Shown: positions 1 through 64,000 of the stretch, one piece after another | Numbering within the stretch: position 1 is the first letter of the stretch | Layout of the letters: each line of letters starts with the position of its first letter | Source: Bacteroidota bacterium | GTDB lineage: Bacteria > Bacteroidota > Bacteroidia > B-17B0 > Aurantibacillaceae | Reading direction: 5' to 3' | Assembly (NCBI GenBank): GCA_013297775.1 | Contig: JAAFIL010000005.1 | Coordinates: 1 to 64,000, forward strand | DNA length: 64,000 bases | Position numbers and translations under genes: made by a program | The notes under the pieces: model-generated | Told to the model about the DNA's origin: nothing | What the model saw: only the letters and a program-made list of their open reading frames with translations | Databases searched by the model: none

Positions 1-548
1 ACGCCAAGAAGTAGTACTTTTTGTGCTTGAGTTTTTAAGTGTTGGATAAGTTCAACAAGCTCGGCTAAGTTATTTAAAAAGAAGCCGCTGTTGGGGTGTT
101 GAGAGGCGTTGATAAGTGCTTGCGCCATATATACCAACGATGAGCCACTGCGTTCTAAATACCCCGGCAAGAGGGCTAAAATGCAGTATTGACTTGGCTT
201 GCCATACGCCAACTCGAACCCTTTAGTAAAGGAGCGTTCATACAAAGAAAGGTTATTTACAATGTGTTGCGAAACAGTTTGAGAAGTTGTGGCACTGCTG
301 GTGAAAATTTTATCGGGCTTTGAAGTGGGTACATGAACGGCGTGTGTTTTGAAGAATTGAATGGGGAGGCACGGAATCTGTTGCCAATGTTGCACCTCTG
401 TTGGGTTACAGCCAAGGTGTTGCAGCCATTGTGCGTAAACCGAATTGTGTTGGGCTTGGTAATTAAAAAGCGTCAGGGCACAATTTTCGAACGATTGAGG
501 CGTTGCTATTGCAAAGATTTGTTCGTGAATATCTGTTGGCAAGTTCAT
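1..548 (-). CDS. LuxE-like acyltransferase, 3' part cut by window edge
   Basis: Reading the minus strand from an ATG at 548 gives an open frame of 182 codons running off the left edge. The N-terminal half resembles the LuxE/PaaK-type acyl-protein synthetase family found in Bacteroidota: a short helical start (MNLPTDIHEQIF), then CLPIQFFKTHAV, then FTSSATTSQTVSQH, which sits where the family has its SSGTTG loop, then LALLPGYLERSGSSLVYMA. Such enzymes are thought to activate or transfer acyl groups; the substrate here is unknown. The usual glycines of SSGTTG are Ala and Ser, so activity could differ. It is divergent from the lipoprotein at 575 with a 26-bp gap, so the two genes share a very short promoter region. 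The family assignment is by eye; the C-terminal half is not visible. Confidence 0.75.
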   Translation of the reverse strand, partial: MNLPTDIHEQIFAIATPQSFENCALTLFNYQAQHNSVYAQWLQHLGCNPTEVQHWQQIPCLPIQFFKTHAVHVPTSKPDKIFTSSATTSQTVSQHIVNNLSLYERSFTKGFELAYGKPSQYCILALLPGYLERSGSSLVYMAQALINASQHPNSGFFLNNLAELVELIQHLKTQAQKVLLLG

Positions 549-574
549 TTAATTTTGTAAATTTATCGTATAAA

Positions 575-1072
575 ATGAAGACAGGCTATAAAAAATTAGG
601 AATTATTTTTAGTACAGTATTGACCTTGGGCTGGGGCTGTGTTAAAAAGCAATCGGCCGATCCTATTCCTGTTATTAGTTTCAAAAGTTTTGTGCCTTAC
701 GAGCAAAGTATTAATGCGTATTTAACCATTGGTTTTGAAGATGGCGATGGCGATTTGTTGATGAGTAAAGATAATACGCAAAATTCGTTGTTTATTCAAT
801 ACCTCTACAAAAGTACAAATGGTACATTTTTGCCTGTTCTAACGCCCAATGCAGGCAATCCTAATAAAAATGATACTTTGTTTTTTAATTATATTGTAAA
901 GCGCGATGCAGAAGATAAGTATACAGGTAAAGCCATTAAGGGCGATATTTTAATTGATTTGAGAGGATATGTGCGTCAAGGCGATAAAACCTTCAAATAT
1001 AAAATAAGTTTGCGCGACCAAAAGGGCAACAAAAGTAACGAGATTGAAACGCCCGAGTTTATTGAGCCTTAA
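575..1072 (+). CDS. Small putative lipoprotein of unknown function
   Basis: The 165-residue product starts at the ATG at 575; the longer frame upstream overlaps the divergent acyltransferase and has no signal peptide. The N terminus is a lipoprotein signal peptide: Lys-rich MKTGYKK, a hydrophobic stretch and a lipobox ending in Cys22 (LGWGC). The mature part is beta-rich, with an acidic DGDGD stretch near residue 53 that could bind a metal ion. I know similar short Bacteroidota lipoproteins of this pattern, but no characterised function. It is probably anchored in the outer or inner membrane facing the periplasm or outside. It is the only plus-strand gene before the transposase. Confidence 0.75.
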   Translation: MKTGYKKLGIIFSTVLTLGWGCVKKQSADPIPVISFKSFVPYEQSINAYLTIGFEDGDGDLLMSKDNTQNSLFIQYLYKSTNGTFLPVLTPNAGNPNKNDTLFFNYIVKRDAEDKYTGKAIKGDILIDLRGYVRQGDKTFKYKISLRDQKGNKSNEIETPEFIEP

Positions 1073-1078
1073 AGCCAT

Positions 1079-1112
1079 TACCCTTTTTATAAAAGGTTCT
1101 CGGAGGCTGACA
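1079..1112. repeat. Degenerate copy of the cassette-boundary repeat
   Basis: The sequence from TACCCTTTTTATAAAAGG to CTCGGAGGCTGAC matches the core of the 53-bp repeats at 1865 and 6960 with a few substitutions, and lacks their left part (ACCTATCTAACGAATA). It ends 2 bp before the stop codon of the minus-strand gene at 1114, as the copy at 1865 ends 8 bp before the stop of the next gene. Confidence 0.7.
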
Positions 1113-1113
1113 G

Positions 1114-1401
1114 TTAATTCAGATTAGGATCTTTAAACTCCTCCATTTTTCTCCTCTTCTCAGCTGATGTAATTTCACAGTATTTCTTATAAAGCTCGGA
1201 AAAACTTCGAAACACTTCTACGCCTGCTTCTTTCATTTTTTCAGTTATCATAATCGCTATCTCAGTATTTACATCTAAAAGTACCATTGAATGGTGATAC
1301 CAATTATAAATGGAGGGGGTTTCATTCTCTTCGAACTGTAACAAAACATACCGACGTTTATCTCGTTCCCAATAGTTTTTATACTCTTCTATTTCATCCA
1401 T
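1114..1401 (-). CDS. Hypothetical 95-residue protein, possible orphan cassette gene
   Basis: I place the start at the ATG at 1401 (MDEIEEYKNYWERDKRRY). The frame is open up to 1479, but the extra part crosses a pair of 13-bp direct repeats and looks non-coding. The product is small, charged, rich in Glu and Lys, and has no signal peptide or membrane segment, so it is probably cytoplasmic. I do not recognise a family. It lies between a degenerate copy and a full copy of the 53-bp repeats that bound the RHS cassette, on the same strand as the RHS gene. That position would suit an orphan immunity gene left from an earlier toxin cassette; this is inference only. Confidence 0.5.
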   Translation of the reverse strand: MDEIEEYKNYWERDKRRYVLLQFEENETPSIYNWYHHSMVLLDVNTEIAIMITEKMKEAGVEVFRSFSELYKKYCEITSAEKRRKMEEFKDPNLN

Positions 1402-1864
1402 TGTTATTGTTATCAAAAAACGAAGAAATGTGTTAAGTTTTTCTAGGAGAAGACACACTAGCGTCCGCAACCTTTGCACTAGCGTCCGCTACTTATTTTC
1501 TTAATTGTTAAAAAACAGCAAATTTTATCAACAAACCCAATGCAAGCAACTAAATAACAGCTTTTTAATCACATTATTTCAAAGAACTTTCATAAAACCT
1601 ATAACTTTTAAAGCAAAAAATTCAAAACCTCCAATTTTTATCTAAAAAACAACAAACTTTCTAAACTAAGGTTTTTTAAAAACTTAAACTATCTGAAAAA
1701 TCATATTATACCATTGGGTTTATTTTATTCAAACTGTTTTAAGCTAAAAAATCTTTAAAAACTAAAATCTCAAAATTAAAACTTCCAAAGCCCATTTTTT
1801 TAAGCTGTCAAAATTTCAAATATTTTCAGCCATTTTTACTAAAAATGTGCAGGGCTTACTTTTA
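1402..1864. other. AT-rich non-coding stretch with short direct repeats
   Basis: No convincing gene is present. The right-hand ~370 bases are very AT-rich with many A and T runs. At 1456-1468 and 1477-1489 the 13-mer CACTAGCGTCCGC occurs twice with a 21-bp period, just upstream of the small minus-strand gene. No clear promoter or terminator could be assigned. Confidence 0.5.
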
Positions 1865-1917
1865 ACCTATCTAACGAATAGCCGTACCCTTTTTATAAGA
1901 GGTGCTCGGAGGCTTAC
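1865..1917. repeat. 53-bp direct repeat, left boundary of RHS cassette
   Basis: This stretch, starting ACCTATCTAACGAATA and ending GTGCTCGGAGGCTTAC, recurs at 6960-7012 in the same orientation with a single mismatch (G versus T at the 17th base). The two copies enclose the MORN protein, the RHS protein and the transposase. It ends 8 bp before the stop codon of the MORN gene. Confidence 0.85.
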
Positions 1918-1924
1918 GTGCGGC

Positions 1925-2476
1925 CTACCAATTTATATCGTCGTTTTCCGTTACAATTTCATAAAAAATGGTCTTCTTAATTAAAGTATCATCTTTGTAT
2001 TCTCTAATCATGTATGTTTCGCCGAAATCATTATAATATTTCCATTTACCCGAATATTTACCGTTTTTCCAAGAACTTTTTAGCCAAATATTTCCACTTC
2101 TATAATAATGCTTACTCGCACCTTCACGAATATTATTTTTGACTTTAATTATAGTACTGCAAATGCCATTTGGATAATAAAATTTCAAAAGACCATTTAC
2201 ATTTTTATCTTTTATTGAGTATTCAAGAGCCTTAACACCATTAATATAGTATTGCACCCAATGTCCATCTATCGGGTTACATTTGATATCAATAATATTT
2301 TGGCTCAATGTTGAGGTGTCTAACTTTGCATTAATAACGTGTTTTTTATTTAGTAAGACAAATGGTATAGCACTATCGCTAATTAATAGGTTTGTTTGTG
2401 ATAAACATATGTCTGGTACTGTAAATAGCAGTATAATATTTAAAACTATCGAAGAAAAAAAACCTACTTTATTCAT
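1925..2476 (-). CDS. Exported MORN-type (YwqK-like) protein, candidate RHS immunity protein
   Basis: The 183-residue product begins with a signal peptide (about residues 1-26, ending LSQ), so it should act outside the cytoplasm. The mature part has MORN/YwqK-type repeats of the pattern G-x-W-x-x-Y/F-x-x-G, for example GHWVQYYINGVKALEY, GLLKFYYPNG, GASKHYYRSGNIWLK and GKWKYYNDFGE. YwqK-family MORN proteins are annotated as antitoxin-like in Gram-positive YwqJ/YwqK pairs. Here the start codon lies 2 bp after the RHS stop codon, so the two are almost certainly co-transcribed. An RHS C-terminal toxin followed at once by a small gene is the classic toxin-immunity order, so I infer an immunity role; a structural or housekeeping role remains possible. 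The coding sequence is AT-rich, like the RHS tip. Confidence 0.7.
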   Translation of the reverse strand: MNKVGFFSSIVLNIILLFTVPDICLSQTNLLISDSAIPFVLLNKKHVINAKLDTSTLSQNIIDIKCNPIDGHWVQYYINGVKALEYSIKDKNVNGLLKFYYPNGICSTIIKVKNNIREGASKHYYRSGNIWLKSSWKNGKYSGKWKYYNDFGETYMIREYKDDTLIKKTIFYEIVTENDDINW

Positions 2477-2478
2477 AC

Positions 2479-5403
2479 TTACTGCGGTTTGACTGTTGAT
2501 AATTCAAAAAATATTTGAAATGTACTAGAATTTGTTGAATTAGTTGGATCAAGGCTACCTTCTCCATTACCTGATAATGTTCCATTACCATTTTGTCCCC
2601 AGATTATTGGTATTCCAGAGCCTAACTGTTCTCTCATAGCTTTTTCTAAAGAATTCCTAAATCTTGATAATCCAAGATGAGAACCAGCGTTTTTTGCAAC
2701 ACTAATATCTATATAAACCGCAGTGATACCCTGATTTGTAACACATCGATTCTGAACAATATTTGTAAAATCCTTAATTTCATCAATATTTTTATTGACA
2801 TCTTCCTTTTTTAAATCTGAACCACCAAAATAAGAAGTCTCTGTATTTTCTTTTTTTATTACCTCGCCTATAAGTTCTTGTTCCATCTTCAAGTCATAAT
2901 AATTTCCGCCGCCTGTTGAGTTCTTGGTACATCCATATGAGATAATATTTCTCCAAATTGACTTTTGGTTAGTTCCTTCTACTCGAGTAATGCCATCTAC
3001 GTTAGTGATATCGTATGATGGATCATAAAACTTCCCTTCTTTTACCCCTGACATACTTACTTTAAAAATAGCTTCCTTAACACCAACATGGGCTGTTTTA
3101 ATATCTCGCGGACTTGGTTTGGTAGTTAAAATTTCTACCTCTGGCAAGTTATAACCATCTGTATTGTTTCCAGTTATTTTTGTTTCGTTAGATAACTCAC
3201 CACCGCCTTTACTTCCTGCATCTTTCTTCCCATTATCTTTTCCTTTTAATCCTTTGGGATCTGCATATCGTATCGGATTATTATTAAAGCACGCATACGG
3301 TGATTGCCAAGGATATGTAATCGGGTCTCTCTCCCACCGTCTTCCCAACCTACTATCATACATCCAAAACTCCGCACTCTGCGCCCCCTCAAAAATCTCA
3401 TTATCCTTCTCCTGCCCGTTCATGCCGTAACGGTATCCCCCCACCGAACTTATCCACGTCCTCCCCGGCATACTCTGCCCAAAGGCATAATAATCCGTGT
3501 GCATCAACAAATCCGGAAAATACCCCGCAAAATTAAGCGGCACAGGCGTTAACCCACAAAAAGGACTTAACTCCGGCACCCCATCTTCCATATTACTACA
3601 CACCTTTAATTGTAACTTTCGGTCACTCACCGTCGCTATCACATTCCCTAAATGATTCGTCAATTCAAACTCCTTAAAACCCAACACACGCGAACTTAAT
3701 GAACCCGACACCTGTAACCCAGGCGGTAAATTAACCCCACCACCAGCCGTCCGACAGCTAGATGGATCGCCCCCACATACCGTAAACGAATAACTCCAAG
3801 TCGCCAAACTATTACTAGGCCGAGAAACCGCCAAACGGCTACTGCCATAAATCGTTTGTTCAGATAAGGTTAAAGCATCTCGGTATTGACTACCTCCCGT
3901 TCCAATAGGGCTAATACTTCGCGTATAAATCGCCATCACATTCCCACTCGCATCGTGCGTGTAATAAGTATAAGTCCAAAACAAAAAACTCTTAACTTGC
4001 TTGGTTACAACATCTCGCGGCTTTACAATTTTTACAATACGCTGGCGTAGGGCATTGTACTCGTATTCAATATCTGGCTTGGTAACCGAACCAGGACCTG
4101 TTCCCGTAGCCAACATCGCCGCAGCATCACGTATTACCCGTTTCACTTTTCGGTCAACCGTCCATTCTATAGTAGAAATATACTCCCCCTTATCTTGTAT
4201 TAAATTACCAATCACATCATACCCATAACGTGGACTCGTTTCAGTACAACTGGCGTAATTATCAATATCATCCCCATAATTCGACGAGGCTACCCCATCT
4301 TGCACACACGCCAATTTATTAGAGTTATAACTATTACTGCTCACCACACCACCAGCATTCGCACTCTCAAAATAAGTATAAGTCAAATTATCCATCCCTA
4401 AATTAGAACCCGCTACCACATTGCCAGAAGCCCCGTTTCTAGTCAACGTCTTAATGTTCCCATTCATATCATAACTAAGCGTCATTTTATAACTATCATC
4501 TGTATTGCTTACTGTGGGGGTTTGCCACGTATTGTTCACTAAATTTCGGTAAGCCTTCATCTTTACCAACCGATGCAACTGGTCATATTGATAGGCCGTC
4601 AATTGAGGATTAGGCGCATTAGTAGGGCTTACATTCAATGGGTCTTTATCTATAAACGTTGTAACCATACTGCTAATATTACCATTGTATAAGTTAGCCC
4701 CTTCCGTACTTAAATTAAACGGATTAACCGTTAAGGCTGCCGTACTGGCAATTGGATTTTCAAAATTAACATTATTATACGAACTTTCGTTAATGCCCTT
4801 ATAATCCGTTAACGTACTGGTAGTATAATAGTTTAAACTAAAAGCGGCAGCATCGCGCGCAAAATGCAAATGTACATCACTATACGAACTATGAAACGCA
4901 TTACCCGAGGCCCCATCTTTGCCCACATCGGCCGATACCGTTAAAGCATCACTATTCACCCCCTTTATCCAACCTTGCATCGTGTAAAAATAATCGCTGC
5001 CCTGCACTTGCTTATCGGCGCGTTCTATGCGTGCCAAACTCCCATGTTCGTAATAAATATATTTAGCATCTCGGTCCCAGTTCAAATCGTCTTTGCTGGT
5101 AAACACTTCCTTTAAACGGTTATCATCGTCGTAATAATAGCGGTGCATGAACTGTTCGCCAGCCTTATTTCGCTGAAAAATAGCTTTGTTCATATTCCCA
5201 CTAATGAGGTCGTATTCATACTCCGTTATCTGTAACCCTATCCCCGTCGTTCCAAACTGAGCCTGTAACTTATAATGGACTTGTACAATCTTAGTAACAT
5301 TGCCATGGTCGTCATAAGAATAAAAGGTTTTGGGTATTTCTTTTTTTGGGCGTGCCCCCAGTTCCACTTTCCACTTTAGTTTACCGTACTCCCCCTTATT
5401 CAT
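2479..5403 (-). CDS. RHS-repeat protein with variable C-terminal tip, 5'-truncated
   Basis: The 974-residue product has YD/RHS-type repeats (YSYDDHGNVTKI, YSYDQLHRLVKMKAY-like stretches, YGYDVIGNLIQDKGEY) through about residue 560. The RHS-associated core follows near residues 620-720, with YGMNGQEKDNEI, YDSRLGRRWERDPI, SPYACFNNNPIRYADPKG. Known RHS/YD proteins form a shell around a C-terminal toxin released after the core. The last ~255 residues after DPKG are a unique tip of unknown activity, with no motif I can name. Family members in Bacteroidota are usually 1500-3000 residues with a signal peptide; this one has neither, and an in-frame TAA lies 6 bp upstream of the ATG, so the 5' part is missing. 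The core is C-rich on the plus strand while the tip and downstream MORN gene are AT-rich, suggesting a chimeric history. Confidence 0.85.
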   Translation of the reverse strand: MNKGEYGKLKWKVELGARPKKEIPKTFYSYDDHGNVTKIVQVHYKLQAQFGTTGIGLQITEYEYDLISGNMNKAIFQRNKAGEQFMHRYYYDDDNRLKEVFTSKDDLNWDRDAKYIYYEHGSLARIERADKQVQGSDYFYTMQGWIKGVNSDALTVSADVGKDGASGNAFHSSYSDVHLHFARDAAAFSLNYYTTSTLTDYKGINESSYNNVNFENPIASTAALTVNPFNLSTEGANLYNGNISSMVTTFIDKDPLNVSPTNAPNPQLTAYQYDQLHRLVKMKAYRNLVNNTWQTPTVSNTDDSYKMTLSYDMNGNIKTLTRNGASGNVVAGSNLGMDNLTYTYFESANAGGVVSSNSYNSNKLACVQDGVASSNYGDDIDNYASCTETSPRYGYDVIGNLIQDKGEYISTIEWTVDRKVKRVIRDAAAMLATGTGPGSVTKPDIEYEYNALRQRIVKIVKPRDVVTKQVKSFLFWTYTYYTHDASGNVMAIYTRSISPIGTGGSQYRDALTLSEQTIYGSSRLAVSRPSNSLATWSYSFTVCGGDPSSCRTAGGGVNLPPGLQVSGSLSSRVLGFKEFELTNHLGNVIATVSDRKLQLKVCSNMEDGVPELSPFCGLTPVPLNFAGYFPDLLMHTDYYAFGQSMPGRTWISSVGGYRYGMNGQEKDNEIFEGAQSAEFWMYDSRLGRRWERDPITYPWQSPYACFNNNPIRYADPKGLKGKDNGKKDAGSKGGGELSNETKITGNNTDGYNLPEVEILTTKPSPRDIKTAHVGVKEAIFKVSMSGVKEGKFYDPSYDITNVDGITRVEGTNQKSIWRNIISYGCTKNSTGGGNYYDLKMEQELIGEVIKKENTETSYFGGSDLKKEDVNKNIDEIKDFTNIVQNRCVTNQGITAVYIDISVAKNAGSHLGLSRFRNSLEKAMREQLGSGIPIIWGQNGNGTLSGNGEGSLDPTNSTNSSTFQIFFELSTVKPQ

Positions 5404-5431
5404 TTTACATTAAAAACGTTTAAATTAGTAT

Positions 5432-5570
5432 GGGGTCGGGCTTTACGCTTTAGCCGCTCGGTCTTTTGCTACACCTGCTGCGGCGTGCGGGGTCTTCGTG
5501 CCTCAGCCTCCGCCGCTCGCGCAGTTGTTTGCAAAAACCCTTTGCGGGCTGCCGCTTCAATCCCTCACGC
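5432..5570 (+). repeat. GC-rich dispersed repeat, copy 1
   Basis: This ~138-bp stretch begins GGGGTCGGGCTTTACGC, contains GGGGTCTTCGTGCCTCAGCC and ends GGCTGCCGCTTCAATCCC then TCACGC. The same blocks in the same order occur in reverse orientation at 29407-29542. It is much more GC-rich than its surroundings and sits exactly between the truncated 5' end of the RHS gene and the transposase. Confidence 0.7.
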
Positions 5571-5612
5571 AGAAGAACCCAGAATGTTAAACTTTATACC
5601 TTTGTTCTATTT

Positions 5613-6890
5613 ATGACACCTCGTTTTAAACGTTCTTACCACCCCCTAGTTAGTTACTGTTATTTCCATAATTTACTTTCCGATGCACAGTTAAACCAAA
5701 TTCCTAAAAGTACGTTACAGTATTGGGATGAACTACAAACCTCTCATTTATTCGGTTACGACTGGTTTAATAAACATGAAAAAGAACAATTACAATTTTT
5801 AGCCACTCAGCAACATCGCTTTACACGGGTATGTTTAAAAGCGGTACTCAAATTATTACATTGCTTTCAGTTAATCCTTAACCAATGTACCGATTTTAAA
5901 AAAGGATTACTAAAACACGCCGCTAGCATTGTTGAAGTCATCTCATTTATTAAACCTCACATTGCCTTACCTAAATTGTGTGCTATTTTTTCTATTTCAA
6001 CCCAACAATTTTACAATTGGAAAAACAAGCAGCAATGCCTTGCTTCACCTTTTCGTTGGTGCTTTAAACGGTATCCTTCACAACTTACCCCTAAAGTTTC
6101 CCATAGCATTCAACAAGCTTTAGAAAATAAACTATATCCCTTTTTACCCAAAGTAAGCGTTTATTATCAATTAATGAATACAGGAGCCATTGCTTGTTCA
6201 TTATCTACGTTTTATAAATACGCCGCTTACTTTTTAGCAGATAAACTAGAAACTTCAAAACTAAAACCTATTGCCAAAGCAGCACTCAAAGCTACTCGCT
6301 GTTTTGAGTATTTACATATAGATACAACACTCGTACAAACCTTAAATCATGGTATTCAACGATTAGTCGTTATCAAAGATAATTTTTCAAAAGCCATTTT
6401 ACATTTTGATATAGTGGATGGCAGTCAATCTCAATTTGTAGCAAAGGTTATAAAAGATACTTTTATAAAATACAATCTAATGAATTATACAGAACCCATT
6501 CAGTTGGTATCGGATAAAGGCAACGAAAACAAAGGCGAAGTTCTTACTTGGATAGAATCACTAAAAGGTCTTGTTATTAAAAAAACTGTAGGCGAAAATG
6601 GATTTTTGTTTTCAAATAACGCCATTGAAAGTGTATTTAACACGTTTAAAAATCAATTTGTACCTACTTTATTTTACACCAAAGAAGAACTTCATAAATG
6701 CTTCATGGAATTTATTTACTACTATAATCACATTCGGTATCCAGGTGATTTGTATGGCTTACATCCCATTGATGTTTTAAACGGCGAACCTATTAACAAA
6801 ACCAAATTTAAACAGGCAATTTTAATGGATAAACAACTACGCTACCAAACCAATAGTGCGTTGAGCGTTTGTAAAACGTGTACCCTTTAA
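5613..6890 (+). CDS. DDE (integrase-core) transposase
   Basis: I start the 425-residue protein at the ATG at 5613. The frame upstream to 5466 is only open through the GC-rich dispersed repeat. An N-terminal helical part contains a helix-turn-helix-like segment (LPKLCAIFSISTQQFYNWK). The integrase-core catalytic triad is visible as Asp237 (YLHIDTT), Asp301 (LVSDKGNENKG) and Glu339 (AIESVFNTFK), a D-x63-D-x37-E spacing as in IS3/IS481-type rve enzymes. The gene appears full length. It faces away from the RHS gene, lies inside the 53-bp repeats, and I could not find convincing terminal inverted repeats, so its element boundaries are unresolved. Which IS family it belongs to is not settled. Confidence 0.85.
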   Translation: MTPRFKRSYHPLVSYCYFHNLLSDAQLNQIPKSTLQYWDELQTSHLFGYDWFNKHEKEQLQFLATQQHRFTRVCLKAVLKLLHCFQLILNQCTDFKKGLLKHAASIVEVISFIKPHIALPKLCAIFSISTQQFYNWKNKQQCLASPFRWCFKRYPSQLTPKVSHSIQQALENKLYPFLPKVSVYYQLMNTGAIACSLSTFYKYAAYFLADKLETSKLKPIAKAALKATRCFEYLHIDTTLVQTLNHGIQRLVVIKDNFSKAILHFDIVDGSQSQFVAKVIKDTFIKYNLMNYTEPIQLVSDKGNENKGEVLTWIESLKGLVIKKTVGENGFLFSNNAIESVFNTFKNQFVPTLFYTKEELHKCFMEFIYYYNHIRYPGDLYGLHPIDVLNGEPINKTKFKQAILMDKQLRYQTNSALSVCKTCTL

Positions 6891-6959
6891 AGGAAAATGG
6901 CAAGATTAATCCTAAAATTTTTAATAAAAATCAAAAATTAAGGCGCATTTTTAATTTTG

Positions 6960-7012
6960 ACCTATCTAACGAATATCCGTACCCTTTTTATAAGAGGTGC
7001 TCGGAGGCTTAC
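6960..7012. repeat. 53-bp direct repeat, right boundary of RHS cassette
   Basis: Same orientation and 52 of 53 bases identical to 1865-1917. It lies in the 211-bp spacer between the transposase and porP/sprF. Confidence 0.85.
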
Positions 7013-7101
7013 ATTTAAACTTTGAAAAGGAGCTGGAGACACGCCGCCATGTTTGGTACTAAACCCATGCGTACACGAAATATTGGGTGCCTTTAGCCAC
7101 A

Positions 7102-8022
7102 TCACTTACTGGGCTGAGTCCAAGTGGATGCTTGTTTTCGAGAGAAACGTATTCCTAACATTAATTCATGTGTACCCGAAGTGTAACGGCGAATACTAGT
7201 TGTGGTGAAGTCATAACTATAACCTACAATCAAATAATTATTAAACATATAACCCAAAAGCCCAGTCAACGCATCGTTGTGTCTGTATGCACAACCCAAC
7301 CATACCATATCTCTATAAATGGCTCTAACACCCACATCTATTTTAGGAGGTGCAGGCACAGCATACTTCGCCAAAAAAGAAGGCTCAATTTTAAAATCGT
7401 TGCCCACATCAAATGTATAAGCACCATTCAAATTAAAATGGGTTACTAAACGTCCCTTCTCGTCGGTATTGCGGTATAAGTTAATAGGCGATTGATAAAG
7501 TTGCGGTGCCGAAAAACCAACATAAAATTTATCCTTTTTATGAAAATAAATACCTGCTCCAAAATCGGGAACGTAAGCTGTTTGGTATTGCGTTAACAAG
7601 TTTTCATCACCCGCATCTCTTAAAATTAGTTTATCGCCATCAATACCCCATTGCTGTATGCCCGCACTTAAACCCAAGCTAACGTGTGTATCGTCTCCCG
7701 TTTTAATGTGATAGGCATAACTTGCACTAATGCCCGTGCGGCGTGTAGGACCTACAATATCCGTGTAAAGGTGCATGCCCAAGCCCATATTTTTAAGTTT
7801 AATAGGCCCATGAACCGTTAACATATAAGTACGCGGGGCATCAGTAATTCCAGTCCATTGGTAGCGGTTATTTGAACGTACATCCGCAAACTCGTCCTTT
7901 CCTGCAACGGCGGGGTTAATGGCCATTTCATTGAGCATATATTGCGTGTATTGCGGCAATTGCTGCGCCTTAACAAGCACCGTGCTCAAAAAATAAATCA
8001 GTATAATTACAATTCGTTTCAT
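7102..8022 (-). CDS. PorP/SprF family T9SS-associated outer-membrane protein
   Basis: The 306-residue product has a signal peptide (residues 1-19, ending VKAQ) followed by the hallmark start of the family, QLPQYTQYMLNEMAINPAVAGKD-like (seen as PQYTQYMLNEMAINPA). The rest alternates beta-strand-like aromatic segments and ends SRKQASTWTQPSK. PorP/SprF proteins are outer-membrane barrel proteins that help secrete or attach partner proteins with type B T9SS C-terminal domains. The gene starts 2 bp after the stop codon of the giant SprB-like adhesin, the standard arrangement, so it probably serves that adhesin. The length is normal for the family. Confidence 0.93.
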   Translation of the reverse strand: MKRIVIILIYFLSTVLVKAQQLPQYTQYMLNEMAINPAVAGKDEFADVRSNNRYQWTGITDAPRTYMLTVHGPIKLKNMGLGMHLYTDIVGPTRRTGISASYAYHIKTGDDTHVSLGLSAGIQQWGIDGDKLILRDAGDENLLTQYQTAYVPDFGAGIYFHKKDKFYVGFSAPQLYQSPINLYRNTDEKGRLVTHFNLNGAYTFDVGNDFKIEPSFLAKYAVPAPPKIDVGVRAIYRDMVWLGCAYRHNDALTGLLGYMFNNYLIVGYSYDFTTTSIRRYTSGTHELMLGIRFSRKQASTWTQPSK

Positions 8023-8024
8023 GC

Positions 8025-11000
8025 TTATCTAAATATAGTAATAGGTCCAGTATAAGGTTTCGTTCGCACCGGACTGTTTAAATTAATAACGTAATAATAG
8101 GTGCCAACAGGTAACTCTTTCCCTCTATAACGCCCATCCCACGGCGTAGAATACCCCGTAGAAGTAAATAATAATTCGCCCCAACGATTAAACACTTCCA
8201 CCACACAACTAGGAAATTGTTGAATGTTATCAATAATCCACGTATCATTTTTACCATCGCTGTTTGGACTAATCCCATTCGGAATTTTAATCTCAGGGAA
8301 AATATCTACACTAACCGTATCGCTGGCGGTGCAACCATTGGCATCCATAACAGTTACCGTATAAACAGTATTAACAAGGTTTCCAGCTATTGGATTTGGA
8401 ACAGAAGTACTGCTTAACGTTGCCCCAGGAGACCATGTATAACCTACTGCTGTTGGTGCCGTTGGATTTCCACCGATACTTACATTAGATAAGGAAGGGA
8501 TAATTTGATAAGGGCCTGCATCAACTGGTGGAGGTGGCAAGGCTTGTACTAAAATAATATCGCTATCAAAACATAACGAATTGCTCGATATAGCCACTAG
8601 TACATACGAACTCGTTCCAACAGGAGGTAACACCGATACATTGACACCAGTGGCTATGGGCGTACCTAAATTCGGCAATAAAAACCATTGCAAAGTAACA
8701 CTTGTACTCGCGTTGGCCGATCCACTTAAATCCACAACTCCCGATTGACAAAACGTAACGTCGCTTCCAGCATTCGCCTCAATAGTGATGGTGGGCACAA
8801 TACTTAAATTTTGAGAACCCACGCAACCACGGCTATCAGTATAACTCAGCGTATAATTTCCCGCAGGCACATTGCTTATATTTTGAAGCGTGCTAGTGAT
8901 GGGTCCTGTGTAAGTAAATGTATAAACGGGTGTACCGCCTGTTAATGCACTACTTATGCCACCATCGTTAACCGACGAACAAGAAGTATTAACAACAGTA
9001 GTGCTTAACACAATAGGCGCAGGATTTAATAAAGTAATAGTTGTTGTTTGTAAACACCCGTTAGCATCTGCAATCGTAATGCTGTAAGTGCCTGTACACA
9101 AGTTATTCGCAGGATTTGTAGTACTGCCGCTTGGCGAGTAACTAAAGGTATAAGCTGGCGTGCCACCAATCGGATTTAAAGCTATGCTGCCATTGCAATC
9201 GTTGTTACAACGCACCTGCGTAATAGTTGCCACACCTAAATTTAAAGGGCTTGCTGTGCCAATAGAAAAACTACTAACCGATGCACAACCATTGCCGCCC
9301 GTTACGGTAACCGTTACTAAACCATTACACAAACCCGTGGCGGTATTTGTAGTGGAACCGTTACTCCAATTGAATGTGTAAGGCAATACGCCTCCTGTTG
9401 GTGTAACAATGGCTGAACCAGTGCAGGCACCAAAACAACGCACAGGCGAGGCATTAAAAGTAATAATTGGGGCATTACTATTTGTAAGGTTAATGTTGGT
9501 TGTTCGGGTACACGTTCCATCGTTAACCAATACCGTGTAAGAACCTGCACCAATATTAGTTAATGTGGCACTTTGTACATTATTAGGTAACCACGTATAA
9601 GTATAAACTCCCGAACCACCGCTTGCTGTTGCCGTTAATGCCCCATTCGACGCTCCACAACTTGGGGTGGTAAACGTTGTACTTACAGTAATATTAATGG
9701 CCGAGTTAATTGCAACCGAAGCCGTTCGCAAACAGCCTTGCGCATCACTCATTTGCAACAAATACGTTCCTCCACATAAATTACTAATGGTACTTCCGGT
9801 TGCTACAGGATTAATCCATGTATAATTTATTGGTAGATTTCCGCCAACAGCAGCTACCGTGGCACTACCATTACACTGGTTAAAACATTGCTCATCAATT
9901 TTGGTAATAATTTCTCCTGTAATACCATTCGAATTATTAACGATAACGGTATTCGTTTGTAAACAATTATTGGCATCCGTTATATTAACATTGTAAACCC
10001 CTGCGCAAAGGCTACTAGTAATAGGCCCCAAGGTGCTATTACTCCAAGTATAAGTATAAGGTCCTATGCCTCCATTTGCTATTATGGTCGAAGCACCATT
10101 ACATAAATTACACGAAGGTTGAATAACCGCCGTGGTAGCAGAAATAGCGGCAGGTGAATTGATAGAGTTGGTATAAGTATTAATACAGCCATTGCCGTCG
10201 GTTACAGTTAAAGTTACCACACCGTTACATAAATTGTTAGCCGTATTTCCAGCTTGTCCATTACTCCACGCCGTTAAGTACGGTGGATTTCCGCCACTAA
10301 CAGAAGTTAAAGAAGCCGTTCCTAAGCACGCACCAAAACATAAGTTATTGGTAGCCGAAGTGCTTGCGGCTATGTTTAAAGTTCCTGTTAAATTATAACT
10401 GGCCGTAAATGTACAACTGGCTTGGTCAGTAATAGTAACCGTTGTTACCCCAACACATACATTATTTATAGAAGAGGTTGTTGCACCCGTACTCCAACTA
10501 TAAGTATAGGCGGGTCCCGTTCCGCCATTAGGTGCTAATACAATGCTACCATCGCATACCCCAAAACATTTCGGATTAAACAACGTTTCGTTATCGTTGA
10601 TCAGAGTCGGTTGCGAAATAACAATCCCTGTAAATAAAATACAATTATTGGCATCGGTTATTTGAGCCGTATAGCCACCCGCACACAAATTGGTAGCTGG
10701 GTTAGTGCTTGGGCTTACTGGTGCCAACCACGAAACCGTATAACCTGGCGCACCACCCGTTATGGTGGTAACCGAAGCTGCACCTGTGCATTGCCCAAAA
10801 CAGGCCACATTAGTAGAACTAATAGCGGCACTGCTTGGGCCATTAGCATTACTTAAAGGAATAACCACCGTGTTGGTACAACTTTGCGAATCGTTAACCG
10901 TTAACGTATAAATGCCTGCCGGGAGTCCAGTAACCACCGAACCTGTGCCAATACCTATAGGAAGCCATGTATAGGTATAGTTTGGCGTACCACCAATAAC

Positions 11001-14000
11001 CCCTACACTAATAGAACCATTAGAACTGCCACAAGTAGAAGCTACCGCAGAGGGATTAACCACTAAAGATGGAGGCTGTACAACGTTAATAGACTGCGTA
11101 ATAGTACAATTATTAGCATCCGAAATGATAACCGTAACTGTTCCACTGCATAAACCAGTAACGCTAGGGCTATTCACAGGAACACCCGCCGACCAAGTAT
11201 AACTAATAGGTGAAGTGGCATTAGAAGGAGTAGCAATAGCTAACCCATTACATAAACCGCTACACGATGGGTTTGTAAACGATACATTGGCAGCAATAAC
11301 AGGTGGATTGGTGAGTGTAACCGCTGCTTGAGTGGTACATAAATTATCATCGGTTACAGTTACCGTATAATTGCCCGCACATAAATTGATTGGGTTTTGT
11401 CCCGAACCTGCCGGCACCCAGTTAAACGAGTAGTTGGGCACACCACCCGATACGCTGGTTGAAATGCTACCGTCGCAAGCGGCATTACACTTGGGCTGAG
11501 AAGGGGTTAAGGTTAAATTAATAGGTGCAGGTTGAATAATAGCAAAGGTTTGCGAACGAATACAGCCATTCGCATCTGTTACGGTACTTGTATAATTTCC
11601 GGCACAAAGTAAATTTACAGTAGATGCGTTAGGCGCACCATTAGACCAAGCAAATGTATAAGAACTAACACCGCCCGTAACAGTAACAGCTGCCGCGCCA
11701 TCACAAACGCCATTGCAACTCACGCTACTCGTGCTTACACTTGCCGATAACAAAGGCGGCTCGGTAATTTGAACAGTAGCCGTTTGCGAACAGTTATTGG
11801 CATCGGTTACGGTTACCGTATAAATTCCAGCACATAAATTACTAACACCAGGGTTCGTTAAGCCGCTTGTAAAACTTGGTGCAATGGGTGTCCAACTAAA
11901 CGTATAAGGCCCTAACCCACCCGAAGGATTGGCAGTAGCACTACCATTGCAAACACCATTGCAACTTAAATCTGTTTTTGTGAAGTTAACTGTAATAGAA
12001 CTAGGCTGAGTAATTGCAAACGTTCGTGTAGAAACACACGCATTAGCATCGGTAATGTTAACGCTGTAAACACCCGCACATAAATTAGTAACGGTTGGGC
12101 TGCCTTGCCCAATAATAGGCGGTGCGGCAGGTAACCAAGTATAAGTAAGCGGTGGAACAGCTCCAGAAGTGGTAAGGGTAATAGAACCCGTGCAAGCAGT
12201 ATTACACAGTACATTGGATACGCTTGAATTAACGGTTAAAGAACTGGGTTGCGCAATCACAAAGGTTTGATTGGTAATACAACCGTTGCCATCACTAACT
12301 TGGGCATTATACGTTCCGCTTGTTAAGGCGTTTAAAAAAACAGTGTTTGTCGTTACAATTGAAAACGATGGCGGACTTATTGTAAACGAGATAGCTGGAA
12401 CACCACTACCAACAAGTGTTGCCGTACCTCCTGCTCCACCAAAACAAGCTAACGAACTATTGGTAACCGAAACCAAAGGTCCCGAAGGGTTACTTAAACT
12501 AGTAGATAGCGTTCGGGTACAACCCGCCACATCGGCAACAACTACCGAATAAACGCCAGCACCAACATTAGTGTTACAGGTATTATTAGCTCCGCCGCTG
12601 CCCGCAGGAGACCATGTAAAAGTATAAGCCCCGCCGTTTCCGCCGCTTGGTGTTACACAAATGGTTCCATTGTTAGAAACGCAAGCACTTGGGGCGGTTG
12701 AAGTAAATACAGCCGTTATAGAACTAGGTTGTGTTACTTGTACCGTTCGCGTTACACTACAATTGTTAACGTCTCTAACTTGAACGGTGTAAATACCCGG
12801 GCATAGCCCACCAATACTAGGTGTAGTAGCTCCTCCCGGACTCCACGAAAAGGTGAGCGCACCCGTTCCGCCTGTTGCCGAGGCACTTGCTGTTCCGTTG
12901 CATAACCCAAAACAACTAACGTTTGTGCTATTGGCCGTCAACGTAATAGCGGGTGGGTTGGCAAAAGCAATGGTTGCCGTGTTGGAACAACCTAAAGCAT
13001 CGGCTGCCGTTACCGTATAAACGCCCGCACAAAGGTTAGTAGCCGTTTGTGTAGTTTGTGTTGGTGCCGTCGCCGTCCAAGTATAACTATAAGGCAAAGT
13101 TCCGCCTGTAGGTGTAGCAATAGCTTGACCTGTACAATCTCCAAAGCAGTTGATAATGGTACCGTTAGCACTCACTATTACACTTACCGTTTGCACAATG
13201 GTTAACGTAAGCGAAGTAGCACAGGCTTTAGAGTCAGTAAGATTAACGGTATAAGTGCCCGGACATAAATTGCTTAACGACGTTCCAGTTCCTATTGTAC
13301 CCGAAGAAGAAGACCAAACTAAATTATACGTTGGTGTGCCACCCGCAGGGGTAACTGTGGCTGCACCTGTACACGCATTACAAGAAGAAATATTTCCTGT
13401 TACATTTCCTACTAATATAGCTGGTGTATTAATTGTAAAATTAGCCGTTTGCGAACAGCCATTATTATCTGTTACGTTAACAATATAATTTCCGGCACAC
13501 AAGCCCGTTAAAACCCCCGTAGTGTTGGTTGTTGGAAAAGGCAATGTATTAAATTGATAGGTGTAACCTGGCACGCCGCCTACAACAAAGGTTGTAACGC
13601 TACCATTACAAATACCATTACACGTTACCGAAGTGGGAATAGTAGTAATGGTTAAAGGAGGCGGTGCCACAAGGCTTGTTGTAAAATTGCGTGTACAACC
13701 ATTGTTATCCGTTAAAAATAAAGTATAAGTTCCCGCGCTTAAGCCTGTATTCGGATTTCCTGAGCCACTTGACCAGCTGAAGGTATAAGTAGGTGTGCCG
13801 CCGCCTGGAATAAAACCAATAGAACCATTGGCTAATCCGGGGCAAGTCGGATTTATAGGATTGAGGGTTGCGCTTAATTGCGAAGGTTGAATAATGGTTA
13901 TAACCGAAGAGGCTGTACAAGCATTGGCATCTATTACATTAAAGGTATAAGACCCCACACAAAGCCCAGTTAACACGCCGCCAGCAACGGTTCCAGTTGG

Positions 14001-17000
14001 TGTTGTCCAACTTAGCGTATAGCCTGGTACGCCACCTAAAGCCGAACCTGATGCAGAACCATTGCAAGATCCGAAACAGGTAACTGAAGTTGTGCTTACC
14101 GAAGGCAATAAAGGATTTGGTTGAATAATTGTAACTGTTCGAGTTTGAGTACAGCCTTGTGCGTCGGTTACACGGATGGTGTAATTGCCAGCACATAAAT
14201 TAGTAAAAGGTAATGGCGTTGTTAAGGTAGTGGCAAAAGGAGTTAATAATTGAACGGTATAATTTGGTGTGCCTCCACTTATAGTGGCATTAATAGACCC
14301 GTTACACGATGAACTACACGAAACATTGCCCACACTTGGGTTAATGGTAATGGTTGACGGTGTAGCAATAACAAATCCAGTAGTTTGAACACAATTATTA
14401 TTATCGGTTACACTTACCGAATAATTTCCGGCACATAAATTTGTTACAATGCCTGTTGTGTTGGTGGTTACGGGCACAGTATTAAATTGAAACGTATAAC
14501 CTGGCACGCCGCCTGTAGCCGAAGCTGTGGCCGCCCCATTGCATAAACCATTACAACTTACCGATGTCGTCAATACCGAAATAGTTACTGGTGGTGGAGT
14601 CGTTAAAGTAGTTGTAAAATTGCGGGTACAATTATTTTGATCGCTCACAAATAAAGTATAAGTGCCAGCTCCTAAATTAATATTTGGATTTCCTGTACCT
14701 GAAGACCACGTAAACGTGTAGGCGGGTGAGCCTCCTCCTAAAGTAAAGCTAATGGAACCGTTTGCTAATCCGGGGCAAGTAGGATTAATGGGATTTAACG
14801 TACCTGTTATTGGCGTGGGTTGATTAATCGTAATTACAGATGAAGTTAAACACCCGTTAGCATCTGAAGCCCCAAACGTATAAGTACCTGTACATAAATT
14901 GGTAAGCGAAGGACCGATAATAGTACCCGTTGGCGTTGTCCAAGTATAAGAATATGCTGGTGTACCGCCGCTTACCGTGCCGCTGGCCGTTCCATTACAT
15001 TGGTTAAAACACGAAAGCGAAGTAGAAGTTACCGAAGGTATTAAAGGATTGGGTTGGGTTAAAGTTACGGTTTGGGTTTGAACACAGCCCGCTAAATCTG
15101 TTACCCGAATGGTATAAGTGCCCGCACACAAATTAATGTAAGGTGGTGCCGTTGAAATGGTAGAGGGCAAAGGCGTTAATAATTGAAAGGTGTAACCTGG
15201 CGTGCCTCCAATGGCCGAGGCGTTTATAGAGCCATTACACACCCCGCTGCAACTTAAATTACCAAGGGTTGGGGTAATGGTGATAGACGTAGGTTGCGTA
15301 ATGCTAATTACCGTCGAAATGGGGCAAGCATTCAAATCATTTACGGTTAAAGTATAGCTGCCCAAACATAAATTGGTAATTGAAGTACCCGTTTGCAAAG
15401 GGGCTGTCCATGTGTAATTGCTTGCAGGTATTGGGCCTGTTCCGCCAATAACAGTAGCCGAAGCGGCTCCATTACAAATACCAAAACAAGTAACGTTAGT
15501 GCGAGTGGCGGTTACGGTTAATGCTGGGGGTTGGTTAAGGGTAACAACAGAGGCAACGCTACAAGCATTAACATCGCGCACTACAACCGAATAAGTACCT
15601 GGGCATAAACCAGAAACGGTGGCAAGTGCAGAAATAGTAGCGGTTGAAGGGGCGGGACCTATTAAAGCGAAGGTTAAAGCACCTGTTCCGCCCGAAGCGG
15701 TTGAACTAATGATGCCATTGCACAAGCCATTGCAAGTGATGTTGGTAAATGTTGGCGTTAGCGTTATTGGTGGCGGTTGCTGAATAGCAAAGGTTTGTGT
15801 TCGAATACAGTTAACATTATCGGCAACGGTAATGGTGTAATTGTTAGCGCACAAACTGCTTAATGAGGGGGTGTTACCTGCCACTGGACTCCAAGTGTAA
15901 GTATAGCCTGCTGGAAAATTTGTAAGCGTGGTGCCGCCCGCCGCCACAATACTTGCCGAACCTGTGCAAACGCCCGCACAAGCTAAACTAGCCGAACTGG
16001 GGGTTAATGTAATAGCTGGAGGTTGAACTAAATTAGCGTTGGCAGTAACCGTACAGCCTCTTACATCGGTAACCGTAGCCGAAATAGGACCTGCACATAA
16101 GCCTGTTAAAGAAGCCGTGCCGCCCACAGGTAAAGAAAAAGTGGGACCAGAACTAAAGTTAACGGTATAACTAATTGGTGCTAAGGTATTGCCCCCTGCG
16201 GGACTTATGCTAAATGAACCGTTACAAACGGTATTACAATTAGGATTAATGACCGTTGAATTGGTAACAAGTGCTGGAGGCTGTGTAAAGGTGCGTGTTA
16301 CCGCTCCTGAACATCCGTTGGCATCAGTTATAGAAAACGAATAAGTATTAGCGCAAATGTTGTTAATGGTAAACGAAGCAGTTGCGCCAACTGTAAATGT
16401 GGGAATGGTAGGCGGATTGGCTGTAACGGTATAAGGAGGTGTTCCACCCGAAATAGTAGCTCTAAAACGCCCATTGCATTGCCCAGGGCAAGTAGAAACT
16501 GTGAAAGAGGTTAGAATGAAGAGAAAACTAGGCGGCGTAAAATTAACTTGATTGCCACCAACAGACCCTGCAAATGGGATAGGATTACCAATGCCATCTA
16601 GCACGTTAATATTGTAGGTAGATGAAGGGCAATTGCAATTACCCGTAGAAGTATATACGGCTGGAATATTAGTGGCACTAATGTTATCGGGAAATGGACA
16701 AGAACCATTGGTGGAGATAACCTCGTAAGGACCGTTAGTACAAGTAGGATCGAGCGAAAGGGTTAAAACTCCCGTGCAAGCCCCTGAACACGAAGGGATG
16801 GTACTTAATGAAAAAGCACACACCGAAAGCACCGATGCGTTTATCAATTTCATACCCGCTGTGGGGTTGAAAGAAGCGGGGACATTAAAAGCCCCTGCCA
16901 CATCTTGCTTACCAATTAAAAACGAACGCTGCGATTTTAGCTGCACAGTTGGATCGATGCTGGTTGTAACTTTGCAATGAAGCGTTGTTAATTTACAAAG

Positions 17001-17582
17001 GATATTGGCTTGATTTTTTATTTTTAAATGCCCAACGGTTATGTTGGCATATTCTAAATCAAATGTTCCGTTTTCGAGGCTTAGGGTTTTAGTATCGCCC
17101 AACACCAAACTATTGAGTTTGTATGTACCCGAGCGTATGGTAACATTGGCATCTAATGCTTTAAGCCCACACGTAATTTCGGCACTTGGTTGCCCCTCGC
17201 CATCAAAAATAAAATTAGTATTGGCCACATAATAAGCTAAATCAGATAAATGAAAGCCCCCTTTTAAAAATAAATAGCTTTGCGCAGCCCCCGTAAAGTA
17301 AAGTTTAAGATCGGTGTTTTGAGTTGAGAACGATTTAACTTGGTTGGTTCCAACAAACTGAACAATGCACTCTGAAAGCCCACTGTTATTATCGAATACC
17401 ACATCGTTTTGGAAATTAGGCTGTACATGGGCAGATGGCCCTCCCGAAGTATAACTCCAATGCAAGGGATCGTTAAAATTACCCGAACCATTTACCCAAT
17501 ACAACGTTTGTGCTTTACCAATAAAAACACCAAAAAACAACCCAAATAGTAAAAGCGTAAACCTTTTAACCCCTTGTAACAT
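8025..17582 (-). CDS. Giant SprB-repeat adhesin with type B T9SS C-terminal domain
   Basis: The 3185-residue product has a signal peptide (MLQGVKRFTLLLFGLFFGVF, ending GKAQ), then a ~250-residue N-terminal region. From about residue 270 to 2950 there are more than 30 tandem SprB-type repeats of roughly 75-80 residues. Each has blocks such as VTCNGICNGS, GGTPxYTFxWS, NLCAGTYTVTVTDANGC and a final IxQP. An Ig/PKD-like region follows (ANAGSDVTFCQSG), then the gliding-motility-type C-terminal domain with IPNGISPNSDGKNDTW, VEVFNRWGELLF, WDGRYRGKELPVGTYYYVI. Such proteins are exported by the type IX system and act as cell-surface adhesins, in some species for gliding. Three Cys per repeat imply many disulfides. 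It forms an operon with porP/sprF just downstream. Whether this cell glides cannot be told from the window. Confidence 0.93.
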   Translation of the reverse strand: MLQGVKRFTLLLFGLFFGVFIGKAQTLYWVNGSGNFNDPLHWSYTSGGPSAHVQPNFQNDVVFDNNSGLSECIVQFVGTNQVKSFSTQNTDLKLYFTGAAQSYLFLKGGFHLSDLAYYVANTNFIFDGEGQPSAEITCGLKALDANVTIRSGTYKLNSLVLGDTKTLSLENGTFDLEYANITVGHLKIKNQANILCKLTTLHCKVTTSIDPTVQLKSQRSFLIGKQDVAGAFNVPASFNPTAGMKLINASVLSVCAFSLSTIPSCSGACTGVLTLSLDPTCTNGPYEVISTNGSCPFPDNISATNIPAVYTSTGNCNCPSSTYNINVLDGIGNPIPFAGSVGGNQVNFTPPSFLFILTSFTVSTCPGQCNGRFRATISGGTPPYTVTANPPTIPTFTVGATASFTINNICANTYSFSITDANGCSGAVTRTFTQPPALVTNSTVINPNCNTVCNGSFSISPAGGNTLAPISYTVNFSSGPTFSLPVGGTASLTGLCAGPISATVTDVRGCTVTANANLVQPPAITLTPSSASLACAGVCTGSASIVAAGGTTLTNFPAGYTYTWSPVAGNTPSLSSLCANNYTITVADNVNCIRTQTFAIQQPPPITLTPTFTNITCNGLCNGIISSTASGGTGALTFALIGPAPSTATISALATVSGLCPGTYSVVVRDVNACSVASVVTLNQPPALTVTATRTNVTCFGICNGAASATVIGGTGPIPASNYTWTAPLQTGTSITNLCLGSYTLTVNDLNACPISTVISITQPTSITITPTLGNLSCSGVCNGSINASAIGGTPGYTFQLLTPLPSTISTAPPYINLCAGTYTIRVTDLAGCVQTQTVTLTQPNPLIPSVTSTSLSCFNQCNGTASGTVSGGTPAYSYTWTTPTGTIIGPSLTNLCTGTYTFGASDANGCLTSSVITINQPTPITGTLNPINPTCPGLANGSISFTLGGGSPAYTFTWSSGTGNPNINLGAGTYTLFVSDQNNCTRNFTTTLTTPPPVTISVLTTSVSCNGLCNGAATASATGGVPGYTFQFNTVPVTTNTTGIVTNLCAGNYSVSVTDNNNCVQTTGFVIATPSTITINPSVGNVSCSSSCNGSINATISGGTPNYTVQLLTPFATTLTTPLPFTNLCAGNYTIRVTDAQGCTQTRTVTIIQPNPLLPSVSTTSVTCFGSCNGSASGSALGGVPGYTLSWTTPTGTVAGGVLTGLCVGSYTFNVIDANACTASSVITIIQPSQLSATLNPINPTCPGLANGSIGFIPGGGTPTYTFSWSSGSGNPNTGLSAGTYTLFLTDNNGCTRNFTTSLVAPPPLTITTIPTSVTCNGICNGSVTTFVVGGVPGYTYQFNTLPFPTTNTTGVLTGLCAGNYIVNVTDNNGCSQTANFTINTPAILVGNVTGNISSCNACTGAATVTPAGGTPTYNLVWSSSSGTIGTGTSLSNLCPGTYTVNLTDSKACATSLTLTIVQTVSVIVSANGTIINCFGDCTGQAIATPTGGTLPYSYTWTATAPTQTTQTATNLCAGVYTVTAADALGCSNTATIAFANPPAITLTANSTNVSCFGLCNGTASASATGGTGALTFSWSPGGATTPSIGGLCPGIYTVQVRDVNNCSVTRTVQVTQPSSITAVFTSTAPSACVSNNGTICVTPSGGNGGAYTFTWSPAGSGGANNTCNTNVGAGVYSVVVADVAGCTRTLSTSLSNPSGPLVSVTNSSLACFGGAGGTATLVGSGVPAISFTISPPSFSIVTTNTVFLNALTSGTYNAQVSDGNGCITNQTFVIAQPSSLTVNSSVSNVLCNTACTGSITLTTSGAVPPLTYTWLPAAPPIIGQGSPTVTNLCAGVYSVNITDANACVSTRTFAITQPSSITVNFTKTDLSCNGVCNGSATANPSGGLGPYTFSWTPIAPSFTSGLTNPGVSNLCAGIYTVTVTDANNCSQTATVQITEPPLLSASVSTSSVSCNGVCDGAAAVTVTGGVSSYTFAWSNGAPNASTVNLLCAGNYTSTVTDANGCIRSQTFAIIQPAPINLTLTPSQPKCNAACDGSISTSVSGGVPNYSFNWVPAGSGQNPINLCAGNYTVTVTDDNLCTTQAAVTLTNPPVIAANVSFTNPSCSGLCNGLAIATPSNATSPISYTWSAGVPVNSPSVTGLCSGTVTVIISDANNCTITQSINVVQPPSLVVNPSAVASTCGSSNGSISVGVIGGTPNYTYTWLPIGIGTGSVVTGLPAGIYTLTVNDSQSCTNTVVIPLSNANGPSSAAISSTNVACFGQCTGAASVTTITGGAPGYTVSWLAPVSPSTNPATNLCAGGYTAQITDANNCILFTGIVISQPTLINDNETLFNPKCFGVCDGSIVLAPNGGTGPAYTYSWSTGATTSSINNVCVGVTTVTITDQASCTFTASYNLTGTLNIAASTSATNNLCFGACLGTASLTSVSGGNPPYLTAWSNGQAGNTANNLCNGVVTLTVTDGNGCINTYTNSINSPAAISATTAVIQPSCNLCNGASTIIANGGIGPYTYTWSNSTLGPITSSLCAGVYNVNITDANNCLQTNTVIVNNSNGITGEIITKIDEQCFNQCNGSATVAAVGGNLPINYTWINPVATGSTISNLCGGTYLLQMSDAQGCLRTASVAINSAINITVSTTFTTPSCGASNGALTATASGGSGVYTYTWLPNNVQSATLTNIGAGSYTVLVNDGTCTRTTNINLTNSNAPIITFNASPVRCFGACTGSAIVTPTGGVLPYTFNWSNGSTTNTATGLCNGLVTVTVTGGNGCASVSSFSIGTASPLNLGVATITQVRCNNDCNGSIALNPIGGTPAYTFSYSPSGSTTNPANNLCTGTYSITIADANGCLQTTTITLLNPAPIVLSTTVVNTSCSSVNDGGISSALTGGTPVYTFTYTGPITSTLQNISNVPAGNYTLSYTDSRGCVGSQNLSIVPTITIEANAGSDVTFCQSGVVDLSGSANASTSVTLQWFLLPNLGTPIATGVNVSVLPPVGTSSYVLVAISSNSLCFDSDIILVQALPPPPVDAGPYQIIPSLSNVSIGGNPTAPTAVGYTWSPGATLSSTSVPNPIAGNLVNTVYTVTVMDANGCTASDTVSVDIFPEIKIPNGISPNSDGKNDTWIIDNIQQFPSCVVEVFNRWGELLFTSTGYSTPWDGRYRGKELPVGTYYYVINLNSPVRTKPYTGPITIFR

Positions 17583-17708
17583 AATCTAATAACTATTACG
17601 AAATTAATTGCAATAAAGTTTCTAAAATACACAATAAAAAGCACATAATTAACAATTTAGCTGTGATAAAACCTAGTATTTTTAGCACCTAATCAATTGT
17701 TGAGCGTA

Positions 17709-18266
17709 ATGACAGCGTATAAAAACCCTTGGGTAACTTTAAACAGCGAAGTGAAATTTGAAAGTCCGTGGATAAAGGTCGTTAAACACGATGTGCTTAA
17801 TCCGGCTGGAAAGCCTGGCTTATATGGTGTGGTTAATTTTAAAAATTTAGCCATCGGTGTTTTACCTTTAGATGAGCAGTACAACACTTGGCTGGTGGGT
17901 CAATGGCGTTATCCGCTTAATGCCTACCATTGGGAAATACCAGAAGGTGGCGGCCCTTTAGGCATTGACCCTTTAGAAAGTGCTAAACGCGAACTAAAAG
18001 AAGAAACAGGCATTGAAGCCAGCCATTGGCAGGAACTGTGCCGCTTGAGTTTAAGCAATTCGGCTACCGACGAAGTAGCTTTTGTTTACGTGGCTCGTCA
18101 ATTAAAATTTGGCGAGTCGGAACCCGAAGAAAGCGAAGATTTAACCGTGAAAAAACTCCCTTTTACTGAAGCCTATCAAATGGTAACAGATGGCGTTATA
18201 ACAGATGCCATAAGCGTTGCAGCTATTTTAAAAACAAAAATTTTAATAGATAAAGGCGAGTTATAA
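17709..18266 (+). CDS. NUDIX hydrolase, probably ADP-sugar type
   Basis: I place the start at the ATG at 17709 (MTAYKNPWVTLNSE); the frame also opens four codons earlier at a TTG. The 185-residue protein carries a NUDIX box near residues 80-102 ending RELKEETGI, preceded by WEIPEGGGPLGIDPLESAK. The catalytic REUxEExGU part is intact. The first Glu of the classical signature is replaced by Ile, and I recall similar forms in related proteins. The size and the WEIPEGG start suit the ADP-ribose/ADP-sugar pyrophosphatase branch, which hydrolyses nucleotide sugars in the cytoplasm; the substrate is not certain. It is divergent from the adhesin gene with a 126-bp spacer and looks monocistronic. Confidence 0.85.
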   Translation: MTAYKNPWVTLNSEVKFESPWIKVVKHDVLNPAGKPGLYGVVNFKNLAIGVLPLDEQYNTWLVGQWRYPLNAYHWEIPEGGGPLGIDPLESAKRELKEETGIEASHWQELCRLSLSNSATDEVAFVYVARQLKFGESEPEESEDLTVKKLPFTEAYQMVTDGVITDAISVAAILKTKILIDKGEL

Positions 18267-18356
18267 AATGAGGAATAAATTTTTGTACTATTTGGTATTT
18301 ATAAATGGTATTACTTTAAATTGCAAGAAAAATCTTTAAAGTTAAGGTTATATCTT

Positions 18357-18378
18357 ATACCAACATCATTTCTAAAAG
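18357..18378 (+). repeat. Solo end of the foldback element
   Basis: ATACCAACATCATTTCTAAA followed by AG is identical to the left end of the 321/322-bp foldback elements at 45390 and 51991, but no element body follows. It lies in the 282-bp spacer between the NUDIX and yifB genes, which are convergent. Confidence 0.7.
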
Positions 18379-18548
18379 TTTGATCTTTAAAAATTCACAA
18401 CTCATTAATTATAATAAACACTAAGAAATCTATTTCATATCACTTAACTCCTATTAGTTGATGACGCAAATGATTTATTCTAAATTCTTTGCGTCCTTTG
18501 CGAACTTTGCGTGCCATGTTTAGTGTCTAATCCAATTTACGTGTACGC

Positions 18549-20087
18549 TTATCCTGCCCAACTTTCTCTATCTAAACTTCGGTACTGTATGGCTTCTGCT
18601 AAATGATGTGTTTCAATTATCTCCGAAAACTCTAAATCAGCAATGGTACGTGCTACTTTTAAAATACGGTCATACGCCCTTGCGCTTAAACCCAAACGCT
18701 CCATGGCTTGTTTCAATAAATTCATTCCCGCTACATTCAACTCACAAAATGTACTTAAATCTTTGGTTCGCATTTGCGCATTGCAATGCACCCCTTCTAC
18801 TAACTTAAAACGTTGGGTTTGCACGTTGCGCGCCTTTATCACCCGCGCACGAATAACGGTGCTGCTTTCACCACTCTTTTGGGCATGTAAATCATTAAAA
18901 GGAACAGGCGTAACCTCAACGTGCAAATCTATACGGTCTAACAATGGACCACTTATTTTATTGAGGTATTTTTGCACGACTCCTGGCGCACATACGCAAT
19001 CTTTTTCAGGATGATTGTAATACCCACACGGACACGGATTCATGCTTGCAATCAACATAAAACTTGCCGGATAATCAACACTCACCTTGGCCCGCGATAT
19101 GTTGACACTTCGGTCTTCTAAAGGTTGTCGCATCACTTCTAACACACTGCGCTTAAACTCGGGCAACTCATCTAAAAATAAAACACCATTGTGCGCCAAA
19201 CTAATTTCGCCTGGTTGTGGATTAGTGCCTCCTCCTACCAAAGCCACATCGCTAATGGTGTGGTGTGGCGAGCGAAACGGACGCTGCACAATTAAGCCAC
19301 TCACCTTACCCAGTTTACCTGCCACACTGTGAATTTTGGTGGTTTCCAAAGCCTCATCTAACGTTAAAGGTGGCAAAATGCCGGGGATGCGCTTGCTCAA
19401 CATCGTTTTACCTGCGCCTGGCGGACCAATCAAAATAACATTATGCCCACCAGCCGCTGCAATCTCTAACGATCGCTTTATTGTTTCTTGCCCCTTCACC
19501 TCTAAAAAATCAAAATCGTAGCCAGCCATACCCTCCGAAAACAAAGCCTCCACATCGTTTTCAATAGGCGTAAGTTTTTTTTCGTGTTTTAAAAATGCAA
19601 CTAACTCGGTGATGTGATTGATACCGTACACCTCTAAGTCAGTTACCACAGCCGCCTCTGCCACATTAGCGGTTGGCAATACAATGCCCTTAAACCCATC
19701 TTCGCGCGCTTTAAGTGCAATGGATAAAGCCCCACGTATAGCCCGCACACTGCCATCTAAAGCCAACTCGCCCATAAGAATGTAACTTGGCAACAACTCT
19801 ACTGGCAACTCATTATTAGCCGCTAAAATGCCAATGGCAATAGGTAAATCATACGCACTCCCTTCTTTACGAATATCGGCGGGAGCCAAGTTAACCGTTA
19901 TTTGTGTGCCCGGCCATTTAAACCCTGCGGCACGCAAAGCACTGTTAATGCGGTGTTGACTCTCTTTCACCGAATTATCGGGTAAACCCACCATAAAAAA
20001 ATGGACTCCTCGCGACACGTTTACCTCTATTGTAACTGGCGTTGCGTGTATGCCCTGAACGGCATAACCAAATGTTTTAGCAATCAT
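18549..20087 (-). CDS. yifB: YifB/ComM family Mg-chelatase-like AAA+ ATPase
   Basis: I start at the ATG at 20087 ([18 protein letters not shown]), which matches the conserved family start; the frame runs 14 codons further but without family similarity. The 512-residue protein has the N-terminal ChlI-like domain ([17 protein letters not shown]), then the AAA+ module with Walker A GPPGAGKT (Lys227), Walker [12 protein letters not shown], and the zinc-binding-like Cys stretch [17 protein letters not shown]. The C-terminal Mg_chelatase_C part contains [19 protein letters not shown]. Homologues such as ComM are hexameric helicases that promote branch migration during natural transformation. The length is normal. 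It is a single gene with an adjacent convergent NUDIX gene. The function here is inferred from the family. Confidence 0.92.
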
Positions 20088-20389
20088 AATGGCTGTTAAT
20101 GTTGTTAACGTGGCTTTAAAATTAAACAATATTAAGTTTCTTTTATCAACTCGTGTTTTATTTTTTATACCTACTTTAAATTAAAGAACGAAAGAACGAA
20201 ACGTTACCTAAAAAGCCATTTGCTTAGTGCTGTTTTAGTAAACCTTGTGTTGGTGTAAGTTTCAAACACTAAAAAAAAATTATACCATGAAGCAACCCAA
20301 TGCGTTTCTTTTAAAAAATTATCTCTTGAACAGGAATACTTATTTTTTCACCGATAGTATTATAAATCCTATTTTCGCTTTTAATACTT

Positions 20390-21160
20390 ATGGATTTTTT
20401 GCACTCAATTTTAGGCGACGATCTCGGTAAAGCTTTTTTTACCATTCTCAATATCATTTTTATTGAGAGTTTATTATCGGTTGATAATGCCGCCGTTTTA
20501 GCCACATTGGTAAGACCTTTGCCAAAAGAACAACAAACTAAAGCCTTGCGCATTGGATTGGTTTTAGCGTATATTTTTAGAGGTGCGGCATTGGTACTTG
20601 CACAATTCTTAATTCAAATAAATTGGTTAAAATTAGTGGGTGGTGCTTACCTTTTATTTTTAGCATTAAAATTTTTTTACGATAGAATTGTAAAAAATAA
20701 AACTACAGAAGAAGATGCTAAAGATGCAATAGAAGAGCCAACTACTAAAAAACGCTTGTTTGGGTTAAGCCCGCTTTGGTCAACCGTTATTATGGTTGAG
20801 GTGATGGATCTTGTTTTTTCGTTAGACAATGTGTTGGCAGCCGTTGCTTATTCAAATAACACTTACATCATTTGTATTGGCGTATTCATTGGCATAATTA
20901 CTATGCGTATAGTAGCAGGCTATTTTGTAAAACTCATGCACCGTTTTCCTTTTCTCGATACCGTGGCTTTTACTGTTATTGGCTTGCTTGGCTTACGTTT
21001 AGGCTTCGATTATTTTATTGCGGCTAATCCAGCCATGATTAGAGAAACACAACGTCATCTTATTGATATGATTTTCTCATTCGGTACCTTAGCACTATTT
21101 ATTCTACCTATTGTTACGTCGCTTGCATTCGGCTTCCCAAAAGGAAGTGAAAAAAATTGA
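20390..21160 (+). CDS. TerC family integral membrane protein
   Basis: The 256-residue protein is mostly hydrophobic with about seven membrane segments. It shows the two TerC signature motifs, ESLLSVDNAAVLA near residue 30 and MDLVFSLDNVLAAVAY near residue 145, whose acidic residues are conserved in the family. The loop between them is charged (KNKTTEEDAKDAIEE). TerC-type proteins are linked to tellurite resistance and to manganese/calcium export or metal loading of exported proteins; the exact ion is unknown here. I see no yybP-ykoY riboswitch upstream. It is divergent from yifB and convergent with ftsK, so it is probably transcribed alone. Confidence 0.92.
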   Translation: MDFLHSILGDDLGKAFFTILNIIFIESLLSVDNAAVLATLVRPLPKEQQTKALRIGLVLAYIFRGAALVLAQFLIQINWLKLVGGAYLLFLALKFFYDRIVKNKTTEEDAKDAIEEPTTKKRLFGLSPLWSTVIMVEVMDLVFSLDNVLAAVAYSNNTYIICIGVFIGIITMRIVAGYFVKLMHRFPFLDTVAFTVIGLLGLRLGFDYFIAANPAMIRETQRHLIDMIFSFGTLALFILPIVTSLAFGFPKGSEKN

Positions 21161-21196
21161 TTCCACGACGAGGTAATTCCATTTGTGAGAACCGTA

Positions 21197-23926
21197 CTAA
21201 CTGTTTTTAATACGTTGAATAATTTCATCTAGTTGCCCCATGTCTTTCACCAACACCTCACGAGCTTTACTCCCTTCAAATGGACCAATAATACCCGCAG
21301 CTTCTAATTGATCCACAATACGTCCGGCGCGGTTATAACCTAGCTTTAACTTACGTTGCAAAAACGAGGCACTTCCTTGTTGAAACTGAACTACCAACTT
21401 GGCTGCATCATCAAACATTTTATCGCGTTCACTTAAATCTATTTCTTCTTTCCCGCTTTCGCCATCTTCGCCTACATATTCGGGCAACAAAAAGGCACTT
21501 GGGTAAGCCCGTTGGTTACCAATAAACTCTGTTATCTTTTCCACCTCGGGTGTATCTACAAAGGCACATTGAATACGAATAAGATCGTTGCCTGTACTCA
21601 ATAACATATCGCCTCTTCCTATCAATTGTTCGGCACCACCAGCATCTAAAATAGTGCGGCTATCAATTTTACTGGTAACTCTAAACGCAATACGTGCCGG
21701 AAAGTTAGCTTTAATAGTACCTGTAATAATATTAACCGATGGGCGTTGCGTGGCAATAATTAAGTGAATGCCAATAGCGCGCGCTAATTGCGCCAAACGG
21801 GCAATGGGCGTTTCTACTTCTTTGCCAGCCGTCATAATTAAATCGGCAAACTCATCCACTACTAAAACAATGTATGGTAAAAACTTATGCCCTTCAATTG
21901 GATTTAATTTTCGAGCAATAAACTTCGTGTTGTATTCTTTAATGTTTCGACATTGCGCATCTTGCAATAATGCATACCGATTGTCCATTTCGATACACAA
22001 ACTATTTAAGGTATGTATAACTTTGGTATTATCGGTAATAATAGCATCTTCCGAGTTGGGTAACTTGGCTAAAAAATGACGTTCGATTTTATTAAAAAGG
22101 GTGAGTTCAACTTTTTTAGGATCGACCAATACAAATTTAACTTGTGCTGGATGTTTCTTATACAACAGCGAAACCAATACCGCATTTAACCCAACCGATT
22201 TACCTTGCCCTGTTGCACCAGCCATTAATAAGTGCGGCATCTTAGCTAAGTCTGCAATAAAAATTTCGTTGCTAATAGTTTTCCCTAAAGCAATGGGTAA
22301 TTCAAACGTTGAATTATTAAATTTTTCGGAAGCGAGAATGTTCTTCATCGGAACAATCTCAGCGTTTTGATTAGGCACTTCAATACCAATGGTTCCTTTG
22401 CCTGGAATTGGCGCAATAATACGGATGCCAAGTGCAGCTAAACTAAGGGCAATATCATCTTCTAAATTTTTGATTTTGCTAATGCGCACGCCTGCCGCAG
22501 GAACAATTTCGTAGAGCGTAACCGTAGGCCCTACTGTGGCCGAGATTTTATCTATTTCAATGCCATAATTTTTTAAAGTTCCAACAATGCGATCTTTGTT
22601 AGCAATGAGTTCTTCTTGGTTTACTTTATTATGCGTGTTGCCATAATCGTTTAGCAAATCAAAACTTGGAAACGCATACGAACCTAAATCGAGTGTGGGG
22701 TCATACTCGCCAAATTGTTCCACTAATTTAGCCGCTTTGTTTTCGTCTTCTTCTAGTATGGGTGCTTCGGGAACAGACTTTACTTCAAAGATAGCTTTAT
22801 CAGATTCGTTTAGTATTGGTATATTATCTATTTCAGTAGATAACTCAACACTTGCCTCGTTAAGTGCTAGTGGCGTTTCTTTTAGTAAGAGTGGCTGCTC
22901 ATCTTCTAACGTATTATGTATTTCAAATTCGAGCTTATTTTTTTCGGCTGTTGAAGGCGTTACCGTTTCTACACCGGGTTTGGTAATCACCTCAAACTCT
23001 AACAATGCCGCTTCTTCTTCGGGGGTTAATGCTAAATTTTTGGGTTCGTTAAACGAAGCGTTAAAAGTATTTTCGTTTGTGTTTACATCTAACGTCTCAT
23101 CTGTAGTTAGTTCTGTTTCGGTAGTTTCATCTGCCACCGCTTTTTTTGGTAAGCTAAAATTAAGATTGATAGACAACACCAAAAAGGTTAACATGCTAAA
23201 TGCAAGAAGTGCTATTAAACCCATGTTACCCGTCATGTTGCTAAGTTTAGCGTTAATGATGTGTCCAAAACCTCCCCCTAAAAAATAATACGAGTCTGAA
23301 AATAAATAGGCAGTTAACATAGAACCCCACACCATCATAAACAACCACTTGGCATGAAATGCTTGCGATTGAAATGCTGTTTTTTGAACTAACTTTTGAA
23401 ACCCATACAATGCAATAACTGGCACTAACAAAAACGAAAGCACACCAAACCCGCGGTACATGCACACATGCGAAACCCAAGCTCCTATTTTACCTAGCCA
23501 ATTTTGAATTTTTGTATCGGGGTTTAATAAATCCGTTTCGGTGCCTAAAATTTTATCTTGATCTACATCCCACGTAAAAAAATAAGAAACCAATGCAATA
23601 CACAAACAAACGGCTGCTAATAAAAGGCTTAAGCCGATAATTTTTTGAGTGCGTTCGTTGCGGTAAATAGCAAGCCCATTTTGCCAACGTGTTAGCCAAG
23701 TTGTTTTTTGAGAAACTTCGGCTGCTTTTATTTTTTCGGTTTTAGCTTCTTTTACTTTAGCACTTACTTTTTTCTCTTTATTTTTTTTTGTGTTCATAAC
23801 GCCTTCATCCGAAGGTGGTGTCATGGTTTGTTTGGCTTTTTCGTACTGAGCAAAAGGATGCTCTTCTATTGTGTTTTGCTCAATAGTTGAATCAACCGTA
23901 TTGCGGAATTTATTCTTTTTTTCCAT
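21197..23926 (-). CDS. ftsK: FtsK/SpoIIIE DNA translocase
   Basis: The 909-residue protein has a short charged N terminus, four membrane segments between about residues 95 and 260, a long acidic Glu/Thr-rich linker to about residue 400, and a C-terminal motor. The motor has Walker A GATGQGKSVG (Lys576), Walker B YIVLVVDEFADLI and the conserved TQRPSVNIITGTIKANFP. A winged-helix gamma domain at the end (SFLQRKLKLGYNRAGRIVDQLE) recognises KOPS-type DNA sites. FtsK pumps chromosomal DNA through the closing septum and assists dimer resolution. Domain order and length are typical for Bacteroidota. It is a single gene; the next gene upstream on the same strand is 78 bp away. Confidence 0.96.
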   Translation of the reverse strand: MEKKNKFRNTVDSTIEQNTIEEHPFAQYEKAKQTMTPPSDEGVMNTKKNKEKKVSAKVKEAKTEKIKAAEVSQKTTWLTRWQNGLAIYRNERTQKIIGLSLLLAAVCLCIALVSYFFTWDVDQDKILGTETDLLNPDTKIQNWLGKIGAWVSHVCMYRGFGVLSFLLVPVIALYGFQKLVQKTAFQSQAFHAKWLFMMVWGSMLTAYLFSDSYYFLGGGFGHIINAKLSNMTGNMGLIALLAFSMLTFLVLSINLNFSLPKKAVADETTETELTTDETLDVNTNENTFNASFNEPKNLALTPEEEAALLEFEVITKPGVETVTPSTAEKNKLEFEIHNTLEDEQPLLLKETPLALNEASVELSTEIDNIPILNESDKAIFEVKSVPEAPILEEDENKAAKLVEQFGEYDPTLDLGSYAFPSFDLLNDYGNTHNKVNQEELIANKDRIVGTLKNYGIEIDKISATVGPTVTLYEIVPAAGVRISKIKNLEDDIALSLAALGIRIIAPIPGKGTIGIEVPNQNAEIVPMKNILASEKFNNSTFELPIALGKTISNEIFIADLAKMPHLLMAGATGQGKSVGLNAVLVSLLYKKHPAQVKFVLVDPKKVELTLFNKIERHFLAKLPNSEDAIITDNTKVIHTLNSLCIEMDNRYALLQDAQCRNIKEYNTKFIARKLNPIEGHKFLPYIVLVVDEFADLIMTAGKEVETPIARLAQLARAIGIHLIIATQRPSVNIITGTIKANFPARIAFRVTSKIDSRTILDAGGAEQLIGRGDMLLSTGNDLIRIQCAFVDTPEVEKITEFIGNQRAYPSAFLLPEYVGEDGESGKEEIDLSERDKMFDDAAKLVVQFQQGSASFLQRKLKLGYNRAGRIVDQLEAAGIIGPFEGSKAREVLVKDMGQLDEIIQRIKNS

Positions 23927-24004
23927 GCCTTAATATCTTACTAAAGATAGGATAAGAGCCAACAGGCATTTAAACGACAGCGAAATGTTTTTAACCCTAA
24001 GGTG

Positions 24005-25330
24005 TTAATGAGTTTTTTCGGTAAAACGAATACCCAAGCTATCTAACTCGGTTAACAGCGGTTCATAAATATCGGGCGTTACAGGTATTTGCACACCAAC
24101 GCGTGTAAATTTTTTCTGCAACACTAATTTAATGGCAATGGCTAGAGGTAAACCAACGGTTTTAGCCATGGCCGTGTGTTCGGCGTCGTTGCCAATAACC
24201 ACTAACGATGAACTTAAACGTTTGGTTTTCTCGTTTAACGCATATTCAAATTGATGTTGCATGACAATCATATCTTTATCGTCTGCTTTCAGCAACCACT
24301 TTTCTTCGAGTAAGGCTTGCAAGAGTTCTGCAGGTGTGCCCTCTGTTTTTAAAATAGGTTTAGAGGTTAATAGTTCTAAATAATCGAATTGATGTTCGAT
24401 TTCAGCATCCCACAAAGTGCCTAACCACGTTTTCAAATTCTCTTTTACAGCACCGCTTTTAATGGGTAAAAAGGATTGTACCAATTGCGAATAGGTTAAG
24501 GTATTGGCGTGTTTAATAACAAACGTATCGTCGGTTAAACCTAATTTTACTAATACATGCCAAGCCTTGCAATACCCTTTTTGACGCAGGGTGCCTCTTA
24601 ATAATGTTTTCACGTGTAGCAAGCCATAACTATTTTGGTAACTTAAACTATCGCGGTTGGCATACGCATCAAAAGCCCCGTGAGTATCGGTTTGTATGGT
24701 TTCGGTTTGTAAAAACAAACGGTTATACGGAATAAACGTAAGTTGTCCATTTAATAAATATTGTGCCGTGCTTTGCCCTGCTAACACAACGTTACGAGGA
24801 TTCCAACTAAACTTATACCCCCACGGGTTATCGTTACTTTCGGGTGCTACTAAACCGCCGCAATACGATTTAAACATTGTTATTTTACCGCCTTGGGCTT
24901 TAATGGCGTCAATGACTTGCATGGCACTGGCATGGTCTATACCTGGGTCTAATCCACATTCGTTTAATAACAATACGCCTTTTTGTTCGGCTTCGGTGTG
25001 TAAGGCTTGCATTTCTTTACTCACATAACTTGCCGTAGCCAAATGTTTGCTGTAACGTACACAGGCTTGTGCAATGGGTAAGTGCATGTGTGCTGGCAAC
25101 ATCGAAATAATAAAATCGTGTTGTTGTATCAATTCCAAACGTTGTGTTTCGTTACTTATATCAAACGCAATGGCGTGGGCTCGGGGGTGTTGATGCACTT
25201 TTTCTTGTGCCAATTGTAAATTCATATCGGCCACCGTAATGTGCAAATCAAGTACCGAAGCGTGTTGCAACAAGTAGTGAATAAGGCTAGGTGTTGAGCG
25301 ACCTGCGCCTATAATAAGTATTGATGTCAT
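24005..25330 (-). CDS. Saccharopine dehydrogenase-like oxidoreductase
   Basis: The 441-residue protein opens with a Rossmann dinucleotide-binding motif (ILIIGAGRSTPSLIHYLL) and a matching acidic turn (TVADMN). It then has the saccharopine-reductase-type core with LLNECGLDPGIDHASAMQVID, FKSYCGGLVAPESNDNPWGYKFSW and RNVVLAGQSTAQYL. This is the C-terminal-half (LYS9-like) saccharopine dehydrogenase fold, which interconverts saccharopine with glutamate and 2-aminoadipate semialdehyde in lysine metabolism. No partner lysine-ketoglutarate reductase gene is in the window, so the pathway role is inferred from the family. It is cytoplasmic and of normal length. An isolated end of the foldback element lies about 55 bp upstream of its start. 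Confidence 0.9.
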   Translation of the reverse strand: MTSILIIGAGRSTPSLIHYLLQHASVLDLHITVADMNLQLAQEKVHQHPRAHAIAFDISNETQRLELIQQHDFIISMLPAHMHLPIAQACVRYSKHLATASYVSKEMQALHTEAEQKGVLLLNECGLDPGIDHASAMQVIDAIKAQGGKITMFKSYCGGLVAPESNDNPWGYKFSWNPRNVVLAGQSTAQYLLNGQLTFIPYNRLFLQTETIQTDTHGAFDAYANRDSLSYQNSYGLLHVKTLLRGTLRQKGYCKAWHVLVKLGLTDDTFVIKHANTLTYSQLVQSFLPIKSGAVKENLKTWLGTLWDAEIEHQFDYLELLTSKPILKTEGTPAELLQALLEEKWLLKADDKDMIVMQHQFEYALNEKTKRLSSSLVVIGNDAEHTAMAKTVGLPLAIAIKLVLQKKFTRVGVQIPVTPDIYEPLLTELDSLGIRFTEKTH

Positions 25331-25383
25331 AATAAAATGTAAAGATAGAATATATTTGTATTACGTGTTCGGGTAAGGATTCG

Positions 25384-25416
25384 CTCAACGTATCTTTTAG
25401 AAATGATGTTGATATC
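25384..25416 (-). repeat. Solo end of the foldback element, reverse orientation
   Basis: On the minus strand this reads ATATCAACATCATTTCTAAA, then AGATACGTTGA. It matches the left end of the elements at 45390 and 51991 over about 30 bases with one change. No element body follows. It lies upstream of the saccharopine-dehydrogenase-like gene. Confidence 0.7.
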
Positions 25417-25749
25417 AATACGATTTGTAACTATAAACTCATCTAAAAATTTATAAGAAATTTTTTAATTGTATGACGTACGGCAAAGTAACTGTGTCTC
25501 TTTGCGCGAGAGGGCGCAAGTAAAGTGGTTACTAAGTCGAACAGTTCTAACAAAGTAGAACTAAAAAAATTATCGGTGATTAACCCTTAAATAGACAGTT
25601 GAACTATTTAGCGTATATGAATGGTATAAGATTTAAAAATGAATTAGATAAACATAAAATTGATTGGCGATCTTATCGAATTGATAAAATGAACAATACT
25701 ATTTTTTAAAAATAACTTTGATAAAAGGTGGTGTACTATTTCCTTTTGA

Positions 25750-25959
25750 TTCATTCGTTGTATATACAGTAAGCCAACATCGTGGTACTTTGCTGTTACA
25801 ACCAGAGGTAACTCATTCAAGCCAACTGTTTATTTTTTAAAGAAAGAAAATGATGTTATAGAATTTTTATCATTCGTTTTAATTCATGCTAACTCATATT
25901 GGTTGCACCATTCCTTTAAAGATTTACATTTAATGGATTTGATTTTTTACTTTGCTTAA
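25750..25959 (+). pseudogene. Possible decayed gene remnant
   Basis: After a TGA at 25747-25749 a frame of 69 codons runs to a TAA ending at 25959. It reads protein-like (KPTSWYFAVTTRGNSFKP, VIEFLSFVLIHANSYW) but has no ATG, GTG or TTG start in its first half. A 30-codon ATG frame lies upstream in another phase. I read this as the tail of a gene that has lost its 5' part or suffered frameshifts. I do not recognise the family, and chance is a real alternative. Confidence 0.3.
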
Positions 25960-26081
25960 CTAAGGTTTAGAAATGAAACTTTAACGGGCGTTGGTGTTGC
26001 GTGTGTGTGAACGGCGTTGTTAATACTGTTGTGTGTGTGTTGTGTGTGGCTATGCTTCGAGTGGAAGGGAATCTATTAAAA

Positions 26082-26106
26082 ACAAAAAACCCCGCTAGTG
26101 CGGGGC
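26082..26106 (-). terminator. Rho-independent terminator of the Lys/Ala-rich gene
   Basis: Read on the minus strand, a perfect six-pair stem (CCCCGC with GCGGGG) around a four-base loop is followed by TTTTTTG and more T. It begins 6 bp after the stop codon of the gene at 26112-26267. Confidence 0.88.
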
Positions 26107-26111
26107 TCTTA

Positions 26112-26267
26112 TTACTTCTTTTTAGCGGCTGCCTTTTTAGGAGCTGCTTTTTTAGCTGCTTTCTTAGCTGCTTTTTTAGGAGCTGCTTTTTTAACTGCTT
26201 TCTTAGCTGCTTTTTTAGGAGCGGCTTTTTTCGCTGGAGCTTTTTTAGCTGGTGCTTTTTTTGCCAT
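26112..26267 (-). CDS. 51-residue Lys/Ala-rich histone H1-like protein
   Basis: The ATG at 26267 opens a frame of 51 codons ending in TAA TAA. The product consists almost only of Lys, Ala and Pro in AAPKKAAKK-type units, preceded by MAKKAPAKKAPAKK. Such tails occur in bacterial H1-like proteins (Hc1-like and the Lys/Ala tails of some HU proteins), which bind DNA without sequence specificity through charge. The strong terminator 6 bp downstream confirms that a transcript ends here. The 282-bp upstream spacer to the next gene leaves room for its own promoter. It is likely abundant and nucleoid-associated; this is inferred from composition only. The nucleotide repeat makes length variation between strains likely. 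Confidence 0.82.
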   Translation of the reverse strand: MAKKAPAKKAPAKKAAPKKAAKKAVKKAAPKKAAKKAAKKAAPKKAAAKKK

Positions 26268-26549
26268 GATTTTTTTGTTTTTGAGATTTCTTGATACGAA
26301 GTAATAAAATTATTTGATGCTATCTAAGAATAAGCACGTTATTTTTTCAACATCAATTTGTTGAAATTGTTAATAGCGATGTTTTATAAGCAAAGCATTT
26401 TTAGCAAAGTAGTAGTTGAAGTGTTTTATTTTTTTATGATGCCTCTGTGTTCTTTTATTCATGGGTGTTTCAGAGCATCGTTCTATTAGTTCAAAAAAAT
26501 ACACTACAAAAAATGTTTTTTTTGGATTAAAAAAAGCGATTCACTTTTT

Positions 26550-28172
26550 TTAATCTGTAACTAAAATTTCTTCTTCAACTTCCCAATCGGCTATTACTTT
26601 AATGACTTTATCGTAAGTCTTAATGCGTTCGGGTAATTGTTTTTTAATGTAGTTACCTGTATCCCATTTGCCATTTTCATTGCCATCAACTATCACTCTT
26701 ACTTTATACTCACCCGGCGATAAGTCTTTAAAATCAAGGGTTCTGAGGTTTGTTTCTGCTAAAGCCAATTGTGTTTTTTGTTCACGAACTATATTTTTAG
26801 TTCCATTTATTAATTGTACAATATAGTTTTGTTTTTTATTAAACCTAAGCGTTAATAGTAAACGACCAAGTTCAGATGTTACTTGTGTTTTAAATGTCCA
26901 CGCTAACGAATCGTTGTAATTGCCTTCATAATCTTTTATAAATGCTGTATCGAGTTTTAATTGATAGCTTTGTCCGGGCTTTAAAGTAGTTGTAATATAA
27001 AGTCCATTGGGCGGCTTCATGCGCCAATTGAGCAACTCGCGCGTGCTATCGTTTAAGTGAATAAGCAAGGCTTTATCTTTTTTAATAGAGGTGCTATCTA
27101 ACCATTTGTTGCTTTCTATAACGAATAAATTATTTAAGGCCAATTGTCCATTTTGTAAGTTTGTGTTTAACGTTAATCGTTTTTTACCCATCCATTTTGC
27201 TTTAGGTAAACGAATACGAAGCGTGTCTTCTGCTTTCTCTGTTTTTTGTAAAAGCCAAAGGCTATCGTTGATGGTTTTGTAGTAAATGCCAATGCTGTCG
27301 TTTTCGGTATTAACAATGCTTACGTTCTTTTCATCCGCCTTATTAAAACAACGCAGTTGCGATGTTTTTAAAGTTGTATTGTAAATCAAAAGTGTATAGC
27401 CATAGTCGTTAGATACGTTTTTTTTAAGAAAGCTACGGGCGGGATCCTCTTTAAATACATTAACGGCAAGCGTGGTATCTGTTTTAAGACGGAGTGTATC
27501 TTCATAAAATCCAATTTGCTCAGTGATGCCATCGTAGGTTAAGTTTTTATTGGCATCGGTAAACGCAATTAAACGGTAGGCATTTTTAGCAACGTTACTT
27601 ATGGTGTAACTTCCATCGTCGCGGGTGCGGGTATAATAAAATGGAGCTTGTTTATAAATCAAACTATCGGCATCTGTACTTTTAAACAAACCTACCAAGG
27701 TCCCTACCTCGTTGGTTTCGGTAAATGCGTTTTTGATTGTACCACTAATCTGAAGCGTGTCTATCGTAGCCCCTGTACTAAATATATATTCTAAGTTGTT
27801 TAATACATTGCCTTCGTGCATATCTGCAATGGCTTTACCAAAACCAATTCGATAAGTTGTATTGGGCAATAACTCGTCGCGCTTTAATTGAATGCGAATT
27901 TTTTTACCTAAGCTTTCTATTTCGGGTGCGGTTTTAATGGTAGGCGAAATTAAAATTTGATTGGCTACATCTTTTACTTGCACGTACTCATTAAATTGAA
28001 GAAAAATAACATCGGCTTGAAACGATGTACTCTTATTTTCGGGAATACTTTTTAATAATTTAGGTGCTGTTGCATCGCGCCCTCCGCCTGTTAAAGGGGT
28101 TATTTGGGCACATCTAAAAATAAGTAAACTACACCCTAGTATTAAAAGAAACGCTCGCGTTAACCGAATCAT
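26550..28172 (-). CDS. Ig-like domain lipoprotein
   Basis: The 540-residue product has a lipoprotein signal peptide with Cys21 (LLIFRCAQ) and the conserved start CAQITPLTGGGRDATAPKLL. This is typical of a Bacteroidota lipoprotein family with an N-terminal Big_5-type Ig-like domain (about residues 38-135, including VIFLQFNEYVQVKD and LPNTTYRIGFG). A carboxypeptidase-regulatory-like beta domain follows (GSYTISNVAKNAYRLIAFTDANKN), then long beta-rich regions. It is likely anchored in the outer membrane; no enzymatic motif is seen. The C terminus has a second DxNxxGxWDTG-type stretch (DGNENGKWDTG) that suggests calcium binding. It is divergent from the radical SAM gene at 28228 with a 55-bp spacer. 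Confidence 0.88.
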   Translation of the reverse strand: MIRLTRAFLLILGCSLLIFRCAQITPLTGGGRDATAPKLLKSIPENKSTSFQADVIFLQFNEYVQVKDVANQILISPTIKTAPEIESLGKKIRIQLKRDELLPNTTYRIGFGKAIADMHEGNVLNNLEYIFSTGATIDTLQISGTIKNAFTETNEVGTLVGLFKSTDADSLIYKQAPFYYTRTRDDGSYTISNVAKNAYRLIAFTDANKNLTYDGITEQIGFYEDTLRLKTDTTLAVNVFKEDPARSFLKKNVSNDYGYTLLIYNTTLKTSQLRCFNKADEKNVSIVNTENDSIGIYYKTINDSLWLLQKTEKAEDTLRIRLPKAKWMGKKRLTLNTNLQNGQLALNNLFVIESNKWLDSTSIKKDKALLIHLNDSTRELLNWRMKPPNGLYITTTLKPGQSYQLKLDTAFIKDYEGNYNDSLAWTFKTQVTSELGRLLLTLRFNKKQNYIVQLINGTKNIVREQKTQLALAETNLRTLDFKDLSPGEYKVRVIVDGNENGKWDTGNYIKKQLPERIKTYDKVIKVIADWEVEEEILVTD

Positions 28173-28227
28173 TGATTAAATTTGTGTAAATGTAAGGATT
28201 ATTAAAAATCGTCGTTTATAAAAATTA

Positions 28228-29244
28228 GTGTTGTACTCTCTTTTTCAAATACTCAAAAAATTAAGTGCTTATAAACTTTATAATTATGGCCGCTTATATG
28301 TTAGTTTCCACGCATCACGTTTACTTAAACGGCCTGTGGTGAATGCGTTACCTTTTTCGATGAGTATTGAACCTACTACGAGTTGTAATTTGCGTTGCCC
28401 CGAGTGCCCAAGTGGTTTAAGGGCTTTTACGCGCCCAACTGGAATGTTACACCCTTCGTTTTTTGAATCATTTATTCAACAAATTAAACGCCACGTACAT
28501 TCGCTCACGTTTTATTTTCAAGGCGAACCTTATTTGAATCCTTCATTTTTAGAAATGGTACGTGTGGCGCACCAAAACGGACTTTATACGATTACTAGTA
28601 CGAATGCGCATTATTTGAATGAAACACTTGCGCAAGCCACCGTAAAAAGCGGATTAGATAAATTAATTATAAGTATAGATGGTGTAACTCAAGAAAGCTA
28701 TAGTAAATATAGAGTTGGTGGGCAATTAGAAAAAGTGATAGAAGGCACCCGCGAAATTTTAAAGCAACGTCAACACTTGCGTTCGCGAAGCCCACGCGTG
28801 GTTTGGCAATTTATTGTCTTTAAACACAACGAACACGAAGTACATTTGGTAAAAAAAATGGGAAACGATTTAGGTGTAGATTCGATTCAAATTAAAACCG
28901 CACAAGTTTATCATTTTGAAGAAGCCGATGCACTTATTCCGGAAAACCCTAACTATGCACGCTATAAAAAAGAGGCAAGTGGTGAATGGACGATTAAGAA
29001 TAAACTTTTAAACCAATGTTGGCGCATGTGGCAAGGTTGTGTGGTAACTTGGAATGGGACAATAGTGCCGTGTTGTTTTGATAAAGATGCCCAATACCAA
29101 ATCGGAAATTTGAACACAGAATCGTTTTCAGAAATTTGGTTTAGCGATGCTTACAAAAATTTTCGACAATCCATTTTAAAAGGGCGTTCGCAAATAGACA
29201 TTTGCACCAACTGCACAGAGGGTACTAGTGTTTGGGCTAATTAA
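28228..29244 (+). CDS. Radical SAM/SPASM domain protein
   Basis: The 338-residue protein has the radical SAM cluster motif CxxxCxxC as Cys53, Cys57 and Cys60 (TTSCNLRCPECPSG), followed by the SAM-barrel strands (LTFYFQGEPYLN, LIISIDGVTQESYSKYR). A C-terminal SPASM-like Cys set (CWRMWQGC, PCCFD, ICTNC) would hold one or more auxiliary Fe-S clusters. Family members modify peptides or small molecules. The IxEPTTSCNLRCPECP start with a short N-terminal extension resembles enzymes acting in cell-surface sugar or cofactor pathways, but I cannot name the substrate. No precursor peptide gene is visible next to it. The first start codon may be a TTG or ATG slightly inside; family similarity begins near residue 44. 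Confidence 0.88.
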   Translation: MLYSLFQILKKLSAYKLYNYGRLYVSFHASRLLKRPVVNALPFSMSIEPTTSCNLRCPECPSGLRAFTRPTGMLHPSFFESFIQQIKRHVHSLTFYFQGEPYLNPSFLEMVRVAHQNGLYTITSTNAHYLNETLAQATVKSGLDKLIISIDGVTQESYSKYRVGGQLEKVIEGTREILKQRQHLRSRSPRVVWQFIVFKHNEHEVHLVKKMGNDLGVDSIQIKTAQVYHFEEADALIPENPNYARYKKEASGEWTIKNKLLNQCWRMWQGCVVTWNGTIVPCCFDKDAQYQIGNLNTESFSEIWFSDAYKNFRQSILKGRSQIDICTNCTEGTSVWAN

Positions 29245-29749
29245 TTTCGAGAAAGGGGCGTTTGTAAGGCCTACAGTTTTATCTGCTTTACAAACGTAGT
29301 TCTAAAACGTCCTCGTTACGCTTCGCTACACAAGAACGATATAGGGGATGAAAATTAGTTGTCATTTGCGTCAAGACGAACTTTTAATTTAGTAGGATCT
29401 CTTTTTCGTGAGGGATGGAGGCGGCAGCCCGAGGCGAGCGTTGGCGTGCTTTTGTGCGAGCGAGGCGGCTGAGGCACGAAGACCCCGCAGCCGCAACAAA
29501 AGCCGCCAAAGCCGCATTGGCTAAAGCCGATAGCCCGACCCCGATTCAATATTTTAGAACTATTATTTGGATTACACACTAGTTATTGATTAAAGCAATC
29601 GCACAAAATAAACAAGGGGACACGTCCAAAAAATAACGTGTAAATAGAATTAGAATTGACGACTACGCCCCTGTAACTGGTAATTAATTTTTTGAACTAG
29701 ATGTTTGAAAACGCATTATCTTTTTATTTTAAAGCACTATTTTTTTCAA
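29245..29749. other. 505-bp spacer holding a dispersed repeat and a hairpin
   Basis: No gene is supported. A nine-pair stem (CGTTTGTAA at 29259 with TTACAAACG at 29288) lies just after the radical SAM gene and may help end transcription, but it has no T run. The GC-rich dispersed repeat occupies 29407-29542. The rest is AT-rich. Confidence 0.55.
29407..29542 (-). repeat. GC-rich dispersed repeat, copy 2
   Basis: Read on the minus strand it starts GGGGTCGGGCTATCGGC, contains GGGGTCTTCGTGCCTCAGCC and ends GGGCTGCCGCCTCCATCCC then TCACG. These are the same blocks as at 5432-5570. The middle part differs between copies, as expected of a diverged repeat or one with a variable loop. Open frames through it are judged spurious. 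Confidence 0.7.
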
Positions 29750-30160
29750 TTACTTCTCGAACGTAAAAAAGAAAAAACGTGCAGCAGCCCACTTTTGATT
29801 AATACCCTTTGCGTAGCCAATGGTGCTGTATGAACTGTTTTGAACAGTACCATCGGATTTAATGTAGCCTACCGTGCTATACGAACTATTTTGAACAGTG
29901 CCATCAGATTTAATATAACCAATGGTGCTGTATGAACTGTTTTGAACGGTGCCATCAGATTTAATATAACCAATGGTGCTATATGAACTATTTTGAACAG
30001 TGCCATCGGATTTAATGTAGCCAACTGTGCTATACGAACTATTTTGAACGGTGCCATCAGATTTAATGTAGCCTATGGTGCTATACGAGCCGTTTTGAAG
30101 GGTTTGCGCCGAACTTAGTAAACCTAAGAAGCAGAAAAGCAAAAGCAGAGAATTTTTCAT
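29750..30160 (-). CDS. Exported tandem-repeat protein, 5-fold beta-flower-like
   Basis: The 136-residue product has a signal peptide (MKNSLLLLFCFLGLLSSAQ), followed by six to seven tandem 17-residue units of the form NSSYSTIGYIKSDGTVQ. It ends IGYAKGINQKWAAARFFFF. The pattern fits the short secreted proteins known as 5-fold beta-flower proteins, in which each unit forms one blade of a small closed beta structure; I make this match from memory of the repeat. No catalytic residue is evident. The gene is divergent from the methionine sulfoxide reductase gene with only 40 bp between starts, so both promoters must overlap. Five units are exactly 51 bp at DNA level, making copy-number change possible. 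Confidence 0.78.
   Translation of the reverse strand: MKNSLLLLFCFLGLLSSAQTLQNGSYSTIGYIKSDGTVQNSSYSTVGYIKSDGTVQNSSYSTIGYIKSDGTVQNSSYSTIGYIKSDGTVQNSSYSTVGYIKSDGTVQNSSYSTIGYAKGINQKWAAARFFFFTFEK
29839..30093 (-). repeat. 51-bp tandem repeat, five units, inside a gene
   Basis: Five consecutive 51-bp units, each beginning TTTGAACRGTRCCATC on the plus strand, encode the 17-residue blades of the exported repeat protein. Partial units flank the array. Confidence 0.9.
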
Positions 30161-30200
30161 TTGTATAAATATAAGTAATTTTGATTTTAAATTTTATACC

Positions 30201-30686
30201 ATGGCAGAAGATTTAGTTGTTAGCACAGGCTCTAAGCAAGAGCGGTACGAAACCTTGTTGCCACAAATACAAGCGTTAGTAAGTGGCGAAACGGATGCTT
30301 TGGCAAACCGAGGCAATGTATGTGCGGCTCTAAAATATGGACTTGGTTTTTTTTGGGTGGGGTTTTATTTCATCAAAGCAAATGAGTTGGTGTTAGAGGC
30401 GTTTCAAGGGCCTATTGCTTGCACACGCATTAAAAAAGGGAAAGGTGTATGCGGCACGGCTTGGGAAAAAAATGAAATTATTATTGTACCCGATGTGGAT
30501 GCGTTTCCTGGGCATATTGCTTGTAGTAGTTTAAGCAAAAGCGAAATTGTTTTACCTGTTTACGATAGGCAACAGCAGTTAATAGGTGTATTGGATGTTG
30601 ACAGCGAAACTTATAATACGTTTGATGAAGTGGATGCGTTTTATTTATCGAAAATTTTAACGCTGTTAAATAATCAGTCTTCTTAA
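30201..30686 (+). CDS. msrC: GAF-domain free methionine-(R)-sulfoxide reductase
   Basis: The 161-residue protein is a single GAF domain. Three Cys at positions 74 (PIACTRI), 84 (GKGVCGTAW) and 108 (PGHIACSS) have the same 10- and 24-residue spacing as the catalytic and resolving Cys of the Escherichia coli fRMsr enzyme. The conserved AFPGHIAC and SEIVLPVY blocks are also present. It reduces free methionine R-sulfoxide in the cytoplasm using thioredoxin, giving protection from oxidants. The ATG at 30201 gives the usual family length. It is divergent from the repeat-protein gene, with a hairpin-rich 369-bp region downstream. Confidence 0.92.
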   Translation: MAEDLVVSTGSKQERYETLLPQIQALVSGETDALANRGNVCAALKYGLGFFWVGFYFIKANELVLEAFQGPIACTRIKKGKGVCGTAWEKNEIIIVPDVDAFPGHIACSSLSKSEIVLPVYDRQQQLIGVLDVDSETYNTFDEVDAFYLSKILTLLNNQSS

Positions 30687-31055
30687 AATGGTTAGCGATA
30701 CGTTATTTGACAAAGTAACTATTAAACTTCTTTTATAATTTAATTATTTTTTGATGTTAATCCCCAACTTTTGACCTTGACCCCCTTTAGCCCTAAACAG
30801 ACAGTTCAAAGAAGGAAACTGTCTGCGATTAAGTATCTGTAAGGATTTCAAGGTAAATCATTTGTAAGAAATCCTAACAGTTACTCAATCGGAGCCTGTC
30901 AGCACTAAGACAGATAGTTCGTCAAAAAATTTGGCTTCTACTGTTTAATTGCGGTTTAACCCGCCTTATTTTATATGTGTTTATTCCTGCTAAAAGCAAA
31001 TAAGCAGCTTGTTAAACTTCTACTTTTTCTGCATTTTTGCGGTTCAATTTAAACT
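30687..31055. other. 369-bp spacer with three successive hairpins
   Basis: No gene is supported. Three inverted repeats follow one another. CAGACAGTT (30798) pairs with AACTGTCTG (30817), nine perfect pairs. A 17-base arm from 30833 (GTATCTGTAAGGATTTC) pairs with 30868-30884 at 15 of 17 positions. CTGTC (30896) pairs with GACAG (30909). The last ends about 140 bp before the M1 peptidase gene. Confidence 0.6.
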
Positions 31056-33746
31056 ATGAAATTTGTATTGCCCCTAAGTTTATCAGCATGTTTAGCATTA
31101 ATGTTAGCTTGCCATACTTCTAAAAAAACAACACTCACTAAAAAAGAAGAACCCCTTGTTGTAAATGCCGATGACGCCATTACCATTAACATGGATACAA
31201 TTACGGTAAGCCCTAAAAAGAAAGTAGAGCGTGAGGTTTACCGTGCCGCTAATCCTATTACCAACGATATTATACATACCAAACTAGAAGTAAATTTTGA
31301 TTGGGATAAGTGTTACCTTAATGGATTAGCCACCCTACAAATTCAACCGTACTTTTATGCAACCGATAAGTTATACCTGAATGCCAGGGGTATGACCATT
31401 AATAAAGTGAGTGTATATCCAGCAGCAACTTCTGCTAAGAGTTTAGTTAAAGGACAAACACCAAAGGTTTCGGTAAGTGCATCCGATAAAAAAATAGAAG
31501 GCTCCTCTTACGTTTACGAAAATGATAGTATTAAGATTAACCTAGGCCGCACGTTTCGGGCAAAAGAAGATTATTTTGTAGTGATTGATTATGTGGCCAA
31601 GCCCAACGAATTAAAAGAAGGTGGCAGTGCCGCCATCATTAGCGATAAAGGCTTATATTTTATTAATCCACGCGGCGAAGACATTTATAAAATGCCGCAA
31701 ATTTGGACACAAGGCGAAACGCAAGCCAGTTCGGTTTGGTTTCCTACCATTGATAGCCCTAACGAAAAAATGACACAAGAAATTTACATGACGGTGAACG
31801 AAAAATTTGTAACCTTATCGAATGGATCTTTAATCAGTTCAAAAAAAGATGCTTCGGGTTTAATGCGCACCGATCATTGGCGGCAAGACCAACCACATAC
31901 GCCCTACTTAGCCATGATGGCTGTAGGACAATTTAAAAAAGTAACCGATAGCTCTTGGAATGGCAAAGAAATAAGTTATTATGTAGAAAAATTTTACGAA
32001 CCACACGCCAAAGCTATATTTGGCGATACTCGCGAGATGGTTGACTTTTACTCGAAACGTTTAGGCGTGCCTTACCCTTGGGATAAATATGCTCAAATAG
32101 TAGCGCGCGATTACGTGAGCGGTGCCATGGAAAATACAAGTGCTACGCTTCATGGCGAATCGACCGTTTACCAAACCACCCGCGAAACCATGGATTACCA
32201 CAAAGGCGAAACCACCATTGCACACGAATTATTTCACCAATGGTTTGGCGATTTAGTAACCTGCGAAAGTTGGAGTAATTTACCTTTAAACGAAAGCTTT
32301 GCCACCTATGGCGAGTACTTATGGCTCGAACATAAATATGGCCGCGAAGAAGCGGATTACCACCATGCGCAAGGTAAAGGCGGCTATTTGAGTTCGGGAG
32401 CCTCGCGTCCTAAAAATATGATTCGTTTTAATTACGAAGATAAAGAAGATATGTTTGACTCGCACTCGTATGCCAAAGGCGGACAGATACTACACATGTT
32501 GCGTAAAGTGGTAGGCGACGGTGCGTTCTTTGCATCTTTACAATTATATTTAGAACGCAACAAATACAAAGCCGCCGAAATTCACCACCTCCGTTTAGCC
32601 TTTGAGGAAACAACGGGGCAAGATTTGAATTGGTTTTTTAACCAATGGTTTTTAGCAAAAGGACATCCTAAATTAAACGTTAAGTCAACTTATAACGCCG
32701 ATAAAAAAACAGTAGAGTTAGTGGTAGAGCAAACTCAAGATTTTGAAATAGCACCGGTGTACCGTTTACCTTTAAACGTTGCCATTTACGTGAATGGGAA
32801 AGCACAAATAGTTCCTATTGTAATTGACCAAACCAAGCAAACCTTTGTGTTTAAAGCCATAGAAGCCCAACCCAACTTAATTAATTTCGATGCTGAACGG
32901 CAGTTGTTATGCGAACTAGATTACACCAAAACTCCCGATGAATATATTTACCAGTACCAAAATGCACCCTTGTATGCCGACCGTGCAGAGGCTCTAAAGA
33001 AATTAAAAGAAACTATAAAAAACGAAAACGTTTATGCCTTATTTAAAGATGCTGCCGAAAAGGACGCTTCGTATCACTTACGCCTTAGTGCACTTCGCGC
33101 ACTTGAAGATGTTGCCAGCGAAAAAGAAAATGAACTGAAACCCATTTTAATGCGACTAGCAACCAACGACAAAAAATCGTTAGTGCGTGCCGAAGCATTA
33201 AGTATAGTGGCTAAATATTATAAAACAGATGCTGCATTGCCAGGCCTTATCGAAAAAGGATTAAACGATCCATCGTATGCCGTAGAAGCCGAAGCCTTGC
33301 AAGCCTTAATAGATAAAGACCCCGCAGCAGCCATGCAAAAAGCTAAACAATTTGAAAACGAAAGCGGAAAAAGTTTACTCTCTACCATAGCCAGTTTATA
33401 CGCCACCAACGGAAGCGATGAACAATTGAGTTTTTTTGTAAATAACTTGAAACAATTTGGCGGGTTTGAATTGATTGGCTATTTATCAAACTACAGTAAA
33501 TTTGCCAAACGCTGTCAACAGTCGGCCACTGCCATTGCTGCAGCTAACGACATGGCATCTATTGCTAAATCGAAAAATAGTTTTACACGCATGGGTGCCT
33601 TAAAAGGAATCAAAGACTTAGGAAATATATGGGAAACCAAAGCCAATAGTTTAAAGCAAGACAGCAATTCTGAGGGTGCTAAAAAATTAAAAGAGGCCGA
33701 AGAAACCCGAGATATTTTAAAGAAATTATACGACGATGTAAAGTAA
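31056..33746 (+). CDS. M1 family aminopeptidase lipoprotein with HEAT-like C terminus
   Basis: The 896-residue product has a lipoprotein signal peptide with lipobox Cys19 (LMLACHTSKK). The M1 catalytic domain shows the exopeptidase motif GAMEN (residues 356-360) and zinc motif HELFH (His390, Glu391, His394) with the third ligand Glu413 in NESFATYGE, the exact HExxH-x18-E spacing. The last ~270 residues are helical repeats (HLRLSALRALEDVA, SLVRAEALSIVAKYY) like HEAT repeats, a common M1 C-terminal extension. It removes N-terminal residues from peptides, here on the periplasmic or outer-membrane face. The length is normal. It seems to be a single gene; the foldback element at 33751 begins just after its stop codon. 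Confidence 0.95.
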   Translation: MKFVLPLSLSACLALMLACHTSKKTTLTKKEEPLVVNADDAITINMDTITVSPKKKVEREVYRAANPITNDIIHTKLEVNFDWDKCYLNGLATLQIQPYFYATDKLYLNARGMTINKVSVYPAATSAKSLVKGQTPKVSVSASDKKIEGSSYVYENDSIKINLGRTFRAKEDYFVVIDYVAKPNELKEGGSAAIISDKGLYFINPRGEDIYKMPQIWTQGETQASSVWFPTIDSPNEKMTQEIYMTVNEKFVTLSNGSLISSKKDASGLMRTDHWRQDQPHTPYLAMMAVGQFKKVTDSSWNGKEISYYVEKFYEPHAKAIFGDTREMVDFYSKRLGVPYPWDKYAQIVARDYVSGAMENTSATLHGESTVYQTTRETMDYHKGETTIAHELFHQWFGDLVTCESWSNLPLNESFATYGEYLWLEHKYGREEADYHHAQGKGGYLSSGASRPKNMIRFNYEDKEDMFDSHSYAKGGQILHMLRKVVGDGAFFASLQLYLERNKYKAAEIHHLRLAFEETTGQDLNWFFNQWFLAKGHPKLNVKSTYNADKKTVELVVEQTQDFEIAPVYRLPLNVAIYVNGKAQIVPIVIDQTKQTFVFKAIEAQPNLINFDAERQLLCELDYTKTPDEYIYQYQNAPLYADRAEALKKLKETIKNENVYALFKDAAEKDASYHLRLSALRALEDVASEKENELKPILMRLATNDKKSLVRAEALSIVAKYYKTDAALPGLIEKGLNDPSYAVEAEALQALIDKDPAAAMQKAKQFENESGKSLLSTIASLYATNGSDEQLSFFVNNLKQFGGFELIGYLSNYSKFAKRCQQSATAIAAANDMASIAKSKNSFTRMGALKGIKDLGNIWETKANSLKQDSNSEGAKKLKEAEETRDILKKLYDDVK

Positions 33747-33750
33747 CATT

Positions 33751-33917
33751 AAGAACCTGTTTAAAGTCAAACTAAGTAAAGCCTTTATGCGCCTTTTTGA
33801 TTTTTACTTCGTTAAATTTTTCGAGATAAATAGCCCATTATCTCTGCAAAATTTGCCTCCTAAAAATCAAAAATTCACTATAAATCATTTATTTATTTTC
33901 AACTTTAAACAACTTCT
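33751..33917. repeat. Palindromic (foldback) intergenic element
   Basis: The left end AGAACCTGTTTAAAGTC is inverted at the right end (ACTTTAAACAACTTCT), about 18 of 22 positions pairing. Inner arms TTTTTGATTTTTA (near 33796) and TAAAAATCAAAAA (near 33861) also pair, and the centre holds GAGATAA...TTATCTC. The whole ~167 bp can therefore fold into one long hairpin. It starts 4 bp after the M1 peptidase stop codon. The remaining spacer to 34084 is AT-rich and without a gene. Confidence 0.65.
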
Positions 33918-34083
33918 AAGCGTGTTTTCAGTAGAGCCATATTTTATATAACTTATTGCAGATTTCTAAAAATTAAATGTTTGAAAACAAGTTATAATCT
34001 TGGTTCTAAGTTTTTTCTCCTTGAAATGTAAGTTTACTAATATTTTTTTGTTCGCCTCAATAGATGAATAAAAAATGATTCTT

Positions 34084-34467
34084 TTATTTCTTACTAGAAA
34101 AATTAGGTCGAAACCCAACAAATAAATTAATCCATACCAATCGTGCTTTTCTAAATAACAAAGGCGAGAGTAAAATAATACTAATGGTATAAACAATTAA
34201 ATACGCTAACACATCCATACTAAGCAATACTACCATTAACAAAAATAAACCTACGCCTATGGCAACGGCTAATCCATAACTCACATACATGGCACCATAA
34301 TAAAAACCCACTTCGCGCTCAAAACTCTCGCCGCAATGGCTGCATCGAGCATTCATTTTATCGAATACTTTTAGTTGATAGGGATTATTTGAAACAAAAA
34401 ATTGCCCTTGATGACAACGTGGGCATTTATTAAACAAGATAGATTTTAACCGCGACTGCTTAAACAT
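34084..34467 (-). CDS. DUF983 membrane protein with zinc ribbon
   Basis: The 127-residue protein starts MFKQSRLKSILFNKCPRCHQG and carries two CxxC pairs (CPRC near residue 15 and CSHC near 42), suggesting an N-terminal zinc ribbon. GFYYGAMYVSYG and two membrane helices follow between about residues 57 and 105. This is the DUF983 pattern of small inner-membrane proteins found in Bacteroidota and Alphaproteobacteria, of unknown function. Length and motif set are normal. It lies between spacers on both sides, so it is probably its own transcript. Confidence 0.9.
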   Translation of the reverse strand: MFKQSRLKSILFNKCPRCHQGQFFVSNNPYQLKVFDKMNARCSHCGESFEREVGFYYGAMYVSYGLAVAIGVGLFLLMVVLLSMDVLAYLIVYTISIILLSPLLFRKARLVWINLFVGFRPNFSSKK

Positions 34468-34642
34468 AGCACAAAATTAATTGACTTTTTGCGGAGTAAA
34501 TAATTATTTAACGTTTTATTTCCACCTAAATTTTAAACATAAGATGTGCAAGAGAAGCCCATAAAAAAGCCCAACCATAGGCATGAAATTATTTCCCTAA
34601 GATTGGACTTTTAATATTCAATTATATCTACTCAAACTTACA

Positions 34643-35101
34643 TTAGCTTGCACGCCCACCCGAAGTGGTATCTGTTTTTGGTTCCCAACTTCCTTTATAT
34701 TTAAAGTCTAATTTACTCCAGTATTCACTACTATATGCGGCTACTCTATCAATGGCTCTATCCACCTCGCCTTGTTCAATACCGTCGGCTTCGCGTAAAT
34801 GCAAAACATAAAACCAGTCGCCTTTTTTACAAATGGATGTATTGTATAAACTATAATTGATTTCTAACAAATCTAAAAAAAATTGTTCGCGGTTACGGTC
34901 GGGCATAACCAGTAACGGACTCATGGCTTGAAAATACCAACGATCGGGATTTGTTTCAAAATTGAACACATCTAGCCAAACCGTTGCGTCTTTAACTTTT
35001 ATAGACCATTGTCCTTTTTTTTGCCCTCGGCAAGCAGCCGGATCTACTTTTAAACCTGCAAGGCTGGCTTCTACTAAAACTGCAATTTGATCAAATGTCA
35101 T
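34643..35101 (-). CDS. YbjN-domain protein (type III chaperone-like fold)
   Basis: I start at the ATG at 35101 (MTFDQIAVLVEASL), giving 152 residues. The open frame extends upstream to 35278, but that part is Lys/Ile-rich and unlike the family. The protein has the YbjN-like alternation of helices and strands: WYFQAMSPLLVMP, QFFLDLLEINYSLYNTSICKKGDWFYVLHLREADG and a C-terminal helix. YbjN-like proteins adopt the fold of type III secretion chaperones and are thought to stabilise partners; no partner is evident here. The C terminus is low complexity (DTTSGGRAS). It is cytoplasmic. Confidence 0.75.
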   Translation of the reverse strand: MTFDQIAVLVEASLAGLKVDPAACRGQKKGQWSIKVKDATVWLDVFNFETNPDRWYFQAMSPLLVMPDRNREQFFLDLLEINYSLYNTSICKKGDWFYVLHLREADGIEQGEVDRAIDRVAAYSSEYWSKLDFKYKGSWEPKTDTTSGGRAS

Positions 35102-35208
35102 GGTAGTAATTTTTAATGAATACTTTTTTGAAATTAAAATTAATTTATTTTTATAAAAGAAACAACCCTTAAAAACGTATCGTTTAGTTGCAATCCATAA
35201 AAGCAGCA

Positions 35209-35328
35209 CTACTCTTCTAATCTTAGCAACGCTAAACATCTTGGATAAGCTTCGTACAATTCCAAATCGGGTAAACATTCTATAAACGGTTGGGGTTGGT
35301 CTTCGTTAGCAATGATTTTATAACTCAT
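35209..35328 (-). CDS. Small ORF of 39 codons, gene or fragment
   Basis: The ATG at 35328 opens a short frame (MSYKIIANEDQPQPFIECLP...) ending in TAG. The MSYKIIANE start followed by an FIExLP stretch resembles the beginning of longer Bacteroidota proteins as I remember them, so this may be the 5' remnant of a bigger gene cut by a stop. It is divergent from the DUF2490 gene and 107 bp upstream of the YbjN start. No function can be given. Confidence 0.35.
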   Translation of the reverse strand: MSYKIIANEDQPQPFIECLPDLELYEAYPRCLALLRLEE

Positions 35329-35369
35329 TCTCTATTTAATCAGAGTTAAAGTTTTATCTTCGTTATTAG

Positions 35370-36062
35370 ATGCGTATTATTTTATTTTTTAGTTTATTAC
35401 TTTGCCTCAATACCCCTGCGCTGTATGCACAAAAAAGTGAGGTCGGCAATTGGTTTATTTATTTTGGCAATCAATCCTTTGCCAAACGTTGGAACTGGCA
35501 TAACGAAGTGCAATACCGCAACTACAATGCTTTAAGCGATTTAGAACAACTATTATTACGCACAGGCATAGGCTACAATTTAACCGAAAATAATAATAAT
35601 ATTTTAGTAGGTTATGGCTTCATTAAATCGCAACGGTATTTAAAAGCCGACAGTAGTATTTATTTTGATGAACACCGTATTTACCAACAGTTTATAACTC
35701 GTCAAAATTTCGGACGCTTTTTTTTGCAACACCGCTACCGACTCGAAGAACGGTTTATAGAAAATGTGCCTTTGGTGCGTTGGCGAGCTCGGTATTTTTT
35801 AAGCATTAATGTGCCCATCAACAAATCCAAACTCGAAAAAGGCGCCGTTTATCTTTCAGCGTATAATGAACTTTTTATAAATAGTAAATCGCCTGTGTTT
35901 GACCGCAACCGCGTGTATGGGGCTTTAGGCTATGTATTTCATAAATCGTTTAGAATCGAATTTGGGTATATGACCCAATACCTCGAAACGAGAAGTCGCC
36001 CGCAATTTCAAATCGTCATTTTTAATAATTTTCCTTTTCCTCAAAAAGAAAATGCACAGTAA
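35370..36062 (+). CDS. DUF2490 family outer-membrane protein
   Basis: The 230-residue product has a signal peptide (MRIILFFSLLLCLNTPALYAQ) and then the typical start SEVGNWFIYFGNQSFAKRWNW. Alternating aromatic beta strands follow (VQYRNY, LLRTGIGYNL, ILVGYGFIKS, RFFLQHRYRLEERFI, YLSAYNELFIN), ending FQIVIFNNFPF with an aromatic near the end, as in an outer-membrane barrel. DUF2490 proteins are common in Bacteroidota and uncharacterised. Length is usual. It is followed 14 bp later by the AlkD-like gene, so they may be co-transcribed although no functional link is obvious. Confidence 0.88.
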   Translation: MRIILFFSLLLCLNTPALYAQKSEVGNWFIYFGNQSFAKRWNWHNEVQYRNYNALSDLEQLLLRTGIGYNLTENNNNILVGYGFIKSQRYLKADSSIYFDEHRIYQQFITRQNFGRFFLQHRYRLEERFIENVPLVRWRARYFLSINVPINKSKLEKGAVYLSAYNELFINSKSPVFDRNRVYGALGYVFHKSFRIEFGYMTQYLETRSRPQFQIVIFNNFPFPQKENAQ

Positions 36063-36076
36063 TTAATTCTATCATT

Positions 36077-36865
36077 ATGGAATCCAAACGAAAAGGTGCT
36101 CGAAAGCTATCTGAAATTCCTACTCCTATTTTAAATCAATTAAATAAAGGCGACATAGAAAGTGCCAATTTAATGGAATGGTTGGCCATTAACCCTTTGC
36201 TGTTGGTACAAGCGGTATTTAAAAATCGGAAAAAATATTTGACTGTACTTGAAAAAAAATTAGGTGAGTCAAAAAAATTAAGCACCCTTCAAACCCATCA
36301 ACACATTGGGTACTGGCTTTACGAAATAAGTACAAAAGAAAACGACTCTCAACTACTAACGTTTTTACAAACGTATAAAGCCGATGCCGTGCGGTGTTGG
36401 GCTTGCTACGTTGTATGTGCTAATATCAATTTGAATTTGACTCAAAAAATAAAAGCATTAGAAGCATTAGCCACCGATGCCCATTTTGGCGTGCGTGAAC
36501 TAGCGTGGATGGCTTTACGACCCAGCATTGCCAATGAATTGACCGTGGGTATTAACGAATTGGCAAAATGGAGTTTACATAAAAACGAAAACTTACGCCG
36601 CTTTGCAAGCGAGTGTACACGCCCACGAGGGGTTTGGTGCAGTCATATCAATGCCTTAAAAGAAAATCCTGAATTGGGATTAGATATACTCGAACCCTTG
36701 AAATCGGATTCGTCTAAATACGTGCGCGATAGTGTAGGCAATTGGTTAAACGATGCCGCTAAAACGCAAGCCCAATGGGTAAAATTATGTTGCGCGCGTT
36801 GGCAAAACGAAAGCAAAACCAAAGAAACCGATTACATTATTAAAAGAGCGTTGCGTAGTTTATAG
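36077..36865 (+). CDS. AlkD-like DNA alkylation repair protein (HEAT repeats)
   Basis: The 262-residue protein is built of helical HEAT-type repeats: AVRCWACYVVCANINLNL, FGVRELAWMALRPSI, LHKNENLRRFASECTRPRGVW. The C-terminal block YVRDSVGNWLNDAAKTQ, WVKLCCARW, YIIKRALRSL is typical of DNA alkylation repair (AlkD/AlkC-type) proteins of Bacteroidota. Such proteins recognise and excise bulky or positively charged alkylated bases without base flipping. The conserved Arg/Trp residues of the DNA-binding cleft are plausible in RRFASECTRPRGVW. It is cytoplasmic. It sits in a plus-strand run with short spacers (14 bp upstream, 29 bp downstream) that also holds an SF1 helicase, which suits a nucleic-acid role. 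Confidence 0.85.
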   Translation: MESKRKGARKLSEIPTPILNQLNKGDIESANLMEWLAINPLLLVQAVFKNRKKYLTVLEKKLGESKKLSTLQTHQHIGYWLYEISTKENDSQLLTFLQTYKADAVRCWACYVVCANINLNLTQKIKALEALATDAHFGVRELAWMALRPSIANELTVGINELAKWSLHKNENLRRFASECTRPRGVWCSHINALKENPELGLDILEPLKSDSSKYVRDSVGNWLNDAAKTQAQWVKLCCARWQNESKTKETDYIIKRALRSL

Positions 36866-36894
36866 TTTATATCTTTTGTATTTTTGTACGGTTT

Positions 36895-37797
36895 ATGAAT
36901 AACGAAATTAGAGAACTTTATTTGGTATTAATTACCGTACCTATTTACGCCATCGTAATTGGTGCTGAATTGATTTACAGTTATTTTGGCAATAAAAAAT
37001 TATATACCACCAAAGGCGTTTTAGCTAATGTTTACCTCACGCTTTTAAACATGGGGCTAGATGTACTAATCCGTGGTTTATGTTTAGTGGTACTTCAGTA
37101 TTTCTATCAATTTCGACTTATCGAAAATTGGCCGAATGTTTTTTTATATTGGACGGTACTGGTTTTAACTGAAGATTTTATGTATTATTGGCTTCACCGC
37201 GTTGACCACTATTGCCGTTTCTTTTGGGCAGTTCACGTAACCCACCACAGCAGCGAAGAGTTTAATTTAACCGTTGGTTTTCGTTCATCGGTGTTTCAAC
37301 CGCTTTACCGTTTTATGTATTTTGTTCCGCTTTGCTTTTTAGGTTTCTCGGGCATAGACATTATGTTTGTTTACAGTGCTACACAAATAGTTGGTATTTT
37401 GGTTCACACACAAACCGTTCGTAAACTAGGTTTTTTAGAATATATTTTAGTAACGCCCTCGCACCACCGCGTGCACCATGGCAGCAATGTGCGTTACTTA
37501 GATAAAAACATGGGAATGCTTTTAATTTTTTGGGATAAATTATTTGGTACTTTTCAAAAAGAAGAAGACGAAGACCCCGTGCGCTACGGCTTAACCACAA
37601 ATATTGAAACGTATCATCCTATTAAAATGGTATTTCACGAATGGAAACAAATAGCGAAAGATGTTTTTCGGAAAGGACGTGGTTTCCGTGATAAATGGAT
37701 GTATGTATTTGGTCCGCCAGGCTGGAGCCACGATGGCTCAACTAAAACCAGTTCGCAACTGAGAAAAGAATTAGATACGCGGTTAAAAAATAAATAA
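36895..37797 (+). CDS. Sterol desaturase / fatty-acid hydroxylase family membrane enzyme
   Basis: The 300-residue protein has about four membrane segments and the three histidine clusters of the di-iron hydroxylase family: HRVDH near residue 101, HVTHH near 115 and HHRVHH near 194. These ligands bind two irons that activate oxygen for hydroxylation or desaturation of a lipid. The substrate is unknown; bacterial members act on carotenoids, hopanoids or fatty acids. The C terminus is charged and cytoplasmic. Its stop codon overlaps the start of the helicase gene by one base (TAATG), so the two are translationally linked, an unexpected pairing. Confidence 0.9.
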   Translation: MNNEIRELYLVLITVPIYAIVIGAELIYSYFGNKKLYTTKGVLANVYLTLLNMGLDVLIRGLCLVVLQYFYQFRLIENWPNVFLYWTVLVLTEDFMYYWLHRVDHYCRFFWAVHVTHHSSEEFNLTVGFRSSVFQPLYRFMYFVPLCFLGFSGIDIMFVYSATQIVGILVHTQTVRKLGFLEYILVTPSHHRVHHGSNVRYLDKNMGMLLIFWDKLFGTFQKEEDEDPVRYGLTTNIETYHPIKMVFHEWKQIAKDVFRKGRGFRDKWMYVFGPPGWSHDGSTKTSSQLRKELDTRLKNK

Positions 37798-39731
37798 TGA
37801 ACCCATCCCACACAAGCCGCTTAGAACACTTAAAAGAATTACTGAGCATTGAACGCGAAGAAGACTATAAACAATACCGCGAATTGTTCTTAAAAGCAGG
37901 CATAGAGCAACGTCGTAAAAATGGTTTAACGTGGTATCCTATTAAAATCAACAGCGAAGAATTGAGTTATGCCGATCTCTTGCAAATTGAAGTAGAACGC
38001 ACTACCCACCAAGATACAGCACATCAATTTAGTTCCGGAAAAAACATTGCCCTTTTCTCTAATCAATCTACTGGCGAAACTTTAGAAATAAACGGCACCA
38101 TTAAATCGGCTCAAAAAAATAAACTAAAAATTTTAATACATGCCGATACCTTGCCCGATTGGTGTTACGATGGTAAACTCGGCATCAATGTGCAATTTGA
38201 TGATAATAGCTACACCGAAATGCAAAAAGCATTAAACGAAGTTATTAAAGCAAAAGGTAATAGAGTGGCCGAACTGCGAACTATTTTAGAAGGGATGGAA
38301 CCCTTTACCTTTGATAAGCCTGATGAAACACGAGTGGTTTCTTATTTGAACCTTTCGCAAAACAGAGCCATCCGAAAAGCCCTATCGGCAAAGGATATAG
38401 CGGTTATACATGGGCCACCAGGAACTGGGAAAACCACAACGCTCGTCAACGCCATTCGTATTTCTTTGCAATCCGAACGGCAAGTATTAGTGTGCGCACC
38501 CACCAACACTGCCGTTGATTTGTTAACCGATCGCTTAAAAAATTTAGGGATAAGCGTACTACGTTTAGGACACCCCGCCCGTATTTCAGAATCATTAATG
38601 AGTAGTTCGTTAGACGGACAAATTCAACGCCATCAAAATTACCACGAGATAAAAAACTTACGGCAACACGCCGAAGAATATTTTAAACTGGCGGGCAAAT
38701 ATAAACGAGTATTTGGGAAAGAAGATGCCCAACAACGTGCTGCGTATTACACCGAAGCCCGCTCGTGCTTGAAAGAAGCCCGAATGGTAGAGGATTATAT
38801 TGTTGAAGATTTATTTAACTCGGCGCAAGTTATTTGTTGTACACCTGTTAACGCCTCCAGTAAACACTTAGCGAAAAAAAGTTTTCATACCTTATTTTTT
38901 GATGAGGCGTCGCAAGCCTTAGAACCTATGGTGTGGATTCCTTTATTAAAATGTTACCGTTTAATTTTATGTGGCGACCATTGTCAACTACCGCCTGTTG
39001 TAAAAAGTTTAACAGCACAAAAAGAAGGTTTAAGTAAAACTCTCCTCGACCGTTGTATAGAAATGGAAGATGCCGTTAGTTTATTAACGCGGCAATACCG
39101 CATGAACACGCCAATTATGGCATTTAGTAACCGTTACTTTTATAACAACGCATTAGAAGCCGACGCATCTGTAAAAGACAATACACTTACCGAAGAAAAA
39201 GAAGCAGGGTTTTACAATGCGCCTGTAGAGTTTATTGATACGGCAGGCTGTGGCTACGACGAGGCACAAAATCCAGAAACGCTAAGTAGCTATAATACTG
39301 CGGAGGGGCATATTCTTTACACCCATTTACAAGCCTTACTAAATTGGTTCACCGCATTAAATTATACAACTGCACTAGACATTGGTATTATATCGCCTTA
39401 CAAAGAACAAGTTTCGTGGCTTATCGAAAACCAAAACGCGTATGATTTACCCAACGAAAAAATAAATACCCTACGCACTAAAACCATTGATGGCTTTCAG
39501 GGCGAAGAGTGCGATGTAATTTACATTTCGTTGGTGAGAAATAATAGCAATATGGAAATTGGATTTTTAAGTGATATCCGCCGCATGAACGTTGCCATAA
39601 CCCGTGCACGTCGTAAATTAGTGGTTATTGGCGATAGTGCTACCATTGGCAATCACCCTTTTTATAAAGCATTTATTGACTACTGCGAAGAAAATGGATT
39701 TTATAGAAGTGCTTGGGAGTTTCAGTATTAG
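37797..39731 (+). CDS. SF1 DNA/RNA helicase, IGHMBP2/Smubp-2-like
   Basis: The 644-residue protein contains a full set of Upf1-like superfamily 1 helicase motifs: Walker A GPPGTGKTTT (Lys212), motif II FDEASQALEP, motif III LILCGDHCQLPPV, motif IV LLTRQYRMN, motif V TIDGFQGEECDVIYISLVRNN and motif VI VAITRARRKLVVIG. The N-terminal ~190 residues form the accessory beta-barrel and stalk. Bacterial members are 5'-to-3' helicases of poorly known role, probably in RNA or DNA processing. Length is typical. It is the last gene of the run beginning with DUF2490; an isolated foldback end lies 24 bp after its stop codon. Confidence 0.93.
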   Translation: MNPSHTSRLEHLKELLSIEREEDYKQYRELFLKAGIEQRRKNGLTWYPIKINSEELSYADLLQIEVERTTHQDTAHQFSSGKNIALFSNQSTGETLEINGTIKSAQKNKLKILIHADTLPDWCYDGKLGINVQFDDNSYTEMQKALNEVIKAKGNRVAELRTILEGMEPFTFDKPDETRVVSYLNLSQNRAIRKALSAKDIAVIHGPPGTGKTTTLVNAIRISLQSERQVLVCAPTNTAVDLLTDRLKNLGISVLRLGHPARISESLMSSSLDGQIQRHQNYHEIKNLRQHAEEYFKLAGKYKRVFGKEDAQQRAAYYTEARSCLKEARMVEDYIVEDLFNSAQVICCTPVNASSKHLAKKSFHTLFFDEASQALEPMVWIPLLKCYRLILCGDHCQLPPVVKSLTAQKEGLSKTLLDRCIEMEDAVSLLTRQYRMNTPIMAFSNRYFYNNALEADASVKDNTLTEEKEAGFYNAPVEFIDTAGCGYDEAQNPETLSSYNTAEGHILYTHLQALLNWFTALNYTTALDIGIISPYKEQVSWLIENQNAYDLPNEKINTLRTKTIDGFQGEECDVIYISLVRNNSNMEIGFLSDIRRMNVAITRARRKLVVIGDSATIGNHPFYKAFIDYCEENGFYRSAWEFQY

Positions 39732-39755
39732 GAGATGTAATTGAAAATAGATCTT

Positions 39756-39782
39756 ATACCAACATCATTTCTAAAAGATACG
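39756..39782 (+). repeat. Solo end of the foldback element, just upstream of a kinase gene
   Basis: ATACCAACATCATTTCTAAA then AGATACG matches the left end of the 321/322-bp elements over 27 bases, with no element body. It ends 4 bp before the ATG of the histidine kinase gene, occupying the place of its ribosome-binding site and leader. Confidence 0.75.
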
Positions 39783-39786
39783 AGCC

Positions 39787-41592
39787 ATGAAACATAAATT
39801 AGTAATCCTCGCATTGTTTTGTTACTTATCTAATGGTGCTCAAACCCTATATGCCGATAGCCTCCGTAATTTATACACTACTGCTCCAAAAGACAGTTCA
39901 AAAAGTATATACTTAAATCTATTATCGGTTTATTTTCTAAATAATAATCTCGACTCGGCTAAACGCTATGCGGCATTATTGTACGAAGATGCCATAAAAC
40001 GAAAAAATAAAAAAACAAGAGCCTTAGCCCGTGTTTACAGCTATTACGGCGATATTGCTGCTAAAGAAGAAAAATATGCTGAATTAATTGAGTACCAATC
40101 AAAGGCACTTAGTTTGATGCAAGAATTAGGAGATACAGACGGGATGATAAGAACCTATATAAGATTAGGGAATGCCTATTTATTGATAAACGATTTGGAT
40201 AAAGCCAAAGTACAAGCCTTTAATGCGCTTAACTTATTAAAAAATACCCCCGAGAGTATACAGCACAATACCCTTAGTCGTGGATACAATTTAGCAGGAG
40301 AAATTCAGCTTAAACACAAGCAATTCGACTCGGCACTTTACTACTTTGAAAAGGCTAACAAACGAGCCGTGAATGAAAAACTAATTGAGTGGTTTGTAGC
40401 AAAAACGTTTGAAAATAAAGCCCGCGCGTACATTGGATTAAAACAATATGATTTAGCAAAGCAACAGTTTGAGAAGGCTTTAAACATCAATACGAAAATT
40501 AGTAATTACGCGGCTATATCTACTTGCAGAGAAGGACTCGCCAACTTACTACAAAACGCTAATAAAATAGATAGTGCTTTGCTAAACCTACAAACCGCTG
40601 AACGCATGGCTAAACAAATGAATACTATTCCTGCTCTTTTAACTACTTATGAAAGCTATATTGAACTGTTTCACCAACAAAAAAAATACCAAGAGGAAAG
40701 CATTTATTTGCGTAAAAAACTAAAACTTAACGATAGTATAGCTGCTCGACGATATGGTACTGAATTAGCAAGAGCAAAAATTAAATTTGAAACGCATGAA
40801 AAAGAAAGGGAAAATACCTTACTTGCTAACCAGTCTAAAATGCAACAACTCGAATTAAAAGAAACCCGAAACAAAATGGTAGTTGTATGTATGGCCAGTT
40901 TACTGGTTTTAATCGGTTTGATAGGGGTACTGCGTTATACCCGACTAAAAAATCGAGAGCGAACCCTTCAACTGGAACAAAACGTATTGAGAAGTCAAAT
41001 GAATCCCCACTTTATTTTTAATGCGTTGATTGCCATTCAGAGTTTTATCTACAAAAACGAGAGCACTATGGCTGGTAAATACTTATCTAATTTTGCAAAA
41101 CTCATGCGTTCGATTTTAGAAGACTCTAAAGAAGAATTTATCTCCCTTTCTACCGAAATTAATACATTAACCTATTATTTAGAGTTACAGCGTTTACGTT
41201 TCGACAATCAATTCGAGTTTCAAATAGAAGTAGATCCTACTTTAGAGACCGATTTAATTTTTCTGCCGCCTATGTTAACCCAACCTTTTATTGAAAATAG
41301 TATTGAACACGGTTTTCTTGGCTTAGAGCGTAAGGGATTTATTTCTTTGAAAATCTCTGCTAAAAATGATTGCTTAGAAATACATTTGAATGATAATGGA
41401 GTCGGGCTTTCTAACCAAGAAAAACAAGAAACCCATACATCTATGGCTACACGCATTACCAAAGAACGCCTGGCACTTTTGCAACGTAAATATAAAGGTA
41501 GCTATCGTTTAGAAATTACGGAAATAAAAACGAGTGCACGGCAAGTGCAAGGTGTAGCCGTTACGTTCAATATTCCCTTTGTAACGAAATAG
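39787..41592 (+). CDS. LytS-type sensor histidine kinase with TPR sensor region
   Basis: The 601-residue protein has a signal peptide (ending SNGAQ), a periplasmic region of tetratricopeptide repeats to about residue 330 (for example YNLAGEIQLKHKQFDSALYYFEKA), a short coiled coil, one membrane segment near residues 360-378 (VVVCMASLLVLIGLIGVL), and a His_kinase domain. The phosphoacceptor is His408 in LRSQMNPHFIFNAL, followed by a GHKL-type ATPase with PPMLTQPFIENSIEHG and LHLNDNGVGLS-like. It belongs to the LytS/YehU class. The LytTR regulator starts 47 bp downstream, so they form a two-component system. The signal sensed is unknown. A foldback end occupies the translation-initiation region. 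Confidence 0.93.
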   Translation: MKHKLVILALFCYLSNGAQTLYADSLRNLYTTAPKDSSKSIYLNLLSVYFLNNNLDSAKRYAALLYEDAIKRKNKKTRALARVYSYYGDIAAKEEKYAELIEYQSKALSLMQELGDTDGMIRTYIRLGNAYLLINDLDKAKVQAFNALNLLKNTPESIQHNTLSRGYNLAGEIQLKHKQFDSALYYFEKANKRAVNEKLIEWFVAKTFENKARAYIGLKQYDLAKQQFEKALNINTKISNYAAISTCREGLANLLQNANKIDSALLNLQTAERMAKQMNTIPALLTTYESYIELFHQQKKYQEESIYLRKKLKLNDSIAARRYGTELARAKIKFETHEKERENTLLANQSKMQQLELKETRNKMVVVCMASLLVLIGLIGVLRYTRLKNRERTLQLEQNVLRSQMNPHFIFNALIAIQSFIYKNESTMAGKYLSNFAKLMRSILEDSKEEFISLSTEINTLTYYLELQRLRFDNQFEFQIEVDPTLETDLIFLPPMLTQPFIENSIEHGFLGLERKGFISLKISAKNDCLEIHLNDNGVGLSNQEKQETHTSMATRITKERLALLQRKYKGSYRLEITEIKTSARQVQGVAVTFNIPFVTK

Positions 41593-41639
41593 TATATTTA
41601 GATACTTAATATTAATTTTGACTTTAAGACAAACTAACG

Positions 41640-42392
41640 ATGAAAGCACTTATTATTGATGATGAAAAACGATCGTGTGAAACCATTGAAGCCATGCTTA
41701 AAGTGTATTGTCCGCAATTAACTCGTATTTTAAGTGCAAATGATATTGCCGATGGTTTAAAAGGAATTGAACAAGAAAAACCTACTGTTGTTTTTTTAGA
41801 TATCAATTTAAAAAGTGGCAGCGGCTTCGATTTGTTGGAACAACTAAGTTACCGAACGTTTAAACTCATTTTTATTACGGCATATAATGAACATGCCATT
41901 CGTGCATTTAAGTACAGTGCTATTGATTATTTACTTAAACCTGTTGACCCACAAGAACTCACCGATGCCGTTAATAGAGCCCTTCAAAATTTAAAGAACG
42001 ACCAACTTGAATTGAGACTCGAAAATTTAAAGGCATACCAAACCGATTTGAACAATGCTAAAAAAATCGTTCTTAAAACTGCCGATAACTTATTTATCGT
42101 TCAATTGAGTAGTATTATCTATCTTATGGCTGATGGAGCTTACACTACCTTCTACCTTAACAACGGAAATAAAATTTTAGTCTCTACACACCTTAAAGAA
42201 TACGACGATTTATTTACAGGGCTTCATTTTTTTCGTCCACATCAATCGTACCTTATCAACACACAACACCTTATACGTTTCGATAAAAAAGAAGGGGGGC
42301 ACTTAATTATGAGTAATAACAGTACCATCCCAGTATCTTCTCGCAAAAAGGAAGCCATCTACGCTTTATTTAATCAACTCAACGAATTTTAA
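41640..42392 (+). CDS. LytTR family response regulator
   Basis: The 250-residue protein has an N-terminal receiver domain with the acidic pocket IIDDEK, phosphoacceptor Asp54 (VVFLDINLKSG), the Thr of FITAY at about residue 80 and Lys100 (YLLKPVD). A C-terminal LytTR DNA-binding domain from about residue 145 has YLMADGAYTTFYL, FRPHQSYLINTQHL and IPVSSRKKEAIYALF. It is the cognate partner of the kinase immediately upstream. LytTR regulators bind direct repeats upstream of target genes; the tail-fibre-like gene 218 bp downstream is a possible target by position only. Length is normal. Confidence 0.95.
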   Translation: MKALIIDDEKRSCETIEAMLKVYCPQLTRILSANDIADGLKGIEQEKPTVVFLDINLKSGSGFDLLEQLSYRTFKLIFITAYNEHAIRAFKYSAIDYLLKPVDPQELTDAVNRALQNLKNDQLELRLENLKAYQTDLNNAKKIVLKTADNLFIVQLSSIIYLMADGAYTTFYLNNGNKILVSTHLKEYDDLFTGLHFFRPHQSYLINTQHLIRFDKKEGGHLIMSNNSTIPVSSRKKEAIYALFNQLNEF

Positions 42393-42610
42393 TTAGATAC
42401 CCACAAATTTAAACTCAATTCCAACGCATACCAATCCTTGTTTTGATTCATTGCCTTCTTATTCTAATTTAGGATGGGATAAGTTCATTTCAATTTAGAA
42501 TAATTTATCTAACGGAGTTGCTGAAAATCCTTTAAAGAGTAAGCTTTATAAGATTAGGTAATGGTAACGTATTTACAAACTACTATTTCTAATTTCAAAA
42601 AAAACCAATC

Positions 42611-45214
42611 ATGAAAAAACAAATGTTATCTTTTTTAGGTCTGGTATCGAGCCTCAACCTATTACATGGCCAAGCCTTTTTTGGAGCTGGGTCCTCTACC
42701 GCTTGGCTAGTTGGGGGAAATACTGGCATAACAACACGCAACGTTATTGGCCCTACTTGGTCGAATACATTGGCAGTTAGACCTCAAATGTGGTTTACTA
42801 CTGGGGCAACCACTACTGGTATTTACCGCATGATGATTAACGACGGCGCAACGGCCATTACGGATGGTTACATTGCTATGGGTAACGACTTACCGGCAAC
42901 CTTTGTGCCTCAAGCACGGTTACACTTACATCAAAGCAGCGGTGTTGTTAATCAAAAATTTTCAACTCCTACAACGGGTTCTGGCGCAAGTTCGGGTTTT
43001 GATATAGGTATGACCAACGGTGGTCTTGCATTTTTTAGAAATTGGACATCTTCACAACCTATACAATTTGCCAATCACGATGTGGGAACTTCGGTGAGTG
43101 AAAAGATGCGTATTACTTCTAATTTAGCTCCCAATCAAAATGGTTATATGGGTTTAAATCAACCCAATCCGTTTGCGCATATTGAATTGAGTACCCCTGC
43201 TTTTGCAGGTAACGAATGTTTTTTTGCTGGTAGAGCCAGTGATGTAACAGTTGGACGCGTGGGCTTATATAACTCAAGCCCAATCAATGGTCGAATGGTA
43301 CCAGGTTTATTTGGTATAACTGACCCTAGCGAAACTTCATCGGCATTAAGAACCGTAGCGAGTATTGATGTGGCTCAAGATTTACCGCTCAATGCTGCGC
43401 CTATTACTCAATTCTCTTCTGCAATGGGACTTCCTTTCCCCCTTCTGTTTGGAGGCGGGCCTGTTGTTAATAGAGATTTGTTTGGGTGGTCGAATGGTGG
43501 TAATATAAATATGCTCATGAGTAATTTAGGGCGTATGCGCATTATGGCATCATTAGCTCCTTTAACCAACCGTCCTAATAATCGTTTAGAGTTGACAACA
43601 AGCGCAGGCGATCCTTACGGGTTAACGGGTTCGGGGCTTAGGTTTACGAATATGACTTGCGCTAATACCATTATACCTCAATGCAACCCTGCTAATCCTG
43701 TATTTTTATCGGTAGATAGTAATGGAGACGTTATTTTAGTAGGTCCACCGCCGTCTAGCACTTCGTTCTTTGGGCTATGTCCTGCTTTACCCTCGTTACC
43801 TAGCGATGCTGGTACAAACCTCGCTGGAAATAATTTTTATTTTGATGGCAATTCGAATGGGCCAAATCGTAACAATGTATTTATTGGTTTACCCTGTAAC
43901 GCAACACCACGCGGCAAACTGCAAGTATTACAAAATTCGGGTACCGACGGCACAACGGGTATTTTTGTAGAAAATAGAGATGGGGCTTCAACAGGTGTTG
44001 CATACGGGATAGATGTGTTAGTACCTGGTGTACTTAGTGGATTGAGTTTGGGTTACACAGGTGTACGTGCAATTGTTAGTGGCGAAAAAAATGTAATTGG
44101 CGTAGAAGGTATTGCAAATGGTAATTCGTCAACAGGTTCTGATAATAAAGGTGGACGATTTGTTAGTCAAAACTCAGGAGGCAGGGATATAGGTGTTGAA
44201 GGTATCTCTTTGGGGACTTCTTCAAATATAGCTGGTCTTTTTAATTCCACTAATTTTCAAACGGCATTTTACAATACGGGTGTAGAAGCTACAAGCGTTA
44301 ATTTTAATTCTGGTGTAATTGATAATATTGGTGTTTTTGGCTATGCTAAAACCGATGGCGGGATAAGCACTAATAATGTTGGTGTGGTGGGCCTTGCTCA
44401 AGAAACAAACGGGGGATCGGCTACCGAAAGTTATGGGTTATACGGCGAAGGAAGCAGCGGTGCAGCTTACTTTGTAGGTGGAACCACCAATAGCGGGCCA
44501 GCTTTTATTACCTCCGATCAAAAAATAAAACGCAATGTAGAAACAGTTAAAAATAGTTTAGCTATTATTCAACTACTCAATCCCGTTACTTATGATTACA
44601 AGCGAGAAGAGTATCCTGAATTACATTTGAGTGAAACTAAGCAATATGGTTTTATAGCTCAAGAATTAGAAAAAGTAGTTCCTGAATTAGTGAAGCAATC
44701 GAATAAACCAGAAATTAAAAATAGTAAGGGCGAAGTGATTAGTAAATCTGTATCACTTAAAACAGTGAATTACGATGGGATGATTCCTATTCTTGCAAAA
44801 GCTATGCAAGAGCAACAAGTATTAATTGATGAGCAACAAAAAACAAATACGGCTTTACAAACTCAAATCAATGAGTTGAAAGCGTTACTAATGGCACAAT
44901 CTAACAACGAAACATTAAGAAATAAACAAACGTTGGTGTTAAGCGATGGTAATGCAGTTGTATTAGACCAAAATGTACCCAATCCATTTGCCGAACAAAC
45001 CCTCATTAGTTATGTGTTACCCGAAAACTTTGGAAAAGCCCAAATGCAATTTTTTGATAAAAACGGCAAACTTATCAAAGTAACAGAACTCACTACTAAA
45101 GGTCGCGGGCAACTAACTGTATTTGCTGATAATTTATCGGAGGGTCTATATACCTATTCATTAATTATTGATGGGGTTATTGTAGGCTCGAAACAAATGC
45201 TAAAAAATAATTAA
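42611..45214 (+). CDS. Secreted tail-fibre-like protein: S74 chaperone domain plus T9SS type A tail
   Basis: The 867-residue product has a signal peptide (ending LLHGQ) and a long Gly/Asn-rich beta region with trimeric-fibre-like repeats (VEGIANGNSS, GVFGYAKTDGG). Near residues 635-720 is a peptidase S74/endosialidase-chaperone domain with the diagnostic ITSDQKIKRNVETV and YGFIAQELEKVVPELV. A predicted coiled coil (AMQEQQVLIDEQQKTNTALQ) follows, then the type A T9SS sorting domain starting DQNVPNPFAEQTLISY and ending GVIVGSKQMLKNN. S74 domains assemble trimeric fibres and then cut themselves off at the Ser of the SD motif. It is probably displayed on the cell surface. It stands alone; the two-component pair lies just upstream. 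Confidence 0.92.
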   Translation: MKKQMLSFLGLVSSLNLLHGQAFFGAGSSTAWLVGGNTGITTRNVIGPTWSNTLAVRPQMWFTTGATTTGIYRMMINDGATAITDGYIAMGNDLPATFVPQARLHLHQSSGVVNQKFSTPTTGSGASSGFDIGMTNGGLAFFRNWTSSQPIQFANHDVGTSVSEKMRITSNLAPNQNGYMGLNQPNPFAHIELSTPAFAGNECFFAGRASDVTVGRVGLYNSSPINGRMVPGLFGITDPSETSSALRTVASIDVAQDLPLNAAPITQFSSAMGLPFPLLFGGGPVVNRDLFGWSNGGNINMLMSNLGRMRIMASLAPLTNRPNNRLELTTSAGDPYGLTGSGLRFTNMTCANTIIPQCNPANPVFLSVDSNGDVILVGPPPSSTSFFGLCPALPSLPSDAGTNLAGNNFYFDGNSNGPNRNNVFIGLPCNATPRGKLQVLQNSGTDGTTGIFVENRDGASTGVAYGIDVLVPGVLSGLSLGYTGVRAIVSGEKNVIGVEGIANGNSSTGSDNKGGRFVSQNSGGRDIGVEGISLGTSSNIAGLFNSTNFQTAFYNTGVEATSVNFNSGVIDNIGVFGYAKTDGGISTNNVGVVGLAQETNGGSATESYGLYGEGSSGAAYFVGGTTNSGPAFITSDQKIKRNVETVKNSLAIIQLLNPVTYDYKREEYPELHLSETKQYGFIAQELEKVVPELVKQSNKPEIKNSKGEVISKSVSLKTVNYDGMIPILAKAMQEQQVLIDEQQKTNTALQTQINELKALLMAQSNNETLRNKQTLVLSDGNAVVLDQNVPNPFAEQTLISYVLPENFGKAQMQFFDKNGKLIKVTELTTKGRGQLTVFADNLSEGLYTYSLIIDGVIVGSKQMLKNN

Positions 45215-45389
45215 TCGCCTATTAACCCTAAATTAAAAAGTTGCAAAAGGCAGATAACATATTCTAAAAAATAAGCATCTGCCTTCTGTAATAACTTGTA
45301 CCATTTATACTTGTAAAATAGTCCAATCTCCAGCGAAAGTGTTTAATTATACTTCTTTAGAAATACTCGACTTAGCCATTACGATGCTT

Positions 45390-45710
45390 ATACCAACATC
45401 ATTTCTAAAAGATACGTTGACCCAGTTTCTTTTTCTCTTATACTTCCTCAACAATTATACCCGTAGGCCTTGCTACGCCTATAATCCGAGATTATGCAAT
45501 AGAAATCTATTACGAACCGAAATCCCTTCAAAACAGTCACTTTTTCTTCTTCACCATAGCAGCACTATGCCTCAGTCGAAAAAGTGCCTGTTTTATTGGG
45601 CTTTCGCCTCTCACTACGATTCCTATTGCATAATCTCGGATAATTTTTTCGTCGCCTAAAAGAAAAATAATTCTGGTTCAACTTGTATCTTTTAGAACCG
45701 ATATTGGTAT
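45390..45710. repeat. Foldback element, copy 1 (321 bp)
   Basis: The terminal inverted repeats are ATACCAACATCATTTCTAAA... on the left and its partial complement ending GATATTGGTAT on the right. Inner arms pair almost perfectly (45481-45507 with 45618-45644; 45530-45546 with 45578-45594), so the whole element can form one long hairpin. The copy at 51991-52312 differs at roughly ten bases. An 80-codon frame crosses it in both copies but is explained by the symmetric sequence. No target duplication is clear. Confidence 0.85.
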
Positions 45711-45823
45711 TACATTTTCTGCCTGGTCTAATTAAAAATTTTTATGTAAATTTTTAGGACTATTTTACATTTACAATTGGTATAACACCAATAGATCTAA
45801 ACTACCCCCAAATTCCTAAAAAC

Positions 45824-45860
45824 AAAAAATCCTTGGTAATTGCTCACCAAGGATTTTTTT
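45824..45860 (-). terminator. Rho-independent terminator of the TonB operon
   Basis: AAATCCTTGGT (45827) pairs perfectly with ACCAAGGATTT (45846) around an eight-base loop; T runs on both strands make it usable in both directions. On the minus strand it lies 18 bp after the tonB stop codon. Confidence 0.88.
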
Positions 45861-45877
45861 AAGTAGTATCTATTAGT

Positions 45878-46681
45878 TTATTGAATACGAAAGTTGATAG
45901 GTAAGTTAAAATAAACGTTTACTGGACGACCGTTTTGTTTACCAGCTTTCCAAGAAGGCATTGCTTTAACTACGCGAATGGCTTCTTTATCGCAATCAGG
46001 ACAACCTGGTACGCCTTTTAAAACTTCTACATTGCTAATAGAACCCGTTCCATTTACAACAAATTTTAAGAAACATTTACCACTTAATCCCGCTTCGCGG
46101 GCCATGGTTGGATATTGTAAGTTTTTTTGAATAAACTTACCCATTTCGGCCATACCACCTGGAAACTCAGGCATTTCTTCTACTACCGTAAAAATTTCGG
46201 GGGCAGCTGGTTCTGCTGGGCCATTACCTGCCTCATCCGAGGGTGGAGCTACAATGTCTTTATCACCTTCTTGGTCTTTTGTTCCTACATTGGTATCTTT
46301 TACTTCTTCTTGCAATTTTTGAGGTTCTTCTTCTACCGCATCATCTTTAATAACTGGCGGCACAAACTTCACCATCTCTACCATTGGTGGCGGTGGCGGT
46401 GGAGGCGGTGGGGGTGGGGTTTCCTCGGCAGGCGGCGGCGGTGTAATATCCACGTTAATATTGCTATAATCTACAGGTACTTCGGCTTCTTGAGGGCGGT
46501 TATCAATAAAAAATTTAACCCCCCATAACAAAAGGCTAAATCCAAATACGCCAGCTACTACTAAGCTTACTGTTTTATTGTAATTGCGTCGAATTTGAAA
46601 AGCACCATACTCTTGATTACGACCTTCAAAAACGATGTCGTTTCGGTTATCGTATGTTGCATTGTTCCAACTTATCATCAT
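45878..46681 (-). CDS. tonB: Energy transducer TonB
   Basis: The 267-residue protein has a cytoplasmic N terminus with the Bacteroidota-typical EGRNQEYGAFQIRRNY, one membrane anchor near residues 35-55, a proline-rich periplasmic spacer (long PPPP run flanked by Glu), and a C-terminal TonB domain from about residue 175 with FPGGMAEMGKFIQKNLQYP, GLSGKCFLKFVV and PINFRIQ at the end. TonB passes proton-motive energy from ExbB/ExbD to outer-membrane receptors. Its start overlaps the stop of the upstream exbD by 4 bp, and a strong terminator follows, closing a four-gene operon. Confidence 0.95.
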   Translation of the reverse strand: MMISWNNATYDNRNDIVFEGRNQEYGAFQIRRNYNKTVSLVVAGVFGFSLLLWGVKFFIDNRPQEAEVPVDYSNINVDITPPPPAEETPPPPPPPPPPPMVEMVKFVPPVIKDDAVEEEPQKLQEEVKDTNVGTKDQEGDKDIVAPPSDEAGNGPAEPAAPEIFTVVEEMPEFPGGMAEMGKFIQKNLQYPTMAREAGLSGKCFLKFVVNGTGSISNVEVLKGVPGCPDCDKEAIRVVKAMPSWKAGKQNGRPVNVYFNLPINFRIQ

Positions 46682-47313
46682 GGGGTACCTCCTGTTTTCT
46701 CGTTAACTAATTCTAACTCCGATTTAAGCATATCAATCACTACATATTTACCAACTAAGTTAATGTTTAACTCATCAATAAGATCAATTACATTTTTATA
46801 ACTGGCCTTATCATCTGTTTTAATCAAAAAAGTAGGCGATTCCTTGTCTGCTTTTACTTCTCTCACTTTACGTTTATAAACCGAATCTACCAATTGCTTC
46901 GATTTAAACTGCGTTTCTAAAGTTTTGATTTGATCGGTAGCCCACTTATTTTTATCTGCTAAATACTTGTGCAAACTCGATTGATCGAAACTGAGTTCTT
47001 TCAATTGCGTGGGTTCGGGTTGGTCTTTGCCTTTGAATTCTTTTTCGTAGTAAAATATTTTATCGTCTTTCGTTAATAAAAAGGTAATCCCATTTTTTAC
47101 TTCGTTTTTAATCTCTGGCTGGTCTTTATCATCTACTGGAAATGTTAGTTCCATAGATTTTGGTTTACTAAACGTTGAGGTTAACACAAAAAAGGTTAAC
47201 AATAGAAACGCTAAGTCAACCATTGGTGTCATATCTATGCGGGTGGACTGCTTCTTGGCGCGTTTTTTACCGCCCTTATGTCCGCCGCCGCCGCCTTCTG
47301 CTATTTCTGCCAT
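46678..47313 (-). CDS. exbD: ExbD/TolR family biopolymer transport protein, second copy
   Basis: The 211-residue protein starts with a Gly/Lys-rich stretch (GGGGGHKGGKKRAKKQ), followed by the ExbD signature TRIDMTPMVDLAFLLLTFFVL with the proton-channel Asp in the membrane helix. A periplasmic domain ends GKYVVIDMLKSELELVNE. It partners with ExbB and TonB in the inner membrane. Two ExbD genes in one operon are common in Bacteroidota. It is separated from the first exbD by 30 bp and overlaps tonB by 4 bp. The inserted charged region (about residues 85-150) is longer than in Escherichia coli ExbD. Confidence 0.93.
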   Translation of the reverse strand: MAEIAEGGGGGHKGGKKRAKKQSTRIDMTPMVDLAFLLLTFFVLTSTFSKPKSMELTFPVDDKDQPEIKNEVKNGITFLLTKDDKIFYYEKEFKGKDQPEPTQLKELSFDQSSLHKYLADKNKWATDQIKTLETQFKSKQLVDSVYKRKVREVKADKESPTFLIKTDDKASYKNVIDLIDELNINLVGKYVVIDMLKSELELVNEKTGGTP

Positions 47314-47343
47314 TGTTTAATTCGTTTATGTATGAAACTTAAT

Positions 47344-48006
47344 TTAATTCGTTGGTTTGGCTTCTAAACCCGTAATCAGGTTAAACTGATATATTTTTAA
47401 ATCGGTAAATGCTTTTACCACATCTTTTACAAAAATATATTTGGTTTTACCGTCGCACTTAATGGCATAACGCGGTTTTTCGGCTTTTAACTCTTGATTG
47501 GCTTCTTTTGCCTTGTCTTTAGCACGTTCGTAAATTCTTACAGCCTCTGCACCACCATTAGAAATCCAATCTTTTAATTGATTGTTAGTAGAATCTAACG
47601 GAATGCCTTTTTGGCCTTTGAAAGTGATGCGTTCGTTTTCGCTGGCATTAATATAATTGGGCAAATCTTTAATGTCCACTCCAAAGCTGGGTAAGCCACT
47701 AAATTTTTTAATTTGCTCAGGTGTAAAGCTAACCTTATACTTCTCGCTCATTTTAGCTAAAGCATTTACTTTAGCTTCGGCATTACTAATGCCAAAAAAG
47801 GCGCGTCCAGTGTTGTCAATGGTTACCATGATGTGATTATCGGGCAACGTAATTTCGCCAATGGATGAAGGAGGGTCAACTGTTACGGGTTCTGCCATAC
47901 GAAAGCTTGCCGTCAACATAAAAAAGGTTACCAATAAGAAGGCTAGATCCACCATGGGTGTCATATCTAACGCTGGTGCTCCGCCTTTTGATGGTTTCTT
48001 TGACAT
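47344..48006 (-). CDS. exbD: ExbD/TolR family biopolymer transport protein, first copy
   Basis: The 220-residue protein begins MSKKPSKGGAPALDMTPMVDL and has one membrane helix (AFLLVTFFMLTASF) carrying the conserved Asp. The periplasmic part includes RYAIKCDGKTKYIFVKDVVKAF and ends TGLEAKPTN. It has the same role as the second copy in the TonB motor, and the two differ enough to form a heteromeric pair. It lies 66 bp after exbB and 30 bp before the second exbD. Confidence 0.93.
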   Translation of the reverse strand: MSKKPSKGGAPALDMTPMVDLAFLLVTFFMLTASFRMAEPVTVDPPSSIGEITLPDNHIMVTIDNTGRAFFGISNAEAKVNALAKMSEKYKVSFTPEQIKKFSGLPSFGVDIKDLPNYINASENERITFKGQKGIPLDSTNNQLKDWISNGGAEAVRIYERAKDKAKEANQELKAEKPRYAIKCDGKTKYIFVKDVVKAFTDLKIYQFNLITGLEAKPTN

Positions 48007-48072
48007 AGCTTTTTTCTTTTTAGATGAATACTTTATTAATTTTCCACATTATTTTTTCAACTTATCGAAAAA

Positions 48073-48876
48073 TTATTTTCCGCTAGCTTGAAAATCTTGA
48101 ATAATTGAGAAACCAGCTTCATCCATCGCGTAAGTTATTTGATCCACACGATTTGAAAACAAGTTATAAAAAATGATGGCAAACGCCGAGGTTAAAATTC
48201 CCACTAAAGTATTTACAAGTGCCTCCGAAATACCTGTTGCAAGTGCCGATGTATCGGGCGCACCCGCATTAGCTAAGGCGGCAAACGCACGAATCATCCC
48301 TACTACTGTACCAATTAACCCGGCTAAGGTTCCAATCGAAGCCATGGTCGAAATAACCACCATGTTTTTAGATAACATCGGCAATTCTAAAGCCGTTGCT
48401 TCTTCAATTGACTTTTGAATAGCGGCTACTTTCGATTCTTTGTCCATAGACGAATCGTTTTGAACGAATTTATATTTTTCTAAACCTTCGCGCACCACGT
48501 TGGCTAACGAACCTTTTTGCTTATCGCATTCAGCAATAGCACCATCTAAATCGTGGCTACTAATTAATGATTTAATGCGCGCTACAAATTTATCGGTTGC
48601 ACCACGGCCGTTCGCCTTTTGAATGGTAATGAAACGCTCAATAGCAAAAGTAATTACAGTTAATAAGAAACCAATTAAAATAGGCACAATAAAACCACCT
48701 TTGTACATAGTACCCAAAATATTATGTGGATGGCCTTTATCTGGATCGCCGCCTTCAAAGTTAGATGGAGCTCCTAATACGCCTTTGTAAATAAATACAC
48801 CGATAACGATACAAATGGCAATGGCTAATGCCGATACGATTAACGGAAATCCTCCTGATGTTTTGTTCTTGCTCAT
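48073..48876 (-). CDS. exbB: ExbB/TolQ/MotA proton channel protein
   Basis: The 267-residue protein has a first membrane helix near residues 12-30, a second near 57-80 (PILIGFLLTVITFAIERFI), a cytoplasmic helical part, and the conserved ExbB segment MASIGTLAGLIGTVVGMIRAFAAL leading into ATGISEALVNTLVGI. It forms the pentameric stator that moves protons and drives ExbD/TonB. It is the first gene of the exbB-exbD-exbD-tonB operon, and the 197-bp spacer upstream should hold the operon promoter. N-terminal extension with an extra helix is typical for Bacteroidota. Confidence 0.94.
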   Translation of the reverse strand: MSKNKTSGGFPLIVSALAIAICIVIGVFIYKGVLGAPSNFEGGDPDKGHPHNILGTMYKGGFIVPILIGFLLTVITFAIERFITIQKANGRGATDKFVARIKSLISSHDLDGAIAECDKQKGSLANVVREGLEKYKFVQNDSSMDKESKVAAIQKSIEEATALELPMLSKNMVVISTMASIGTLAGLIGTVVGMIRAFAALANAGAPDTSALATGISEALVNTLVGILTSAFAIIFYNLFSNRVDQITYAMDEAGFSIIQDFQASGK

Positions 48877-49073
48877 AGCTTATTTTTATTTTTAGTTAAT
48901 TTTTTTATTGAACGCCAAACTTAGTAAATAACTTTTAAAGATAAAAACCACTTTTTACTAAACAGGGCTTTTTTATAGTTAAATCAACGTTTTTGAGGCT
49001 TAAATATTTCGTATTAAACTCATTTTATCGAAATTATTTGCAACTGGTTGGTTTTTTCCGATAAGTGGTTAAA

Positions 49074-50177
49074 TTACTCCTTTACCCAGCCAACAAAGGC
49101 TAACACGTCTTCGGTATCTACCTTCTCCCAAGTTTTTTTTTCGTAATTCCACACCGTAATACCTTGTTGGTAGCTTTCTGTCCCAATTAACAATTCTTTA
49201 ACAATAGCAACCATATTTGCTAACGATTTAAAATTCTTTAATTGAAAATGAAACTTACCAATTTCTTTGTCGTTTAATTTTACGATACGCCCGTAGGCAT
49301 TGGTCTTGCACTCGGCACTAAAGCCATTTTGTGGTTTTGTAAATTGAAGTTCGGTAATGCTAGAAGCCGTTGCATCTAACATAATTTGTTTGGTGCCTAT
49401 TTGATAAATACCCAACGTTTTTGAAAGGCGATTAAACGTTGCCGCAGTTGTTGAAGGCACAATAATAACAGTCCCCAAATTCACAGTCTGCTTGGTGTCT
49501 ATAAATAGTTTCATAAATTTAACTTCTGTGTTTTCTTTATTGAAATGCGCATAAATAAGCGTGTTTTCATCTATCCACCAAAGCAAAGGGTCGGGTATGC
49601 GGGTATCGTTTAATACTTTTTGTCCATAACCCGCATCCTTACTTAGTTCTACTTTTGGCTTGCTAGGTGGATATAAAATTAATTGAAAAGGCTGCTTGGT
49701 TTTATCAAACTCAACATCTTGCCCTACCTTCCCTTTAAATAAGAGTTGTTTCACCTCCGTATATGCCTTTGTTTTAAAGCTATACACCGCGTAATATTTA
49801 CCTTTAAATGCATCGTTGATGTAATAAATCACACTATCGTTGCGCACATCCACTACATTGCCTCTGCCATCCCACAACACTTTTTTTTCTTTTAGGTCAA
49901 TAATATTTCCTATTCCTGTTATCAAGTAACGCTCATTGTATAAAGTGTTTTCGCCTATATCGGTGCGCACGTAATCTTTTCCGTTCTGTTTACCCGAAAC
50001 AGTCAGTAATTCTTCTCGACCTGTAAAATGCCCGTTTAAAAAATGGTAGTTGTAAATTTTTTGTTTGAAATCACTTTTTGTTGCCGCTTCTACATGCACT
50101 ATAATTAAGCCCTGTTTATTGTCTTGAGCTAAAAGTGTAATATTTAAACTAACAAGTATTAAAAGAAGAAACTTCAC
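49074..50177 (-). CDS. Exported hypothetical protein, beta-rich
   Basis: The 367-residue product has a signal peptide (MKFLLLILVSLNITLLAQ) and a beta-rich mature part with propeller-like phrases (YLITGIGNIIDLKEKKVLWDG, YYAVYSFKTKAYTEVKQL, LLWWIDENTLIYAHF, GITVWNYEKKTWEKVD). No catalytic motif is visible and I do not recognise a named family. It starts 3 bp after the stop of the leucyl aminopeptidase gene, so it is probably co-transcribed with it. Location is likely periplasmic. The last residues (FVGWVKE) do not resemble a T9SS sorting domain. Confidence 0.75.
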   Translation of the reverse strand: MKFLLLILVSLNITLLAQDNKQGLIIVHVEAATKSDFKQKIYNYHFLNGHFTGREELLTVSGKQNGKDYVRTDIGENTLYNERYLITGIGNIIDLKEKKVLWDGRGNVVDVRNDSVIYYINDAFKGKYYAVYSFKTKAYTEVKQLLFKGKVGQDVEFDKTKQPFQLILYPPSKPKVELSKDAGYGQKVLNDTRIPDPLLWWIDENTLIYAHFNKENTEVKFMKLFIDTKQTVNLGTVIIVPSTTAATFNRLSKTLGIYQIGTKQIMLDATASSITELQFTKPQNGFSAECKTNAYGRIVKLNDKEIGKFHFQLKNFKSLANMVAIVKELLIGTESYQQGITVWNYEKKTWEKVDTEDVLAFVGWVKE

Positions 50178-50180
50178 TAA

Positions 50181-51617
50181 CTAATATAAATTGGCAAAAA
50201 AATCGAATAGTAAACGCACCCCAACACCTGTACCGCCTTTGCCGCGGTAACTGTCTTTAGCAGCAACAAAAGCTGGACCCGCAATGTCTAAATGAAAATA
50301 AGGATAGTCGGTAAACTTAGCCAAAAATTTCCCAGCAGTAATAGCCCCACCATAAGGCCCACCAATATTTTTTTGATCAGCAATATCGCTTTTCATTAAC
50401 TCATCGTACTCCTCCCAAAACGGAAACTCCGCAATACGTTCGTAAACATTGTGTCCACTAACTTTAAGTGCTTGTTTTTGCGTTTCGGTAGCCGTACCCA
50501 TTCCCACTATACCATACTGCCCAATGGCGGCGGCGGCGGCACCAGTAAGTGTGGCCAAATCTATCGTTAATTCAGGTTTAAATTGTTTGGCATAATGTAG
50601 GGCATCGGCTAAAATCATGCGCCCTTCGGCATCGCTGTTTAGCATTTCAACGGTACTCCCATCCATCATGGTAATAATATCGCCAGGCGCAAAGGCATTA
50701 AATCCTGGCCTGTTATCGGTTGCAGGAACTAAAGCAATAACGTGTACGGGTAATTTAGCTTTAGCAATGGCAAACATGGCACCGCCTACTGCTGCGGCAC
50801 CTGCCATATCGCACTTCATGCTATCCATGCTATTGGGTGTAGGTTTTAAACTTAATCCGCCCGTATCGTAAACCACACCTTTTCCAACTAATACATAAGG
50901 TTTTTTATTTTTGGCATTCTTGGGTTTGTAGTGCATAATGCTAAAAGTAGGTTCATCTACACTACCTGCATTTACAGCTAATAAACCGCCCATTTTCTTT
51001 TGTTTAATTTTTGTTTTGTTCCAAACCTCTACACTAAAGCCCGCTTGTTTTCCCATTTTTTGAAAAGCGGCCGCCAAATCAGAAGCATTTAAACAATTAA
51101 CGGGTTCGTTCACCAAATGGCGCGCTAGGTAAGTGGCTTCAACAACGGTACTTAAACGTTCCACCTCTTTTGCGCTGGTGTTCGAGTGAACCACCGTAAT
51201 GGTTGTTAAACTTGCCGCATTTTTAGCAGAAGGTTTGTGGTGTAAAAACTGGTACGAGACCAACGCTGCTCCTTCGGCTGCGGCTAAGGCCAAAGACGTG
51301 GCGTTCGAAACGTTAGTAATTTCTAACTCTGTCCCTTTAACTTGATTCACCAAATCGGCTACTGAAGCACCGTGTTGGCGGGCTTGTTCTTTTAAAACAT
51401 ATAACTCTTTGCTTTCATCAACAATTAATACACTTGCAATACGCCCTAAATAATTGGTAGTAACGGCATTCGTGTTAGGCTGTTCGAGTTCAGCTTTTAA
51501 ATAATTTTTTAATTCGACAGGCAAGGTATTAGCTGCAAGAGCTGCCTCAATGTTAGCGGCAATAACCAAGAAGTGTGCATCGGCACTAAATTTTGTTTTA
51601 TATTGAATGGTTAGCAT
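50181..51617 (-). CDS. M17 family leucyl aminopeptidase
   Basis: The 478-residue protein has the variable N-terminal domain and a C-terminal catalytic domain with the two-metal motifs YVLVGKGVVYDTGGLSLKP, MKCDMAGAAAVGGA and the M17 signature NSDAEGRMILADAL. The conserved Arg/Lys and bicarbonate-binding residues fall within these blocks. It hydrolyses N-terminal residues of peptides in the cytoplasm, normally as a hexamer using zinc or manganese. Length is typical and there is no signal peptide. It is the first of a two-gene unit with the exported hypothetical protein, 3 bp apart. Confidence 0.95.
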   Translation of the reverse strand: MLTIQYKTKFSADAHFLVIAANIEAALAANTLPVELKNYLKAELEQPNTNAVTTNYLGRIASVLIVDESKELYVLKEQARQHGASVADLVNQVKGTELEITNVSNATSLALAAAEGAALVSYQFLHHKPSAKNAASLTTITVVHSNTSAKEVERLSTVVEATYLARHLVNEPVNCLNASDLAAAFQKMGKQAGFSVEVWNKTKIKQKKMGGLLAVNAGSVDEPTFSIMHYKPKNAKNKKPYVLVGKGVVYDTGGLSLKPTPNSMDSMKCDMAGAAAVGGAMFAIAKAKLPVHVIALVPATDNRPGFNAFAPGDIITMMDGSTVEMLNSDAEGRMILADALHYAKQFKPELTIDLATLTGAAAAAIGQYGIVGMGTATETQKQALKVSGHNVYERIAEFPFWEEYDELMKSDIADQKNIGGPYGGAITAGKFLAKFTDYPYFHLDIAGPAFVAAKDSYRGKGGTGVGVRLLFDFFANLY

Positions 51618-51702
51618 AATTTTTTTATTAGAAGGACTAATATACGAGAATTTACGAAAAGGAAAGAGGAGAGATGGTTAAAACTTTTTTTATCTGTAAT
51701 TT

Positions 51703-51915
51703 CTAAGACATCGAGTACTTTAGAATAAACCCTATAACTGATGTTTCTACCAATGAGGCTCTGTAACGATAAAGAGTGGGTAGTTTTAGTGTTGTATCAT
51801 TTGGTAAATAACAACCTGTTAATAAGCATAGAGCGTGAAGTTTTTTTATCCATTGGTAGTCCTTTACATCTATTTTTGGGTTGTTGTCCAAATACCAATA
51901 AAACTTCAAAACCAT
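51703..51915 (-). CDS. Small doubtful ORF in the spacer before the foldback element
   Basis: A 70-codon ATG frame (MVLKFYWYLDNNPKIDVKDYQ...) reads somewhat protein-like but ends without a recognisable domain. It lies in the 374-bp spacer between the aminopeptidase gene and the foldback copy at 51991. It may be a short gene or a remnant; the rest of the spacer shows nothing else. Confidence 0.25.
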   Translation of the reverse strand: MVLKFYWYLDNNPKIDVKDYQWIKKLHALCLLTGCYLPNDTTLKLPTLYRYRASLVETSVIGFILKYSMS

Positions 51916-51990
51916 TTTCTTGAAATTACGGTTGAGATGATACTCTGTTGATTTATAGGTTAATTATCGGCAAGAAAAATCACAGTATTA

Positions 51991-52312
51991 ATACCAACAT
52001 CATTTCTAAAAGATACGTTGACCCAGTTTCTTTTTCTCTTATACTTCCTCAAAAATTATACCCGTAGGCCTTGCTACGCCTATAATCCGAGATTATGCAA
52101 TAGAAATCTATTACGAGCCGAAATCCCTTCAAAACAGTCACTTTTTCTTCTTCACCTTAGCGGCACTATGCCTCAGTCGAAAAAGTGCCTGTTTTATTGG
52201 GCTTTCGCCTCTCACTACGATTCTTATTGCATAATCTCGGATAATTTTTTTCGTCGCCTAAAAGAAAAATAATTCTGGTTCAACTTGTATCTCTTAAAGC
52301 CGATATTGGTAT
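51991..52312. repeat. Foldback element, copy 2 (322 bp)
   Basis: Near-identical to 45390-45710 in the same orientation, with about ten scattered differences, including one extra T in a T run and changes in the right terminal repeat (TATCTCTTAAAGCC instead of TATCTTTTAGAACC). The inner hairpin arms are kept, and changes such as CTATT versus CTTATT fall near unpaired positions. It lies in a spacer between the aminopeptidase and metalloprotease genes. Confidence 0.85.
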
Positions 52313-52564
52313 AGAAGCCTCTTTAATTCTATCTTAATATTTTTTTACCTCAAAAATGTGTCAAGTAATTTTAGGAAGGGGTATTTTTTAAGTTTAGAAA
52401 ACTGAGCCAAAAAACAACAGTAAGTTTTTTATTTATAGTAGCCGAAAAGAATTGAGTAATTGTCGAAAAAATAAATCAATAACGTACTTGTAATAAAATC
52501 TAAATTTTAGTATGTTGATTTATTGCGTTCAATCTTGTAGATTTATGAAAATATTATTTAGACC

Positions 52565-54826
52565 ATGAAAAAAATTCTCACGCTTTGCATTTGTTTGAGT
52601 TCTCATTTATTCTTCGCTCAACAGGGTCGCACGTGGTCCTCCATTGACGAAAAATCTATTGAACTAAAAGGTAAACGTCAAATTGTGCCCCAAAAGTTTT
52701 TAACTTTTCGGTTAGATGTTAATGCGATAAAAACTCAATTGGCTTCGGCACTAAATGAAACAGTAGTTGCCATTCATAGCAGTGCTTGCGTTATTAGTTT
52801 ACCACTTCCAAACGGACAAATTCAACAATTTAAAGTAGTAGAGAGTCCTATCATGGAACCAGCTTTAGCCGCTCAGTTTCCAAACATGAAAACATACACA
52901 CTTAAAGGCATTGATGACGTGTATGCCAATGGTAAATTAGACTGGAATGAATTTGGTTTACACGGTATGGTTAGAACCGTTAATGGTGATTTTTTTATTG
53001 ATCCGTATGGCTTACAAAACATTACCGATTATATGACTTATTACACTTCCGATTTTGTGAAAGACCCTGCGGATGTTTTACCAGAAGTGGGTGTTATTGA
53101 AAACCCCGATAAAAAAAAACTAAGCGAAAGGGCAAGCAGCGCACCGCCAGCCGTATGCGTGGGAAATAACTTGCGCCGTTACCGATTGGCAGTAGCTTGC
53201 ACAGGCGAGTATGCCGTAGCATCAACAGGTTCTGCTACGCCAACCGTTGCACAAACCCTAGCCCGAATAGTAACAAGTATTAACCGCGTAACAGGTGTTT
53301 ACGAAACAGAAGTAGCCATCCGTTTGGTTTTGGTAGCTACACAAACCTTAGTAACATTTACCAATGCGGCCACCGATCCATTTACTGGTAATAACAATGC
53401 AGGTACATTAATTAGCGAGTCGCAAACAGTTATTACCAACACCATTGGTACAGCCAATTTTGATATTGGGCATACGTTTAGCACGGGCGGCGGCGGCTTA
53501 GCAGGGCTTGGCGTAGTGTGTTTCAATTCGCAAAAAGCAAGTGGCATTACCGGAAGCCCAAACCCAGTTGGCGACCCTTACGATATTGATTATGTGGCTC
53601 ACGAAATTGGTCATCAATTTGGAGGTAACCATACGTTTAATGCCATTACGAGTAGTTGTAATGGTAATCGCAACGCATCCACTTCTATGGAACCAGGTAG
53701 TGGCATCACTATTATGGGTTATGCAGGCATTTGCGGAACCACAAATAATTTAGCAAATAATAGCATCGCTTATTTTCATGCCGTGAGCTACGATGAAATT
53801 GTAAACTTTAGTAACTCAGGTAATGGCAATAGCTGCGCCACTATTATTCCTACTGGCAATCAAGCCCCTGTTGTTACAGGTGCAGGCAATTATGTTATTC
53901 CTGCTTCTACACCATTTATTTTAACGGGGAGTGCTACAGATCCCGATGGCGACCCGCTTACTTACCAATGGGAACAATTTGATGCGGGTACTGCTGGCGG
54001 CAGTTGGAACTCTGGCAGTCGTCCATACTTTAGAAGCTACGCCCCAGTAAGTACACCCACTCGTTTATTCCCTAATCTTGCCGTTGTTAACTCAGGTAAT
54101 TACACAGGCACTAGGGGCGAGTATTTACCTGCAACTACTCAAAACTTAAGATTCCGTTTAACTGCCCGCGACAACAAAGCCAATGGCGGCGGAGTATGTT
54201 ACGTTATTAATACCGTTACCCTTAATGCAACGGGTGGTCCTTTCTCGGTTACCAGTCAAAACAGTACGGGGATTATTTATGGCAGCGGCACCAGTCAAAT
54301 GGTTACTTGGGCAGTTGGTGGTTCTACGGCCGCACCCATTAGTTGTAGTTTAGTTAATATTTATATTTCATTAAATAATGGCACTACCTATTCTGTTTTA
54401 GTAAATAACACCGCCAACGACGGCAGTGAAATGATTACATTACCTGTTGTTGCCAGCAATGTTACCACTTGCCGAGTAAAAGTAGAAAGCGTTGGTAATG
54501 TGTTTTACGATGTCAATAACTTTGCCTTTACCATTGATGTTTTGGCGGGTTTAAATGAAACCAGCAGCAATAATCCTTTAGGCGTAATCATTGCTCCAAA
54601 TCCTGCGCAAGCGGAGGTGTTTATTAAAGCGCATACACCCGATGCTAAACAAACATCCGTTTTAACGATGAAAGATGTATTGGGTAAAATAATTTACGAA
54701 GAAATTTTACCTGCTACAAATACCATTGATAAGCGTCTTTCGTTAAGTGGATATGCGCCTGGTGTTTATTTTATTAGCATTGGCAATAACGGTCGCAGTT
54801 CAACGGTGCGAGTTATTAAAAATTAA
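52565..54826 (+). CDS. Secreted reprolysin-like (M12B) metalloprotease with T9SS type A tail
   Basis: The 753-residue product has a signal peptide (ending LFFAQ) and a propeptide-like region to about residue 200. The metalloprotease domain carries the extended zinc motif [11 protein letters not shown] (residues 346-356) and a Met-turn [10 protein letters not shown] about 40 residues later. A cadherin/Ig-like region follows ([19 protein letters not shown]), and at the end a type A T9SS sorting domain ([42 protein letters not shown]). It should be exported by the type IX system and act as an extracellular protease, probably for nutrition. Length is normal for the family. Its last 4 bp overlap the end of the convergent thymidine kinase gene. 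Confidence 0.93.
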
Positions 54827-55404
54827 GCAGAGGCGTTATTGGCTTCGTTAAAACAAACGCGGCAAAGCGGCTCGTAACTTTCAGTTTCACCTAAAAGCAC
54901 CAAATTGGTGCTTTTGGTTTTTCGGTGCGATACATACGCTAAACTGCCGCAGTGCATACACACCGCTTGCACTTTAGTAACATACTCAGCACAGGCCATT
55001 AAAGCGGGTATAGGCCCAAAAGGTTTCCCGGTATAGTCCATATCTAAACCTGCTACTATAACGCGTATACCTCTTGCGGCTAAGGCATTGCAAACCGAAG
55101 GTAGCTCCTCATCAAAAAATTGTGCCTCATCAATACCCACCACATCTACATCGTTTGCTAACAATAAAATATTAGAACTCGACGGAACGGGTGTACTTAC
55201 AATTTCGTTACCTTGATGGCTAACCACTTTAATAGCATCGTAACGGGTATCAACCGTTGGTTTAAAAATCTCAACTTTCTGTTTAGCAAATTGCGCGCGC
55301 TTTAGCCGGCGAATCAACTCTTCCGTTTTTCCAGAAAACATACTGCCGCAGATAACTTCTATCCAGCCACGTTTACGTTCACTCGTATTATTTTCTAAAA
55401 ACAT
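54823..55404 (-). CDS. tdk: Thymidine kinase (type II)
   Basis: The 193-residue protein shows the P-loop [15 protein letters not shown], the DEAQFF motif ([14 protein letters not shown]), the lasso and zinc site with CMHCG and CRVC, and the substrate-binding YEPLCRVC region. It phosphorylates thymidine to dTMP in the salvage pathway in the cytoplasm. Length is typical. It is convergent with the M12B protease gene with a 4-bp overlap, and divergent from the four-gene operon starting at 55497 with a 92-bp spacer. Confidence 0.96.
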
Positions 55405-55496
55405 TGTTTAAAAGCCGTTAACAATTAAAAACCTAAATGTAAACGAAGTCCCACAAAAGACAATTACATTTAGTTAGTAAATTATTCACAAAAGAT

Positions 55497-56144
55497 ATGG
55501 CAACAGAAAAAGAGCTGCAAAGGCTAAGAGAAAGCATTAGCAACATGGCTCATACTTTAGATGTATTTTTAGAGCCACACATACAACCCTCGGTTGCGGA
55601 TTGCGAAACCTTGCAACAGGAATTATACCGTTTGCAAGAGTTATTAGCCATTTACAAATATGGTAAAACCAATAAAGAATTAGCTCCATTTTTTGATTTG
55701 CACAGTAAGGTAAGCGAACAAGAAGTAGCCATTCCAAAAGTAGAAAAGCCATTACTAACAACACCCGTAAACGAACTGCCTCAAAAGGAAGCAATCCCTT
55801 TAAAAGAAGTTTTAAATACGTTTGAACACGAAACCCTTGTAACATCTACAACTCAAACACCTGTAACAACAGAAGCAGAACCTACGAACCATTCAACCCC
55901 AGTAGAAACGGCATTGGGTAAAAAAATGGAAATTAATTTAAACGATAAATTCCGTTTTATAAATGAATTGTTTAAACAAAATCAATTAGAGTACAGTATT
56001 GCCATCGAACAATTAAACACCATTAGCACATTGGAAGATGCCGAACAGTATTTGACGAGTTTAAAAAATATTTATGGTTGGAATGAAAAAAACGAAGTCG
56101 TAAATCGCTTAACACTGTTAACAAAGCAACGCTTTAACGGATGA
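55497..56144 (+). CDS. Hypothetical protein, first gene of a protease operon
   Basis: The 215-residue protein has a helical N terminus (ELQRLRESISNMAHTLDVFLE), a Pro/Thr/Glu-rich linker (about residues 75-140), and a conserved-looking C-terminal helical part with MEINLNDKFRFINELFKQNQLEYSIAIEQLN. I recall that last block from many uncharacterised Bacteroidota proteins. No membrane segment or signal peptide is present, so it is cytoplasmic. Its stop overlaps the start of the M28 peptidase gene by 4 bp, so the two are translationally coupled. No function can be assigned. Confidence 0.8.
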   Translation: MATEKELQRLRESISNMAHTLDVFLEPHIQPSVADCETLQQELYRLQELLAIYKYGKTNKELAPFFDLHSKVSEQEVAIPKVEKPLLTTPVNELPQKEAIPLKEVLNTFEHETLVTSTTQTPVTTEAEPTNHSTPVETALGKKMEINLNDKFRFINELFKQNQLEYSIAIEQLNTISTLEDAEQYLTSLKNIYGWNEKNEVVNRLTLLTKQRFNG

Positions 56145-57301
56145 GTTTCCTAAAAAAAATAAGCCTCTTTTTTTTCATGGGTTGTGCGGTTACCTATAAT
56201 GCACAAGATACCAATTATGTAAGGCGGTGTCTTAAATTTTTATGCTCACCCACTTGCTTTGGTCGGGGTTACACTAAAGGCGGGCTTCAACAAGCCGAAC
56301 GCTTTATTATAACCGAACTTAAAAAAGCAGAGGCACTCCCTTTGTTTAATAACAAGTGGACTCAACTTTTTACGCATCCTGTTAACACCTTTCCCAAACA
56401 TTGCGAAGTAAAATGCGAGGGGAAAACTTTAACCCCAGGGGTAGATTATATTTTAAATCCAGCTTCGTGCGGAGGGAAGGGCAAGTGTACACTCACGCCG
56501 CGCGATAGCCTCACACTAGTAGGAAACATGGCTACGGTTTCGGTTGTAGTTAAAGTACAAAAAAAGCTAACATTTGGTGTGGCTAGTGCTTGCAAAGACA
56601 ATACCATTTTTATTGAGCTCGATAAAAAACGCGTTTCTACATTTCCAACCACTTTAGAATGGAACATTACACAAAAACACATTCCGAATTTTGAAAGCCG
56701 CAACATTGGTGCATTTATAAAGGGAACACAAACTCCCGACTCTATGGTGGTGTTTACCGCGCACTACGATCATTTGGGCGGCATGGGTCGCTCCACCTTT
56801 TTTGCTGGTGCTAACGACAATGGCGTGGGCATTTCGGGTCTGCTCGATTTGGTGCGTTACTATAAAACTCATCCGCCAAAATATACAACGGTGTTTATTT
56901 TTTTTGCAGGTGAAGAAGCGGGCTTAGTGGGTTCCGAATTTTTTGTAAACAATAGTCCTATTGATTTAAAAAAAATTAAGTTCTTAATTAATCTTGATTT
57001 AATTGGCACAGGCGATGATGGCATTACCGTAGTAAATGCAACCGAATTTAAAACCGCTTTTGAACAACTTAAAGCCATTAATGCCGAACAGCACTTACTG
57101 AAATTTATTAAACCTCGCGGAAAAGCTGCCAATAGCGACCATTATTGGTTTACCGAAAAAGGTGTGCCAGCATTTTTTATATACACCATGGGTGGCATTA
57201 GTGCCTATCACGATGTATATGATGTGGAAAAAACTTTGCCCTTAAGTGATTATGTAGATTTAATGGCATTACTCATTAAATTTATAAACAGTATCAAATA
57301 A
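56141..57301 (+). CDS. Exported M28 family zinc peptidase
   Basis: The 386-residue product has a signal peptide (MSFLKKISLFFFMGCAVTYNAQ, so about residues 1-22) and an M28 catalytic domain. Metal ligands lie in FTAHYDHLGGMG, GANDNGVGISGLL, FFAGEEAGLVGSEFF (catalytic Glu), NLDLIGTGDDG and ANSDHYWF. The N-terminal part is Cys-rich (CLKFLCSPTCFGRG, CEVKCEGK, CGGKGKC). M28 enzymes are aminopeptidases or carboxypeptidases; this one should act in the periplasm or outside. It overlaps the gene before by 4 bp and is 3 bp from the CPBP gene after it. Confidence 0.93.
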   Translation: MSFLKKISLFFFMGCAVTYNAQDTNYVRRCLKFLCSPTCFGRGYTKGGLQQAERFIITELKKAEALPLFNNKWTQLFTHPVNTFPKHCEVKCEGKTLTPGVDYILNPASCGGKGKCTLTPRDSLTLVGNMATVSVVVKVQKKLTFGVASACKDNTIFIELDKKRVSTFPTTLEWNITQKHIPNFESRNIGAFIKGTQTPDSMVVFTAHYDHLGGMGRSTFFAGANDNGVGISGLLDLVRYYKTHPPKYTTVFIFFAGEEAGLVGSEFFVNNSPIDLKKIKFLINLDLIGTGDDGITVVNATEFKTAFEQLKAINAEQHLLKFIKPRGKAANSDHYWFTEKGVPAFFIYTMGGISAYHDVYDVEKTLPLSDYVDLMALLIKFINSIK

Positions 57302-57304
57302 AAT

Positions 57305-58060
57305 ATGCGTTTAAAAAATAAACTCCTTGTTAGCCTTGTTGTTATTTCTGTTTTTTTGATTCAACATGTGGGCATTCGTTATTTGCCACCCCCTCACTCT
57401 TATTTAGAGTTATACCTTTCACGTTACTTACTGCGTTTAGTAATAATTGTTTTGGCTTTATGGTGGTTACATAAATCGTTTAAAATAGGGTTAAAAGCTT
57501 GGGGTTTAAATAAACCATCGTGGCATCCTTTTTTGTTGGCACTTATTTTTGTTTCACCCATGTTGATAGGCAATGCGTGGTTAGCCGATTTTAAAATCAA
57601 TATAAGTTACACGAAGTTTTTTCAAGGGTGTGTATTGGCTGCCCTCGTGGAAGAATTATTATACCGTGGGTTTTTATTTGGTCAACTCTTCCGTTTTGCA
57701 GGTTGGGGTTTTATTCCTGCTGCTTTAGCCAACGCTTTGGTGTTTGGGTTAGGGCATTTGTATCAAGCTAATAATTTTGGCGAGGCAATTGGTGTTTTTG
57801 CAGTAACAGCTTTGGGTGGGGTTTGGTTTGCTTGGCTATATGTAGAGTGGAATAATAGTTTGTGGTTGCCCATAGCCATGCACTTTTTAATGAACTTATC
57901 GTGGGATTTATTTAACACCAACTTAAATGCCGCAGGCGATTCGTTTACCAATTTGTTTAGAGGACTTACCATTGCGCTATCTATTTACTACACCATTCGG
58001 TATAAACGAAAAAATGGTGGACTTACGATTACGTTAAAAAAGTTATTGAGGAATGGGTAA
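57305..58060 (+). CDS. CPBP (CAAX-like) intramembrane glutamic protease
   Basis: The 251-residue protein has about seven membrane helices and the three CPBP motifs: VEELLYRGFLFG (paired Glu with Arg) near residue 117, FGLGHL near 145 and MHFLMNLSWD near 196. CPBP/Abi proteins are Rce1-like proteases that cut substrates within the membrane; bacterial substrates are mostly unknown. It starts 3 bp after the M28 gene and its end overlaps the next gene by 8 bp, so it is in the middle of a tight operon. Length is typical. Confidence 0.93.
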   Translation: MRLKNKLLVSLVVISVFLIQHVGIRYLPPPHSYLELYLSRYLLRLVIIVLALWWLHKSFKIGLKAWGLNKPSWHPFLLALIFVSPMLIGNAWLADFKINISYTKFFQGCVLAALVEELLYRGFLFGQLFRFAGWGFIPAALANALVFGLGHLYQANNFGEAIGVFAVTALGGVWFAWLYVEWNNSLWLPIAMHFLMNLSWDLFNTNLNAAGDSFTNLFRGLTIALSIYYTIRYKRKNGGLTITLKKLLRNG

Positions 58061-58631
58061 ATATGTTAACCTATCACTTTATGTTGTTATAACGTATTTA
58101 GCTTTGTATGCTTGTATATGGCTTCACGAGTTGGGCCATGCCGCTGTGTTTTTTTTCTATGATTGCAAAGCAACGCTGTTCAACCTCAATGTCCCTTATC
58201 ATTTTGCAGGTGCAAGCCCCGACCCTTTATTACCAGAAAAAGTTAAGTTGTTACAACCCTATCAACTCAGCTTGGCTGCGCTAGGCGGCATTCTCTTCAA
58301 TTTTTTATTTGCATTTCCTACTGTGTGGATGTGTGGCCGCTACAACTTAAATCCGATTTTAAAATGGTTTCTTTTAGTATTTGCCTTATCGCATTTAACC
58401 GAAGCTTTTGGGTATTTAACCTTATGTAATTTATACCCACTAGGCGATGTTTACGAGGTTAGCATTTCTACACCTTTGTTACGATTTCCTTTATTTTTTA
58501 TTGGTATGCTTGTGGGTTATGCCACTTATAAAACCATTCGCCAAACCGAAATACAATTACAACGCCGCTTATGGATATATTGTTGCACGATGTTGGGCGT
58601 TACGGTGCTCATGCGTTTCTTATTTGCATGA
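58053..58631 (+). CDS. HExxH membrane protein, M50-like putative metalloprotease
   Basis: The 192-residue protein has four to five membrane helices. The first contains HELGHAA (about residues 25-31), the zinc motif seen in site-2 proteases and related membrane metallopeptidases. A possible third ligand is the Asp in NLYPLGDVYEV near residue 131, a position comparable to the LDG/NxxPxxxxDG motif of M50 enzymes. The NLYPLGD wording supports the match. The substrate is unknown. It is the last gene of the operon and overlaps the CPBP gene by 8 bp. I rate the protease fold as likely and the activity as unproven. Confidence 0.75.
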   Translation: MGKYVNLSLYVVITYLALYACIWLHELGHAAVFFFYDCKATLFNLNVPYHFAGASPDPLLPEKVKLLQPYQLSLAALGGILFNFLFAFPTVWMCGRYNLNPILKWFLLVFALSHLTEAFGYLTLCNLYPLGDVYEVSISTPLLRFPLFFIGMLVGYATYKTIRQTEIQLQRRLWIYCCTMLGVTVLMRFLFA

Positions 58632-58907
58632 ATGATTCTACTAAGTATAAATTTAGCGGGTTAAGCTAAAATATAAGTTCACTTGGTATTAGTATTCTTC
58701 ATAAACCAATGCGTTTATTTTTTAGTTTTTCAATTTCATTTCTATAAGTGCTTCCTATGTTAAATTTGGCCCAGAGGAATTCATTCAAGCAACAGTCTTT
58801 TGCCTTATTGCAACCATTATTTTGTTGAAGTTAAGTCATAAAAATGGGAACATTCTCAAACTCAAATTATAAATTAAGTTGGTGTAGAGTTTTTTGCGTT
58901 TTTTGTA

Positions 58908-59679
58908 TTAAGGTTTACTTGTTGTTTGAGTTACTGTTACCCAAGATTTGTCGAATCCAAGTGCTTTTAAAACTTGTTCTTTGTCGAGCGATTTTGGTTG
59001 CTTGATTTTTATCACCAAGCATTTTTCTGGAACGTTTTCTACAACAGTAAATTGCGAGCCATGTGGTTGCCACGTAAAACAATGCTCACCTGTTTTTTTA
59101 TGAGTACCAACTAAATTATTATTCCTGTTCCATTCCCACTTGTAAAGTTCATAGTCATAACGAACGGTTTCAAACTCGAAAACTACAACTTCAGAAAGGT
59201 CGTTTGATTTTACTAAAACAACCGTTCGTAAATGCTTGAATTTTTCTCTGATTGCAGAAACTCTCTCGTTCCAAATTTCAAGAACAAGTTGGTCAATTAA
59301 AGTTGGGTCTGCTTTTTGGTCGCGACGTTCGCCAAATGAATAGCTTGGAGAGTTTCGTCCTGAAATTAGTCTTACACGTTTTTGAGTTGATGGCTTTACA
59401 GCTTTTATGGTTTTTGCACCCCAAGCAGTGTTGCCCATTACAACATCGTCAAGCCCAAAATTGGAGGGTTTCCAGTCGGTACCAATACAAGTTGCAAAAA
59501 TACTTTCCCATTCAGAACCTTCAAGTTCGGGTTTACCTTTTGAGGCCAACAAATAAATTAATTCTTTACCTAACAAAAAGGGAAAGTCTTTCGGGAATTC
59601 GTTTAACGGAAAAGCTGAAACAGACTTGTTTACTGTTCTTAGTTTCGGAGATTTAATTATTTTCTTTATCTGACTTCAT
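58908..59679 (-). pseudogene. Putative type II restriction endonuclease, frameshifted near the start
   Basis: The long frame (to 59675) encodes about 255 residues without a normal start; the first possible TTG is at 59576. A good ATG with a ribosome-binding AAGAGA lies at 59679 but ends after eight codons (MKSDKENN then TAA). Removing one T in the A/T-rich run near 59655 would join it to KSPKLRTVNKSVSAFP, so I infer a one-base frameshift. The body has NFGLDDVVMGNTAWGAKTIK, which could be a PD-(D/E)xK-like core, and QPHGSQFTV. The identification as an endonuclease rests mainly on position: it overlaps the end of the C5 methyltransferase gene by 14 bp. The specificity is unknown. Confidence 0.6.
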
Positions 59680-60637
59680 ATTCTCTTAAAACCGAAGTCA
59701 TATCCATGGTAGTTGCTACAAACGGCAATAGTTTTAAAATAACTGCTTTTACTACATTTACTGGTACGGCATTTCCAGCTTGTTTTCGTGCTTGACCGTC
59801 TGCAACAACAATTTTATAACTGTCAGAAAACCCTTGTAAACGAAACATTTCTCTTGGGGTTAACCGCCTTTCTCCATTTACAAGCAGATAATTGTACGAT
59901 GCTCCAGCACGTAATGCACAGGAGTAAGGATACGAACAAATATTACCCGCTTTATTTTCGTGCCAAATAGAAAGTTTATAAGCTGACTGGTGTGTTTCTT
60001 TACGTTTTTGAGCAATGTATTCAGAGGCATAATGTTTTTTATCAACTTTTTTTTCAAGAATTTCTGAAAGTGGCTTGAAAGGCCTAACTGGCGAAGGAAA
60101 ACTAAATAGTATTGGTTCTCTGTGCCCAACGATAATTACACGTTCACGCTTTTGCGGAAGCCCATAGTCGAGTGCGTTTAAGACTGCAAATTTTACGGTG
60201 TATCCTAAATCTTTCTCTAATGTTTTGATAATTGTTTGAAGTGTTTTGCCGCCGTTATGTCCAACAAGTTGCTTAACATTTTCAAGTACAAACGCCTTTG
60301 GTTTTTTATGCTTTATAATTCGTGCAATGTCAAAAAATAAAGTTCCCCTAATGTCATTAAAGCCTTGCATTTGTCCGATGATGCTAAAGGGTTGACATGG
60401 AAACCCCGCAAATAATACGTCGTGGTCGGGAATATCTTTTTCATCAACTTTGGTAATGTCGCCCGTTGGTCTGTGTCCAAAGTTAGCCTCATAGCTGTCT
60501 TGACAATACTTATCAATGTCTGATGAAAAAACACATTCGGGTACAAGAATGTTCTCCATACAGGCTTAATCCATGGCTGTGCGAAAACCACCAATACCAC
60601 AAAACAGGTCTATAAATTTTATACGTTCTTTTGTCAA
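59666..60637 (-). pseudogene. C5-cytosine DNA methyltransferase interrupted by an in-frame stop
   Basis: From a TTG at 60637 the frame reads TKERIKFIDLFCGIGGFRTAMD, containing SAM-binding motif I, then TAA at 60568-60566. It continues in the same frame as MENILVPECVFSSDIDKYC and on to residue 323. The rest has motif IV GFPCQPFS with the catalytic Cys, motif VI FVLENVKQL, motif VIII GLPQKRERVIIVG, motif IX RRLTPREMFRLQGF and motif X QARKQAGNAVPVN. A protein started at the ATG at 60559 would lack motif I and should not bind SAM well. One base change (for example GAA to TAA) explains the lesion. All else is intact, so the event is recent, or it is an assembly error. Confidence 0.85.
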
Positions 60638-60701
60638 AATATTAAATATTAAAGTTAATAGTTTGATTTTAAATCAAGTTCATATTCTCCCAAAAGTTAC
60701 T

Positions 60702-62102
60702 CTATCTATTAATTAATGAACGCTCGCTCACCATTGCCGCTAACATTCGAGTTTGCAGGTAAAGCCCCTTCGCCCAAAGGTATATGTTTTTTAATTTATT
60801 TTTTTCTCGGGTGCGGTTATACACTTCCGTATAAACCCATTTCACGCCATACTCGTAATACCGGCGCGAGTGATGTCGTTTAAAATCTAAATCACGATCG
60901 GTATTTTTTTCAAACTCCCAAGGGGTGGTAATGTGTGCCTCTACTTCATTATACAATTCGGTTCCTTTAATAGGATAGGCAATGGTTACCGTGTATTCAT
61001 CCGGATTAGAGGCCACTAAATGTTCTATCGTTTGGCGAATATCTTCTTTGGTTTCGCCTGGGTATCCTAACATAATAAACGTGCCTGCTCGCATGCCATA
61101 TTGTTTAGTGAGTTGAATCATCCGACGGGTTTCTAACACATCCACTCTTCGGTCCATGGCATCAATAATCCGTTGCGATCCACTCTCGGCACCTATCCAA
61201 ATGCGGTAACAACCACTTTCTTGCAATTCTTTAATAACAGCTTCGTTTAGTCGGTCGGCTCGGCTAATAATTTCGTAAGGTATAATGGCATTTTTAAGTT
61301 TTACTTGCTGCGCAAATTGTTTAAGCCAATTGTGGTGTATGGTAAATACATCATCTACAAACCAAATGCGATCGGGGTTATACTTTTGTTTTAATAGTAA
61401 AAGTTCGTCAGCAACTAACTCGGGGTGGCGGCGGCGATACGTGCCTCCATAAACCGCGCGGCTGCACCATTTACAGGTGTATGGACAACCGCGCATGGTG
61501 CTTACGCTCATCATGCTGTATCCGTGATTGTGTTTCCAAGTATTTAAGTAAGGTTTAAAATCTATTTTTTCACGGTCGGGCAATGGCAATGTATTTATAT
61601 CGCGAATTAATTTCCGTTCTGGATTTTGAACAAAGGTTTGCGAAGTATCTAAATAACAAATGCCCGCAATAGAGGCCAAACTGCTATTGGTTGCCAACGC
61701 TTGCATCAACTCTAACATCGTTTCTTCGCCTTCACCAATTGCCACAACGTGAGCCCCTGTATTTAAAAACCCTTCGGCGTGGTGGCGCACTTCGGGACCA
61801 CCCAATATAATTTTTGTGTGCGCTAAACTTGGCTCTTGCTTTACCCATTTAATTAATTGAATAACATTTAAGCGCGTCATCAAATTAGTATAAATAGCCA
61901 ATACGTTGGGCTGCATACTTTGGATGTAGGCTTGCTGTTGCTTAAAAGTACTGAAGGTGCTATCGAACACTTCGTTACCAAATCCATGTTGTTCTAAATA
62001 GGCGGATATGTACAATATACCCAAAGGCACATACGGCTTCATGATTTGTTTTTCTTTAGCGTCTTCCTCTAAAAAATAAGTATGTGTTAAAAGTATTTTC
62101 AT
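60702..62102 (-). CDS. B12-binding radical SAM protein
   Basis: The 466-residue protein has an N-terminal cobalamin-binding-type domain (about residues 1-135, with YVPLGILYISAYLEQHG, IILGGPEVRHHAE and VAIGEGEETMLELM). A radical SAM domain follows with the cluster Cys206, Cys210 and Cys213 (RGCPYTCKWCSR), then IWFVDDVFTIHHNWL, IWIGAESGSQRIIDAMDR and FIMLGYPGETKEDI. The C-terminal part is helical. It belongs to the BchE/HpnJ-like group that performs methyl transfers or ring closures; the substrate is unknown. It overlaps the methyltransferase gene by 4 bp and is the last gene of the operon. Confidence 0.93.
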   Translation of the reverse strand: MKILLTHTYFLEEDAKEKQIMKPYVPLGILYISAYLEQHGFGNEVFDSTFSTFKQQQAYIQSMQPNVLAIYTNLMTRLNVIQLIKWVKQEPSLAHTKIILGGPEVRHHAEGFLNTGAHVVAIGEGEETMLELMQALATNSSLASIAGICYLDTSQTFVQNPERKLIRDINTLPLPDREKIDFKPYLNTWKHNHGYSMMSVSTMRGCPYTCKWCSRAVYGGTYRRRHPELVADELLLLKQKYNPDRIWFVDDVFTIHHNWLKQFAQQVKLKNAIIPYEIISRADRLNEAVIKELQESGCYRIWIGAESGSQRIIDAMDRRVDVLETRRMIQLTKQYGMRAGTFIMLGYPGETKEDIRQTIEHLVASNPDEYTVTIAYPIKGTELYNEVEAHITTPWEFEKNTDRDLDFKRHHSRRYYEYGVKWVYTEVYNRTREKNKLKNIYLWAKGLYLQTRMLAAMVSERSLINR

Positions 62103-62881
62103 ACGTGGCGCCGTTTTAATAAAATGGAATAATGATCGGCGTAATTAGCCCATTTACTGAAGTTTCCGAATAATTTTTCTAAAGCATATAAGCCTTTTAA
62201 AGCCCATCCTTTATTTTTGAAATACGCATTCAAATAGCTAGGTGGCACAAACAAACCTATAGGGCGCACTTGCATGGTTATAAAATGATTTTGCAAAAAT
62301 GTACTGACTTGTTGAGGCGAGTAGTACCACGTTGTAAATGTTTCACCGTTGATGGTGGTGCTTACTCCCTCTGAATTTTGCCTACGTTGATAGCCTTTGT
62401 GCCCAATGCGTTTAAAGTAGAAATTTTCCCACCAACAGCGGGTACCCATTATGATGGCTAAAACCAAGCCATCGGTATTTAATTGGGTATGCCAGTGTTG
62501 AGATAAGGTTTTAAAATCGTTGGCTGAGATACAATTTAAACCACCGAAATTAGAAAAGATAAAATCTTGTTTCGGTAAGTTTAATGTATGTATTTGTCTT
62601 AAATCAATACATTTAAAATTTGGATTATTGCCATCTTGTTTGGCCTTTGCAAAGTCTATCATCCCTTGCGATATATCGGTTGCCGTAACACAATGCCCTT
62701 TGCGGGCTAAGGTATGCGCATCGAAACCAGTGCCACAATTTAACTCTAAAATAGATTTTGGTGTTTTCAATAAAGGGTTTAAATAATTATACACGCGTTG
62801 GCGTTGCATTTGCCCAATAGGAGTATGGGTAAAATGCGCATCGTAATCAGCAGCATAAGTATCAAAGGCTGTTTGCAGCAT
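62099..62881 (-). CDS. Class I SAM-dependent methyltransferase
   Basis: The 260-residue protein has a Rossmann methyltransferase core: motif I SILELNCGTGFDAHTLA near residue 40, motif II CVTATDISQGMIDFA, then LPKQDFIFSNFGGLNCI in place of motif IV. The C-terminal part (residues 150-260) is specific and aromatic, with FFKRIGHKGYQRRQN-like stretches. It is cytoplasmic. It lies between two B12-binding radical SAM genes, overlapping the next by 4 bp and the previous by 20 bp, so it very probably acts in the same pathway on a shared small-molecule or lipid substrate. Confidence 0.9.
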   Translation of the reverse strand: MLQTAFDTYAADYDAHFTHTPIGQMQRQRVYNYLNPLLKTPKSILELNCGTGFDAHTLARKGHCVTATDISQGMIDFAKAKQDGNNPNFKCIDLRQIHTLNLPKQDFIFSNFGGLNCISANDFKTLSQHWHTQLNTDGLVLAIIMGTRCWWENFYFKRIGHKGYQRRQNSEGVSTTINGETFTTWYYSPQQVSTFLQNHFITMQVRPIGLFVPPSYLNAYFKNKGWALKGLYALEKLFGNFSKWANYADHYSILLKRRHV

Positions 62882-64000
62882 TAGGCTCTAATTTTTTTAA
62901 TTGACTTTTAATTTGCGTGGCTTTCATTTTATTTTTAGGGATGGCTAAGAGCTGTTTCCATTGTTGAAACTTAGGGAAACCATTTGCAAATAAATACTTA
63001 GCTACGTGTAAGCCTTGCCAAGTGCGGTAGCGGTAGTGAATGTAACGTTGCAATTGTTTGTAAAATTCTGGTTTATAGGTACTGCTGAATAGGAGTGCTA
63101 AGTCATCACTATCGGTCCAATTACTTTTTTGTATAAGTTGCGATTTAACAGTATCGTAAAACTTAGTACCAGGTAATGGATAAGATACAGAAATGCCAAG
63201 GTCGTTGGGCAACAGCGTTTGCACCATGTTAAGCGTTTGCTTCAAGTCGGCAAAGGTTTCGGTAGGATAACCCAATTGTAAAAAGAACGCCACTTTAATA
63301 CCATGTTTTTTTAAGAGTTGAGTGGCTTCGGCAATTTGCTCTACTTTAGTGCCTTTATCCATGGCATCTAAAATTTTTTGCGAACCGCTTTCGGCACCCA
63401 TCCAAACCGTATCGCAACCCGAAGTGGCTAAGTGTTTAATATTATCTTCTTCCAAAAGTAAATCGGCACGCGACTGAATTTTATACCTCCAAGTGGTTTG
63501 TTGCTGTTGGCTATACTCGGCAAAACGTTTAAGCCAATTGGGTTTTAATCCGAAAATATCGTCGGCAAACCAAACATGAGTAAACCCAAATTTAGCTTGC
63601 CACTCGTTAATTGAATCAATAATGCGTTCGGGCGAATGAGAGTTGTAGCGATTGCCATAAACAGGCTTGGCGCACCAATTGCATTTGTAGGGGCAGCCCC
63701 GCGTGGTAACAAAATTGATGGAAAAATACCCGTGGTGTTTTAGCCACGTATTTCGGTAAGGCGTTATGTTTACCAAATCCCAAGCGGGCAATGGTAGTTG
63801 ATCTAAGTCTTTTAAAACCAAGCGTGGTGGCGTTTTAGCAAGGGTGCCTTCCGCATTTTTATAAACCAAGCCGTTAATCGTAGCGGGTAAGTTATTGGGC
63901 GTTTGTTCTACGAACTGAATGTATTCTAATAACGATTGTTCAGCTTCGCCAATGATAATAACATCGGCTCCGTTTTGCAAATAAAGTTCGGTATGGTCGG
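62862..64000 (-). CDS. B12-binding radical SAM protein, 5' end beyond window
   Basis: The frame continues past the right edge (DHTELYLQNGADVIIIGEAEQ), so the N-terminal cobalamin-binding part is only partly seen. The radical SAM domain has TTRGCPYKCNWCAKPVYGN with the three cluster Cys, FTHVWFADDIFGLKPNWL, VWMGAESGSQKILDAMDKG and FFLQLGYPTETFADL. This is clearly homologous to the protein at 60702 along its length, so the two are diverged paralogues. The C terminus ends in a basic helical tail. It overlaps the methyltransferase gene by 20 bp. Confidence 0.93.
   Translation of the reverse strand, partial: DHTELYLQNGADVIIIGEAEQSLLEYIQFVEQTPNNLPATINGLVYKNAEGTLAKTPPRLVLKDLDQLPLPAWDLVNITPYRNTWLKHHGYFSINFVTTRGCPYKCNWCAKPVYGNRYNSHSPERIIDSINEWQAKFGFTHVWFADDIFGLKPNWLKRFAEYSQQQQTTWRYKIQSRADLLLEEDNIKHLATSGCDTVWMGAESGSQKILDAMDKGTKVEQIAEATQLLKKHGIKVAFFLQLGYPTETFADLKQTLNMVQTLLPNDLGISVSYPLPGTKFYDTVKSQLIQKSNWTDSDDLALLFSSTYKPEFYKQLQRYIHYRYRTWQGLHVAKYLFANGFPKFQQWKQLLAIPKNKMKATQIKSQLKKLEPNAANSL

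Follow-up and report, generated by a model that had tools for sequence, protein, structure and literature searches.

Results

Two nested foldback elements

The window (the whole stretch of DNA analysed, 64,000 nucleotides) contains two foldback copies of 321 and 322 bp, three solo ends and a divergent hairpin member (Table 1), as well as an open reading frame of 3185 aa on the minus strand at 8025-17582. The first-pass annotation had described the copies at 45390 and 51991 as near-identical and able to fold on themselves and indeed they share 97.2% identity, fold over their entire length and carry genuine terminal inverted repeats (ATACCAACATC../..GATATTGGTAT). Its 321/322-bp body is actually a nest of two elements. 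The true unit is an outer element of 162 bp with ends ATACCAAC..GTTGGTAT that hosts an inner element of about 154 bp (CCGAGATTATGC..) with a 5-bp duplication, ATAAT. Upon searching the element's own genome (4.35 Mb, 128 contigs) we found composite positions 1-96 and 251-321 together without the middle part, and positions 97-250, the inner element, alone at dozens of sites. The outer element without the insert reads CTACGCCTATAATTTTTTCG and the filled site in the composite CTACGCCTATAAT[CCGAG..CTCGG]ATAATTTTTTCG, which shows that the inner element inserted into the outer one with duplication of ATAAT. Three composites, those at 45390 and 51991 and one further along the contig at 96205, have the internal insertion in common and lie at distinct targets; the composite therefore moved as one unit.

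Copy 1 itself sits in an older member of the family. Once copy 1 and one TTA are removed, the flanking pieces (45298-45389 and 45711-45783) form a decayed relative of 162 bp whose arms still pair after rejoining. The locus is therefore a three-layer nest and gives a relative clock of element activity. The divergent hairpin member at 33753 (33.4 bits, E=8e-5), whose ends are IS1031-like (GAACCTGTTTA), had been overlooked in the first-pass annotation.

Table 1. Members and fragments of the element family in the window
Feature	Position	Strand	Details
Solo end	18357..18378	-	22-bp exact truncated arm of outer element
Solo end	25385..25415	+	31-bp truncated arm, 96.8% identity
Divergent hairpin member	33753..33916	-	ends GAACCTGTTTAAAG..CTTTAAACAACTTC; TAA/TAA duplication; between convergent genes
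Solo end	39756..39782	-	27-bp exact truncated arm; just upstream of ORF at 39787
Older decayed member	45298..45783	-	hosts copy 1; arms GTACCATTTATACTTGTAAAATAGTCC / GGACTATTTTACATTTACAATTGGTAT
Composite copy 1	45390..45710	-	outer parts 45390-45485 and 45640-45710, inner element between; flanks TTA/TTA
Inner element, copy 1	45486..45639	-	154 bp, ends CCGAGATTATGCAATAG..CTATTGCATAATCTCGG; ATAAT at 45481-45485 and 45640-45644
Composite copy 2	51991..52312	-	322 bp; flanks TAA/TAG, variable N equal
Inner element, copy 2	52087..52240	-	ATAAT at 52082-52086 and 52241-52245

A dispersed family with a TNA target duplication

The outer element is present in about 100 copies in the window's genome, where 111 right ends were counted. 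Its terminal 22-mer has 209 genome matches at up to 3 mismatches, a number that counts both ends of each element, and the reversed control has 0; an exact-pattern scan of the genome_contigs set for the outer end gave no match. Insertion is accompanied by a 3-bp target duplication, TNA. Of the 57 copies of genome G000 with both flanks present, 48 carry it exactly on each flank, and the variable N is equal on both flanks in 51, compared with 19.9 expected and a maximum of 32 in 2000 permutations. The target consensus is YTNAR and across species the TNA duplication is found in 52 of 69 elements. Related-empty sites were detected where copies had entered other repeats (L037 and L036; for example CGC-TCA-AACAAGG around L037). 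The duplication and the related-empty sites point to a cut-and-paste mechanism that cuts the two strands 3 bp apart. Together with the dispersal of about 100 copies they bear out the MITE-like mobility that had been proposed; at 162 bp, with terminal inverted repeats and no transposase gene, the element has these features of a MITE. Shared positions in distant relatives, which would have argued against mobility, were not seen in the nearest named syntenic relative: L176 (76.6% nucleotide identity to window 45890-51653) has no family member across 17 kb. A Tc1-type mobiliser, which had also been suggested, does not fit a duplication that is TNA and not TA.

The solo ends noted at 18357, 25384 (reverse) and 39756 are real. 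They had been thought to be excision scars or the recognised site itself; they are truncated copies, not scars. Left-end pieces of 22-50 bp occur in the window (18357, 25415 and 39756) and also in L165, L169, L171 and L175, and right-end pieces exist too, so that one-sided truncation proceeded from either end, which rules out a truncation restricted to one side as in TPRT. Two other apparent solos (L174 3976-4014, 39 bp; L168 2441-2501, 61 bp) are deletion derivatives with both ends and the TNA duplication, and a third (L302) is a relative whose core differs. At L302 729-891 a full outer element abuts the end of this kind of relative, with the same arm and a different core, possibly by arm exchange. 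A transposon spanning the facing solo ends at 18357 and 25415 was also considered and rejected, as ordinary genes lie between them (Mg-chelatase ChlI and saccharopine dehydrogenase) and the flanks are unlike.

The left-end truncations within the window, and the RNA-like constraint on one strand described below, would suit a SINE-like element copied via RNA by a reverse transcriptase acting in trans. We regard this as extremely unlikely since truncations come from both ends, and since a DDE enzyme would account for the fixed 3-bp duplication and the palindromic target consensus.

A folded core conserved across Bacteroidia

In congeneric species, BLAST with the 162-bp element recovered diverged relatives (72%). 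A first covariance model, built from nine of these, detected elements in 15 of the 40 genomes of the genus, at a near-fixed length of about 161. A second model detected the family in 26 of 295 genomes and 15 genera of Bacteroidia (a class name taken for this set from its named relatives), with full-length matches of about 149-201 nt. Class-wide the termini differ (ATACCAA, AGGCATTG, GAGCCTG, AGAGCTAA), mostly with TNA duplications. Covariation was measured on the minus strand in an alignment of 42 elements and 49 pairs, in which the phylogeny of the copies was not modelled. Double changes that keep pairing were seen in 34 of the 49 pairs; paired cells amounted to 93.2%, compared with 76.9% after shuffling, and the covariation score was 0.453, compared with 0.165 when shuffled and at most 0.11 when slid. 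The conserved parts include purine-rich internal loops (..GACGAUGAA / UGAAGAAG..) and an apical stem (GCAUAGC..GCUACGG) bordered in A+T-rich genomes by A and U runs. The hairpin core is kept although the arm sequences have changed almost completely, and thus the fold itself seems to matter.

Pairing of the arms could also persist without selection, if template switching at a quasipalindrome copied one arm onto the other. Such a process accounts for whole arms changing together and for genome G019, where terminal A/T has become G/C on both sides, but the internal loops and mismatches that are conserved would then be lost as well, and G.U would gain no advantage over A.C on one strand. We consider it improbable as the source of the arm pairing.

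In the window no Rfam family matched at its gathering threshold, and at E<=5 the search gave sub-threshold hits only, none at a family's gathering score. Our literature searches found no description of the family in the works covered. We take the outer elements and their relatives to be a previously unlisted MITE superfamily that spans Bacteroidia and conserves a folded core on one particular strand.

The minus strand is constrained

Of 69 elements, 67 fold better on the minus strand (-52.7 vs -39.9 kcal/mol), and so does every class-wide example listed. Since base composition favours G.T, column shuffles served as the reference. In the arms we counted 59 G.U where 73 were expected and 12 A.C where 37 were expected; the corresponding values in the core were 74 and 115 for G.U, and 25 and 62 for A.C. 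The young G000 copies contain 49 G.U-making and 26 A.C-making transitions, and in this young family unpaired sites are twice as variable as paired ones. From these comparisons we conclude that the minus strand is selected as a folded single strand. The purine-rich loops suggest RNA and are also compatible with single-stranded DNA, two states that strand asymmetry alone cannot separate. Structured RNA had been raised as an alternative in the first-pass annotation, and the covariation, the conserved internal loops and the strand asymmetry all support it.

A hairpin constraint on one strand is likewise in accordance with a single-stranded-DNA element moved by a Y1 transposase of the REP or IS200/IS605 type, and Bacteroidetes are rich in TnpA-REP of subclass 2.4 (PMC6006769). 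A mobiliser of this kind, proposed earlier in its REP/Y1 form, is very unlikely here: the element has a precise 3-bp TNA duplication where none should be present, it lacks the GT[AG]G foot, it measures 161 nt against 21-65 nt for REPs, and its flanks are without GC-skew bias (t=0.8).

The genomic setting allows for another explanation, namely that hosts keep the structure as structured 3'UTRs, RNase III sites or bidirectional terminators (cf. NEMIS, ERIC) and that harmful copies are purged. In accordance with this 27 of the 57 copies lie between convergent genes (21 are in tandem and 9 in divergent settings), only 4 lie inside an ORF call (by simple ORF calling), the A and U runs flank the apical stem in A+T-rich genomes, and the G.U preference is already seen in young copies. 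However, the G+C-rich relatives L315-L319 have exchanged the A/U runs for a G+C helix with the loops kept, so what is conserved is not a terminator, and at tandem sites neither orientation predominates (12 vs 9). Retention by the host is in our opinion an unlikely account of the constraint.

The inner element resembles IS1380

The 5-bp duplications of the inner copies are ATAAT, ATTAT, TTCAA and TTAAA. An IS1380 transposase gene (L090 1114-2163, G000:C112; NF033539 above cut-off), truncated by the contig end, starts beside CCCAAATTATGCAATAG and is inserted in a 161-bp element. The inner end CCGAGATTATGCAATAG is shared with this CCCAAATTATGCAATAG, one IS end having been compared. The inner element has the end CC...ATTATGCAATAG and a 5-bp duplication in common with the IS1380 family; unlike IS1380 it is only about 150 bp long and gene-less, and shares the end alone. 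From these sequence features we classify it as a predicted IS1380-type MITE, with the L090 element as its probable parent. The second covariance model scores its minus strand at 20-28 bits and the antisense at 7-15, and folding, too, is stronger on the minus strand (-81.4 vs -65.4); the inner element may therefore carry a shortened form of the outer-family core, a suggestive likeness only. Longer inner variants (L006, L014-L018, L024 and others) continue after GCATAAT with TCCATCTAACTC..TTTACAGAGTTAG and end again in AAAATCTCGG, and some of them carry an additional palindromic repeat, GTCCTCGTTTCCGC...

A candidate mobiliser

ISLrh, a member of the IS5 family (IS1031 subgroup), carries GAACCTGTCTAGTATCT at its ends and duplicates TNA (PMC12016507). 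The outer family shares the TNA duplication with this subgroup and its MITEs, and some members end in GA[AG]CCTGTTTA.. like ISLrh. IS1031-like ends together with TNA are found in the 33753 member and in members from genus g9 (GAGCCTGTTTAGGATCTC). Unlike the subgroup, most outer-element copies end in ATACCAA and match it in the TNA duplication only. We know of no conserved folded core reported for IS1031 MITEs.

The first-pass annotation had envisaged a transposase whose own ends match; the families and genomes searched yielded no such gene flanked by ATACCAA ends. Searches with PF01609 (own genome and 11 others) and PF13359 (genus) gave no IS with matching ends, nor did unpaired GAGCCTG ends in the g9 genomes and 20 small contigs. 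DDE_Tnp_4 occurs in 3 of 40 genus genomes, with other ends where these are visible, and DDE_Tnp_1 is absent from the element-rich G008, G019, G050 and G052. The only DDE_Tnp_4 match in G000 is a degenerate IS5-like transposase gene with ends CCTCTTTCATAATT (L371, G000:C78).

Discussion

Our preferred reading, to which we give a probability of about 0.6, is a MITE-class element mobilised in trans by a TNA-cutting DDE transposase, with a folded RNA or single-stranded-DNA strand that is functionally needed. The non-autonomous element of about 162 bp would be moved by an enzyme, most likely of the IS5/IS1031 type, that cuts YTNAR with a 3-bp stagger. One copy in the lineage received the predicted IS1380-type MITE at ATAAT, after which the 321-bp composite kept moving as a unit. 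The minus strand folds into a long hairpin, a fold kept while arms and even termini were replaced. As RNA, or less probably as single-stranded DNA, the folded strand may be required at some stage of the element's life, possibly mobilisation or host tolerance via RNA processing.

A more tentative possibility, which we hold to be rather doubtful, is that the core is itself a mobile structured RNA, selected and needed in folded single-stranded form to propagate. It would ride several unrelated IS systems across Bacteroidia, between the termini of different transposases: ATACCAA, AGGCATTG and GAGCCTG with 3-bp TNA, and CCGAG with 5-bp duplications.

Taken as a MITE moved in trans, the outer element resembles ERIC/RU-1, Correia/NEMIS and RUP, bacterial MITEs of 100-200 bp that are A+T-rich, present in about 100 copies, with inverted ends, target duplications and transcripts predicted as long stem loops (reviewed in PMC2229807). 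Those elements are of Tc1/mariner or IS630 type and duplicate TA, whereas the outer element duplicates TNA with a variable N; unlike them, the present elements occur in many families of Bacteroidia, have exchanged their termini, and show quantitative covariation and conservation of the internal loops. The 3-bp duplication and the foldback body are also reminiscent of the eukaryotic Tourist/PIF-Harbinger MITEs of plants, which have a 3-bp TWA-type duplication and a foldback body and for which we know of no conserved RNA core. With REP/BIME sequences and their RAYTs the family shares palindromic intergenic repeats that fold on one strand; it differs from them in the same length, duplication and foot that argue against a Y1 enzyme.

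Bacterial MITEs are usually regarded as inert DNA with ends recognised by a transposase. Here the ends change and yet a folded core with specific loops persists in at least 15 genera of Bacteroidia, outside Rfam. If movement depends on the fold, the question of how orphan bacterial MITEs move would become directly testable; if it serves the host, the family would represent a large new class of mobile regulatory RNA.
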